DNA from: Owenia fusiformis
Lineage: Eukaryota; Annelida; Polychaeta; Sabellida; Oweniidae
Assembly (NCBI GenBank): GCA_903813345.2
Contig: CAIIXF020000003.1
Location: 20,600,931-20,664,930 of the forward strand
DNA length: 64,000 nucleotides
Reading direction: 5' to 3'
The translations under genes were made by a program, and so were the position numbers. The notes under the pieces are model-generated. The model did no database searches. It saw only the letters and a program-made list of their open reading frames with translations, and was not told the DNA's origin. Shown here piece by piece: positions 1 through 64,000 of this stretch (positions are counted from its first letter, which is position 1; every line of letters begins with the position of its first letter).

Positions 1-509
1 GTCACAAAGCCGAATGACTCAAAACCTATTTCCTAAACATAAATCACTCACAACTCATTCAATCAATACCACCGTTTGTCGTCACTTAAATAGAACAGAA
101 CATACTCAAATATACACCACCGTAACAAACTATAGAACACCTTCTCCAAATCTGATATCAAAACAGTGTGAAGTACCTGTATTAAATAATTTTCAAACTT
201 ATTCGCTACGCTCAATCGATAGAAAATATCATTATTGAGATCAGGATATTTTGTATTGACTGTAAAAATAAAAAATCCATTTTATATTTTTGATGTACTG
301 GCCAGAACAAAATAGCAAGTTGAAAAGTGCAATATCAGTGTTGTGTCATCTAAGAAGTGCATTGTGCACCCAGTAATAACAGGCGAAATGCTTATGCAGG
401 TCAGATACTATGTGTTGTATGGTTGCCAAGGTGATGAAACTGTCAATCGGTGTCAACCTATTTAAATTAGGTCATCTAGGTGTCAAGCTGGTGAGATTCT
501 TGTATTCTT
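1..509. other. no gene recognised
   Basis: AT-rich sequence at the window edge. The small open frame at 14-238 has no recognisable domain and no splice or repeat context that would support it. I see nothing else here. Confidence 0.5.
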
Positions 510-1420
510 GTGTTCAGAATCAGTTGCAAGAAAAGCTGGAAGCGGGAGACCAAGAAGCGCATGAACTGGAGAAAATCAGGCTCGTGTTAAGGAACTGATC
601 GCATCGCAGGAAGATAAAGCTGGGACACACAAATCTGTTAGGGAAATTGCTAAGGATCTGAATGTCAGAAAATCGTCTGTTTCAAGAATGACTAAATAAC
701 TTGAGTCAAAACCATTCAAGCGGATACGGGTGTCTCGAAGAGATCAAAATGTCAGAGGAAAAAGAAAAACCAGATGCAGAAATCTAAATGATCGTTATTC
801 AGCTGTCAAGAAAATGGTATTTACTGATGAAAAATGATTTCACCCTTGAAATAGCCTAAAATCGCCAGAATGATCGTGTGTACGGTAAAAGGAAATGTGA
901 TATCGAACCCAATCGACTATATCATGAGACTTCTCGTTTTTCTAAATAACTCATGGTCCCTGCGGGAGTATCGTGGGGAGGAAAAACTGAAATCCACTTT
1001 ATTGACACTGAGAAAAAACAAAAGTCAATAGTGAAAGTTACATGAAACTTTTAGATGATAATCTGCTCCCTGATTGTCGGAGACTTTATCCTAGGACAGG
1101 ACGGGGCCCCCTCATATACCAGTCGAGTGACACAAGCCTATTTTGAGGAAGCTACTCCAATGTTTATCAAGAAAGATAAGTGGCCTCCTCCCGACTGTAA
1201 TCCAATGGATTATTCGATCTGGACTCTTTGAAGGAAAAAGTGTACCATAGACATAATGACAAGTTCAAAGAGCAGGAATTAAAGGAAAGGATTTTTTCTT
1301 CTTGGGAGGATATCAGTTTAGATAAAATTCGCAAGAGCATATCAGGATGGAAAAATGGCTGCGATTTGTAGTGGAAGAGGATGGAGGGCATATTGAACAC
1401 AGGTTAAAATAGGCAAGTTG
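510..1420 (+). pseudogene. decayed mariner/Tc1-type transposase
   Basis: Reading the three plus frames together gives an interrupted transposase. Near 540-560 there is GRPRSA. A helix-turn-helix-like stretch, EIAKDLNVRKSSVSRMTK, lies near 640-695. FTDEK, the first catalytic Asp context, is near 815-830. GAPSYTSRV, the second catalytic region, is near 1105-1130, followed by WPPPDCNPMDYSIWD near 1180-1220, where mariner proteins carry the third acidic residue. Several stops and frameshifts separate these blocks, so the gene is dead. Helix-turn-helix plus a spaced D,D,D triad is the hallmark of Tc1/mariner cut-and-paste transposases. I did not find clear terminal inverted repeats for this copy, which abuts a second mariner-like element starting at 1577. 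Confidence 0.85.
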
Positions 1421-1576
1421 CCCTGATATTGTATTTTTTGACTTGCATTTCTGTATTAAGCAATTCTCACAGAATCTATATCAGATTGCATTGACATTTT
1501 CAGTGCTTGCTGGAAACAGCCTAAAGTTGGTCCATGAGAATTTTCAAAGATTGACTCTAAAATAATCATGGTATTA

Positions 1577-2670
1577 CGAGGGGTGATCAATAAGTAATGG
1601 ACGCTTTTTTACACAGATGCTTTTTATAGACCAATCCCTTCGATTTTCTTACCAGTGATTCATCATTCAATTATCTATCAGCCCTGAAGATTTGAAGACA
1701 AAATATATAATACATGTTGATATATCCTCATTTCTGTGAAGGGGGTACGGGTACCCCGGGACCGACATTTACGTCACATATTCTGAAGATATTTAACATG
1801 CAATGCAGTTGAATGCAGGCTGAACAAAACAAACCATTATGGTCATGAATTACCCCATTTTGTTATGCCATAGTTGATTTTGAATATTTTATCATCACTT
1901 TGTGGTATTCATGCCACATTCATTCCGTAGGGCCCTCTAAATAGGTTCCATCAAGTGCTACATGTACACAATTCATCATCCTCTTAACTCAAGATTGGCA
2001 AGGCTGAATCCATTCTCTGACATGGTAGCAAGATACAGTTGCATGGGTTGTTTTATTTAATCAATGTTAATAATCCTGCGTCTCCATATGTCTCTAACCT
2101 CTCTTTCTCTATAGAAATAAGTAGTATATAGAAATAAACAAGTCACATGTGAGCAGATGTGGACAATATAGTGCATTGGCCAAGGGCTCAACTTTGAGGT
2201 CCAGGTATATTGTTTTCTGAACATTTTGGGATCTATGGGCAGGTGCATTGACCATATGGAGTAGGGTGTTCCCTTCTATCACAACCCCTTTCTTCCACAA
2301 TGCTTTCTCAAATTGACCTGCAAACCCCTTCCATACAACACTCTGACATTACAATACTTTTTGTTTATGTGTTACCAGTCAGCAAAAAAATTCAACCAAT
2401 ACAACACTTGTTGCATATAAAAAGTTCAAATCTAACTCAAATTTACCAAACTGGCTAAAAACTGAATATGTGACGTAAATGTCGGTCCCGGGGTACCTGT
2501 ACCTCCTTCACGGAAATAAGGATATATCAACATGTATTACATATTTTGTCTTCAAATCTTCAGAATTGATAGATAATTGAATGATGCTTCACTGGTAGGA
2601 AAATCAAAGGGATTGGTCAATAAAAAGTATCTGTGTAAAAAAGCGTCCATTACTTATTGATCACCCCTCG
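1577..2670 (-). mobile_element. mariner-like element with long terminal inverted repeats
   Basis: The first roughly 210 bases (starting CGAGGGGTGATCAATAAG) return as reverse complement at the end (finishing in ...CCCCTCG), and both sides are flanked by TA (1575-1576 and 2671-2672), the duplication mariner elements make. On the minus strand around 2050-2320 a transposase remnant is readable: VIEGNTLLHMVNAPAHRS, where intact mariners read MDNAPAHR, then a degenerate match to the usual downstream P-x-SPDL-x-PCD block (CPHLLTCDLF). The Asp of the DNAPAH motif is replaced by Val, so even the remnant lacks a catalytic residue. The arms differ at a modest number of positions, indicating an old insertion. 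Confidence 0.8.
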
Positions 2671-3735
2671 TACAAGTAAAAAGGTGTGACGTTTTTTGAA
2701 ACACCCAATATACGATGGGTTGTAATTAGTAGTAGTGAGTGCGTATTTTGCCCTATGTTTGAAGTCTCTTTTGCCACTATCTGCATCACCAACAAGAGTT
2801 AATGATGACAATATCAGTACCCCACACAGGTTTTTTCGAACATTTCGATGTAGAGAAATATCTGACAAAAATTTGTGTTGGGTACTAAGTTTTATGAATT
2901 TATGTCCTCAGTATAGTTATTTATGATGCATATATCAACATCTCATTAGCAAATCTTCTGCAATTAAAGTCACACTTATTTATAATAGATTTAGGGTTGA
3001 AACGTGGAGCTCTGGTTGGTTTCACTTCTGGTCATCTCAGACGCATTGATAATTGTGCCATGTTTCACTGGTACTCACCTGGTAACGCTGACGATACGTC
3101 AGCGTAACAAGATGGAAGAACTTCCGGGATTCGTTTTCGGTAAGATATTTTTATTTCTCGATTTTACACCACTTGTCAGTCAAGTTGTGAACAATAATTT
3201 GGCTCAAAGTTGAGGAAGATAGTCTAGTTTGAGAATATGCAGGTGGTTCTATGTTTGGTATATTAACGAAGACGCAATTCACTCATTTAGTCCCTCGCTT
3301 TTGTTACGCTGACGTAAGATCATTATTACGCTGACGAATGTGTGACTTGGAGCTGTTGTAACGTTGACGAACCATATTAACATTAGCGTATATTGGGCAA
3401 CAATCATGAATACATAGTTCAACTATTTCAGAGAGTCCTGAAAGTTCTAAAATCACGAGGGTGATGCACTGAGCGTTCAGAGAGAGGTACTCGACGAGAA
3501 ATGAGGATCCTATATTCACAGATCCCATCATTTTGGTGTGAAATGCAGTAAGGTTAAGATTTGGCAAGATGAGGGACATCGGATACAAATTGATTCGAAC
3601 TTTAAGTTGTACTCAAATCATTTTACTCGGTTTAGTTATGCCATCTAATTCTTTATGATAGTGAACCATCAACAATTCCAAAAGTTCATTTTAACATGAT
3701 ATTGGTGATATAAAGTCAGCACATGTCTGTTTTTG
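2671..3735. other. intergenic, no gene recognised
   Basis: No exon with splice borders and no domain was recognised. The only structure is a set of CGCTGACG words, described at 3085-3105. Confidence 0.4.
3085..3105. repeat. short perfect palindrome built on CGTCA
   Basis: ACGCTGACG, then ATA, then CGTCAGCGT forms a 9-bp perfect stem. Related words (TTACGCTGACG near 3303 and 3326, TAACGTTGACG near 3359) recur over the next 270 bases. CGTCA is the half-site bound by CREB/ATF-type factors, but a remnant of a repeat terminus is equally possible. Confidence 0.5.
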
Positions 3736-4082
3736 ATATCATAGCATAGCACAGCACAGCACAGGATAGCATAGCAGCAAAGCATAGCATAGCATTATAC
3801 TGCACTGAATAGCATAGCATAGCATAGCATTGAATTGCATTGCATTGTATTGTATTGTATTCCACTGCATTGTATTGTATTTCACTGCATTGTATTTTAT
3901 TGAATTATATTGCGCTACATTGTAGTGTATTGCACTGCATTGTAATGTACTGCAGTGCACTACATTATATTGCACTGCATTGTATTGTATTGCACTATAT
4001 TGTCTTGCATTGTATTGCATTACACTGCATTGTATTGTATTGCACTGCACCACATTTTATTGCACTGCATTGTATTGCACAT
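3736..4082. repeat. microsatellite-like tandem repeat (TTGTATTGCACTGCA type)
   Basis: About 340 bases of degenerate tandem repeat with basic units GCATTGTATT and GCACTGCATT. It begins with an (AGCATAGCAC)n stretch. Open frames here on both strands are produced by the repeat and are not genes. Confidence 0.9.
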
Positions 4083-4099
4083 TATTTTAATTACTTGAA

Positions 4100-4456
4100 G
4101 TACTGGAAAGTAACATTTTGGTAAAAATTGCTATACCTGCACATGTTATTTTATGGTACAAAATTAAGTATGAAAGCATGTACGTATTTCCTTGCTCTTT
4201 TCAGAAAAGTATCATTACACTGTCTACTTGTAGTAAACCTATCAATGGTAGCTCCTGTGTTGTCAGGAAACTTTGAAAGAAAATTTGGAAAAATTGAAAG
4301 TGTGAAATATCAGAATTTCCTGGAGTTCCCATTGAACTCCTACCAGATATTTTAAAAGAAGACAATGTAATGATACTTTCCGGAAAAAGCAAGGAAATTG
4401 ACACATGCCTTCATACTTTGTATAGCAATTTTTTTTATCAAAATGTTATTTTCCAG
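4100..4456. repeat. inverted-repeat element (MITE or foldback remnant)
   Basis: CTGGAAAGTAACATTTTG near 4102 is matched in reverse complement by the sequence ending near 4456. The arms continue inward for about 110 bases with indels, sharing for example GTATCATTACACTGTCT on the left with a one-mismatch copy on the right. It contains no coding capacity I can support and immediately follows the microsatellite. Confidence 0.65.
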
Positions 4457-4476
4457 CTGTACCTTAAAACTATTTT

Positions 4477-4587
4477 GTAAATTGTACTCAGATGACTAAA
4501 ATAGCAACATGGCAATGTATAATTCCTAAACGGAGTGTCAAATACGTTTTCAAGTGAAACCGTTTTATGTCATCTGAGTACATTTTG
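4477..4587. repeat. short inverted repeat (hairpin MITE)
   Basis: TGTACTCAGATGAC near 4483 is matched by GTCATCTGAGTACA near 4570. The arms extend a few bases further with mismatches, enclosing about 70 bases. Confidence 0.6.
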
Positions 4588-5119
4588 ATTTTTAAATGAG
4601 CACAACAAAATGTCAAGTTTTAAAAGTTTATTCAAAATATAATAAACTGTTCTTGATACATTAAAATCGACTGACTAATAATTATGAGCCACTAATGCTT
4701 TTTATTGGTAGGGATTTCAACTACCAATACCGATACTAACATAGTTGACACTCTGTTTAGGTAAAACTAGAATATTGAGACTAAACTAATAATACTCATG
4801 GATATTCAACATATGGAAGCACGACGTTACTCCATTCGTGTGTTAAATAACCCATGTAAGTGAGTCGAGGTGTGTGCTACACATGGATTGCTAAGTGATG
4901 CAAACCAATAGCTTTTACACTCACAAAAGAACACATGGGAAAAAGAATAAACCCGTATGATCACAAAGCACAATGGGTAACATTTGAACAGTATAAATAT
5001 GACGAACTAATGAACATCACATTACCTGTAAATGGACTATATTGTGTCATTTTATCGGATCGGTATTGGAAGTAAAAACCTATTGCCAAATATAATTAAC
5101 CAGAATTAATTTTAATTAA
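4588..5119. other. 3' flank of gene A
   Basis: No coding exon is seen. A minus-strand AATAAA (plus-strand TTTATT at 4701-4706), about 415 bases after the stop of gene A, is a candidate polyadenylation signal. Confidence 0.35.
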
Positions 5120-8100
5120 TTAAATTGCTCCTGCAAGGGCAAGCTCATCTAACTGTTCGCAAATGATAGATGCTTCGTCATAAGCAGCGAGTGCATTGAC
5201 TTGTTCATCAGTCCAGCAGTCACGACATACTGAAAACTAAATATTCAAATTACGTCAAAGCAAAGTTAATTTCTTTACGAGGAAGCAAAGTCTAGAGTGT
5301 AAATTGTTGGAAGCCGTCATTTCAAAAAGCGTGGCATTATATCTTGCAATCCAAATTTGAAATAAATCTGATCAAATATAGAAATCATTGAATTTCAAAG
5401 ATGCAGGGATGTCCAAATTGATTAAAATCGAAAAGAGAGTCCAATTTTCCATTCTCTGACAGATACACTATCAAATCAAACTTTCAGAGAGTAGGCATTA
5501 CTGAATTGTGAAAGCAAAATATTGTTGATTACGACGTTTTTCGAAACTTCTTTTCAACTCGTCTCTAGTTGCCCCTTAAAGCAGATATGAAATGGTATTT
5601 TTAACCTACAGGAATCAATATAATTTTTTGATAAATGTATTTGGACATGTTTTCTCATCAGTAGTGCGAAAACTATTTCACTCTAACGATCGTTATAGCT
5701 GCTTAATAAGCAATATTCGAATTGGTTGTGACGTTATTGGCCCCCACGTGATCTCTCACTGGTCCCCACGTGGCCCATAACGTCATAATGCCTAAATGTT
5801 TTGTTTTGGTTTACACTACAATCCTATGGTTGCCGTGACGTTGTGATTACTAAGGAACCAACAATCCAAAGCTATATTTTGTATATGACGTTACTTATCA
5901 CGTGGGGGCCAATTTGATTGATCAGTTAGTTTTGTTTCGTTATTTATGACCGTTAGCAGTTATCTATCATTTATTTTATAATGGCTATCGCAAGAACTCT
6001 ACGTTGGGGTTACAATGGAGAAAACCGCATTTTTGTAGCTGCAAGTTGAGAAAAGCTATTTCAGTTGTCCTTTAAATGCATCATACAAAAATGATGATAT
6101 TTTGCATTTCCTAATTTATCGATAGAGGTTAATATAACGATATAGGTTCTATGAAATCTTGATGTATGCTTTTTATTTATTATACTGTGTTGTGTATATC
6201 TATGGTTTAAGCTGCTGAATGTTCTAGGATAACTTTAACTTCCTCACAGAGGTGTGTCAGTTTTTTGAAACCCTGCGCGATACTTAAGTTTCTAAATCGC
6301 ACTTACGTTTACAATACAGCCTTGGAAATTGGTATTTTCACCACCATCATCGCCTTTGTCGCCATCCTGACCAATAGTAAGTGCGCAATCTGTGGTCAAC
6401 AGATCTCCTGAAAAAAGTACGATGGATTTATTGTAAGTATTAGTGAATTAGGCAATACCAATGCTTATATTTTACGTGTAAATCATCTCAATGTTTGAAT
6501 TGGAAAGCTGAAACTTAAACAAACCTCCAAGAATTCTTGTATCGGCCAATTCGCCATCATAGAATACATCAAGGGTTGGACCACAGTATCTCAATGTCAC
6601 ATCTGTGAGAGTACCAGGTGTGAGTCGTTTACCCGCTGGTTCCTAAATACACCCACTTCAAATGATCAAACTTGTAAAAAATTGTCAATGAATGTCACTA
6701 AAAATTGTCACTGAATGATCGACATATGGCGTCATTGGTTAATGAAAACAAAGAATAATATGCTGTATACTATACTAGATTAAATACAATCACGAAATAT
6801 AAATTCGCTTGATATGTCAATTATCAATACTCACCAAGATATCCTCTTCGTACACTCCGAACTCAGTTTCAAAACGAACGTTTAATGACTCCCCTAGCAC
6901 GTTCACTTTGATTGAGCCTTCTTCATCACAGCAGCCATTACTTATAATGCCGTGCGTTTTTCTTGTATCATAAGCTGGGTCGACATAAAAACTGAAGCTT
7001 ATCGAAAATGTTGGTCCATAGTAAAGTTTGATAAAGTTGCTAATACGAATGTAATCATCAACACCATCGAAGCAACCTTTGAATATATCAAGATCACCTG
7101 GTCCCTTAACACCAGCATCACTTATACTGACGCCTCTCACTTCAGTGTATGTATCATGGATGATATCCTGTACTCTGTTGTTCACGAATGGCAGGCAGAG
7201 AATGCAGTCGCATTCACTTGGAGCTGTGAGAAAACGAAATCGTGAAAAATCAGAAAGTGTATCATATATTATGAATTCAACAGATTGTCGCTGTGAATTT
7301 ATATAAAAAACTGTTATTTTATGTTATACCACGTTTGGATTTAATTCTAGCAGTAAACCCATTGTTCGTTTGGAGAAACTCTAAAATAATATTATTTAAC
7401 AAGGTAAGCCTGTTCTACCATTTTTCCATCCTTAGGGACGGTAACTGCTACCTGCATTGGCTTGTCAGCCGTCCAAAGTATTAAGCGCTTTTTGAGCAAT
7501 CATTTTTTATGTCCATTGAGAAAACGATGGCGGTATTAAGGAAAACAAAGCAGAACATATAAAAAATGAATATACTTTACCTAATGTGCCTACACAACCA
7601 CACTCTTCAAGATCAAATACTCGATCAATTCCGCAACACACTAATTCGTCCATGTTGTCATCAACGAAGAAACATTGTGGATCGGATTCAATCCATGAGT
7701 ATAACTTGTTATTTCTATAACATTGACCTGTAAAGAATCATAATATATCTAATAGAATCATGATATGATGACGTATTTATTTTATTGCCTAAGACGATTG
7801 ACATTGCATCAAATGCATGTAATATTTTATATAATTTCCATACACTAAATACATCAATGACATCTATGGTTATTGAATGGAATGAACGATATTGATTATG
7901 ATAACAAAAACTCACCCGACTCATTATACATCTGTGTAGTGAATGGTGGTGTTGGAGATGGCGGCGCTAAAAAAGTGTATAACATTTAATGCATAATTAC
8001 TTATTTAAATATGTACCGGTATTTAAAATTGTATAGTCTTTGATTTATTGACATGAGGAATGAATTTTGCCAAACACGGAGATATCTATAATTCAAATAT

Positions 8101-9164
8101 ATAAAACTAATTATAAAACTAAAGTAATACGAATATAACATCATATTGCTTAGTGTGGTACATAGTATTTAATAATTAAACGCAGTTTTCAGTTTATGTT
8201 GAGACATATAATGATAACATATGAATTGAATAATAAAATAATCATGATCAAAAGTGGCAAATGTTGACGTACTATGACATTCCTCAGTGCAACCCTCAAC
8301 ATCCTTGGCGTTGTTACACGCTCCATTCTTACTATCCCATACTAGAGGGTACATGCATGTTTGCTTGTAGCCAATATATTGGCCTGGACCAAATCTGAGG
8401 AAATGGATAAAAGAAGTGTATTATCTTTAGTTTCACATTAGTTACTTTTTTCAAACAAAACTGATTCAATAAAATAAGCAATTGTATATCTTAATATAAT
8501 ATACTGCATTCTTATTCATTCTTAAAACTATATGCATATTTAACTGCTCTGTTGACTTTTAAGTTATTCTGTTTTACTTTTTATGAAAATTTCTTATAAT
8601 TTATTCACATGCATTTAAATTTTTCAAGAGCTGTTTGAAGAAAATGAAATACTGTTAAAATATACAATTGATAATACCTGCTCTGTGTTAACTGACAGAC
8701 AATAAACTGACAGCAGTCCCCATCATTATCTGCGAAATATCCTCCATTTAGGCCTTCGCATTTCTCACTACAGAATTCTAAGTGAAACGAGAAAAAAAAA
8801 TTACGTCATGTACAGTTTATGCCTTGTAACGATGACTTGTAAGTCAAAACATAGCCATGCCATTAATATTGTAACAATAATGAAACTATTCCTCATTAAA
8901 CTATAGATCATACATCTTATCATGCCCTCTGTTTATTCAAACTTATCCCTTTGACCATTTCAAATGGTGAGATGGCGTCTAATAAGTCAAATTGGTATTC
9001 CTCAAATACTGTGTATTGTGCCACTTATGTATTAACGGTCAAGAATTATAGTATGCAACACAATTCAAGGTTTCTTATTATAATGCATGAACATATTGTT
9101 ACATAAAGTAGAGTAAAAAACATATATTTACCTGACAAATCGGCCTCTATGGCATCAAGTTTAG
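5120..9164 (-). CDS. gene A: chitin-binding/laminin-G matrix protein (Pif-like), N-terminus not found
   Basis: Exons in transcript order: 9132-9164, 8678-8777, 8273-8394, 7916-7966, 7581-7727, 6835-7223, 6525-6642, 6307-6407, 5120-5236 (stop TAA). All have AG/GT borders, phases agree throughout, and the sum is 391 codons plus stop. Exons 2-3 encode a peritrophin-type chitin-binding module (FCSEKCEG, DCCQFIVCQ, TCMYPLVWD, GCTEECH). Exon 4 is a Thr/Pro linker. Exon 5 is a second Cys-rich module (DPQCFFVDD, VFDLEECGCVG). Exons 6-8 are a laminin-G/concanavalin-like module (CDCILCLPF, DDYIRISNFIKLYYGP, SNGCCDEEGSI, VTLRYCGPTLDVFYDGE). Exon 9 gives FSVCRDCWTDEQ and an acidic tail. The architecture recalls Pif/BMSP shell-matrix proteins but without a visible VWA domain. 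The role (extracellular, chitin-associated matrix) is inferred. The first coding exon and signal peptide are missing from this model. Confidence 0.82.
5736..5913. repeat. inverted repeat with CACGTG core, intron 8 of gene A
   Basis: ATTGGCCCCCACGTGAT at 5736-5752 is repeated in reverse complement at 5897-5913, with the self-complementary CCCCACGTGG in between and TGACGTTA words outside each arm. It is probably the core of a MITE. The wider flanks also show weak inverted similarity. Confidence 0.6.
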
Positions 9165-11439
9165 CTAAAACAAACAAAAACATCCATTTAGATTTGACGT
9201 TAATAATCATTTACAAGGTGGCGATTGTTATGTTATTTATGAATGTTTACCAGACTGTATTATTGATATTTCTGTATCACCTATAATATTTATGATGAAG
9301 ACATTTTAGTTATAATTTCAAGTTGTTTTAAATTAAGCTGAACTCATTTTTAACATGTTAACATTTACATGTACTATAAAAATATGTTGTCTATGACGTG
9401 TTGTTATCACTTGTAATAACTAATAACATGATTGGCGGTCTTGTTATAATGTTTGTTTACCCATATATCAGTAGCAATTTTGACATCCACACATAAAATG
9501 AGCCAACAACAATATATATAATCAGAACTTAACAAATTATACAATATGTTAATTCTTACCTTTTAATCTATAAAATTCTTATTCATGTATACTTTTTAAT
9601 CACAATATTTTGCATTATTACGCATTACTTATCTTTCAACCACAAAACAATGTAAATGCTTATAGTTTTTCCTGACATCCATTTATATCAACTGATGTCA
9701 ACTGTTACAATGGTATGTGTTGACGTCCAAAGGCAGAATCTATAATACCATATATTATTCAATTATTTCATGTCAAAAGATAGAGTTCAATTGACTGTCA
9801 CATTATCATGAAATACAGCCTTTCTAGCTCTATGGTACAATATCATTAAAAACCATTGGACACGTTGCATAGCTCTTATCGTGTAACTTTTATTGGATTG
9901 TTACTGTTATGTAATACAAATGTATTAATGGGGGGGGAGAGGCATGTGAGAGGATAAAAGTAAACATTTAAACTAACTATGTTATATGAATTTAGAAATT
10001 TAGTTTATTAATGATTTCGAAGTCTGGATCTAAAATATATGACGTGTGAATGTACCGAAAGTTCCATGAAAATCTTTACTATACAATACTCTGACTTTTT
10101 CAACATGAGACCCAATTAACTCCGCCTCTTTTACCATATATGGAGGAGGAGGGAACAGCATATCAAATAGCCTCTTAAGGTTAACCCTTTAATTCCCATG
10201 GATAACTGAACTATGTAATAGTACCATGGTAATAGTATTCTGATAAATATCTTTCAAGTGCAGTATCATTTATCTTAACATCCCCAGACCATTAGATATT
10301 TATGAATAATGTTGACTCCGGGCAATGCAGACAAACAACAATGAATTACATCATAAACCAATGACTGAGGTGACAATGTCATTCAAAGAGCCTGTAGTTC
10401 AATATAGTTTTAATTGTAAATATCCAATATACCGGATCAAAGTAGCACCTATGGATAAAAAATGGAATACATTTATTTTTGGTAAATCTAGAGTGGGTGA
10501 GTATTGAATTTATATTTTTCTTATGATTGCTAAACATTCTGTTATCTAAAAAAATGTAATCATTTCGTATAAATCACTGGATTAGTGACTGACAAATGAA
10601 TTATATTATATTATATATTATATTAACTATATTCTATAGATGTTTGCTGTTTGTGCTTTCCTTCCGATTGCACATGTTGATAATAGTTATTTTAAATGAA
10701 TCATATCTTACCTTACCTAGGTTTATAACAAGACTAACTAAATTTTAACAAGCAAGTTCATAAGAAAATAAGAAAACAACAAGACAAAAGAGACTATACA
10801 TCTGCAGGTCTAGAAAACAGCAAACAGTTTCTGAAAAATAAAATGAATATTTTAAATAGAAGCGTCTGGATTAGTCACTAGAACACAACAAATAGTATCT
10901 GAATTGATTATTTATTTGTGATTTAACATGAGAAATGTCAGCTTTATTTCAGAATTATAAATTGATTACGTACATATTTAGCCTCAAAAATTCTAGTAAA
11001 CGACATGCTTATATAGGGCTACATGTTAAATTGTATCTATATCAAAACTGTACCCACTTCTCTACAAACCTTTGTATAAGCCTGAGTTCCAAAATAAGCT
11101 GATTTCATTTTTTTCAGCCATCAAAACATTTTTTCGTGTTGCGAGTTTTGCATAGACAGGTATTAACAAGCAGTCCCAAAGTTGAATTCGTTTAACAAAT
11201 GGGAGTGTAACATGGCAATTTGGGCATTTGTGTTTACAAATTATATTAACATATGTACATATATGAAAAGATACATTTATTTTATGATATACGTATATCA
11301 CATAACGGAACATTTGTCAACTATATTGTCATATATGATACAAAAACATTATTTTCGTGCACTGTATATTCTAAAATTATCTTAGATATCAGCTGAAGAT
11401 AATATACACTCACCCTTAATTATTTAAAGTTATATTTAC
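9165..11439. other. 5' flank of gene A, no gene recognised
   Basis: AT-rich sequence. A 60-codon plus-strand open frame (10325-10507) runs into a good donor-like GTGAGT at 10498, but the protein has no recognisable feature and no partner exon was found. No signal-peptide exon for gene A could be identified here. Confidence 0.35.
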
Positions 11440-11509
11440 CTCTCCACATATTAGGCGCATGTATTTCAGGATAACGAATTTTAATTTGTCCAGGCTCATT
11501 CATATTTAC
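11440..11509 (-). other. possible 5' coding exon of gene A
   Basis: On the minus strand a 70-base open segment lies between an AG (…TTGTAG) and a GTAAAT donor. An ATG at 11503 would give MNEPGQIKIRYPEIHAPNMW and ends in phase 1, the phase that the first confirmed exon of gene A (9132-9164) needs. Against it: no signal peptide, a weak acceptor, a 2.3-kb gap, and a one-in-three chance of phase agreement. No counterpart was found upstream of gene B. Confidence 0.25.
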
Positions 11510-13832
11510 CTACAATAATACACACAGACATAATATATTTATGTATAATATGACATATTTTTCAAATTTTGAAATGTCGCAATATCAAATAAACCATTAT
11601 TTATGATAATATTTTGTTTCAGAGTATCGATCTGGGAAATGAATGCGAATGCACTATTCAACAATCGACCCAATAACAAAACAGAAACAAATGACCAACA
11701 AGTAAGACTGTCTGATGGATTGCACTGGACGAAAGGCTCGGAGATTGGCCATGGTCATCGGAAGCAATAAGTAAAACACTATACCGATGGATAGAGTGGT
11801 ACACTCTTTGAAAATTAAATGGTAATTAAAGCCATTTTCCGCACTACCGACATACATTGTGACAAAAATAATGAATTATAAGTACCAATTTTAACCATTA
11901 ATTGGAAGACACTTATCGATAGTAAAAATAAATGTGCTTAAATAACGACACTTTGTCCAAACTTGGCACCTACTGTATTTATACGTAAAATATGAGCGTA
12001 GGGATTGTAATACTTCTGGTGTCTATTTTGTTTTGGTTGTAATAAATGCAGCTTAACATACATTCTTATTTGTGTTTGTCTATTCTCAAAATAGTGTGGT
12101 CGTTATTTATTGAAGGACATGTAGTTAAAAGAGTTAACATTTTGATAAATAATATCGATGATCGACAATGATATGTATTAATACGTCCTTGGTGTCAAAC
12201 ATCAATAGAACATGTGACTCCGAGCGGGCCCACACTCACATGACCTCTCCAATGGTTTGCACATCAGGCTATTGATTTGAGAATTTGTACCCCACATTCA
12301 GGAGTGTCTAAGACGTTAGGGGACCAGTTGGAACGCATTTTGCGATAAAATAAAAACTTCAGTTGTTGAAACGATAGGCACACAAGTCGACTGTTATCAT
12401 TTTGGTCACCCTGTACATGGATTTCGAAATTCCTATGTAGTTTTTTTGAAAATGTATTTATCTGTAATATGTTCAGGAACGTCATCCAGTACAGTTTACA
12501 GTATTTGTATTAAGTTTCGTAGTTACTTTTGTTGTTTTATGAGACATTATTATTGTGTTTCTATGTACATTCACACCTACACAAAAGTTGTATCTTGTTT
12601 TCGATTGTTGTTTATTGCACCAAATATAGCTGCTGGGATTAACAATAAAACTGTCATCAACAATGGATTGCCAAACTTTTGTATAGTTGTTGCATACTGT
12701 TTGTCTCCCTTACTGTCTATGCCATGTTAATATCTCCATTATAGCAAAATAACTTTAGGTTTAAGATTAACTGTATTGATTATATTTTATTATGGTTTTA
12801 AAGAGCTCAAAATTAGATAATTCTGATATGCTTTTTAAAAATTTCTTTTCACATATTTGCATATTTTGTGTCATATATAGTTAATCAAATTGTGTATATG
12901 TTGGCTATGTTCTTCAGCACGCCAGGAAATGATGAATTTAATGTATTTTTACAATATGATTCAAACTTGTAATGCTTTATTTCTGGAATGATTGCCTCTC
13001 ACATTCTGTCCCACACACTTTTTAATGATTTGTGTATATTATGCAAGGTCGGCAAAAAAGTCAAAGTATACACGCCCAGTTATCTACATTGTTTATGTAT
13101 TATACAACTTGGCATACACAAATCAGAAGGAATGTGCATTGTTTTTATAAGTTTATAATTTTAAAACGAGTTGTCAATTTCATAAATTTTCACTGTGTAC
13201 AGTATGCATACTCTTTTCATGTATGCATGTCAAATCATATAACATAAACATAATTTTTAGGTAAAATACCAAGCCTCTTAAAAATCGACATTTTAACCTT
13301 ACCTGCATGTTTGACATAAACAATTATAGACACATCCAGAAGTTTGCTGTTAAAACATATCCAGAAAGTGTAGGAATATGTTTTTAAAGTGAACCGAATT
13401 GGAAGGTCTATAATCGTTTTGTTAGAAAATGTAAACATGATAAACTTAGCAACTAAAATGTCATCACAGTTCTTTCAAATTTATTGATATTTTATAATGT
13501 TTCATTATATGTTTGCATAATGAATCCACAAACAGTGTCAAAATATAGCTTTTGGGAGAAATAAAAACATATATTTTTATTCTGATTAGAAAGTATGTTT
13601 TGCACTTCAAGTGAAAAATAATTTATTGATATCAAACATAAGGAAGCTACTAAGGATGTCAAAATAAAATCAGTTCATGATCACAGTTACCAATATTGTC
13701 AAAATTCATAAGACTTAAATATATCAATAGTAACCTTAGATTGTTCCAGTGGAGCCTTATGCTTAATATAGCACTTTATGTTGCCATTACAATGAGCTTC
13801 AGCTTCAGCTTCATCTACTTTTCGTTCACATT
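11510..13832. other. intergenic, no gene recognised
   Basis: Near 12395-12420 the minus strand reads TACAGGGTGACCAAAATG, which resembles a mariner/MITE terminus, but I did not find the other end. On the minus strand, AATAAA at 13622-13627 could serve as the polyadenylation signal of gene B. Confidence 0.35.
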
Positions 13833-16800
13833 TTAATTTCCTCCTTCAAGTTCAAGCTCATCTAATCGTTCACATATAATAGAAGCTTCATCATAAGCAG
13901 AGAGTGCCATAATCTGTTCCTCAGTCCAACAGTCACGACATACTGAAAACTAAAATGGACACGCCCGGTAATCGGAGAAAATGAACGGAGGGGGAGAGTA
14001 GCTGATTTTCGCTAGAAAAGTCAACAAATCTTTTAAAGATTTATTTTTTCAAGAGAAAGTTTACGATTCAATGGCGCACGATATGTGGCAATATTTTAGA
14101 TCTTCTTTTAAATAGATACTCTTAAAAGACCTCGCATATTTCCCCGTGTCGTGCGCTTATTCATTTAGGAATTCAATCCAGATTTGTTGAATTTTCTAGC
14201 GAAAATCAGCTACTCCCCGATTCATTATTCCAATCAGCGGGCGTTATGAATACGAAATAATTATAAGCTCATGATATCTTTCTCACCTTTCGTGCACTTC
14301 AATACCAATAGGCTACAAAGCAAACTGTTCATGATAGCTAATGGTACGTTCACACCAACGGCGCTTTGATGGCGCTTTAAAGCGGCTTGTAAAGCGGCAC
14401 CAAAGCGTAACAAAGCTTAATTAAAGCGTCGGGGTCGTAATAGGTCGTAGAAAAGCTCGGGAGTAAAGCGGGATATTCGGCAAGAGCGCTAAAAAATTTA
14501 AACTGTTTAAGCGTTCGCACCAACGGCGCTTTGATGGCGCTTTAAAGCGGATTGTAAAGCGGCACCAAAGCGTAACAAAGCTTGATTAAAGCGTCGGGAT
14601 CGTAATAGGTCGTAGAAAAGTTCGGAGTAAAGCGGGATATTCGGCAAGAGCGTCAAAAAATGTTAAACTGTTTAAAAATTTTGGGCGCTCTGTTACGAAT
14701 TGATTGAAGCGCCGAGAGCGTATCAAAGCTTAACAAACCGTAACAAAGCTCAACAAAGCTTGACTCAAAGCGTAGGAAAGCTTAACACAGCTTGGTTCAA
14801 AGCGGGGACCCCAGTCTATTCACGGTCTGTTACCACTTGACACGCTTCGTTAAGATGTCTCAAGATTTGCTACGATCTGGCATGAAGATCTGACACGAGG
14901 TCAGACGCTTTCATCAATATCTGACACTCTTTGTTACACTTTCCTGAGGGACTCTCAAGCTTTCCAACGAATTGAGACGCTTTAATCAAGGATTGAAACG
15001 CTTTGCTAGGCTTTGTTACGCTTGAAAGTTTTCACACGCTATATCACGCCGTGCGACAAACGTCATGTCTTCTTCAGATAGGTCATGCTCTGGTCCATCT
15101 GGAATTTCTGGATCTCGTTGTTCTGCCATCGTGTTCTCGAGTCAAAGATGCAATGGTTTTATGGATCTACTGCATCTTTATATAGTCATTGGATCAAAAG
15201 CGGCATGGAATCGGCGATCTCGACATTTTCCAATGCGTGACAGAGCTTAACAGAGCGTAACAATGCACAACAGAGTTTTGCAATCGTATCAGAGCCTGAT
15301 TTAAAGCGTCATAATCGCATCAAAGCGTAATAATGCTTATCAAAGCTTTTCAAAGCGTGATTTCAAGCGTAACAAAGCCTGATCAAAGCGGGATCAAAGC
15401 GTGAGGAACCTTTTAGAGCTATGTTAAGCTTTCCTACGCTTTGGATCAAGTTTTTCTGAGCTTTGTTACGGTTTGTTAAGCTTTGATACGCTCTCGGCGC
15501 TTAATCGATTCGTAACAGAGCGCCCAAAATTTTTTAAGAGTTTAAAATTTTTTGGCGCTCTTGCCGAATATCCCGTTTTACTCTGAGCTTTTCTACGACC
15601 TATTACGACCCCGACGCTTTAATCAAACTTTGTTACGCTTTGGTGCCGCTTTACAAGCCGCTTTAAAGCGCCATCAAAGCGCCGTTGGTATGAAGAAAAA
15701 TGACAAAAATGACGGCGCTTTGCTCGCCGATTTAAAGCGTGGCATTCGCCGTTGGTGTGAACGTACCTTTAGTTGGAGATGTCGTAATCTACGATGTGTA
15801 GGGTGTTAAAAAACGCAACCCAAAGAAATCACTATATCTTGGAAAATACTGATCCAATTGTGTTCATTTTTTTCAGAAAGGAAGGAAGAGACTGTGTATG
15901 TATGAATAGTTTTTGTTGTTAGTTAGTTGTACAACATGATGTCTTGGACATCTGCTCAAAAGACATTATTATTAGAAAAATACGAAAACGCGAATGGAAA
16001 ATCGCTATATCTTGGAAAATACTAATTCAATTATGTTATCTTTTTCAGGAAAAGAAAGAAAATACTGTTGTTATTGTTAGTAAGTTGTAAAACATGATGC
16101 CTTGGACACCTGCTCAAAAGACAGTTGTACAAGGAAAATACGAAAAACGCAGTCAGAGGTGACTAACCATCTGCAGGAGATATACATACACAGTCTCTTC
16201 TTTCTTTCCTGGAAAAATGAACATAATTGAACAGTATTTTTCAAATTTATAGCGATTTCTTTGGGTAGCGTTTTTTAACACCCTGTACATTCTTGTGAAT
16301 AATTAATACACGAAAGAATCTTACATTGACAAGACATCCTTTGAAATATGTGTCTTCATCATCTCCATCACGTCCAAGGATGAGGGGACAATCGGATGTC
16401 ACTGCATCACCTAGAATTACCACCTTCAGATATAATGATTCACTATGATTCAATGTAATTTCATTGATACAGAAAGGACCATGATAATGCACCCTGTTTG
16501 TTCTTGTTATACGTGAATGATTGCTCTTCATTCCTGTACAATGTTTTCTAAATGTCAAAATAAAGTGTTTTTTTTTAGTTTTTATGGTTCATTTATTGAA
16601 AATAAAGTCGCAATCAATTATTGAACGCACTAAAGTGTTACTGTGCAACCGCCAAAAACAGTCAGAGTCGTTTAATTATAAAGATTTATCAATCATAGTT
16701 ACTGTATATTAAATATATGTGAACAACACTAGGCTATGGAGGAAGCTTAATACATGCATGGTACCAAATAGCAGTAGATGTGACATTTTATAGACATACA

Positions 16801-19800
16801 CACCTCCAAGAATCGATGTATCAACCTTCTCCCCATCATAAAAAATATCAAGTGTCGGTCCACAATATCTTATGGTCACATCTCTGAGAACGCCTGTTTC
16901 GAGAGTTTTACCAGCTGGGTCCTGAGGATACGTATATGTGATGTTTAATTTAACTATGCCCAGTGATATTCAATTGTACTACTCCACTTTGAACAACATG
17001 GACTAAAAAGGCTACAAAGTCAATTAGACTGTCTTTAAAGTATTTATGCACGCCAGCTTGAGATGCGCCTGATGGGAGTCAAAGCAGACAAATAAAATTG
17101 AATAATATAAAAAACTGTATAAAGGCCGCTTGATTTCAGTGTAAATTCAACTATCAGTTATTAAAATCATAAACTATCAAATTAGCAAAAGTAGAAAAAA
17201 CGTCGATTAATTATAATTTGATGTTCACCCTCTATGATAATCCTGCTCAATATCTAAATAAGAAAAAATAAGATGACATAATGATACTTTGAAAAAAGTC
17301 AGACATAATTCAAACAGACTCACCAGTATGTCTTTATCATAGAGACCGAATTCGGTTTCAAAGCGAACATTCAGCTTTTCACCATCAACCTTAACTTCAA
17401 TTGAACCCTGTTCATCGCAGCATCCATTGCTCAAAATGCCATTCTTCTTACTTCGATCATAGTCAGGGTCAACGTAGAAACTGAAGCTTATCGAAAACGT
17501 TGGTCCATAGTAAAGTTTGATGAAGTTACTAATACGAATGTAGTCATCAATACCGTCGAAGCAACCTTGGAATATGTCGAGATCATCTGGTCCCTTAACA
17601 CCAGCATCACTTATAGTGACGCCCCTAACTTCAGTGTATGTATCATGGATGATATCCTGTACTCTATTGTTCACAAATGGCAGGCAGAGTATGCAGTCGC
17701 ATTCACTACGGCCTGTAAATGAACTATTGTTATTTACATAATGGACAATGTCAATATATCGATGTACAACCATAACATAAATAAGCACCGACCGTATCTA
17801 ATATTACGTCATTATAGCCATGAGGATATAACAACTAATTGAGGAATTTTAGGAAGTTTCTGCACTCAAAAAACTTCCGTAGTAAAGTTTGATATTACGT
17901 TACTGAATTGAATGAGGTCAGCAACACAATCGAAGCAACTATGGGAATTATCTAAATCATTTGGTCCCCTGAAGGACTAGTTAATTGTTAAAACCATGCA
18001 TATAATAATCACAGGCTGGTATCGAAAAATTTGTCTGCTGTGACAGAGCATGCTATTTTTCATAAAAACCCTAAGCATACTTCACAATTTACCAGGCTGT
18101 GTGATGATGTCAGAAGAGGAGTATACCAAGGAATCGTTTTCCAAGTGGTCATGATGGTAATGACCCCCTTATTGATATTTGCCCATCCGTAGTTTTAGTA
18201 TGTTATCAAAATGTATAAGTTGACCCACAGTACCCACTTGTGCAAATCGGTGAAAAATCAATTCAATCAATTTGACAGGTTACTTCTACAAATTCAGTAT
18301 TGCCTTTACATGAAGTTAAAAGTCAGGTCCCTGTTTTCCAATGGAAGGTGATCACAACAATATGAATAATACAGTACAGGTGTTGTTAATGGAGCAAAAT
18401 TCGAATCACTTGACCTTTTTAGAAACCATACATGCAAATATCAGTGGATTGTATGAAGCAGACAACTCAACGGATGAACACTTATAAATTTTCCCTTAAA
18501 CTCTTGAAGGTGTTCATAAATACAAATACTCTAAAAAGGTCGAGATTTTTTTTGATTATATTAATTAAGAAAATCAGGATCTTCTTCAGCTTTGAATGTA
18601 ATGATGCATTGCTGATTTATATGGGCTGTATTGGCGTTCCTTGTCTCAAAGATCGTTACATTTAGGAATCAAAATTTGCAACAAACCATCTCAAATCACG
18701 GTGGTTGTTTAATCAAAAATTGAAATCCTAAATTGCATATCTTATTATTGATCTTCTTTGAAATAATGGAACCAACTTAATAAACAATATTCTTTTAAAA
18801 ATGGGCTTGATCGACAAAAGAACCTACATTTCGACCCCCGGAGATTACTGTCCCGCTCTCAATTCACTTTTACTGGACCTAATTACAATTATTTTCGGTA
18901 TACCGTTATATTCACCGGCAAAGTAAACAGTACACATGGGAGAATTAACCAACAGAGGACCGTAATTCTACATGTTCGCGTACACGTTTCTAAAACAACA
19001 TGTATTTCAACTTCCCCATTCACTTACCAGAGGGACCAACACAAGCGCATTCCTCTAGGTCAAATACGCTGTATATTCCGCAGCAAACCAACGATTCAAA
19101 GTTCTCATCCACAAAGAAACATTGGGGGTCAGTAGACATGTAACTATATACATGGTTGTTTGAGTAACATTCGCCTTGAAAATAAAATAAATGTATTATA
19201 TAAGCCATTTTTGTATTTATAATGAGGAAAATATAATCTTATGTGAAAACTATTAATAAAATAATAAGACAAGTAAAAGCATGGTTGATGCAGACTGTAA
19301 ATAAGTCTTTGGACACTGCTATGTGAAAGGAACTTAAGCACACGACTGAGTTATAGATTGTGGTTGAAGTTTTTGTATAACATTTGGTCTCGATATAATG
19401 CTTATACTCAGCTCGTGTATCAAAATCACTATCAATTGATTGATTCTTGGCTTTAAATGTCATCACTGTACATTAAAATTAAGATGAATACTCACTTGAT
19501 GCATTCTTAACAACATATTGAGTAACAAATGGCGTTGGTTCTGGTGGAGCTGAAAACAAAGATGCTAACAATCAACTTCAAATATTTAGGTTTAGTTACA
19601 AAGCAATACCTACATATCATATAGACGTAACTCAAAACAGTCATTTTATTTTTATTTTTATTTTTATACAAATGAGTACATACAAGAGAGACAAGTCGCC
19701 AGTGAAATTATAGGTGTCCCTCTACATGTTCAAAACGCCCGTTCAAAACATGGTATGCAATAAAATGTTAATCCATAGTACTATACAAAGTAATTTGTGT

Positions 19801-21344
19801 CTGCTACACTAGATTGGAGTGTGGTATGCTTTGATATATAAATACATAGTCCATATTTAGTGACTCATAAGGGATACACATTACTTGAGGTTATTACACA
19901 ACCTTTCATTAGCAAACTTCTCAACTAATTCTTTCAATTTGAAGATACGATCCATAAATATCACGTGATAAACTGCTACCTATAGTATGAAATTGAGAAA
20001 TGCTTACTATGACAGTCCTCAGTACATCCCTCAACATTCTTAGCATCATTACATGCCCCAATTTCGTCGTCCCATACAAGTGGGTACATACATGTTTGAT
20101 TGTAGCCAATGTATTGACCAGGTCCAAATCTTAGTAATAAATGAGACATTTGAAATTAAATAGCCAATGCAATGTATCAACTATTATCTTTTTTCCAAAC
20201 CACACGATTTAAACTAATCGGTGCAACTATACGAAAAATGACTGAGAAAGGAAGAGTCAAGAAATTGTGTACTATCATCTGAGAAGTACTTGTCACCAGT
20301 TGCCAGTTCCATTTAAACATGAACTAGTGTATCGATTGGGGCATGTCCACTAATAAATGTAAACAAAACCTCTAGAGATGACAGAGCATCAAGGGGGAAA
20401 GGGGGTCGTTAGTAGTCATTATGACACACACTATCTTTAGTCAGGCCCGTAGCCAGGATTTGCCAAGGGGAGGGGGGTTAAGTTTTCAAAAATTTCCAGG
20501 GGGGGTTCACATTTGACAATTTTGGCCCAAATATGGCTAAAATCACTTGAGAAGTGCTCGAAATGGTGAAAAACTGCATGATTTTGAACGATTTTTTGGC
20601 CAGGGGGAGTGGGGGGGGGGGGTTCGCCCGAACCCTGCGAACCCCCTGGCTACGAGCCTGTTAGTCAACAACAAGGATAGTCATTTGCATTTCTCTCCCA
20701 CTCACCTACTTTGTGTTAGCTGACAAACTATAAATCTGCAACAGTCTCCCTCAAATGCAAAGTACCCTCCATTTAATCCATTACATTTAGTTTCACAGAA
20801 TTCTAGAAAAACATATTATAACGTGTTAGTAAGCATAGTGCAAAACCTATATAAAAATATCACATATTAAATATTAAACATGCCATTAGATGTAAAGTCT
20901 GCGCGATTACTTCGACTTGGACTAGAATTATCATAAACATATTGTTCTTATTTGTGATTGGCCGATGCGGACAAAATTTGAAAAATTATGATATCCATTT
21001 TGACACAGCACTCTGCATGGAAGAATAATCATTGCTATCGTAATACTTGATCGATATTATGACTTGACTGGAACAAAATCAGGCCTAGGACAATTGTTAA
21101 TTGTGTGTTATGTCCGAGTCACATTTGCTCAGATTTATCAGCCAACGCGCTCAGTCGATTAAGTATTTTGTCCAAATGTGCGAATGTGACTCAGGCATAA
21201 ATAGCGACGTTCCTTGTGTAAGAAGAATTACATGAACGTCAATTACAACACACATAAGGGCGCACAAAGAACGTCGCTCCTTTTTAAGTAAAAACAAATG
21301 TGTATTACCCGATAGTTCCGTTGCGTTTACAGCATCAAGTATTG
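13833..21344 (-). CDS. gene B: chitin-binding/laminin-G matrix protein (Pif-like), tandem paralogue of A
   Basis: Exons in transcript order: 21309-21344, 20706-20802, 20008-20129, 19496-19549, 19028-19174, 17324-17712, 16804-16921, 16325-16410, 13833-13949 (stop TAA). Total is 387 codons plus stop from a phase-1 start. Exons 3, 5, 6, 7 and 9 have exactly the lengths of their gene A counterparts, and the rest differ by multiples of three. Modules are the same: chitin-binding 1 (FCETKCNG, DCCRFIVCQ, TCMYPLVWDD, GCTEDCH), Thr/Pro linker, Cys-rich module 2 (DPQCFFVDENF, VFDLEECACVG), laminin-G (CDCILCLPF, SNGCCDEQGSIEVKV, VTIRYCGPTLDIFYDGE) and terminal FSVCRDCWTEEQ. The laminin-G exon is about four-fifths identical to gene A by eye. 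Intron 8 has swollen to 2.4 kb through three inverted-repeat elements. The signal-peptide exon was not found. Confidence 0.82.
13961..14244. mobile_element. MITE abutting the last exon of gene B
   Basis: ACGCCCGGTAATCGG at the left end is matched by CCAATCAGCGGGCGT at the right. The arms run about 75 bases and share GTAGCTGATTTTCGCTAG perfectly. It lies in intron 8 of gene B with one end about 11 bases from the acceptor of exon 9. There is no coding capacity. Confidence 0.75.
14338..15772. mobile_element. large foldback element with AAAGCG-rich arms
   Basis: Both ends read GGTACGTTCACACCAACGGC (14343 inward; reverse complement finishing at 15767), preceded by CTAA on each arm. Both arms, several hundred bases long, are dense in AAAGCG/CGCTTT words. 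The left arm contains a head-to-tail duplication of a roughly 167-base unit (about 14347-14513 and 14514-14680). The middle (about 14900-15240) has no transposase I can read. An unambiguous target-site duplication was not found. Open frames inside are products of the repeats. It sits in intron 8 of gene B. Confidence 0.85.
15799..16287. mobile_element. inverted-repeat MITE (GGGTGTTAAAAAACGC termini)
   Basis: GGGTGTTAAAAAACGC at the left is matched by GCGTTTTTTAACACCC at the right, both beside TA. The arms extend about 100 bases (AAAGAAATC, ATCTTGGAAAATACTG and TTTTCAGAAAGG blocks). A second diverged copy of the arm segment lies near 16000-16060. The element ends about 38 bases from exon 8 of gene B. 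Confidence 0.75.
17874..17978 (-). pseudogene. decayed copy of a laminin-G exon of the A/B family
   Basis: The plus strand shares CGTAGTAAAGTTTGAT, CGAAGCAAC and ATCATTTGGTCCCCT with the corresponding part of exon 6 of gene B (about 17500-17610), in the same order and orientation but with indels and substitutions. The frame is broken and splice sites are lacking. It lies in intron 5 of gene B, close to the live exon 6, so it looks like a partial tandem duplication that decayed. Confidence 0.75.
20442..20660. mobile_element. inverted-repeat element with AGGCYCGTAGCCAGG ends
   Basis: CAGGCCCGTAGCCAGGATT at the left is matched in reverse complement by CCTGGCTACGAGCCTG at the right. The interior is G-rich (runs of G near 20465-20510 and 20600-20620). 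It is non-coding, in intron 2 of gene B. Confidence 0.7.
21103..21295. repeat. nested short inverted repeats
   Basis: GTCCGAGTCACATTTG near 21112 pairs with AATGTGACTCAGGC near 21184, and AGCGACGTTCCTTGTG near 21203 pairs with CACAAAGAACGTCGCT near 21265. They lie in intron 1 of gene B and look like degenerate MITE ends. Confidence 0.45.
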
Positions 21345-22494
21345 CTGAAATAAATGCATAAAGTTATATAGTTTTATTTTATTTCACAAAATCATCAATT
21401 TTATTACTTGTTGGCTAGGCTCAAAAAGCATTATTTATTAGCCAAAGAAGTAACACAGTGTTTTGACGTTTACTATTTCTTTCAAGATCATTTATATATA
21501 TATTTATACAAATAGTATTTTCAGAATTCCAAATCTTTTAAATGTATATAACACATACGCAACATGCACCGTGAGCAACAATCATAATATTTAAATATAC
21601 AGATTTTTATCTTAACTCAGCTTTGTAGTTAAATACCATATGCGCATTAGATTTATGTCGAAAACACTGCTTCACACAGCATAAGGTACAGCAAATCATA
21701 TCAGTGTTCGAGCCTAGAAATGAATAACGTACTAATCAAAAGAGTATCCGGAAAAAGATTCATAATATCTTATCATGAAATATTTATTTATTTTTTTAGT
21801 TTTTTAGTTTTTTAAATAGTGAAGTTATTGAAGAATGTTCATTGAATTGTGGTCATTGATTGAATGGTGGTCATTGATTCCCTAGCAGCCAGTTAGTTCA
21901 AAGAGACATGTAGACAACTGCTATTCACTTTCTTTTTTTTGAGAGAAAACTTTAATATATTTTCCTTTGCTTCAATAAAGTATACATATTTGTGGGATTC
22001 CCGTCACTCTTCTGAATAAAAGTACATTTAATGACCTTTAAAGTATATAAATCAAGGTCAATTTCAAGTACAATGTAATTTATTTCATTGCAGACTATTA
22101 GGTAAATGCGATCAATTACCTCTGGCTGCTAAGAAATATCAAAAGTGATTTAACAATGTTAAAGCAGATCAGTTATACTACATCAGTCTATTTTAAACTA
22201 TACATTGAGTTGGACAATTAATGGATTTACTGATGTTAGATTTACTTACTTAAGGTAAGTTCATTAAATTATCTTAAAGAAAGCGCACTTATATCTTGAA
22301 AATGCTATCAAAAGAGGATGTTATTCGACTGACACTGAATTTAGGAAAACTTTGATTAAATATCTCAAAATGAATTGATTGGTAAGTATTTACATCTACA
22401 AGTCGACATTTATATGGAATATAATGAACATTGAAATTTGATCTTCGAGATCGTTTGATCTTCGAGGTCCAAAAACGATTTTACATACACACAG
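21345..22494. other. shared upstream region of gene B and the cysteine-rich gene, no exon found
   Basis: I searched both strands for an ATG followed by a hydrophobic stretch and a phase-1 donor, which both neighbouring genes need, and found none that is convincing. A donor-like GTAAGT near 22254 follows a short ATG frame that is interrupted by TAA. Confidence 0.35.
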
Positions 22495-25400
22495 GCAACA
22501 ATGTCACCGTCCGTAGAAATGGCCAAATCAACGATAAACCTGGTACATGTGTTGACGACACTGAATATGACCAGGATAGGGGTAAGTGAGTTACAAAGAG
22601 AACATTGCTATTGCTAGCATTCTGATAAGACTATAATGCTTGTTTTGAATAACATGATTATGTATTCCCCTTTGCTGTATTGAGCTTATATGTTTACCCT
22701 AAGACGAGATTTCATTACTAAATACTTCGGCATTTTGGTCAGCATTAGCTCCAAGAGAATACATGTTCGTTATATAAATTATATATATATATTAATATGT
22801 ATCTCGGAAGATATTTCTTATTTTGTTAATTTATTGTTTGTCGATTAATTTAAGTAAAATGTTGTTTTTTTTGGATTATCTTATTCAAGTGCACAATTAC
22901 CTAGTTACCTTGTTTGAACATTGATTAACGGGAATCGCTCTCCCTCCCTCAACCAATTTCAGACGATTCTAATCTGAAATATGAAATAATATTTTCTGAT
23001 CATGACTGCGTGTGTGTCTTTTTAGACCCATTCATTATCTTCACGAAAAGTATAAATAGGGATAATTAAGTTACTCAGACAGGGGTAACAGGACAACTCA
23101 TCCCTAAGACAACTCATCCCAAGACAACTCATCCCCAAGACATCTCATCCCAAGACAACTCATCCCAAGATATCTCATCCCAAGACAACTCATCCCAAGA
23201 CATCTCATCCCAAGACAACTCATCCCCAAGACAACTTTTCCCAACTTGAAATATAACATAATTTTATACAATAAATTTTCACTTTTGAAAGAATGAAAAA
23301 TATTTAGAGACTTTAGCAGTTAGCACACTGGTCATGGAATATCATTGTTTTGTTTTTCATTATATACATTTTTCATGCTGTATTTTAAACTGACACATTT
23401 CATATTTTGTCATGCTGTATTTACTTAATATTTTTGTATTTTGTAGTTAGTGTAGCTTAGTTTTAGTTAATTTCTGTTGACTGATTGGGATAAAATAAAC
23501 ATGTTCAAATTAATATTTACTTTGATTATTAAATCAAAGATCATCAAAGGTGTAGGATTAACTCAGTTGGAAAGTATTATCCAATATATAAGCGCAAATG
23601 CCAAAGGGAAGGATGACTAAAAACTTTAAAGAAACGCAACAAGAATAGCAAAGTGTAAATCTGTCATAAGAAAAGTAGACCCTATATATCCCAAAAACCA
23701 TGATCTTACGTGAAAAGAAACAAATGTCTAACATCCTCCTCCCCCCTCCAATCGAGAGCCAATATTACAATCCAGGACCAGAACACCAAGGGACATTTCA
23801 TTCATACTGAAGTCATTACAATACACGTTGAAGAAAAATTGAAAAAATTGATAGCCAATACTCATAACATCAAAAATAGTTGTAGATACTATCTAGTACT
23901 CATAAAAGAGTATTCAGTCTCAAATGATATGGGATAGATAAAATCGAGTCTCGAAGTCCATACAATTCAAACTGTCATCATCCGTTCGCAAAGCCGTCAT
24001 CCCTAAGAAAACTCTCTCAGATTAATTCAGTCTTTGTTTTAAATATTTTGGCTTAATCCTAAATAGGATTGCCAATTTCAAACTTTCAGATTTATGATGA
24101 TTAAATTTGGAAATAATGTCTATGACTTTTATGTTCAATTCTATATTCTCAAATATATTTAGAATAACCCAGAATTAATCAACATAGCGGCAGTACTTAC
24201 AAGTAAAACATAACTGCCATTTCAAAATCCTAAAAATCAGTATTAAAAATTGAGTGTGTAATTAAAAATCACTCTGTAATCATAAAAATGAAAAAGGGAT
24301 ATATATAGTATAAAGGACAAAATAATTTATCAATTATACAAGTGGGATGAGTTGACTTGGGATGAGATGTCTTGGGATGAGTTGTCTTGGGATGAGATGT
24401 CTTGGGATGAGTTGTCTTAGGGATGACTTGTCTTGGGATGAGTTGTCTAGAAACCAATCAGACTAAGTGATATTAAAGGGACAACGGACCAATCGACACA
24501 CTTTTTCAAAAATGATGATCTAATTTTCACTAAAAATGCAACCTTTTATTTTATTATAATGTTAAATGCATAATTAGAATGTGCTTTTTGAGATACGTCC
24601 TATCTCCCAAAAGGAAAAGTGGATTCCTCCAGGGACTTAAACATGAAATGAGCTGAAACCAACGGATAGTATATATCATTGAGTTTTTTTCAATGGGCAA
24701 GTAACACAGGGAACAATAATCTTAGAGGAATTCAGTTTCCCTAACTAATTGATACATCAAAATAAATAGCAATGCATTAAACACTGTAAAAAAATGATTA
24801 CATTTTTGGTGAAAATGAGGTCAACATCTTTGAAAAAGTGTGTTGATGGGTTGATTGCTAGTTAAATATCTCCGAGTCCGATTGACTCTATTATTATTGT
24901 ATATTATTTTCTTTGAGATAATGAATGGATCTTAAAGATATACCTGTCTTCATGGTCAGAAAATAGTTATAATCCAAGATATATAACCGTCTGCGATAAC
25001 TTATGTGAACCTTTCTATGATTGATCTTTCTTTCAAATGGCTTGGAAATCAAAAACTTTAAATGAACATTTGATCACTGAGTACATCATTTCATACATTT
25101 ATATGAGTCTGGGTGCCATGTGCTCCTACTCTTTTTAAACAGGATAAATATCAAATTATTTTTTATTCCAAAGTATTCATAATACAAAACATTCGGAAAC
25201 TACTGTTGTGACGTATATTGGTTTATGAAATGTAATTTAAAAAGATATGACGAGAGATCAAATTAAAATGCAAGAATAAAAATAAAACCAACGCATTGTG
25301 AGAAGTCAAAGAAAACCGTTGGTAAATACTATGCCAGTTAATGTTGTCATTATTGATCTGCATCACTAGTCTTTACTCGTTCACTGCAGCTTGTCATAAA

Positions 25401-27754
25401 ATAAAGAAAACTTTTGGGAGATGGTCGCAAATATATAGTATATCATTAACATGTTGGAGATAATGCCCGGATTTGATACATTATATATGTTAGGTTGTCC
25501 GAATTCATATTTGAAACAAACTTTGATTTTTGTCCTTATTAAGCTATTTGAAAGAACAAATGAGCAATATTTCCAATATATACATCATTGGTTATGATTA
25601 CCCGCTGTGTTGGCAACAAAATGAACTCGTTTAATGTCGTTGATATCAACACAAAAATGACCCTACTACACCATTTCAAAACTTTTCCGATCTTATATTG
25701 ACTGGCCAGCCATTGTAATTCTCGTCCAAGTGATCCCCATCCCGTACAAGAATGAGAACACATTTTGACGTCAAAACATCGCCTAAAATTATGAAATATC
25801 AAAGGTTATCTGGTGTAGTAGATGCATGCAATATCCGTGAGTATACAAGGTTAGATAAGTTCCGGGACAAAGCCCCTTAAATTATGACTTTTCTTTTTGA
25901 AATGTTCAAGGGCACATTGTCTACATGGTGAATTTACTTGAATATCCACTTATTGAGAGAAAATTACGGATACTATTGTGACACGTTTTTTAGGTAGAAG
26001 GAGCAATATTTCAAATAAATCCTAAAGTTGTTTTTATTGTCCAAAGGGGTATTTGGTTTTAGACTTTGATGATATTTTAGATTAAAATGTAAAGTTTGGT
26101 TACGTTATTTTCACTGTGTATATTATTCAGAAGATACTGGTATGCTATGTGTATGCAAAGATCTATGTATATTGTTGTACTAATCTAGTAACTTCGTAAC
26201 CATTGCTTATGCATTTTAGTTAAATAAGAACGTGTTGAATACCTGTTTGAAATCATTTACTATGACAGTCTTCAGTCCCTCCATCAATATCGTTGCACGC
26301 CTATTTCACTTTATCCCATACAAGCAGAAAATCTGGAAAATGATCGAAATACTTATAATCAAACGTCAAAATATACCCGGATCAAATTAATAATCGAGCC
26401 GCTGTTATATATGATTAAAATCTAACCATGAACGTTAAATTAATTACTATACTAGTAACAAATCCTTGCTTTGAGACAGGAAACAAGTGTGTTATGATCT
26501 GACAACATTTTTCTACCGCAAAATATCCAACATTTGATCCATTGATCTTTATGTGCAAAAAAATCTGAAATTATAATAGATTAATTACAGTTTCTTTTGT
26601 CTGCAGATTAAGATAACCAACTTTTGTAAGATTCAAAGAAAACCTAAAATAACTACTATCAACTTAACGTAAAATATAATATTTCTGTCAATATATGTTA
26701 CCCATGGACATGTTTCATATTGAGCCAATGCCCATTTATGTTTATTGGGATACTTAACACAAAAAACTTGCTGATTGATGTACACATTGAAATTACCTAC
26801 CATACGTCCGTAATTTTACGACACTTGCAGTGAGACCCAAAGATCTATGTAGTCATTATCAATATTTCGTAATCCCTATTCTGCATGGCCGTTCTTACCT
26901 CCTGAAAAAAAACATATCAAATTGGATTCACCACACAACATATAAAGTTCATTAGCTTCATGCTCAGTTTTCTCGTTGGGCAGAATAATTGAATAGTACA
27001 TATGTTATTATAAGGTTCATTTGGTTATTTTGTGAATACAAATTCTGATTTATTCACTTCTTTGCCCAAAGCAAATGGAGATTGAACTACATAAAAAGTA
27101 TTCCAAAATACTCAGGGATTTACTGAGGTTTATTTTTGTCAGCAATGGGTGCCAAATTCTCCCATATTGTGATCGAACAGACAAAGTATATAGGTTGTGC
27201 TGGCACCGAATACATTTGAACTTACACCACTCTTAGTTGAGAGAGAGAAAATAAGAGTAAAATATTTTATAAAATAAGTAAAAATGAGGTGAACTGTCTT
27301 CAAACTATGAACAAGCATACCAGCATATGAGCGTTATAGAAAGATATTGTGGATTTATTATCATCCATTCAGGGTGTTACAAAATGACATGTTTTCAATA
27401 TAACGTTTTACAAGGGTCAAGCTGACAAAGTATCAATTTCAATTGGTCACTTTGACAATCATTCAACAAATGACCTTGGAAAGATTGTTGCAATGCGTAT
27501 TCGGGTTGGCAAGAATCGGTGACACCTGTTATGATGTGTTCTATTATACAGTTTATATTGCGTCAGTTGAGTTTATTATTGAATATTTTAAATATAATCG
27601 CCATTAAGTTGATTTGTCTACCTTTATTTCAGAAACCAAGTGTTGGTGTAAAATTAACGATGGTATTCCCCGGGAGATGTGCACATGGATAGCAGTTAAC
27701 ATTTCGTCAGACCAAAGAAACGTTATATTACTTGAATGTAGTAGAATTTGTTGA
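22495..27754 (+). CDS. candidate secreted cysteine-rich peptide, two exons seen
   Basis: Exon 22495-22581 lies between ...ACACAG and GTAAGTGAG. Exon 27633-27754 follows a good acceptor (TTTATTTCAG) and ends in TGA. Both borders are phase 1, so they join in frame as (G)NNVTVRRNGQIND, then KPGTCVDDTEYDQDR, then ETKCWCKINDGIPREMCTW, then NISSDQRNVILLECSRIC and stop. The roughly 68 residues contain six cysteines (TC, KCWC, MC, EC, IC) and two Asn-x-Ser/Thr sites, with strongly coding-like composition in an AT-rich surround. CxC followed by G and CT recalls VWC or pacifastin-like mini-domains, but the match is partial and I do not assign a family. The upstream exon with start codon and signal peptide was not found. 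The 5-kb intron contains a foldback element and relic exons of the A/B family. Confidence 0.5.
23084..24456. mobile_element. foldback element with tandem-subrepeat arms, copy 1
   Basis: The left arm (23084 to about 23245) is GGTAACAGG followed by tandem ACAACTCATCCCAAG units. The right arm (about 24345-24456) is the reverse complement, ending TTGTCTAGAAACCA. TCAGAC occurs immediately outside both ends (23075-23080 and 24458-24463), consistent with an 8-9 bp target duplication. The interior is AT-rich, non-coding as far as I can read, and shares long blocks with copy 2 at 39088-40048. An extra segment of about 450 bases (about 23560-24010) has no counterpart there. Confidence 0.85.
24484..24860. 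repeat. inverted-repeat MITE
   Basis: The left arm (CGACACACTTTTTCAAA near 24494) is matched by TTTGAAAAAGTGTGTTG near 24830. The arms extend inward about 60 bases (TTTTCACTAAAAATG on the left against its near reverse complement on the right). There is no coding capacity. Confidence 0.7.
24861..26254. other. no gene recognised
   Basis: Intronic sequence of the candidate cysteine-rich gene, if that gene is real. An 87-codon minus-strand open frame near 25539-25802 has no recognisable domain. Confidence 0.35.
26255..26568 (-). pseudogene. remnant of a further chitin-binding/laminin-G gene (exons 2 and 3)
   Basis: The plus strand at 26255-26324 matches the 3' part of exon 3 of gene B (TTTACTATGACAGTC, then CCCTCCATCAATATC, then ATCCCATACAAG) including the old donor-site region. 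The plus strand at about 26476-26568 weakly matches exon 2 (GCAAAATATCCAACATTTGA against GCAAAGTACCCTCCATTTAA). Order and orientation are those of genes A and B, but both frames are broken and the remaining exons were not found. This is inferred to be a dead tandem copy upstream of gene B. Confidence 0.65.
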
Positions 27755-27907
27755 CCAAATATACAAAATATACCATCTCATATTTTTAGAAGCATTTATT
27801 TATTCTTCTGTTTATTTATGTTACATGGTCAGAGGATTTAAACCTTTGGCGATACTATTAACAAAATAGTACCATGGCTACTGGACTCATATGGTGTTGT
27901 GTGATAA

Positions 27908-27976
27908 CTGGTCAACTGGTACCCAAGACAAGTCGTACCCAAGATAACTGGTACCCAAGACAACTCGTACCTAAGT
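27908..27976. repeat. short minisatellite (TGGTACCCAAGACAACTCG)
   Basis: About four units of roughly 19 bases (GTACCCAAGACAAGTC, GTACCCAAGATAACTG and so on). The CCCAAGACAA core is shared with the arms of the foldback copies at 23084 and 39088, so this may be a relative or a single surviving arm. Confidence 0.65.
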
Positions 27977-28208
27977 ACATATTTTGTTTTGAATCAAGCG
28001 TTGGACCGGGAATTACTATAGATATAAATATTATAATTGTAACATACTGTTCAGAAGTTTGAAGAAGAATTTTCAGAAAAAAATGATTTAATTTTATGAC
28101 ATTTTGAGCTTTGAGCGTCAATTTATTTTGACTATATTTTTTATTGGATGTTTGAATGGAGAGACATGAGTGTTTGGAACAAGTGTCAGATTTAATTTTC
28201 ACACATTT

Positions 28209-28542
28209 GTACATCATTCAATTTCCTACCACCCTATCATATTTCATGACCACCAGACTGATAGTCACAATTTTACAGCACTTTGAATAACATGCTTCAG
28301 ATTTGGCCATCATCCCGCTGTAGGCAAAACAGCACAGTTGTCAATGACCCGAATGCATTCCTCAGCAGGTACGGCCTGAATGACATGAATGATCTCACTT
28401 TTGAGGGTTGCAATTGTCCTGAGGTCATTCTCATATACTCTATAGTGGCCACTGGGGCATGTTTTTAAAGTACTGTAACATTGTGACTATCAAGCTGATG
28501 GTCAGAAAATAAAGTAGGCTGGTAGCAAATTGAATGATGTAC
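28209..28542. repeat. inverted-repeat element, about 330 bp
   Basis: GTACATCATTCAATTTCCTA at the left is matched in reverse complement at 28523-28542. The arms extend about 90 bases with scattered mismatches (GATAGTCACAATTTTACAG, CACTTTGAATAACATGC blocks). It is non-coding. Confidence 0.75.
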
Positions 28543-28720
28543 ATAAGTCCAAAATATCAGGGAGTTATTTCTTAAAATGACAAAGATATAAGGAAAATGG
28601 AATTAGGGTTTCCATTTTTTTGACCACCCTGTACATCGAATTAGTGAAATTGAAAAATTGGGAGAATTTTGAAAAGGTATCATCATTATTCTGTAATAAC
28701 AGAGTGCACAAGCATTCCGA

Positions 28721-29434
28721 AAGGTCCATGTGCAGTATGGCAAGTGATTTTAGACAGTCATATCTCTCCCAATGAGTACTTTCTGGCCATAAATACAATG
28801 GTTTTTATTCAAACAATATGTTTTCTTCCAAGTGAAGTACCCATGGAGTTAAAGATATCTATCAAACAATTCGAAAAATTATGAATATGGAGCCCATGTC
28901 AACAATTATATCAAAATGTTGAACCCATTTACTCAAAAAAGAATCTTCCTTTTCTGATTTGTACTGCATGAAAATATTATTCAACAAGGGGTCTAAAACT
29001 TCTTCAAAAGTAGGATGGTATTGAAAGTCTAGTTTTGAAGATATCAATTTTCAATGGATAGCACAATGGATAGCACGAGTTTTCTCTATGGGGAAATAAC
29101 ATGGGATATGTGTTTTTTAACTTTAACGCATTTCAATACAAATCCCCTTTTCAGATATTGTTAATATAGTGTCGAAGAAACTTTCAATATGTTTAAATTG
29201 ATAAAAACAAGATCCTCTTTTTAGAAAATAAGTCTAAAATGTTTCAAAAAGTGCCAAGGTGGGGTCCCAAACCACAACTTTTCAGAGAGTTGGATTGATA
29301 TTTTACTATTATGGGTACTTCACTTGGAAGAAAACATGTTGTTTTCATAAAAACTACTGTATTTATGCTCAAAAAGTACTCATAGTAAAAGATATGACCG
29401 TCTAAAATCACTTGCCATACCGCACATGAACCTT
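28721..29434. repeat. inverted-repeat element with 125-bp arms
   Basis: The left arm 28721-28843 (GCAAGTGATTTTAGAC, TTTTCTTCCAAGTGAAG) is repeated in reverse complement at 29311-29434, with roughly 470 bases between. A terminus-like ACCACCCTGTACATC at about 28622-28636 lies just outside. No protein is encoded. Confidence 0.8.
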
Positions 29435-31030
29435 TGCAAACAGCAAATCAATTAAAGGTATTCATCGAGTAGTTTTTTGAAAACACTTTTTGTATCAAAT
29501 TCGTGAAAAGAACGCATTTCGCGAATACTTGGCGACTTCTCACCTTTAAAGATTCATAAACATAGTCGATATTGGCTAGATTTTCATGTTGTTAAGCATA
29601 ATAGAAGGAACATTTAATATGATAAATGATTATCTACCAAACAGAGCAATACTCATGACTTTGCATTTTTTAGAATATTAGAAACAAGGCTACTATCAAT
29701 ATTTCATTGGATTTTATTGGAATCAAGTTCCAACTATCACGATTTTGCCCGTCTACCCCAAATCACGTTGATTTTTACGTCAAAAAGCGTCATATATCTG
29801 TGGTTCAAGCTAAACAAGCTCAAGCAAATAATGGGGACACAAAAAATCTTGCAAAAACTACCACTGTTGAAAAATTCGAGGGGGTCAATCACACGCAGAC
29901 ATTAGGTTTAACTCATCCTTTACATGTACATCGCACTCCATTTCCTATTCTTAATCAAAAAACAAAGGGCAGCATTTAGAAATTACAACCATTGAAATAG
30001 CCTGTTGATCCTACACACAGTATACATACTAGTCAATAAAGAGATAGCAACGATACTCCTTATATATCCGATGAACGTGGTTAAAGGAAGGGCCATCGTT
30101 TTAATATATGAATATATAATCGTTAATTTGAATTCGAATCGAAGAAAGAGCAAACAGTCCGAATACAAGAAAAAACAATAGCAAAATACAAATAACGTGA
30201 AACGCCCATTTAATTGAAGCATTATCATGACAACGTACCACGTGTTCACATTTTACAAGATGGCTACCAGATTTGTAAATTATCACGCTGGTGATTCTCA
30301 AATGATTTGAACCACATGATTAATCCAAGAATGGATTTTAATTAATTATAAGAGCAAATAAATGTTGTTTATAGTTAACATATCATTTTACTTACCTTAT
30401 GGCAGCCCTGCACATACTTTTAACTGCGTTTTTCTTTCAGTCAAGTTTACGAATATATTCCATACCATACTATGTGATAGTTTCAATACTCCATTTTTGA
30501 ATAATTAGCATTATAGGCTTGAATTAATCCTCATGAAACAATATGTGAAATGTTAATTAACATAAAAGTTAAATTTGGCCGTTATCCTAGCTTAAAAGTC
30601 CGCCATTACGGTCCTCTGAAAATGCGTTAGGCTTTTGTTGAACGGACATTGATGGATAGGCTAATGACTAAAACGCTTTGAGGTGTACTTTTGACAAATG
30701 ACTTATATATCAATGACTTTTACCATCAATATATCATAATGCAATGTTCCTGGATATTATCACTAAAATGTGTACGTGTCTAATTAGGATATTCATAAAA
30801 TGTGTCTAAAACGGAATGGCTTCACTCGACATTTCTTGTACTGGCAACCTTTTAATCAAGAAGAACGTTTATTTGCCAAACATAAATTATTGTATCTGTA
30901 ACAATAATGCGAAAGGGCATTACTAAAAAGTAATTTGTTACAAGTAATGGTCACCATTTGACTTCTTACCGTAACTATTTCCTTTTCTACTCGCGATCTC
31001 GTTCACGTGAGAGTCTCGCTTAAAAACAAA
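29435..31030. other. 5' flank of the kinase-like gene, no gene recognised
   Basis: Several short open frames occur on both strands, none with a recognisable domain or supporting splice sites. The promoter of the kinase-like gene presumably lies at its right end, but I see no unambiguous element. Confidence 0.35.
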
Positions 31031-32029
31031 ATGGCGGCTATACAACCATTGAAAATAAATGGTAATAAATGCGTTTTCTTTCTGTTAGTTGTTCTCTATC
31101 ATTATAGATTAATGGATTTACAAGGGGAACGAAGTGTTATTGACAATCACGACACAGAAGCAATCGTTAACAGACGTGCAACAATTACATTGCCTCCAGA
31201 CAAGAGTAGTTTTGCATTTGATTGCAACAATATCGGAGAAATTGAACTCGTTAAGCCTATGGGTAAAGGGGTTACCAAAGAGACGTATTTAGGGAAGTAC
31301 AAAGGAGAGGAGTACGCTGTGCAGTTTGTGACTAAGGATGTGATTAGCGTTAAAGATTGCGTAGGGAATCTCAAGTCATGGGAGGTAGCGGCAGGCCATG
31401 CTAGAACATGTACTGCACTTCCCCTTATGAAAATAATGAAAGGCATTTTGATAGCAATGCAACTGAATCACCCAAATTTAATCCGACTTGTCGGGTTTTG
31501 TGCTAAAGGAGAGACTGTGGAAAGTGAGGACTCAGATAATTTATCAACAAAGTCGGGTGTTGTAGCAGTATACGAATACGCAGAAAAATTAACAATTCAA
31601 AATATCGAACTCTTAGACTGGGAACAGCGACTTGCCATTGCGATAGATATGAGTGACATGCTACAGTATTTAGAGGAGTCTCGATTAGGTTCCATTCTAG
31701 CATTAGAGTTTGGTGAAAAGCACGTTCTTATGGGTAAGGATAATAGAATACGACTGATAGATTTTGATGACTTTGATGGAGCTGAAAGATCGTGTGATCG
31801 TCCAAAGCATAAATTGTTCAAGTGCAACTGTGAGAACGGTGTTTGTAAAGGGCATAATGCAAAGTCTAATATGTTTAGATTCCAAAGATCATTTGCAGAT
31901 GCCCTGCTTGACGAGCCAGTCCTCGACAGTAGTAGAAAGGAGAAGATATTAAAAAAGACAAGAAGACTTCTTAGAAAATATAATATAACAGCTACTGTAT
32001 TAAAACAAAGACTCACAGCACTACTTTAG
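31031..32029 (+). CDS. PKDCC/VLK-type extracellular kinase-like protein, intronless, probable pseudokinase
   Basis: A 332-codon uninterrupted frame. I start at the ATG at 31031 (AAAATGGCG, good context); the frame is open a little further upstream but without another ATG. Residues 14-23 (CVFFLLVVLY) are a short hydrophobic signal or anchor. The kinase fold follows: Gly-loop GKGVTKETYLG near 78-88, YAVQFV near 95-100, HPNLIRLVGFC near 147-157, GVVAVYEY, LLDWEQRLAIAIDM, GSILALEFGEKHVL near 220-233, LIDFDD near 242-247, and CKGHNAKSN near 272-280, which is characteristic of PKDCC (VLK), a secreted tyrosine kinase. Compared with the family by eye, the ATP-binding Lys is Gln-98, the helix-C Glu is Gly and the catalytic Asp is Glu-226, while the metal-binding Asp-244 is kept. 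Lack of introns suggests a retrocopy or a lineage-specific single-exon form. Location: secretory pathway or extracellular (inferred). Confidence 0.85.
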   Translation: MAAIQPLKINGNKCVFFLLVVLYHYRLMDLQGERSVIDNHDTEAIVNRRATITLPPDKSSFAFDCNNIGEIELVKPMGKGVTKETYLGKYKGEEYAVQFVTKDVISVKDCVGNLKSWEVAAGHARTCTALPLMKIMKGILIAMQLNHPNLIRLVGFCAKGETVESEDSDNLSTKSGVVAVYEYAEKLTIQNIELLDWEQRLAIAIDMSDMLQYLEESRLGSILALEFGEKHVLMGKDNRIRLIDFDDFDGAERSCDRPKHKLFKCNCENGVCKGHNAKSNMFRFQRSFADALLDEPVLDSSRKEKILKKTRRLLRKYNITATVLKQRLTALL

Positions 32030-32073
32030 GTCATCGAAAATGTGTCATCAATTCACCACAGAGAAAATATTGT

Positions 32074-32217
32074 ACAAATAGTGACTGCCATTGAGGGGAA
32101 TAGTGCAAAATATTTTCCTCAAGGGAATATCCTGTCCACTGACAAGTCAGTGGACAGGATATTCCCGAGAGGAAATTTTTTACACTATTTCCCGAAAATG
32201 TGGCAGTCACTATTTGT
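32074..32217. repeat. 144-bp palindrome just after the kinase-like gene
   Basis: The centre is GGGAATATCCTGTCCACTGA... with a perfect 21-bp stem (32123-32143 with 32146-32166) around a 2-base loop. The stem continues outward with mismatches to ACAAATAGTGACTGCCA on the left and TGGCAGTCACTATTTGT on the right. It starts 45 bases after the stop codon and so may be transcribed in the 3' UTR. Confidence 0.9.
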
Positions 32218-32637
32218 TTTATTATATACCTGATAAGTACTCTGTAAACAAAAACAAAATGAGAAGTCTTTTCATTTCAATATCAAATGTTCACAGGTTC
32301 TTATTGGCATTTAAAGGCATTTTACCTTTCAACTCCTATAATCTCAGATTTGGGGGAAGATAAAATGTACTATTGACTGGTCACATGACCTAACTGGTGA
32401 TTAGTACAATTCATCTTCCCTGAAAGCAGGGATTTAGGACTTTCCAGGGAATTAGTTCATCTATTCCATGTCATGTGACCATGAATAAGCCAATGAGCAT
32501 CTAGAATACATTTGAGGTATATAATAATTCAGAATATTTCTGATATAATGGGTTACAAAATAAACTATCGATTGAAGGTGCAATATCTATTAGCTTTTAA
32601 GGTTGCAGCATACCTATTGTGATGTATTATTGCCATT

Positions 32638-35600
32638 TTAGTACAATAAAAATAGAAACATCAACAACGTTAATTGGCGCTTTGACAAGGATATGATTTG
32701 TTGGAGAAGCTCCATGCCCTGGGAAAAAAACAAATAGTACATTAAATTAATTAAAGTACATTTAGTTAACGTATGACCTAACGTAATCTCGCTCATTAAT
32801 AGTTCATGTCTTATCTACGTTTCCATATTTACCAGCGTCTTAAAAACACATTTTAAGTCATCTCAAATATCAGTAATTTCGTCTCCATGGCAACCATTCT
32901 TTTAAGCTATCAGTGAGTAGATAATTTGACTTGTTGCATTTCTATTGTTAGCAACATTAAAAATAGGGGCTGTTCACTAAGTGCATGAGTTCTTAAAATT
33001 CTGAATTGCATTATTTGAACTGGAAAATTGTTGCAGATGCTCTGTCGAATTCCAATGTATATAGATTTTAATAAACCCTTTGAGATTGTTCATGGCAAAT
33101 AAAAAAGAACGTCATACAATAGGGAGGTTAATCTTCACGCTCTCTTTAAAACGTGTAGCCTCTCTGTTGATAACACATTGACAATGAAGATAAAATACAT
33201 TGAAATTAAGTTGGCCTAAGTCTAACACAAGGGGTTAAGATTAATAATTTCATAAACATGCAGATTTCCACCCTAGTTCTTAAAAGATGGCATTGGTACT
33301 TGTAACAAGGGCAGAGGATGGAAGTGATTCGTTAGGTAGTATGATAACAAAAGCTTCTTAACGAAGGAGTTCTCGACCTTTTGTACGTAACATCTCAGTC
33401 TACAATTCGTCGTTACGAAGCTTTTAGTCAAAATGCCTCGATACGAAGCAATTCCTGTTGTGTAACGCCATTGTCGAACAACTTTGATTTAGCTTTATAT
33501 TAGAATTCAGGATGATTATTTTCTACTTGCTTTCAATTAAAAAACAACCATCCAAGCCATGGTTTTTGTACTCTCATTAAACACAGTCTTTATTTTTTAA
33601 AGTATTTTTTAAATCAAAAACAAATAGATTAGGTCGAGAGATTATCATTTATTTCATATTGATTCAGTTTTCTTATTCTAATATTTGACAATCGCCTAAA
33701 ATATGATCGTCGCTTTGATTCCTAGAGTTTTTCTTTGAAACTTTCTTTTTTGCGAGTATTAATTATCAACAGTAGGCACATCGTTTGATTGGAATATTCC
33801 TAATATGTCTGATTCACTCCACACAGATTGACACACAACAAACTAAAATTGAAAATAGCAAAGTTACTTTTGAATAAGAAACTATACAATATAATATACG
33901 ATAAATTTAATGTGACAAGAATCACTTATTTTAAGTTCGCTTGAAGTACAATAGAGTGTTATGTTAGGATACTGAATCTGAAAATATATTTTCTGTTATC
34001 TTATTGTATTGACAACACACAAATATGTCTGTTGACCATTTACCTCATCGACTGCTCCTTCAAGGAAGCTTCCGGGTGGATCATCACGTCCTCTTCCTAT
34101 TGTTACGTCGCATTTGTTGGTCAGAATAGGGCCACGTAAAGGTAGAGTCTCTACAACATTCCCATTGTGGTACGCAGTAAATGATTGTCCGTCATATGTA
34201 AACGCTACATGCTGCCAGCTATCAGGAGAAGCTCCCTAAGAATGAGTTACACGTGTTTACGATTGGCATTTTATAAATATGGTGAACTCTATTGAAACTG
34301 TAATATTCACACTGGATTGACAAGACATAACTATATTTTATGCAACCATTGTATCTTAGATGAGGGTGTGCATATTTTGTTCTTGTTATAGTATTGAGGG
34401 ATTTCCCCGGGGTATTTAGATTTTAGATTTAATTAGTTTCGATGGCCAGTCGAATTGTAAAGTAAGCACTGGCAGCGGAGGATTTGGGACTTTTTGGTTG
34501 GCTGGTAAGTAGATTGATGTGGTACGACTGAACATGCAAAAGTTCAAGGGTCTTGATTGTGCTATCCTATGTCTCAATGTATCCTTAGAACAACGAGTCA
34601 AATGTCAACCAAAAATAAACTTGAAATTTCGCATAAACAACTATGAGATACTTACTGAGAACGTTATAGACTTGGCACCAGCCATTACATCCAAAGTGAT
34701 CGTCACACTGCCACTATCACAACGTATTTCAACAGTAGGGGGTTGGTTACAGCATCCATTGGTCAATAAACCTTGGACTGTTGTGGTCGAAGTCCTGAAC
34801 CACAGAGCTACGCTGATTCTCTCTCCAAAGTAGAAGTTATTGAAGTATGGGATAAACATGTGGCCCTCGCCACTGAAGACCGCAGAGCCCCCAAACTGAC
34901 CCTCGTTCTCATCGATCGTTGCACGTTTTCTACCCGAAAATATATCGAACAAACTGTCTTCGAAGTTTGTGTCGAATGTAAACCATGCCACACACTCGCA
35001 ATTTGGTCTTTCAGCTGAAAAGAGGGAAAGTGGCCGCCGTACATAGACAGATAGTCAGACAACTGATGTGATGATTCAATGAAGGGATCAGTTGTATAAT
35101 GTATATACAACAACACCATAAGTTTAATCCTACATCCAGGCCATTATAATCAGATTTTTCCATTATATTTTCAGAAATTACCTTTCCTAATTTATTTTCA
35201 AATACTTATTTTCTTTAAAATATCGAAATGTGTATTCTGATCCTGTTCTATAATTAAAAAAAGACTTTACCAGTCGCAGGATATCTCTTTGGTTTAAACT
35301 ACCAAAATGTATTAATCAGGTCAGAAACATCTGAACGAGTTCACAATGGTTCAACTCTTACCAATCATTTCACCAAGACATGCACATTCTTCCAAATCAA
35401 ACATTTGTCCAAAGGGACAGCAGTTTTTCATGATCTCATTGTCCACGTAGTAACAGGTTCCCCCAGAGTCTACACTGTCATCAAATGTATACGTCCGCCC
35501 ATTCTTGAAGCATTGGTCTGTATTAAAGAAAGTAAAGTACTTTTATATTTGGGAAAAATCATTTTAATGACAGTAGAATATACACAGGAAGAAATACTTG

Positions 35601-38004
35601 AGGTTGACATGATGTGTACTTTTACTTGAATTTATGCATCCTTAATATTATCATGGAAAAACTGAAGGGAAATCCATTGATACCCATAAAGGTATGTAAC
35701 AGCATTGTTCAAGTGTGGGTCATTGGCATTAACGACTCATTATTTTGGGGGTAACTTACCAGTCAAAAGTGTTCCAGCAGTTGGGAGTGGGGCCACATCG
35801 ATAAATTCTGAAAAACAGATCAATACATTTAATAAACGATTTGACCATAAGTCGTATATTATCCTTTCGATCCTTCCATTGACGAGTTCCATAACGAATT
35901 AAATTTCATTTACGTGCTGTGCCACATTATAAAATCACATCTGTATAGATGTCAGTACAGGCTAGTGAATTGCATTTTACCATGACAACTGGAGTCACAT
36001 CCGGGTACATCTGATGCATAGTCGCATGCCCCGGCTACTGGGTTCCAAACTAAAGGTTCCATACACGCCTGCCTAAAATCAAGAGCATTTTCCTTATTAG
36101 GGTTTTATTGAATTGAATAAACTTATCTGACGATTCCCCGTCGACATGGCTTTCAGTGCGCCATATGTGTATCAATCATGAGACATAATGTCTACCGAGT
36201 ATATGAGGATGGATTTTTATTTAGGTTAAAACATATACCACAAGGATTAGAACAGTAACAGCCATTGTAGCGTTGATGGGATAACAATGAATCAAATAGC
36301 CAAAGGCAGGGTGATATTCGTGCTGACCATTTTGAGGAAACTGATTTTCTCCAGTCCCAACAAAGTTGACCTAGTGCGATCTTGGAGGAACGTTCGAGTG
36401 CGCATGATCAACATTAATTCAGGAGGATGAGGCGATGCGCATCGTAATTACACAATATCGTAGTATTCTGTGGAGTTGATCGTTTCACCATAGTTCATCC
36501 TTCTTCTGAGGGTGTACCTATTGACTCACCTTTCACCAACGAAGAAACCGAAACCATTTCCATGACACGTGACATAGTGACAGCAACTTCCAGTTGGATC
36601 GGGGAAAATTCCATGACGTTGGTTTCCACATTGTAATCTACAAAACTCTTTACGGAAAATGTTTACCTGAGAGTAAACCTTACAGATCGTCACATTATAA
36701 CACATGCAGAGAGATATTCTAATTAAATTCTAGAAATACTGGTATAGTGTTATGATTATCATTCATAAATACTTAATTGGCTTTAATTGAAATAAGGGTT
36801 TAATGTGAAAGTGTCAAAATAAGAAGTGCTTGTGATTCCACTTCGTAATTCAATTGCAATTCAAGTGAACAAGTCTACTCACCCAATAGATCTAAATCTG
36901 GAGAAAAGTAAATAAAAATATGGTTATTAGTCCCTGAAATTAAATATGTTAGTTGGGATATGGTGCACAATATCTTAAGGTGTCTGCAACAATTCGAACA
37001 CTATTCACACAATACATTCACTCATCCATTTCTCATCCCCTTTCCCATCATCGTCACACACATCTCAACCATGCAATCAATTGCAAACAAACGCATGTTA
37101 CAGTTTTTATCAAGAAAATGAAAAAGAATACTATGTACATTTTAATCAAAATTTCGAGGCGTATCATACCATGCAATGCTAATTAAAATTACAATTATAT
37201 CTCTACATAGAAACATTATATAGGATTATATTAAAACTAAACTATAATGCATTATCATGGACCATAGTATTGTTTTTCTTTCTTGGATAAAACTGATTAC
37301 GAGAATTAAATGTATTTTATTTTTGGTAGTTTAACAATTTAATCGAATAAAAGTTCGACTACAATGTTCATATTGTAATAATGATGTCCTGAATGATTTC
37401 TCCTCATTACTTCGCAATATTTGAGTATGGCTAAATTGCGATTTTGTGTTGTGAAGTATTGTGTTCGAATGCTTGTGTCATCGTTTTGTTCTGAGTTGGA
37501 TTTATCCGCTGGATATATTGCATAAAAATCCGTTAACCTGCAAATTCAATAAATCAAAAACAAAGTTAACTTTTGTCACATTTGGGTCATGGTATGTCAA
37601 CTCACTATAAACCCCGTTAAGGATAAAGTTGAGGTCAAGGTTAAAACTTAATTATGCTATTAGAACATTCCAAATTAATTTACAGGCAAATATATGAGTA
37701 GGGTATATTTATCCCTGACATACTAATATTGTATAAGTAATTCAAGGGGACATTCAACCACGGTGTCAATTGTAGCAGTGGTGCTAATACGTATTTCTAT
37801 CATGAAGGATCAGCTGCAGTACATTACATACTTAACTTATCATTTGAGATAGTTGGCAAAACTGACTAAGAAACACACATTAACAACAATGACATCATGA
37901 CGTTTTCAAAATATTGCCTTTGACTTTTTGATTATTGTTAAGACGTGTTAACTAAAGATGAAATAATAAATAAACTTACCTGTTACGATTAACTTTGTCT
38001 GCAT
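32638..38004 (-). CDS. gene C: diverged chitin-binding/laminin-G protein
   Basis: Exons in transcript order: 37980-38004 (from ATG), 36883-36897 (15-base microexon), 36530-36647, 35981-36072, 35760-35807, 35362-35517, 34656-35014, 34044-34235, 32638-32718 (tentative, stop TAA). In frame throughout; 361 codons plus stop. Chitin-binding module 1: EFCRLQCGN, GSCCHYVTCHG, ACMEPLVWNPVAGACD, GCDSSCH. Module 2: DQCFKNGRTYTF, GGTCYYVDN, MFDLEECACLG. Laminin-G: CECVAWFTFDTNFED, YFGERISVALWFRT, LLTNGCCNQPPTVEI, SWQHVAFTYDGQ, CDVTIGRGRDDPPGSF. Relative to A and B, their exons 7 and 8 are one exon here. The proposed last exon gives MELLQQIISLSKRQ, a plausible final laminin-G strand, then a hydrophobic tail (LTLLMFLFLLY), and lacks the VCRDCW motif of A, B and D. 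No signal peptide follows the proposed ATG, so an upstream exon may be missing. Confidence 0.75.
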
Positions 38005-39087
38005 GTTAATATTGGTAGCTTGTTTTTAACGTGATAAATCAATCACAAAGAACATAAACTTCAACAGAAGAGAATTGTTTTGACCTTCAGGGTATAGATT
38101 TGTAGCATGCTAAATGTTACAATACGTTCGGAATAAGTACATTTTACATTTGCGTTCCCTGAAAGTGTTTACTTTTCATATGAACCTTTGGCATTTTCTG
38201 AACATAGTTATTCAACAGTATTTAAAATTACAAAAATAGTTGAAAACATGTGATTCAGATTGTGAGACCCGCCACGCAATTTTATACATAAACGTATTCT
38301 TTATGAATATATATTTTTACAATATACTTTTTAACATAGTAAAAATAGTGTTCTTGTTTAAGAATTGTACTAGCTCTATTGAAGTGCAATATGTTACACA
38401 TCTTAAAAATGGAATTTCTCGGTAAACAACCGAGGCGGATCGACGGATTATCACTTAGTCCAATTGACCTTTTTACTTCAAGGCCGGTTGAAATATTGCT
38501 TTGTTAATTGGAAGAGAAGAGTTCATTAATGAACTCGTCTACGGAAAAAACTGAAAAATAAAAAAGGAAAAACACCAATTCCAGTTTTTCAACGAAGCAT
38601 CATAGCACACATTTTTTAAAATGATTTGATTCTGGCCAGCAGAATATCAGAGACCATGGTACCGGAAACTATGGTAATATATCCGGTTGACTACTGTTGT
38701 CGACTTTTATGAACCAGTGCGCACGATCGCTTTGCAAGTGAAAATGTGATCCAAGAACCCAGAATATATCCCTAAAAGACACCCTGGCCCCAAACACATT
38801 CAGTAAATGGATTCCTCATGTCAATTTTACAAAGTAACGTAATTTTGCCATTTTTTCTTTCTGTGAGAAGTTGTTAAACCCCAGTTTGTCTCAACAATAA
38901 CAAACTACATGGCGCCACTGATACGCCGAAACTTCTAGAAATTCGAATGCTCGTGCTGCCTATATAGTTTTGAATGGCATTCATGAATCAAATGATCATC
39001 ATAAATGCTTTATGATCCTTATGAACCAATTACCCCTTCTTCATTATCTTTTTCAATGGACAAAATACCAGTATGTAACCGTAAAAA
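38005..39087. other. left half of the C-D intergenic region, no gene recognised
   Basis: The region between the head-to-head genes C and D should hold their promoters and any missing first exons. I see no convincing signal-peptide exon. Confidence 0.35.
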
Positions 39088-40048
39088 GGTAACAGGACAA
39101 CTCATCCCTAAGACAACTCATCCCAAGACAAGTCATCCCCAAGACATCTCATCCCAAGACAACTCATCCCAAGACATCTCATCCCAAGACAACTCATCCC
39201 AAGACATCCCATCCCAAGACATCTCATCCCAAGACAACTCATCCCCAAGACAACTCTTCCCAACTTGAAATATAACATAATTTTATACAATTAATTTCAA
39301 TTTTTGAAAGATTATTTGAAACATATTTAGAGATTTTAGCAGTAAGCACACTCTGTTTGGCCATGGAATATCGTTTGTATTTTAGTTAGTTTAGTCTAGT
39401 TTTAGTTAATTTTTTGTTGATTGATTGGGATAAAGATAAACATGTTCAAATTAATATATACTTTCATTATTAAATCAAAGATAATCAAGGCTGTCAGATT
39501 AGGATTAACCTAATAAGAATGTATTATCCGAGGTATTATCAGAATAAAGCTCCCAGATTAAGTCAGTCATCTTTGTTTTAAAATATTTTGCTTAATTCCA
39601 ATATGTCATATTTGGCTTATTCTTAAATAAGATTTCCAATTTTAAACTTTCAGAATCATGATGAATGAATATGGAAATTATGTCTTTGATTTTTATTTTC
39701 TATTCTATATTCTCAAATATATTGAGAATTTGAGAATAACCCAGAATTAATAAAAAATACCGGGACGTGAAAGTAGAACATAACTTTCAAGTGCCATTTC
39801 AAAATGCTAAAACTTATCAATATTTAGATTGAGTGTATAATCAAACATCACTTTGTAATCGTAAAAATGAAAAAGGGATTTTAAATTTTATCAATAATAC
39901 TAGTGGGATGAGTTGTCTTGGGATGAGATGTCTTGGGATGAGTTGTCTTGGGATGAGATGTCTTGGGATGAGTTGTCTTAGGGATGACTTGTCTTGGGAT
40001 GACTTGTCTTAGGGATGACTTGTCTTGGGATGCGTTGTCTAGAAACCA
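39088..40048. mobile_element. foldback element with tandem-subrepeat arms, copy 2
   Basis: The left arm is GGTAACAGG plus tandem ACAACTCATCCCAAG units to about 39262. The right arm, about 39900-40048, is their reverse complement ending in TCTAGAAACCA. GTAAAAA flanks both ends (39081-39087 and 40049-40055), a probable target-site duplication. The interior matches copy 1 (23084-24456) in blocks such as AACTTGAAATATAACATAAT and TTTAGCAGTAAGCACAC. It lies between the divergent genes C and D. Confidence 0.88.
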
Positions 40049-40335
40049 GTAAAAATAACATAGGTCCAAGAAGTAAAGAGAAATCCCTGATACACAATGT
40101 TACAGTTCAGCCTGGTAAACTCAATGTGATTCAGACTTCCAAGTACATGAAAGACATTAAGATTCTGACCACCATCCTCTATATATTAATCTCAGTCCAA
40201 AATGTAAAACAGAGTCAACAAAAATGTACTTGCTATACCTTGATATACCTTCTTCGTACTTGAAATGGAACCTTACAAGCGGCTAACTCGAGTTTGGATG
40301 AAAAATCAAAAGCACGTCTGAAATTTAAAGGATCA

Positions 40336-40500
40336 ATCCTTCTTACGGAATAAATGTTGGAGTAATACAGGGATCTATGCTACTTACTTGTTCAATCATG
40401 TTCTTGATAATTAAAAAAATCATCTAGCAAAAGAATTGGTATTACTAATTTACTTTTGACTGATGATATTATTTTGATGACAATTAGAAACGATTACCCT
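40336..40500 (+). pseudogene. reverse-transcriptase fragment of a non-LTR retroelement
   Basis: The plus strand reads YGINVGVIQGSMLLTCSIMF, matching the YGVPQGSxLGPLLF block of LINE-type reverse transcriptases. After a one-base frame change it continues with LLLTDDIILM in place of the catalytic F/YADD block. The spacing between the two blocks is as in functional enzymes. Stops and the frameshift make it dead. No other part of the element is readable nearby. Confidence 0.6.
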
Positions 40501-41510
40501 TCTTAAATGATGCCCAGATGTTTACTTGTTTTTTGTTGGATATTTTCAAACAACCTTTACGTTGTTATTATTGTCTCTCGATCATTGAAAAATCTGATGA
40601 CATCATAAGTCCCCTTTGAAATATTAGAATTACATCGGAAATCATACGATTCGCCATTAAGCAAAACGTCGCCTTAATAAAATCAATCGAATGTCAATTT
40701 GATTGGCGTTAATTATCATTGTGGAAAAATACACAACGTGTCAAATCAATATGTAACTTAGTTTTCTGAAAGTTTCGACACTGACCGCTTAATATTGGAA
40801 GTACTTATTATACTGAACTACAATTTCCAAGGAATGACATGTCTACAAAATATTTACATAATCCACCTCAGGTAAGTACATGTCTAAACGTCAAAATAAG
40901 ACTAACGCTGCATGAGATTTTGTGTATATAAGTATATAATTAGTAAGGAATATCACAATAAATTGCTAGATCTAATTATGACATAGATTATCAGTGTCTT
41001 AAGAAATATTAATTTTATAAGTTTTAAAGATTATGAAGTGCTGTTAACCAATGAACCATCCTGATTTATAGTGAAGAACGTGGAAAATTCTAGAATTCTG
41101 TATTCGCAGCCTGAGAACAACCCACGATTCCTCTGTGAATTCATTGTAACTATATATAATCAATGCTGTCACCTAGATAAGAAGCAACATTTACATCATC
41201 ATTTTAAAAGATTTTTGTAGTTTTTTTCATATAGGATTCGGATATTGAAAATATAACATGTATATGACACATGTGTGTGTTTTCGTGTGTATAAAATGTT
41301 GTTGGCTCGTATTGGGTGAATGGATCTGACAGTTGTATGTGTTTTCAATAGCTTAAAATATAAATTTTAATTGTGTGTTTAAATAAAATGAGTTATCATT
41401 TTCTTGTTCTCGTAAGGTTAATATTATGTGACTGTAGATACGTGTGACCATCAACTAAAAATATGGAAACAATGTAATGATACTCATATTTTGATTTGTT
41501 TACATTGTAG
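40501..41510. other. 5' flank of gene D
   Basis: An ATG frame at 41389 (MSYHFLVLVRLILCDC) has a signal-like hydrophobic stretch, but its possible donors end in the wrong phase for the following microexon, so I did not join it. No other first exon was found. Confidence 0.3.
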
Positions 41511-44500
41511 ATGATCTAGCAGGTAAGTTAGCATTTTGTTTTTGAAAACTTCTACTTCTAAATAAGAATTGAACATAAAGGATATAAAAAGCGTTTATTA
41601 AAACGTTTTATGTAATTATCGTATCGTATTTTAAATTCCAGCTTTCTGTGAAGAAAAATGCGAAGGATTACCCGGTGGGGGATATTTCGCCGATCCAAAC
41701 AATTGCTGTGCGTATATCGCTTGTAAACCACTGGGTTTCACGTATGCTGGCTTCAACCAAACATGCATGTACCCATTGGTCTGGAACCAAGACCAGGGTA
41801 CCTGTGATTTTGCATTCCACGTTGATGGATGCGATGAGTCGTGTCATGGTGAGTGCGCATGCGCATTATGATATCCGATATATTGGTATCCCAATGTACC
41901 ATAGAGATACAAACTTTTTGACGTAGTGCAGTATTCTTTTTATCAATGATATAGCTAAGATTCCGTGAGAAGAACGCTCCATCCAACAGTAGATTAAGAG
42001 GGGTGTAGCTTCTAGTTCTTATGATCTTTTCCTTGTTTTGTCAATAGATAGATGTATAGCTTTCGGTTTCACACATGATAGAAAATATGATGCTAGAATG
42101 AAACAATGAAGTATATGCAAATAATTTCGCGAGGTAAAAGACATTGTCTGAAAAACGATGTTGCCTCTTTTAAGGTGATCCAAACCCGTGGACCGTGCCA
42201 GTTCCAACAGATGTTCTCACCGAAGGTAACACTTAATAGTATTTGGATTATGTACTGATTAGCCTTGGCTGTTTATCATTTCGTTAAATCGTATTTACAG
42301 AACAATTACAGTCATACAAGCAAAAGCAAGGATGAAACAGCATGCCCTAGTTTTTCTGTAGTTATATTTTTTGGAAAGCATAAGTAAATTGATAGAGGGT
42401 AAGCTGGTATGCAAATTAATGAATAATTTGAATTATATTGTAATTTTGCAATACAGAGGAAATTTGCCATGAAATTTCAATCCTATCTTATGATGAAAAA
42501 CATATTAATCATGCACTGCACGAACCGAAGAGGTAAATTGCCGGGTATTGTAACGCTCCTGCTTATGTTTAAATTCTCATTGTAGATGATTGTGTTAGGT
42601 ATGGAAACATTTACACCAAACACCCCACAAATCCTCAACTTTACTACGTAGACCACTACGGTATTGACCCAAACAACTCCAGACATGCTTCCTGTCCACC
42701 TGATTTCGAGTTCAGCCTTGACGAATGTCGTTGCGTTGGAATGAACGGTATGTATGTGTCGCGCATTTGCTTTTGGAGTGACGTTAGACCATATTGCTTA
42801 CTGATTCTTGTTAAGCTCGTATGGGTTTTGCATATATTGTTTTCAAAATACTTTCTCTTTGGTGCTGGTATTTATGCCCAAGCATTTCTGAATAGGAATT
42901 AGTTTTTGCTTAGAGAGATTGTGTCTAAGAGTGTATTTCAGTTTCAAGGCAGATATAGATAACTTATTGCTAATTCTCAAAAAGTACTTTTGCAAACTTT
43001 GCTGCCTGCAATGTTTGACATCAGAAATCTAGCTAACAGTATCTTAATTTCGTCGGTTCATCTAAAGAGGTCAGGATTTATCTGAAATATTTGTTGTCCA
43101 CAGGAGATGTGTCAAATAAAGATTGCGTCATATTATCTTTAGAAATATCCTCGGTATAACAGACAAATATAAGTTTGCATTGTAAACGCATCATAAAAAG
43201 TTGTACGTGTAATATGAACCGATATATTTCAGGTCCATGTCCATGTGACTGCATTTTCTGTCTACCATTTGAGAATGACAAAGTGAGGGATATTGTCAAT
43301 AGGAACTTCGTTGCTCATGAAGGTGTTAGGATCAATTCATACGCAGCACAGAACGCAGGGGACTCTCCTGGTCATTTTGGATGCCTCGGTGGAGAGTAAG
43401 CGACACTCAAATAACCATGCAATATATATTTTTCTAGAATATTCCATGATAATTGGAATATACATGTACTCACTATTCATTCAACGCATTGTCTGACACA
43501 CAGCCTGTCCAAACTAAGACATCTTACCCAAATTATATTTCCAGTGACAGCTACATCGAGTTTCCTGTGTTTGAGAACATGTATTATGGCAGTAAGTTCT
43601 CCATCAACTTTTTCTTCTATCCCATTGTTGATAACCTGCCTGCCGGTTCCGACATCGAGCTGGACAGCATACAGGGATTGTTCACCAATGGAGGATGTGG
43701 AGAGCCAGGGTCTATTGAACTCTACCTGTTAGGTTCATACCTTTATTTGAACTTCAGAACAGAAAATGGTGAACTTGAAAACTATATCGTTCAATATCCC
43801 GAAGACGTAAGTAGAGATTTACCACCTAATTATGATCACATTGCTCAGAACATAATAGTGTTCAATTGTACCTGTTCAAGGTCTGAGTTACTTTCTCTGA
43901 TACATACCATAGTCACATTGTACTCCCGTTCAAGACTTATGAATCAGAAATACTTTGTTAAAGCCTGTTAATCGTTGCCGATTTGAACTATTAATTGAGT
44001 AACAAAATAAATATCCAAGCATTAAAAGGATTTAAAACTCTATCCAGTTGGTACCTTCAAACTTATGGATGAGTTTTACTTAAATATACCATGTTCTGGA
44101 AATAACATTATTCTGTACCATAACACAGGTTTCGTGTTTTAGTTATAATGAATTGTAGCACAGATTGAGACTAATTATAAAAATACACATGTATGCATGT
44201 GTGTTTTGTGTGCATACAATTGAAAGTAACCTTCCAGCCTGCTGCAGACCCTGTGGTATATTCGAATCAAAGGATTTTGAATAGGCAGCATCATGACATC
44301 ACAGTTGTATACTGTGACGGTGAACTTAAGGTTTGCGTCAACAACAAATCCTGTGTAGTGATTGATGAATCTGTAGGACTGGGAGGTAAATAATTCTCTA
44401 TTATGTTCCGATTGTCTTCCAAAGAAAGTAATTTTGACATGAATGCCCCTTCTATTTTCTTTTGATGACCATTTTCTCGTATTACCTGCGAGAATATTCA

Positions 44501-45504
44501 CCAATAGAGCTCAAAATACATATAGTATTCTTACAAAGTACAGATTTATATATCTACTGGCCATTATGTATGAATGACTAAGAACCGTTTCAAAAATGCT
44601 GTTTCTTTAAGGATTATGGTCATCCTATTATATGAACATTACTAGTCAATCCCCGATAGAAATGTGGTTGTAATAATTGGACCGCAGTCGTAGATGGACG
44701 AAGATCTAACCCTAAGCCATCAAAGACTTTGACTTCGGCCATTTTCGTGATATTAAAATCTTCATTCGAAGATGGCCGAACATGCTTGTATTGCAACCGA
44801 AAATCTAACCCTTCAAGGAATTAAATTGGTTCATTGAAGCATCTTCGGCCATATCCGTGATATAAACATCTTCGGGTTGTGATGCATTGGTGCTCTCTGG
44901 TTGTTATACTGCCAAGTTACGATAATGTGAGACCACATTGCATTTTCCTCTCATTAAGAGAAGACTTAATCGTATTTAACTTCATACTAGGTAATGTACT
45001 GAGCACTGACCATCCACTGACGATTGGCAAATTCAACGATATTGAAGGTACAAGTGCTAAAGCCTGCATTGACAATGTGAGTGTACATTACATTATTAAC
45101 ATGCTCTGAATATTCAGGTTTGGACAAATGCCTTCTGAATCGTATATATGTGTGAATCAGTTGTACCATTTCAAAAATGCTGTCACAGAATTCGTCCTCA
45201 AATAAAAAGTAAAAATTCTAATGACCTAGTTACGTCAGTCGTTCCACATATTCCATTCATTTCTCAATTCATTGTATGAATGTTTATTTTTTTTTCTGGG
45301 GTCTTTCAGATGTCCGTTTGTCGGGACTGTTGGACCGATGAGCAGATTAAGGGTGTTCAGGCCTTTAACGAGTCCGCTGTGATGTGCGTCGCTGCAGATA
45401 TGGATGATATCACTTTACCAGGTGGAGGTTCCCTTCCACCAAGTGCTTCAGACCCTGCTGGCCCAGCTCCACCTTTACCACCCCCTCCACCTGGGAAGAA
45501 ATAA
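41511..45504 (+). CDS. gene D: chitin-binding/laminin-G matrix protein with proline-rich tail
   Basis: Exons: 41511-41522 (12-base microexon), 41642-41848, 42175-42225, 42586-42747, 43233-43395, 43545-43806, 44238-44385, 44991-45076, 45310-45504 (stop TAA). In phase throughout; 427 codons plus stop from a phase-1 start. Chitin-binding 1 is one exon here (FCEEKCEG, NCCAYIACK, TCMYPLVWNQDQGTCD, GCDESCH). Next come a linker (GDPNPWTVPVPTD), module 2 (LYYVDHYGIDPN, CPPDFEFSLDECRCVG), laminin-G (CDCIFCLPFEND, DSYIEFPVFENMYYG, LFTNGGCGEPGSIEL, ITVVYCDGELKVCVN) and MSVCRDCWTDEQ, then a Gly/Pro-rich tail ending PPLPPPPPGKK. An extra intron (43396-43544) splits the laminin-G exon that is whole in A, B and C. 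AATAAA at 45572-45577 is a good polyadenylation signal. The signal-peptide exon was not found. Confidence 0.83.
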
Positions 45505-45571
45505 TAATATCGTAACAATAGAACTTAACGAGAACTAATTCCCGGACTAATATTCAAGGCTTTTCAGATGC

Positions 45572-45577
45572 AATAAA
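45572..45577 (+). terminator. polyadenylation signal of gene D
   Basis: AATAAA 68 bases after the stop codon of gene D, the expected position for a short 3' UTR. Confidence 0.6.
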
Positions 45578-46171
45578 AAAGAACATTGTTCGATGTTTAG
45601 TATCGTCATTGAATCGAACACACCTGACCCTATGTTCGATTTGAAACGAATCCTGTCGATGATGTTTTGATGTGTACATACGCATGCGCCGTTTGTTGTC
45701 TACATATTGAGTCCTGTCCAACTCGTACAACACTTCACGATGAAATGCCCGTCCACATCTCAAGTCATCATTGATATCAAATTTGTATGGATTGATGAAA
45801 TAAACAATTTAGAAATTACAAATGTAGCAAGTTATTCTGTTATTACTACAGGTACTACAAAATTTACAAAATTTACAATGACTTCAAACTTTCATTGCAA
45901 TAAAAATGGAAAACTCCGATAAAGCATGTTTTCAATGAATCGTTGACAGGCACTTGGTTTCAAGCTATTACCAAACCAACGCGTCTACAACAAGATGGCC
46001 TATCTTCGGTAAATAGCAGATTTTTGTAAGATATTTTGTTTTCCCTAATCCCTAATCGTATGCATGCAGTTAGCACATTGTCTAAATAATAAGCATTCAA
46101 CCAACAACATCACGAAGCGACAAATTATTTAGTTACTTCCTTTTCTAACAGAGACGCGGTTGCGTTTTATT
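45578..46171. other. intergenic; contains a dispersed repeat
   Basis: AACAAGATGGCCTATCTTCG near 45989, followed by a TAGCAGATTTTTGTAAGATATT block, recurs with small changes near 55162-55206, so this is a dispersed repeat. No gene is seen. Confidence 0.45.
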
Positions 46172-46680
46172 GCTACAGAGGCACCAATTTATCGTATGAT
46201 CTGTAAAATAAAGCCCTTTGATTGGTCAGCTCTTATGTTCTACGGAGGCACCAATTTATCGTATGATCTGTAAAATAAAATCCCTCTGATTGGTCAGCTC
46301 TTATGTTCTACGGAGGCACCAATTTATCGTATGATCTGTAAAACAAAGCCCTCTGATTGGTCAGCTCTTATGTTCTACGGAGGGACCAATTTATCGTATG
46401 ATCTGTAAAATAAAGCCCTCTGATTGGTCAGCTCTTATGTTCTATATACCAATCTGTAATGCTACTGAGATCATACGATAAATGTTATAGAATGATTTGA
46501 AATGCAATACAGGATATATTCTACTCTCGATGTTCTGTATTGGCACTCGACTTCGTCTCGTGTGAATACAGAATTTCTCGAGCACACTGCATGTAAAATG
46601 AAGCCCTCTGATTGACCAGTTCTTGTGTCGTAGAAATCTTTATCGTAGGATCTGTAAAATGAAGCCCTCTGATTGGTTGT
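46172..46680. repeat. 67-bp tandem repeat containing GATTGGT/ACCAAT
   Basis: Four to five near-identical units of 67-68 bases (GGCACCAATTTATCGTATGA, then CTGTAAAATAAAGCCC, then TCTGATTGGTCAGCTCTTAT), followed by two diverged units to about 46680. An inverted repeat (TCTGTATTGCTACTGAGA and its complement, about 46706-46754) adjoins it. Confidence 0.88.
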
Positions 46681-46819
46681 TATTCTGCTGTATCAATCTG
46701 TATTGCTACTGAGATTGTCCCCATTGTTCATCTCAGTAGCAATACAGAAAATATTGGAACGGAGGGGATAATCTCAGTAACAATACAGAGAATACAGAAT
46801 ATTTCTTAGAGATTATTTC

Positions 46820-48530
46820 CATAGTAAAATGTATTTGCCTAAGATAACACGATAGGTTAGTATAGGTATCGATATGGTGAATTGAATTCAAAAATGTTTT
46901 TCTCTTAAACCAATTATTGAAAACACTCTGTACAAAACACGGTCATGCAATGTTGACATATTGACAACAATTTAATGCGAAAATCTTTTTTATATATTTT
47001 ATATAACTGTTTTTAGTGCCATTGTCTTTTGGTCCTTTCTACCAATTCTTGGGAATGAAATAAAATGTCTTTCCGAACCTTGTTAGAACAAAATAGCATA
47101 TACAACATTTTCTTAGACCTCTCAATATTATAGTTATACAAATGACATTTTGGATGATCTAATAAAAGGTAAAATAAAATATTGAAGGATGGCCGAGAAT
47201 ATTGAAAAATGTAGGAAAATATAAGATTCGGCCTTGTTTTTGAGCTTTGACCTTGATTAAAAAATTGACCTAATATCCCTCCATCTCAGACACATTTGTT
47301 TGTTAACAATACAACCAGGCTAACGTAAGGTTTTCTAGTTGGCGAGAAAACTAGAAGAAAAGAAAGAAAGAAGAAAACTGGCAAAAACAATAGACACAAG
47401 ATTTTCAATATGTGTTCTAACAATAACAATATCAAGTATTAAAAGATTATTTCTGAAGTTAGATAATAGATCCATGAGGTGTTCTGACTAGATTAGATTT
47501 GCTATCAGGCACTTTATTCATAAAAGTACACCCCGTAGTAATATAAGAATGTCAGAGTAACCATGAAGGCCGGATTTGACGTGCACTTAAAAATTCATAT
47601 TAGTACAGAGCAATTAGCTAATTTTGCATGGCATCGCCAAAATTGCCTTTAAACAAAACACCGCCTATCACTATGATAGGAAAGTGATAAATGTAAAGTA
47701 CTATTTTTTATCTTAGTTTACATTTTCTATTTTAGTTAGGCGCATGCTATTATTAACTCAAAATTGGTTTCTCGAAATGGCGATGGTCTTGACCCTGTAA
47801 GGGGTTGTATTAAGATCGATGTTGGAATGTTGTTTTTCTCCCAGACATGTCAGGCATTCAGATGTTTGCAATGATCGAAACAGCAAGAGTATGTTGTATG
47901 GAGGCTAAAATAATTCAGGAAATGGCAGAAAATGAACGTATTTATAGATAACACTTTTCATGGTAAACTGGTCAGCATAACTCCTTCAATGCCTGAAGGT
48001 GCCACAGCCGAAACTACTCAGACCGCTTTATTTTTTCAGGAACAGATTCATATTGCATGCACTCTTAAATTCAGTTCAAATCTTGGAGTGAAATCCGACT
48101 ACGGATGTACAGAGAAGCCGTCTATTCAAATGTTAGTCTAAAGATTGATCTTTGTGTAAAGATTGTATGGTTGCTCTTACCCAAAGCATATTATGAGGTA
48201 GTGTACAAGATTGCTGTCCCTCAGTATCCATGTCTGTCGATTTGTGTGCCAGGTCGTTGCCTAAATATTAGTTATTGGTTTTTGGTTAAAATCTTACAAT
48301 GAGTGCATTATGGGCAAAGATCTCTGCTCGGGCGAACATTTTTCTTGTCAATTGAATTGATGTTATCTAGTTAAGAATCAAAGTGACTATCACTAGTCGA
48401 CCCTAAATACTACCTCTCTCTGGAGGGTCGGGATGATATCCACCCTTTAGATAAGAACAACTAACATAACGATACTATGGGCGTCCCTTGTTAACCTATC
48501 TAACACAATACTTAGGGGGGTAAAAGCCTT
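46820..48530. other. no gene recognised
   Basis: AT-rich. A 69-codon plus-strand frame at 47932-48141 has no recognisable domain or splice support. Confidence 0.4.
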
Positions 48531-49545
48531 AAAGGCCTATAGCGTCATAACTGCTTCATTATTCGTTTGTGATAAATTCCCTTATACGAATATTAATGTA
48601 ACATTTACAAATAAAATGCCTAAGTTACAAATACATATATGATGTATCAAATAGACAAATAATTCCCTAAATCGGGTGTATTTTATGTTTGTAAGGACTG
48701 GAAATATTTGTAACTAGCAATTTATTATTCGCCAACTACAGTTTATAATTCGTAAATTTCAAATAAGTTGCCAGTTATTTTATCGCAGAAATGTATTTTA
48801 CGAATAATAATCTTGCAAATTACCCATGAATTATTGCAGAAAGCAAAGAAATATTCGTACATTAACGAATAATAAAATGAAACTTTACGAATATAAATGT
48901 GAGTGTTTACGAATACAAATGTGAGTTTACGAATATAAACTGCAAGTCTCGGGGCATAGGTCACGTGACACGAGAGTTTTAGGTGTGTGAGAGGGAGGGG
49001 TGATGACTTTGACCATGTCTTGACCATGTCTCGTTGAGAATGATCACGTGATCTTAATGAACCAATGAAAAACGAATATATAAACTGCAATTTACGAATA
49101 CAATTGACAATATTTACGAACAGTAAATGTGCACTTTTACAGAAACATATTACCTTGTTACGAAAATAAATTCGACAATTAAAAAATGAAATGCCAAGGC
49201 AAGTACTTATACATTGATAAATTTGACATTCAGTTCGTAGATATTAAACTAATATATTTGCAGAAACAACGATAATGGTAAAAATGAACTTAAATTTATT
49301 TGAATACGGATATACAATGTGTCACTTACAAATGGTTTTGAGGACTTTTGAATGTATTTCTGTATAAAACACCTACATATACGTTTTAACGAAACAAATT
49401 AGATTAACGAACAGAAAATACAAACAATGAATTAAAATACTCAAGTTACGAACATAAATGTACTTTTAACAAATTCAAAAGTTCAATATACGAATACATA
49501 TTGTAAAATACGAATAATGAAGCAGAAAACATTCCATAAAGGCCT
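48531..49545. mobile_element. foldback-like element with scattered TTACGAATA words
   Basis: The left end, AAAGGCC then CTGCTTCATTATTCGT (48531-48566), returns as reverse complement at 49510-49545. Inside, TTACGAATA or its complement occurs many times in both orientations at irregular spacing. There is no transposase. The 115-codon minus frame inside is an effect of the repeats. Confidence 0.7.
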
Positions 49546-50984
49546 CGTGTAAAGATATGATTTAATCATTCAAATATTACTTTTCATAAAAATGTGACTT
49601 TTGAAAAAATGTTCATCTTATAGCTTTCAAGTATTTGTATTTCCCGCCATTTAAGAAACAAAGGTTACTATTTTAGATCATCAAATACTAACTCACACAA
49701 CACTTTAATTTATATACTCCATTGTATACACCAGGAAAAATTAACCGCATTTAAACTAAGTTTTAAATCAATGATTTTATGCATTATACAAGTAAAAACT
49801 TTTAAAGCATTTTTAAAAAGTTGTGATGTCACGATGATACGTTATAATGTCACTCAGTGGCAATATTTTTCATTCTCCCATTCCCATTTTTCTTATGCAA
49901 ATAGTTTCTGAATATGCTGATCGAGCTATCAAAATAAAGCAATTTTGTTGACACATTTATATTGAAAAAAAGTTTTTCTTGTTTATTTTTCGACCAATTT
50001 CCTGATTTTTTGTTCGACGACAAGTTAGTGTATTTCTTCACGAAATATGTGCGCGACAACTAAAATCTCATTTGAAGTAAATTCACATTTTCACAAAAAT
50101 AGCTTCAAAATCAACTTTCTTAAATTAGATTGAAAAGTTTCACATATAGCTATTTTGAAAACATTGGGTAGGGGTTTGGTGAGGCCTTTAAATGTTTTGG
50201 TTGGAAAGAATTTCATTTTTTGTTTGATTTTGTGTCATTTTAAATTGAAGTGTTTTGGTTTACCTAATACCCAATGCACTATAATTTAGTTATCGTATGT
50301 TGCTGATAAAATGCCATTCTTAAGATGGGTGGAAAGCAATTCAAACTTCGCCACTCAATGTCTTGTCTATTTAGAAACGTTCGATAAGATATGCTTAAAC
50401 ACCAAGAACAACTTGTTGCGTAAGGTATAGGAGCATAATATGAATAAGAATATTAAAAGTCGTCCATTGAATCGTCTTTTGAAGGAGGGAGTAGCAAAAT
50501 TTTGAACTCGTTTTCAGCTCATTAATCTGACGTTTCGGTAATTGTCTCAGTACTAAAACTTTGTTTTTACATTAAAAATGTTTAGTTGTGTAATTTATAG
50601 CTGTATAAACTTACTATAAACATCAAAAGAGCCAATCCTATGTCATCATAATTCATGTTATCTCATAGTAATGGGGCTTTGCAAGATAAAACCTGTATCT
50701 TTCGAAAGTTTTGTTTATACCATACCAATAATGAGATACGGGTCTTTCCACGTAGTTCGAAACCCAAATTACAACGTATCGCAATTCCCTTCGGATCTTA
50801 CGAATTTTTATTGGCCAGACAAAATTAAATAACATTTGCACCACAAATTCTCGAGCAAATATGGCCTACATGTAAGCACAACACGTTAAACAAAATTAAC
50901 ATGTCTTCATTAATTCATATTGTAATAATTTTGAATAACGTCTGATACTTTACACTACGGCATCATGCATGTGAACTTTTCAAA
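49546..50984. other. no gene recognised
   Basis: AT-rich, with short open frames only and no splice-supported exon or repeat that I can define. Confidence 0.4.
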
Positions 50985-51530
50985 AAGATTGCTGTATGCT
51001 GTAATGCTGTATCGTCCTGCTTTTAATGCCGTAAAATCTACTATTAAGGCCGTCAAAACGATTTTATATGTCGTTAAGATGCCGTCAAAAACGACTTCGA
51101 ACAGCGTAAAAATGATTTTGAATGCCGTCAAAAACTATTTTGAACGGCGTCAGAAATGATTTGGCATGCAGTAAAAATGATTTTGAACGACGTCAAAAAT
51201 GAATTTGAACGACGTCAAAAATCATTTTTCCTCCGCACAAAAGTTTTTAGGGCGTACAAAATGATTTATAACGCCGTTCGAAACCGTTTTTGACGCTGTT
51301 AAAATAATTTTTGACAGCGTACAAATTCATTTTTGACGCTTTTCAAATTGATTTTTGACAACGCACGAAATACTTTTTAACGGCATAAAATCAATTTTGA
51401 CGCTTTACAAAAATATTTCGAACGGCGTACTAAATCGCGTTTGTCGTCGTGCAAAATCATTTCAAACGGCTTATACATTTTTTGACGGCGTGGAAAGTAG
51501 TTCTTTATTCATGAAAAAACGCGTCCGTTG
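50985..51530. mobile_element. modular inverted repeat of GACGTCAAAAATGA units
   Basis: The left half consists of about ten degenerate 25-30 base units of the form GCCGTCAAAAATGATTTTGAA. From about 51240 the units run in the opposite orientation (TTTTTGACGGCGT, TTTTTGACGCTTT). The structure is therefore a foldback whose arms are tandem arrays. Reading frames across it encode only the repeat. Confidence 0.75.
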
Positions 51531-51702
51531 CTCATGACGATTCATAAAACTACACAACATCACTTAATTTATCTAAATAAAAGTACAAACTTCTTGTACC
51601 AATTATAATGAAATTAATTGTTTTAACGGTGAGTTGTTTTTTCTCCATTATTGGCTTAAATGTCCAAATATCAAGGACCAGACAAGATAGGAATCTCCTT
51701 AA

Positions 51703-52171
51703 GGTATGAGTACCGTAATCCAACACCAAATTCGAAAATTCATAACAATACTTTGCACATATGGCGTTCGTGACCAACTATAAAACGCTTACCCCCAATA
51801 GTGTTATATATCAAAATGTACCTGTTCATATAGGGGTTCGATTGATCTACATCATATTATAGGGAGTCAGGTTACTTTTTGAGATATCAGCGTCCATTTA
51901 TTGTAACTCGCGTTTGCCACCACTTCCTCAATTCTGATATGACGAGCAAACGCGTAGTAGACATGCTCACGTCGGAACTATTTTTGACATACATCGCTAT
52001 TTTCGTAATTCAAATGAAAGTTGAACTCCTCCTCTTCATTTTGATACCAAATAGTGGCATACTAGGTACCCTAGAAGCCAACTATGGCGTTATTTAGAAC
52101 AATACCACAGGTTTTTAAATGGACTATATAGGGGTCATACCTTTTGGCGGATGGATATGGAACCTCATACC
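51703..52171. mobile_element. 469-bp TTAA-flanked MITE, copy 1
   Basis: It starts GGTATGAG and ends CTCATACC, flanked by TTAA at 51699-51702 and 52172-52175. TTAA duplication is typical of piggyBac-type transposition. It carries no transposase. Confidence 0.85.
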
Positions 52172-52175
52172 TTAA

Positions 52176-52958
52176 TGTCTTATGACATCACACTGATTTT
52201 TGTCTCTGCAACTTTTTTTGGCGGAAAATATCATTTTTAGTTCAAAAATGCATAAAAACGTCGAAATTGGCTGAATATGTGAAAAATTTATCCATTTAGG
52301 CTAGAAAGGGTTAATTTGCCCTACCCCAAATACGTCTAAATATGCTAGTCTAACTTTGCCACTGTGACGTCACAAATCTAACCTGACTATCTCCGAGTTT
52401 ATTGAAGAAAATGATACGTCTGACAAACAGCTTTCATTCCCTATATGGCACACCTTCTACTAAGAGTTGCATCATTGACTAAATCTAAGACAAAGACCCT
52501 GTGTCCCGAGGATTTTGACTGAAATTTGGCCATTTTCGCCCAAATCTAACTAAATTGCAATTTCCCTCACACTTGTATTTTGAAATAAATATTGCTACAA
52601 TGTAGCAATTTAAAAATCATACATGCTTACTGTTTCTGTCGACCTGACACGTGTATCTAGCCTGTAAAAATGAAAAATTGCTACATTGTAGCAATTTTAC
52701 TGAGATATGGGCCCTGCAAATCATGCAATTTTAGCAAAAAATGAAGAAATAACCTGCAATTTTGACGGAATTTCAGAGGGCTTTCTTTCATTCGTGACCC
52801 TCCACGGGCCTCTTATGACCATTCTTATACTCACAGAATGGTTGAAAGTGATTTCAAATCATTGTTTGCCCTAAGCAGAACGAAAAAATCGATTCTATCC
52901 TCAAATTCTGCTGGAATATTGGTCTCTGGCCAACTAGCAGACAATTTTAGGCCTCATA
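52176..52958. other. spacer between the two MITE copies
   Basis: No gene is seen. ATTGCTACAATGTAGCAAT-like short palindromes occur near 52590-52610 and 52675-52695. Confidence 0.4.
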
Positions 52959-52962
52959 TTAA

Positions 52963-53431
52963 GGTATGAGTACCGTAATCCAACACCAAATTCGAAAATT
53001 CATAACAATACTTTGCACATATGGCGTTCGTGACCAACTATAAAACGCTTACCCCCAATAGTGTTATATATCAAAATGTACCTGTTCATATAGGGGTTCG
53101 ATTGATCTACATCATATTATAGGGAGTCAGGTTACTTTTTGAGATATCAGCGTCCATTTATTGTAACTCGCGTTTGCCACCACTTCCTCAATTCTGATAT
53201 GACGAGCAAACGCGTAGTAGACATGCTCACGTCGGAACTATTTTTGACATACATCGCTATTTTCGTAATTCAAATGAAAGTTGAACTCCTCCTCTTCATT
53301 TTGATACCAAATAGTGGCATACTAGGTACCCTAGAAGCCAACTATGGCGTTATTTAGAACAATACCACAGGTTTTTAAATGGACTATATAGGGGTCATAC
53401 CTTTTGGCGGATGGATATGGAACCTCATACC
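52963..53431. mobile_element. 469-bp TTAA-flanked MITE, copy 2
   Basis: It appears base-for-base identical to copy 1, same length, again flanked by TTAA (52959-52962 and 53432-53435), 1260 bases downstream in the same orientation. Such identity implies a very recent event, either transposition, local duplication or an assembly artefact. Confidence 0.85.
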
Positions 53432-53532
53432 TTAATTCTATATATTCACCCCGTTCTTGCTTACCTTGTCTAATATTCACCCCGGTAATACTTTCTGCCC
53501 TCATCACTACTGCTGGATCGCGACGTATTGGC

Positions 53533-53994
53533 CAAAATGCCCTAATACGTCACTTCCACAGAAAAAAGTAGTATTCAAAAATAAATGTAGTCCCAACACA
53601 ATTGTGATCATGACGAGTCAGTAAGCTAGAATGTAGGCACAGTTGTACAGTAATCTCTTTGCAATGACAACATGCCATTTCTTCTGAAAATGCGTTTATT
53701 TGGGTTATCTGAAGGAAAATTTCGAGTCAAGTGGCGTATTAATTTTGCCTTCATTTTTGTGAATTTCAATTTGTGTCTGCAGAGAGAGGGGGTAGTGTCA
53801 CAATTGACCAATTATTTCAAAAAGTAGATGTTTGGCCCCTATTGAGTTTAGTGTCAAGCTGTAGCTTAGACATAGCTTTAGAACCTCAGATAGGCCAGTG
53901 AGGCCACATAAATCCATAACTCGAGATAAAAAGTCAGGCGTTTGCCCTTTTGCCCATTGACTAGTATGGTGACGTGAATTAGGGCAGTTTTGCC
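53533..53994. mobile_element. MITE with GCCCTAATNCGTCAC ends, copy 1
   Basis: The left end is GCCAAAATGCCCTAATACGT and the right end, in reverse complement, is GGCAAAACTGCCCTAATTCA, so the unit has imperfect terminal inverted repeats. It is repeated directly at 54683-55138 with a few substitutions and two short deletions. Confidence 0.7.
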
Positions 53995-54682
53995 TATTAG
54001 TCACATGTGAAAGTGACCAAAATTTTTTAAAACTACTCAGAATCGCCCAGAATTGAAGTTTATTAGTGTGAAACATATTTTGGACTAAGGCAAAAAGGGG
54101 AATTTTCATGAAAAAATTTAACGTTTTTGCTGAATCAGCAGTTTTCGCTTTTTACCCCAAAAACCACTGATTTTGACGATATTTGGCTACAATTTTGTCC
54201 TTAGTGACCCCTAAATGTCATTTGTTGTCGTAAATGGGGAAGCCAACGAGTTGCTATTCATAATAAAGATTGCATTTTCCATCTTATGGTTTCCAGTATA
54301 GAAAGAAGGTACATATCGGGGGTGCAGTCAGAAATTGGTGAGTTAAGTGTCAATTTTTGATGTATTTGTTCACTCTGAATGACTACATTCGAGCTAAAAA
54401 ATATCTCAAAAGTCCCAATTCTCTAGGCCAGAGTCAAAACTGATCATACTGAAAAATGTCACCATCAGGCAGTGGATTTCATGATGTAAATGAAAAACTA
54501 GTCAAATTTAAAGGAAACCCATTGGGTTCTTGAAAAAATGACCCCAGGGGTAATGAAGTAGCCATATTTTTCATAATTGCTGTCAGAATACTCTTAAACT
54601 GCACAAAACTACTTGTAAAACTCTAGTAAATTCGAAAAACTCAATTTAAAGCCAGAAATCATCCAACCATGTGGCTATTAGG
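53995..54682. other. spacer between second MITE pair
   Basis: No gene is seen. As the flanking copies are direct repeats, an LTR-like arrangement was considered, but there is no primer-binding site, polypurine tract or coding capacity. Confidence 0.4.
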
Positions 54683-55138
54683 CCAAAATGCCCTAATACG
54701 TCACTTCCGCTGAATTAGAAAAAAGTAGTATACAAAAATAAATGTAGTCCTAACACAATTGTGATCATGACGAGTCAGTAAGCTAGTATGTAGGCACAGT
54801 TGTAATCTTTTTGCAATGACAACATGCCATTTCTTCTGAAAATGCGTTTATTTGGGTTATCTGAAGGAAAATTTCGAGTTAAGTGGCGTATTAATTTTGC
54901 CTTCATTTTTGTGAATTTCAATTTGTGTCTGCAGAGAGAGGGGGTAGTGTCACAATTGACCAATTATTTCAAAAAGTAGATGTTTGGCCCCTATTGAGTT
55001 TAGTGTCAAGATGTAGCTTAGACATAGCTTTAGAACCTCAGATAGGCCAGTGAGGCCACATAAATCCATAACTCGAGATAAAAAGTCAGGCGTTTGCCCT
55101 TTTGACTAGTATGGTGACGTGAATTAGGGCAGTTTTGC
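54683..55138. mobile_element. MITE with GCCCTAATNCGTCAC ends, copy 2
   Basis: A second copy of the element at 53533-53994 in the same orientation, over 95% identical by eye outside the short deletions. Confidence 0.7.
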
Positions 55139-56895
55139 CATTGCTGAGCTATCGTGTCTCTGTAACAAGATGGCCTGCCTTCCGGTAGCAGATTTTGTAA
55201 GATATTCTATTTTCTCAATTTCAAATTATTGCTTGGACGATTTTCCTCCAAAATTGCATGCCCGGAGTTGCATGATCTGTACTTTCAAGAAAGTGTAATT
55301 TAGTATTCATTCAAATTGTCAAGAAGTGAAATATTTAAACTTTTAGTTCCTCGCTTTCGAACGCATGATGTTCCCTTCAGATTTAAACATTTTAAAATAG
55401 ATTTAGACGTGTTCTCTCTGTATTCAGACTTAGACGTACAGGATCCTGGTCCAAGATCCCAAAATCTGTAATATTTGATACGGACCAACATAGTCTATGT
55501 TTAATTTAAGTTTAATTTTCTGGAGTAACTTCATTCATCCCACTGACAAACATAGTTACATAATACATAACATACACAACCCAAGAAATGGGGTTAAATG
55601 AAGAAATTAAACAAAACATCTCGAGCAAACCTGCTATCAGAAGGCAGACCAACTTGTTCCAGAGACACTGGCTTGGTAAAACGTTGGCAGCCAGTAACTA
55701 CGTAACCTATAACAAGAAACATCCGAGAGCGTTTTGTTAATGCACAAGTAGTAATTAAAATAAACGCAGAATCGAATCAAATAGGCTTTTAGTAATGGCA
55801 TTCACTAATAATTTTTAATACTTTTAGGTATTTCAAAAACGTTATTCCACCTTAATAAAACTTTCAAATGGCAAGGGTCAGTGATTGAAAAATATATTTC
55901 TAAAGCGATTTAAATTTCACATATTCGTTAGTAAGTCGCATACGTTTTTGGCGCATTGCAAAATTAATTTCCGTAATGATTTTCGTGATGAAATTGAATA
56001 TATTAAATATTATTGAGATTTCATTATATGGAAAGATGTACGTTTTAACTAAATGTGATTTATAAGCCATCATTGTCTTCAAAATATTTCAATCTCGCAC
56101 AAACTTCATATTTCCATTTATTAATGACTTTGTAGTAGCCACGTGAGAGGTTCCTCGAATCTCTGTTAAAAGCTCTACCTTCAAATATTTTTAGAATCGT
56201 TCAAGATATGGTATCACTATTTTATTTATATTTATGTCTGGCTTTTTACTGGGATGCTAGCTGACAAATCCCTCTGTTAGCTAACCTCTTTAATTTAATG
56301 AGACAGACATAAGGCCTGGAAAGCAAATAAAACACAAATAGCCAGAGTCATATCGTAAATCATAAATAATATACTTAGAATATCTACACCCCATAAATAA
56401 GTTTGGCAATCGAACGCCCCATTCGGATAGCGTGTCAAACAATTTTTAATCATATTATGCATATTAATTTTGTTCCTAAATTGGTACAGTTCGGAAATAC
56501 GACCCTGATTACCCTAAAATCGGTTAACCTGAATAAGCTTTTTTCTCTGTGATACAAATAAGAATTTCTTGTTGCCAAAAACATGGGAGGGGGGCCGGTA
56601 CGTCGCACGGTGCTTCCGATGACACGATGTAGACCCAGATGTCGATTTTCTATATTGATTTTGTAAATCTTCGCTGCCGCCGTACGAGCAAATGTGTATG
56701 AGGCTTAAATGAATTAATTTATAGAAGAGACAATTGGAAGTAGTTGTCGTATACTTTTATTGGTGATAATGAATTATGATACTGTACGTACGATAATTGT
56801 TCCTGTACGTAAGATAATTGTTCCTCTCACTTGTCACTGAAGGTAAAAAAGCAATTCTCATAGATGATCGCATAATGATCACATGTTGTATACTA
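55139..56895. other. no gene recognised
   Basis: A dispersed repeat shared with about 45989-46036 lies at 55162-55206. Nothing else is recognised. Confidence 0.4.
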
Positions 56896-58403
56896 AAGGA
56901 TTTAAGCCGAAGACTCAATGCATTGTTTGCTGAATCATACCATGAAGGTGTTGTTTCCAAACCTTTGTATGACCGCGCAGCGGGAATGCAAAGTTAAGGA
57001 AACAAAGTCTGAGTGGAATGAAGCAGCTACAATGCATCGGGTCTTGGGCTTAAATTCTTTTCACACATTGCATTTTTTTTTTATAAAATCATCTGAAACG
57101 AACAAAATCACTAAAAGAACATATTTTCAATGAATTTCTTTGCAAGGGTCAAGTTGGCAAGTCATCAAATCCAGTGTGAAAAATCCATTCATCACCATGA
57201 CAACTGTTTAACTAGTGACCTTGCACGTGTTATTGATATTTCACACACTGTTCATTGTGTGAATAGAGGTTAGTTAGTATGATTTTCGTAACGTTAATGG
57301 TCATTCTTCTCAATTTCAAAACAGTAAATTCAGCTACACATTTGAGTTCCTTGTATAAAATGGAGCAAATCGTAAAGCCTTGATTACAGTTATTATTAGC
57401 AAAGGCTCAGAAATATTAGTTTGAGATACTTGACAGAATAAAATATATTACACAATATAAACAAGTTCATCTTGTATTCTTGTATTTGTATTCAATTGTA
57501 TTCAAACATGGCTAGGCAAGGTGTGTCCCATTCCAGCCAATCCAAACAGATGATTCACATAATGAACAGTGTGTGAAATATCAATAACGCAATAGGATAG
57601 TTTCTAAATAGCAGAAAAATCAATGAAATCTCTTGCTGCCATCTTTTATTCAGCTTTTAACTCTGGCTAGAGCTCCATTCACTTACATGCTAAAATCTTG
57701 GGAAAGTGGCTTAATTTCATGATTTATCAAAGTGTGTTTGTTGAATCTGTATAAAACTTGAATGATATACCACATGATGACCCTGTTTATGAACATGTTG
57801 TGATTAAACATGCTAATGTTGATTGACATACAAATAATCCACGGTTTTAAAGAATTTTAGCATTGCATCTATGGACATTTGGCCCAACTTTTTTTAAATT
57901 GTCATAGAAAATTATTCAAATTACATAACTGTGTAAATCAAAGCTATTTTAGGAGAAAACATTCCACTGAATTCAAATATACCATTTAAAAGAAGGTAAT
58001 GTAAGTCATTAGAGGTCTAATATGCAAGTCTCTTAAAATCTCACGAAAAACGAGATTTAGCGAGATTTCAAAAGCTATATGGAAACTATACTATTGTTGT
58101 GTACAGTTGCTAAGCGATTGAGATTGAAATGGAGTTTTCCAATACTTGACCCTTGCAAAAAGTGTCATTGAAAATATGTTCTTTTAGTGATTTTGTATAT
58201 TTTAGGTGATTTTATAGAAAATATTTTGCAATGTGTGAAACGAATTTAAACCCAAGACTCAATGCATTGTCGCTGCTTCATTCCACTCAGATGTTGTTTC
58301 CTAAACTTTGCATTCCCCCTGCGGGGTCATGCAAATATTTGGAAACAACGTCTTGGTGGAATGGTTCAGCACACAATGCACTGAGTCCAAGGCTTAAATC
58401 CTT
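56896..58403. mobile_element. 1.5-kb foldback element with 250-bp arms and nested inverted repeat
   Basis: The left end AAGGATTTAAGCC pairs with GGCTTAAATCCTT at 58403. The arms (about 56896-57160 and 58150-58403) share CATTGTTTGCTGAA-type, GGGAATGCAAAGTT and AGTGGAATGAAGCAGC blocks and are themselves partly palindromic. A second inverted repeat is nested inside: TTATTGATATTTCACACACT near 57232 and its complement near 57570. No protein is readable. Confidence 0.8.
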
Positions 58404-61394
58404 GAATCTCGATGGTAGTAGTATTTTGTATCAATAACTCTTTTTGATTTTACATTCATCAGGCTTATGTTAAACCGGATTTTGCATTATGTCGTACTAT
58501 TTTTCACCATGTCACTAATCTTAAACTAATAACAATCATACGTTGCCGTATTAAAAATAGACAGTTTACCTAATTGGGAGTATTTAATGTTGCGATTTGC
58601 AAGGCCTCAGTTGTGCATGGAAGTCGAAGCTGGGTGTTAAAATATAAATTGGCTTTTGATGATTATGTATGTCTCAGGCTTAGATCTTTGCGTGATTTAT
58701 TACTTGGTTGTTGGTTGATGGAAGTAGTTGAAGAGTCGAACAAGATTAAAATATCGTGAATATTTCAACTCATTCTGCGATCATGCAAAATATCACATAA
58801 TGATACATACCACGAGACGGGTGTTATGATGATCTGGATCAAGTTGTTCTAAAGTATGATAACCTCTTATATTATTCCTCAATCCCCTTGCAATGGATTA
58901 ATCAACTCTGGTATCAAACATGCCTAACATATTTACTATAATTGTACCTGGTTTATATAATTTTTATAGGCCCCTTAAGAACCTTATAATGATCACATCA
59001 GTAGAAACAGATAGTAAATGTGTAAACATGAGACGGCTTTAGAAAACATAAAAGCACCATGGCCACCGTGGAATCTTTGCAGAAAAGTAAATAGATGCGT
59101 CTGGAAGGTCAATGTGACCCAACTTGAGAAAAGCCAGCACCTGTAATTATGTAACTCCACTCTCTCTCCAAACTCCTTATTTATATCCGAGATGAGATCC
59201 GCTATACAAAGTGCTATAGGAAATTTAAACATTTAAAGATTTCTTCACATATTCTTTCTATTGGTTTGTTTATTGAAAAATACACGCTAAGTGACCGTTT
59301 TCTTCCTAGTCAACTCTACCATTTGCTTTTATCGTTCAACCTCACGTCTTAAAAGAGAGCTTCATCAGTAGAATGTAACTGGCCTCTGCGTACAGGGTAA
59401 TTCAACTCATTTAATAGATTCAGGAACAATCGAACCAATATAATTCAAATTATTAATTCCATTCATGCAAATAATGTTGGCAAAAATATCTTACACATCC
59501 AGGTGGTCAATCACTAGGTAATTGGCATCTGCCATTAATCTACTATGCTTCGGAAACCTATATATGTCGTGAGTCAAAAGTGACAAACACTTTTCAACAG
59601 GTTTGATTGAATTTCCACGTCAGGAGAACAAACAGAAAATGCTTAAACTCAGTCTCTAGCCAACAAACTTGAGATCATGGCTTGAGATCATTACATTGGG
59701 CTCGTTGTGTTATCTAGAAAACCTTTTCTCTCGGTGATAACTTAACTCGATACGAAAATATAATTTTAAAAAATCTGACTCAATTAATATTTCTGTAAAT
59801 TAACAGTTTTTTGTTGAGGCATTTGCTTCACCTGGCTCATGCCTAAGTACACCCTTATTCAAAATCTGATCATCTGCGGGTGTATCTAACAATGCGCGGT
59901 CGTCATTTGATGTATCGTTCTTTTTCTCATTTCTGATATATGGTGGCATTAAAGAATAATACTAACAGACAAAAACATTTTTTTAAATTTATGCAACTAA
60001 ATTTACAAGCAACTGAAAAATCGCAACTCATTTTAACAAGCTCAATGCCAGCCAGATTGGACATCTCTAAGAAGTTCAAGGAATACTACTAGTAATACCA
60101 ATGAATGATGAATCTAAGACAGTTGTAGTAAGTGTTGCTCCACTTACGCTAATTACCAGTTTTGCATCATAAGCATTTTTCATCGTATTAAAAGTTTAAA
60201 ATGTTACATATTGATACATCTTTGGGTGTCACATTTATAAAAGTGATTGCCAAATAAAAATAACAATAATTTTAACTCTCATGACAATTCAATCAAATTT
60301 TCCTTTGAAATGGCACCACCGCCACTTAAGATGTTTAATTCTATATTCATAAATATATAACTGTTCACAGGTTTATACGACTCAGCCATGATTAATAATT
60401 ATTTGCAATCTTGTTTTGAGTCAGGAACTAGGTTGAGCAATCATTTTTCTCTCCACTTTTAAATGATTTCCACAACTTCCCTGTTGCGTCCGTGAGTGAA
60501 AATAACTGTTTTAAGTAAATACCTACGAATGATATTTTTGTCTAAATGGATTTTCCACACGTAGGTTATAGAGGATTTGTATATCTTAATGTATCTAAAT
60601 AAATATTACTTAGATCTCGAATTGTATTTTCTTGTGCCCTTTTAATATGTTTGGTTTGGTATTAGTATCGTAATACAAGCAATTACTGAAATATAACAGC
60701 CCCAAGCAAGCAAATTGAGATAAACGAGTGGAAGATATATTTTCTGCTAATTTTTGGTTACGTCTTCATATTTCCCATTATTATCCCAACGAACGAAGTT
60801 CGGTAGGGATATAGTGAAGTCCTCCGTCCGTCAGTCCGTCCGTACGTCCGTCCATCTGGAAGATAACTCGAATACAAGTGGACGGATTTGCTTCAAAATT
60901 CGCTGAAATATGCATATTGGTAGTTTTACGCAACAATTTTTTTTCAAGATGGCCGCCGCTTTAGAAATGGCGGGAATATTTTGGAAAATCTTAAATTTTT
61001 CATTTTAAACCAAAGAAGTTAATATAATTGTTAAATTTTAATAATATATTCACAACATCTATCTTCTTCACATATGTTCCGAGTTTTTTGGTCTGACCCC
61101 CAGGGGCTGTGTATGGGGGTCGGGAAAACAGGAATTTGCGTTAATTAGTGAAAGTATAGCTTTATTATACTCAGCAGCCTAGCAGAAATTCGCTGTTACT
61201 TAGAGATTTATTTAAAGTCTGGTGACATGATACTTTATTAGATCTAAAATATATTGTCTTCATTATTTGTGCCTTTGAAACTCTTCAATGGTCACTAAAA
61301 TACTTAATTCTGATCGGTGGAAATTCTGATATATCTCTAATGTAAGTATTTTATGGTAAATATTACATTGTGACAAATACAGATTAACAATTAA
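58404..61394. other. no gene recognised; includes (TCCG)n stretch
   Basis: CCGTCCGTCAGTCCGTCCG near 60826-60850 is a short microsatellite embedded in a longer block beginning TATCCCAACGAACGAAGTTC, which looks like a dispersed repeat. No gene is seen. Confidence 0.4.
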
Positions 61395-61870
61395 AAATTG
61401 ATGGCAAAGCAGATGAAAAAGTTGATAACAGAACAGATATACAAATTGGTGACAGAGCAGATGACAAAATTGATTACAAAGCAGATGTCAAAATTGGTGA
61501 CAGAGCAGATGACAAAATTGATTACAAAGCAGATGTCAAAACTGGTAACAGAGCAGATTACAAAATTGATTACAAAACAGATGCCGAAATTGGTGACAGA
61601 GCAGATTACAAAATTGATTATATAGCAGATGTCAAAATTGGTGACAGAGCAGATTACAAAATTGGTTACAAAACAGATGCCGAAATTGGTGACAGAGTAG
61701 ATGAAACAGTTGATTACAAATCAGATGCCAAAATTTGTGACAGAACAGATGACAAAGTTGTTTACAAAGCAGATGTCAAAATTGGTGACAGGGCAGATGA
61801 CAAAATTTATTATAAAGCAGATGTCATAATTGGTGACTGAGCAAATGACAAAATTGATGATTGAGCAGAC
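61395..61870. repeat. 48-bp minisatellite (GACAAAATTGATTACAAAGC)
   Basis: About ten alternating 24-base half-units (ACAAAATTGATTACAAAGCA and TCAAAATTGGTGACAGAGCA). One plus frame stays open for 75 codons as a 16-residue periodic peptide (KLVTEQMTKLITKQMS), which follows from the repeat length being a multiple of three. Confidence 0.9.
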
Positions 61871-62215
61871 AGCAGATTGTCGACTGGGCAGATAGCTAAG
61901 TCGATGACTGTTCAAACGTCAGAAGACTAAAGTGACTGAGTAAGCATCAAGATTGATGATCGTACAGATTGCAAATATTATTCTCAGATGTGTGATTTGT
62001 TACTTAAAGTTCTTAATCTGATCAGGAAAATTGAGTCATTATTCTTGTATTTCTAACACATTTTTAAAATTAAAGTTATGAAAAAATATTCCATTTTATC
62101 TGATTAAATTATGTATCTATTTGGAGCGAAAACACACGTTGATCTTTGATCAAAACATCAAGTAATATGTTCGCATCTTCTTATATATATTTAGTGCAAG
62201 TGAGTATCCATCCTT

Positions 62216-62724
62216 TTGTTGTACCATTATATAACTATAAGAAATGACATTTTAATTAACACACTTCCGAAACAACCCCGAGCCATGTTTGGAAGAAATC
62301 CAAAGTTTTATCAGGCACACCAAACAGCGCCTCTTACAAATAAACATTCATATCTTTCATTACACAAATATCTAGTTCAAGTATTCATGCACTTGCCACC
62401 GTTTGTATCGCAACCCAAGCCAAGGAATCTTAAAATTGATCGATCCTTTCGTTCTATTGGATCGAAGGCATCGAAAACTGGTTTAAACTGAGTTTGAGCG
62501 AAAAATTGCGCATTTTATAAACAGTGAACCAGAGAAGAAGCGGCGAAGATAAGAAGACTTCAACCATCTATAACAGCTAGCATCACTGAGCTTGAGTTCC
62601 AGAATATTGAAAACACTGGGATAACAAAACATACTTCAGCAAGTTACACCATCAGACAATTAAGAACAATTCACTCGGAGCATTTTCTGCATATTATATA
62701 ACGCCTAGTCTACACATTGACAGG
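62216..62724 (+). pseudogene. possible decayed coding segment
   Basis: The plus frame from 62216 gives a Pro-rich stretch (LPKQPRAMFGRNPKF, HLPPFVSQPKPRNLKIDRS) to a stop at 62491. A second open stretch in the same frame follows from 62531 to a stop near 62699 (EEAAKIRRLQPSITASITE), and an overlapping frame reads EFERKIAHFINSEPEKKRRR. ...GACAG followed by GTAAATAT near 62724 resembles a splice donor. The coding-like composition may be real, but no family is recognised and stops interrupt it. Confidence 0.25.
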
Positions 62725-63424
62725 TAAATATAACAATTAAAAATCACTTATATTATTAGAGTAATTAATTTGATACTTATATAACTTGATTGGTGGAATG
62801 ACATTTGAAGATTACGTAGATTATGTGTCATTTAATGGAAAATAAATCTAGGTTCTAACTTCTTCATTGGATATCAGTTTTATTTAAAATAAATTGATAT
62901 ATATTATATTGATCATGTAAATGTTATTGTTGTGAATTTAATAACAAAGAGCTAAGCTAATTGGGGTGAATTTCACCTCTAAAAATGTTACTTATTCTAC
63001 AAGCGCATACCAATAACTATAAACAAACATTAGTTTTTACAGGCCGGGAAACCTCAACATCGTTAAAATGTCTGTCACTTATCTTGTTTAATATACTTTT
63101 GCCGGAGTTTGTACAAATTCAACGCATATTTCCTTGATAAATTATTTTAACCTATGGAAATATAATAGAGGCAAATACGGGGAAAATTGCATAACTCAAA
63201 CCACTAGCACTGTCGAGTTGATTGATAATTCTCCTAATGATGCCCACAAATACATCAATCAACAACCAGTATATGTAGCTACTACCGATAAACATTGAAC
63301 AAAATGCAATGAATTCCTATTTCAATATTCCAAACTTGTTGCGATGTGGAACTAGCTAGTTAATTGACTCGAGGCTACAGCAATCATCTTTAAGAATAAT
63401 TCAACTTAATTTTTTGTATTCTTC

Positions 63425-63850
63425 AATTGAAAAATAGATACGTTGTTGAAAACAGGTCTAAATTAAATTATATGAAGCTACCCAAAGTTTTTGTCTTCTA
63501 CAATTGAAAAATAGGTGTTAAAAATAGGTCAGACAACCAATGGTTTTTGTTTTCTACAATTGGAAATAGGTCTAATTATACGAAACTACTTAAAGTTTTT
63601 GTCTTCTACAAATAGGTCTATATTGAATTATATGAAGCTACCAAAAGGTTTGGCTTTCTACATTTGGAAAGTAGCTGTTAAAATAGGTCTATATTAGATT
63701 ATATGAAGCTACCCAAAGTTTTTGTTTTTAACAATTGAAAAATTGTTGCTGAAAACAGGAATCACACGAAGCTACCTAGCTAACTTTTTGTTTTCTACAA
63801 TTGAAAAATAGGTGACGTTGAAAGTAGGTCTACATTAAGTTATATACAGG
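63425..63850. repeat. degenerate tandem repeat of about 70 bp
   Basis: Recurring blocks ATATGAAGCTACCCAAAG, TTTTTGTCTTCTACAATTGA and AAAATAGGTCTA repeat about six times with variable spacing. It is non-coding. Confidence 0.75.
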
Positions 63851-64000
63851 TGCATCACATTTTCAAATTTGAGAGACGGACTTTAAGATAGATGTGATTA
63901 AGAACATGAATATAAGAATGTCAGAAAAACACACAGATAGCAGTGGAATAAATGGGTAGCATAGTTTTTAGCCGGCATTGGTAATGCTACCCAACAATGA

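Follow-up and report, generated by a model that had tools for sequence, protein, structure and literature searches.

Two short segments in a 64,000-nucleotide stretch of Owenia fusiformis DNA (the window, which is the whole stretch analyzed here) raise the question of whether they are the exons of a gene for a small secreted cysteine-rich peptide, as the initial annotation proposed, or owe their appearance to accident or decay. The reading favored here, with a probability of about 0.6, is that they are exons of a working gene, most likely its 3′-terminal ones, that encodes an ordinary small extracellular cysteine-rich protein. The segments and the putative intron between them, with the evidence for each, are as follows.

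22495..22581, + strand: candidate internal exon 1, phase 1 in and phase 1 out, NNVTVRRNGQINDKPGTCVDDTEYDQDR (open frame, codon score)
22517..22581, + strand: alternative shorter exon 1 from a second AG, phase 2 in (acceptor score of −0.79 versus −0.38 for 22495)
22582..27632, + strand: putative intron of 5051 bases with a GTAAGT donor and CTACCTTTATTTCAG acceptor (donor and acceptor ranks)
27633..27754, + strand: candidate terminal exon 2, (E)TKCWCKINDGIPREMCTWIAVNISSDQRNVILLECSRIC, stop TGA (open from 27608; codon score weak)

The coordinates, reading frame, six-cysteine pattern, and terminal stop had all been given correctly. The segments 22495-22581 and 27633-27754 join in frame on the + strand to give 68 residues with six cysteines, followed by TGA; the sequence and the frame are established, and there is no stop or frameshift inside either segment. 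The AG preceding exon 1 ends at 22494, GTAAGT directly follows 22581, and TTTATTTCAG immediately precedes the start of exon 2 at 27633. The cysteines occupy positions 18, 32, 34, 45, 64, and 68 of the joined peptide (C-x13-C-W-C-x10-C-x18-C-x3-C). The peptide had been called acidic, which is true only slightly, with 11 D+E versus 9 K+R.

The splice signals had been described as good, and, on matrices of generic metazoan values rather than ones trained on this species, the description suits the downstream pair, whose strength is established: the exon 1 donor ranks 7th of 3512 GT sites on the + strand, and the acceptor at 27633 ranks 15th of 3205 AG sites. It does not suit the first acceptor, at 22495, which is mediocre (325th of the same 3205). 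The assignment of both exons to phase 1 holds insofar as the frame joins, but the phase 1 start of exon 1 is not unique, because the acceptor at 22517 (phase 2) is of about equal score. No phase 1-1 internal exon was found inside the putative intron at an acceptor score of at least −1 and a donor score of at least 2, and all donors inside exon 2 score below −2. A search up to 42 kb for acceptors that could take the place of 27633, keeping the phase and requiring an acceptor score of at least 2 and two or more cysteines, gave four further candidate partners for the exon 1 donor, at 22963, 24960, 25390, and 31089, with acceptor scores of 3.0 to 4.4 versus 5.4 for 27633; the acceptor at 31089 opens into a long kinase-like frame with its own ATG. 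No AATAAA lies within 750 bases after the exon 2 stop, the nearest being at 28508, and variants of this motif occur at 27758, 27767, and 28023.

Codon use is established for exon 1, whose score of 0.31 lies inside the range of 24 pieces of neighboring genes (0.19 to 0.64); among 22929 stop-free windows, it falls in the top 2.2%. The score of exon 2 is weak (−0.01 per codon, in the top 14% of 12563 stop-free windows), with the first 17 codons summing to +2.4 and the remainder to −2.8. In codon use, each segment scores higher in its candidate frame than in any of the five others. A GC content as high as that of exon 1 is found in 9.7% of windows, and one as high as that of exon 2 is ordinary (31%). 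Exon 1, scored in the form starting at 22517, is 17th of 28 nonoverlapping candidate internal exons in the window. Fifteen of the 16 candidates ranked above it lie in sense orientation in four neighboring LamG/CBM_14 genes, and the other is antisense to a real exon. Phase 1-1, in which shuffled modules of extracellular proteins usually occur, is found in 6 of those 15 neighboring-gene exons.

The four CBM_14 and LamG genes in the same window (A, B, C, and D) are of the Pif/BMSP type. For gene A, the joined pieces score just over the Laminin_G_3 cutoff; for gene D, they exceed the CBM_14 cutoff. Genes B and C were assigned from their resemblance to A and D. The combination of LamG and CBM_14 is known from shell matrix proteins of molluscs (PMC11291548). 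The likeness of the neighbors to Pif/BMSP concerns these two domains; VWA is also typical of Pif/BMSP. The candidate differs from these genes in that its cysteine-rich peptide is absent from them as far as they were traced. The peptide was rejected as a C-terminal part of the neighboring LamG genes, since the last recognized segment of A, B, and D, the genes whose 3′ ends were traced, reaches a stop, after which presumably no further exon is spliced on, and since there is also no convincing match to the peptide elsewhere in the window. A LamG-like MLSKEDVIRLTLNLGKL at 22301-22354 was rejected as an upstream exon, because its frame meets a TGA before any good donor follows and no convincing acceptor lies ahead of it.

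The most serious alternative, although an unlikely one, is chance: two stop-free stretches next to splice-like sites in AT-rich animal intergenic DNA may have been noticed for their cysteines. With thresholds chosen after the candidate had been seen, one or more joined peptides no longer than 75 amino acids with at least six cysteines, on either strand, occurred in only 4 of 200 order-3 Markov windows at the observed scores and in 13 of 200 at loose thresholds. Both counts are low enough to favor a working gene, and the 4 of 200 argues against chance, but the 13 of 200 also lends chance some weight. In a separate run of 60 Markov windows at loose thresholds, 12 contained a joined peptide of up to 110 amino acids with at least six cysteines, again in favor of chance, and 2 did so when a length of up to 75 amino acids and a CxC were also required. 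The real window contains 14 joined structures with at least six cysteines, 2 of which use neither the candidate nor a recognized exon; these, together with the mediocre first acceptor, the weak codon score of exon 2, and the lack of a convincing 5′ part, speak for chance, whereas the rank of the exon 1 codon score speaks against it. The peptide exceeds typical chance, yet scanning many windows would turn up such cases by accident.

The 5′ part of the gene bears on both this alternative and the next. The initial annotation had expected a missing signal-peptide exon upstream of 22495, and none that is convincing in the needed phase was found over 14 kb (8 to 22.48 kb). At strict settings, the + strand of this region gave no signal-peptide or other upstream exon in that phase; at laxer settings, it gave one short, weak signal-like match at 8808-8838 and two 1-1 exons, both of which overlap the antisense of known exons. 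Lax settings applied to 14 to 22.48 kb gave five candidates, of which four lie antisense to exons of gene B. A further signal-peptide search over 8 to 22.48 kb again gave none in phase 1 and, for the alternative acceptor at 22517, one weak phase 2 candidate at 20009-20079, antisense to a gene B exon. The missing upstream exon is moderate evidence only, because the exon finder recovered 15 of 24 known pieces. What remains of the proposed cysteine-rich gene of the secreted type is two real-looking exons, with no convincing signal-peptide exon and a weak coding signal in exon 2.

It is distinctly improbable that the segments are a remnant, a 3′ end now decayed or displaced after its gene lost the 5′ part, perhaps aided by a mobile element in the intron. 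Exon-like signals combined with no convincing upstream exon would fit such a history, as would a mobile-element-like copy within the intron.

23084..24448, no strand assigned: mobile-element-like insert inside the putative intron, with inverted terminal arrays of a 15-base unit (repeat arrays)

In this insert, the array GACAACTCATCCCAA occupies 23092-23244 and the complementary one 24343-24448, and a second copy of the insert lies at 39088-40040, among the matches listed; rows touching large repeat arrays were left out of the tblastx self-comparison of the window. However, mobile elements are common in animal introns, so the insert is no special evidence for a remnant, and both frames are without a stop or frameshift, with the downstream splice pair intact.

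Searches of the window, Pfam, NCBIfam, PDB, and viral and prokaryote contigs, a set with no further animal genomes, revealed no significant relative. The peptide is present as one copy in the window, and its best nonself match there, at 18185-18141 (E 0.084 when exon 2 is the query, 0.27 when the joined peptide is), is without the cysteines and unconvincing; the undescribed mini-protein family suggested earlier is thus not borne out. PDB, searched by sequence, and NCBIfam gave 0 matches. The viral contigs gave 10 pattern matches and the prokaryote contigs gave 42, with 0 confirmed in either. None of these four collections is suited to finding an animal gene, so their silence means little. Scans of the window with Rfam (gathering thresholds) and for tRNAs also gave 0. 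For the joined peptide, the Pfam search listed a single model, Ephrin_CRD (PF25599), with an E value of 0.02 and 15.4 bits versus a cutoff of 27, and it covers residues 3 to 36 only. The match has an E value of 0.035 with the extended frame and is lost with shorter subpieces. None of 10 cysteine-fixed shuffles had any listed Pfam match, so the Ephrin_CRD match is not driven by cysteine spacing alone; it is probably due to chance.

Three known domain types invite comparison, although VWC, pacifastin, and thyroglobulin-1 had no Pfam match listed up to E 10, where HMMER filters hide most weak matches, and SVWC was likewise not listed. In VWC domains, CxC follows an acidic, Tyr-containing loop, and the peptide has the same arrangement, which it shares with SVWC. 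SVWC, however, is reported to have eight conserved cysteines (PMC13115929) versus six in the part of the peptide seen. An Asp-Gly-containing loop after C-W-C, closed by a Cys, recalls thyroglobulin type 1, from which the peptide differs in having CWCK instead of the family signature CWCV (PMC7349879) and a single cysteine upstream of CWC. With pacifastin, the peptide shares a Cys1-Cys3 distance of x13, within the x12-15 of the published signature (PMC2689174), as well as Cys3-x-Cys4 (here CWC), a Gly in the Cys4-Cys5 loop, Cys5-Thr, and a domain split over two exons, which is known from Trichoplax tapp-1 (PMC2689174). In contrast to pacifastin, Cys2-Asn is replaced by Glu29-Thr30, Cys6 after Cys5-Thr-x3 is absent, with Val50 at its position, the Gly comes at least one residue late (x4-Gly-x5-Cys-Thr versus Cys4-x(2-3)-Gly-x(3-6)-Cys5-Thr), and two additional C-terminal cysteines are present. 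The claim that the cysteines missing relative to pacifastin are a known disulfide pair agrees with the Cys2-Cys6 bridge given in PMC2689174, so a two-bridge derivative is possible.

It is very doubtful that the peptide derives from the pacifastin/VWC fold as an undescribed form with two disulfides, a reading that falls within the working-gene one, so that the odds of the two overlap: the C-x13-CxC...CT register, the coincidence of both absent cysteines with the published bridge (PMC2689174), and the many divergent pacifastin-like domains in Mollusca (109; PMC13388995) favor it, but the Pfam result, the absent Asn after Cys2, the shifted Gly, and the single sequence stand against it, and a fit to two absent cysteines made in hindsight carries little weight. 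A two-bridge pacifastin of this cysteine pattern is named in no title in the literature search, which does not imply its absence from print. A long shot, too, would be that small secreted proteins of this kind form a family restricted to a lophotrochozoan lineage, whose pacifastin/VWC-like core lost the Cys2-Cys6 bridge as a pair and gained two C-terminal cysteines, so that a scaffold once used for inhibition came to serve in binding or in a matrix.

On the working-gene reading, the two segments belong to a locus of a lophotrochozoan, probably mollusc-like, type, which also contains the four CBM_14 and LamG genes of the Pif/BMSP type. The peptide, once transcribed and secreted, may fold at C18...C32-W-C34...C45 into a short disulfide-braced hairpin like the pacifastin or VWC core, with predicted bridges C18-C34 and C32-C45 bracing the hairpin and C64-C68 closing the tail. 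Since Cys6, which ends the reactive loop of pacifastin inhibitors, is absent, a structural or binding module would be expected rather than a protease inhibitor. Such a gene would add one more short-exon secreted protein beside biomineralization-type genes and provide an example of genes liable to be missed by ORF-based annotation. In addition, two Asn-x-Ser/Thr motifs, N2-V-T and N51-I-S, are readable in the joined peptide.

The two short exons proposed in the initial annotation are exact to the letter and join in a single frame, NNVTVRRNGQINDKPGTCVDDTEYDQDR-E-TKCWCKINDGIPREMCTWIAVNISSDQRNVILLECSRIC, followed by a TGA stop, and they probably are genuine exons, belonging to an ordinary cysteine-rich gene of secreted type that is incompletely seen.

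22495-22581, + strand: exon 1, joining exon 2 in one frame
27633-27754, + strand: exon 2, ending at the TGA stop

Around exon 1, the plus-strand frame is free of stops from 22428 to 22586, with no in-frame ATG in the open stretch 5' of the exon, and around exon 2 it is open from 27608 to the TGA.

Four paralogous CBM_14 and LamG genes are clustered in the window.

Pieces between 8780 and 5120, - strand: gene A, CBM_14/LamG paralogue
20805-13833, - strand: gene B, CBM_14/LamG paralogue
36666 to at least 34044, - strand: gene C, CBM_14/LamG paralogue
41642 to a stop at 45504, + strand: gene D, CBM_14/LamG paralogue with a proline-rich tail at its end

Genes A and B share 83% DNA identity over the main LamG exon. 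Exon-by-exon Pfam scans of the LamG pieces gave no LamG match in any of the four genes; the joined pieces of gene A matched Laminin_G_3 (27.9 bits versus a cutoff of 27.6), and those of gene D matched CBM_14 (26.2 versus 22.1 bits). The combination of CBM_14 and LamG has been described in the Pif/BMSP family of mollusc shell matrix proteins (PMC11291548), and it is in these two domains, the VWA domain aside, that genes A to D resemble that family. The cysteine-rich peptide is probably not the tail of gene A, B, or D, because the last recognized segment of each reads into a stop.

By generic splice matrices, the donor after 22581 scores 6.68 (equaled or bettered by 7 of 3512 plus-strand GT sites), the second acceptor scores 5.35 (15 of 3205 AG sites), and the first acceptor scores -0.38 (325 of 3205). 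The last value lies inside the range of the neighboring genes, since six assumed LamG-type acceptors span -4.96 to 4.28 on the same matrices; a seventh position, tried as an alternative for one of the six, scores -9.51. An acceptor at 22517, in a different phase, scores close to the first. The codon score, trained on 1268 codons from 24 pieces of the neighboring genes with exon 1 outside the set, puts exon 1 at 0.31 per codon, against 0.19 to 0.64 for the training pieces and within the top 2.2% among 22929 stop-free windows. Exon 2 scores -0.01 (top 14% among 12563); its first 17 codons are positive and the remainder negative. The GC contents of exon 1 (44%) and exon 2 (37.6%) are reached by 9.7% and 31% of windows, respectively. 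A simple exon ranking places exon 1 17th among 28 nonoverlapping candidates scoring at least 8; 15 of the 16 above it lie in sense orientation within CBM_14/LamG genes, whose high ranks are partly circular because training and ranking use those same genes, and the other runs antisense to gene D in its proline-rich tail. The ranking finds 15 of the 24 known pieces, and three of the nine missed are terminal segments, which are outside its design.

Chance expectation was estimated from order-3 Markov versions of the window (both strands), with thresholds picked when the candidate was already known. A joined peptide of at most 75 residues with at least six cysteines arose in 13/200 Markov windows under loose thresholds and in 4/200 when the candidate's observed scores served as thresholds; in a set of 60 Markov windows, raising the limit to 110 residues under loose thresholds gave 12/60, and requiring both a CxC and a length of at most 75 residues gave 2/60. 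Of the 17 joined structures that the loose search returned for the real window, 14 have six or more cysteines. Two of these 14 are the candidate with either acceptor, eight have a recognized CBM_14-type exon of a neighboring gene as their first exon, two more have such an exon as their second, and the remaining two involve neither.

A signal-peptide exon was anticipated upstream of 22495: two scans of the plus strand from 8 to 22.48 kb found none with a phase-1 donor, and a further scan gave one short, unconvincing match at 8808-8838. The alternative acceptor has one weak phase-2 candidate (20009-20079), which lies opposite an exon of gene B in antisense. Phase-compatible internal exons upstream of exon 1 numbered none in one scan, two in another (each overlapping a known exon in antisense), and five in a scan limited to 14 to 22.48 kb (four of which lie antisense to exons of gene B). 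Upstream of genes D, C, A, and B, one of the two signal-peptide scans that found nothing for exon 1 yielded 1, 1, 4, and 4 putative candidates, and because these are unverified, its silence here is limited evidence.

The suggestion of an undescribed family was not established, as the window yielded no convincing second copy and no relatives turned up in PDB, NCBIfam, or viral and prokaryote contigs, collections other than animal genomes. The single match listed by Pfam, Ephrin_CRD, is far under its cutoff (E = 0.02; 0.035 with the extended frame), and three shorter pieces of the peptide gave no match. Ten cysteine-fixed shuffles gave no Pfam matches, so the match is not purely one of cysteine spacing, which does not make it significant. 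Pacifastin domains are defined by Cys1-x9-12-Cys2-Asn-x-Cys3-x-Cys4-x2-3-Gly-x3-6-Cys5-Thr-x3-Cys6; their disulfides pair 1-4, 2-6, and 3-5, and the reactive site falls between Cys5 and Cys6 (PMC2689174). The candidate shares Cys1, Cys3, Cys4, and Cys5-Thr, and has the Gly one residue late, but lacks Cys2, Asn, and Cys6. That precisely one bridge pair is absent is suggestive, but it emerged from a post hoc comparison with a family picked for its likeness. Inhibitor function would not be expected, since Cys6, which bounds the reactive site, is absent. A 2026 study reporting 109 molluscan homologs requires a six-cysteine core (PMC13388995), and by that definition the candidate is not a pacifastin.

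Two mobile-element-like copies carry inverted arrays of a 15-base unit, GACAACTCATCCCAA, at their ends.

23084-24448: mobile-element-like copy
39088-40040: mobile-element-like copy

A short related array lies at 27913-27975. A plus-strand open frame of 355 amino acids at 30962-32029, with subthreshold protein-kinase matches in Pfam (PIP49_C, E = 0.011; PK_Tyr_Ser-Thr, E = 0.067), presumably resembles an extracellular or degenerate kinase. A direct duplication of 478 bases at 100% identity (51699-52176 and 52959-53436) adjoins a second duplicated block (53526-53994 and 54676-55139; 94.5%), and the blocks reflect either recent duplication or an assembly artifact. A 24/48-base tandem repeat at 61394-61893 is open throughout as a 150-residue repetitive frame, and a tandem repeat of 165 bases at 14347-15694, with inverted copies close by, is possibly a foldback element.
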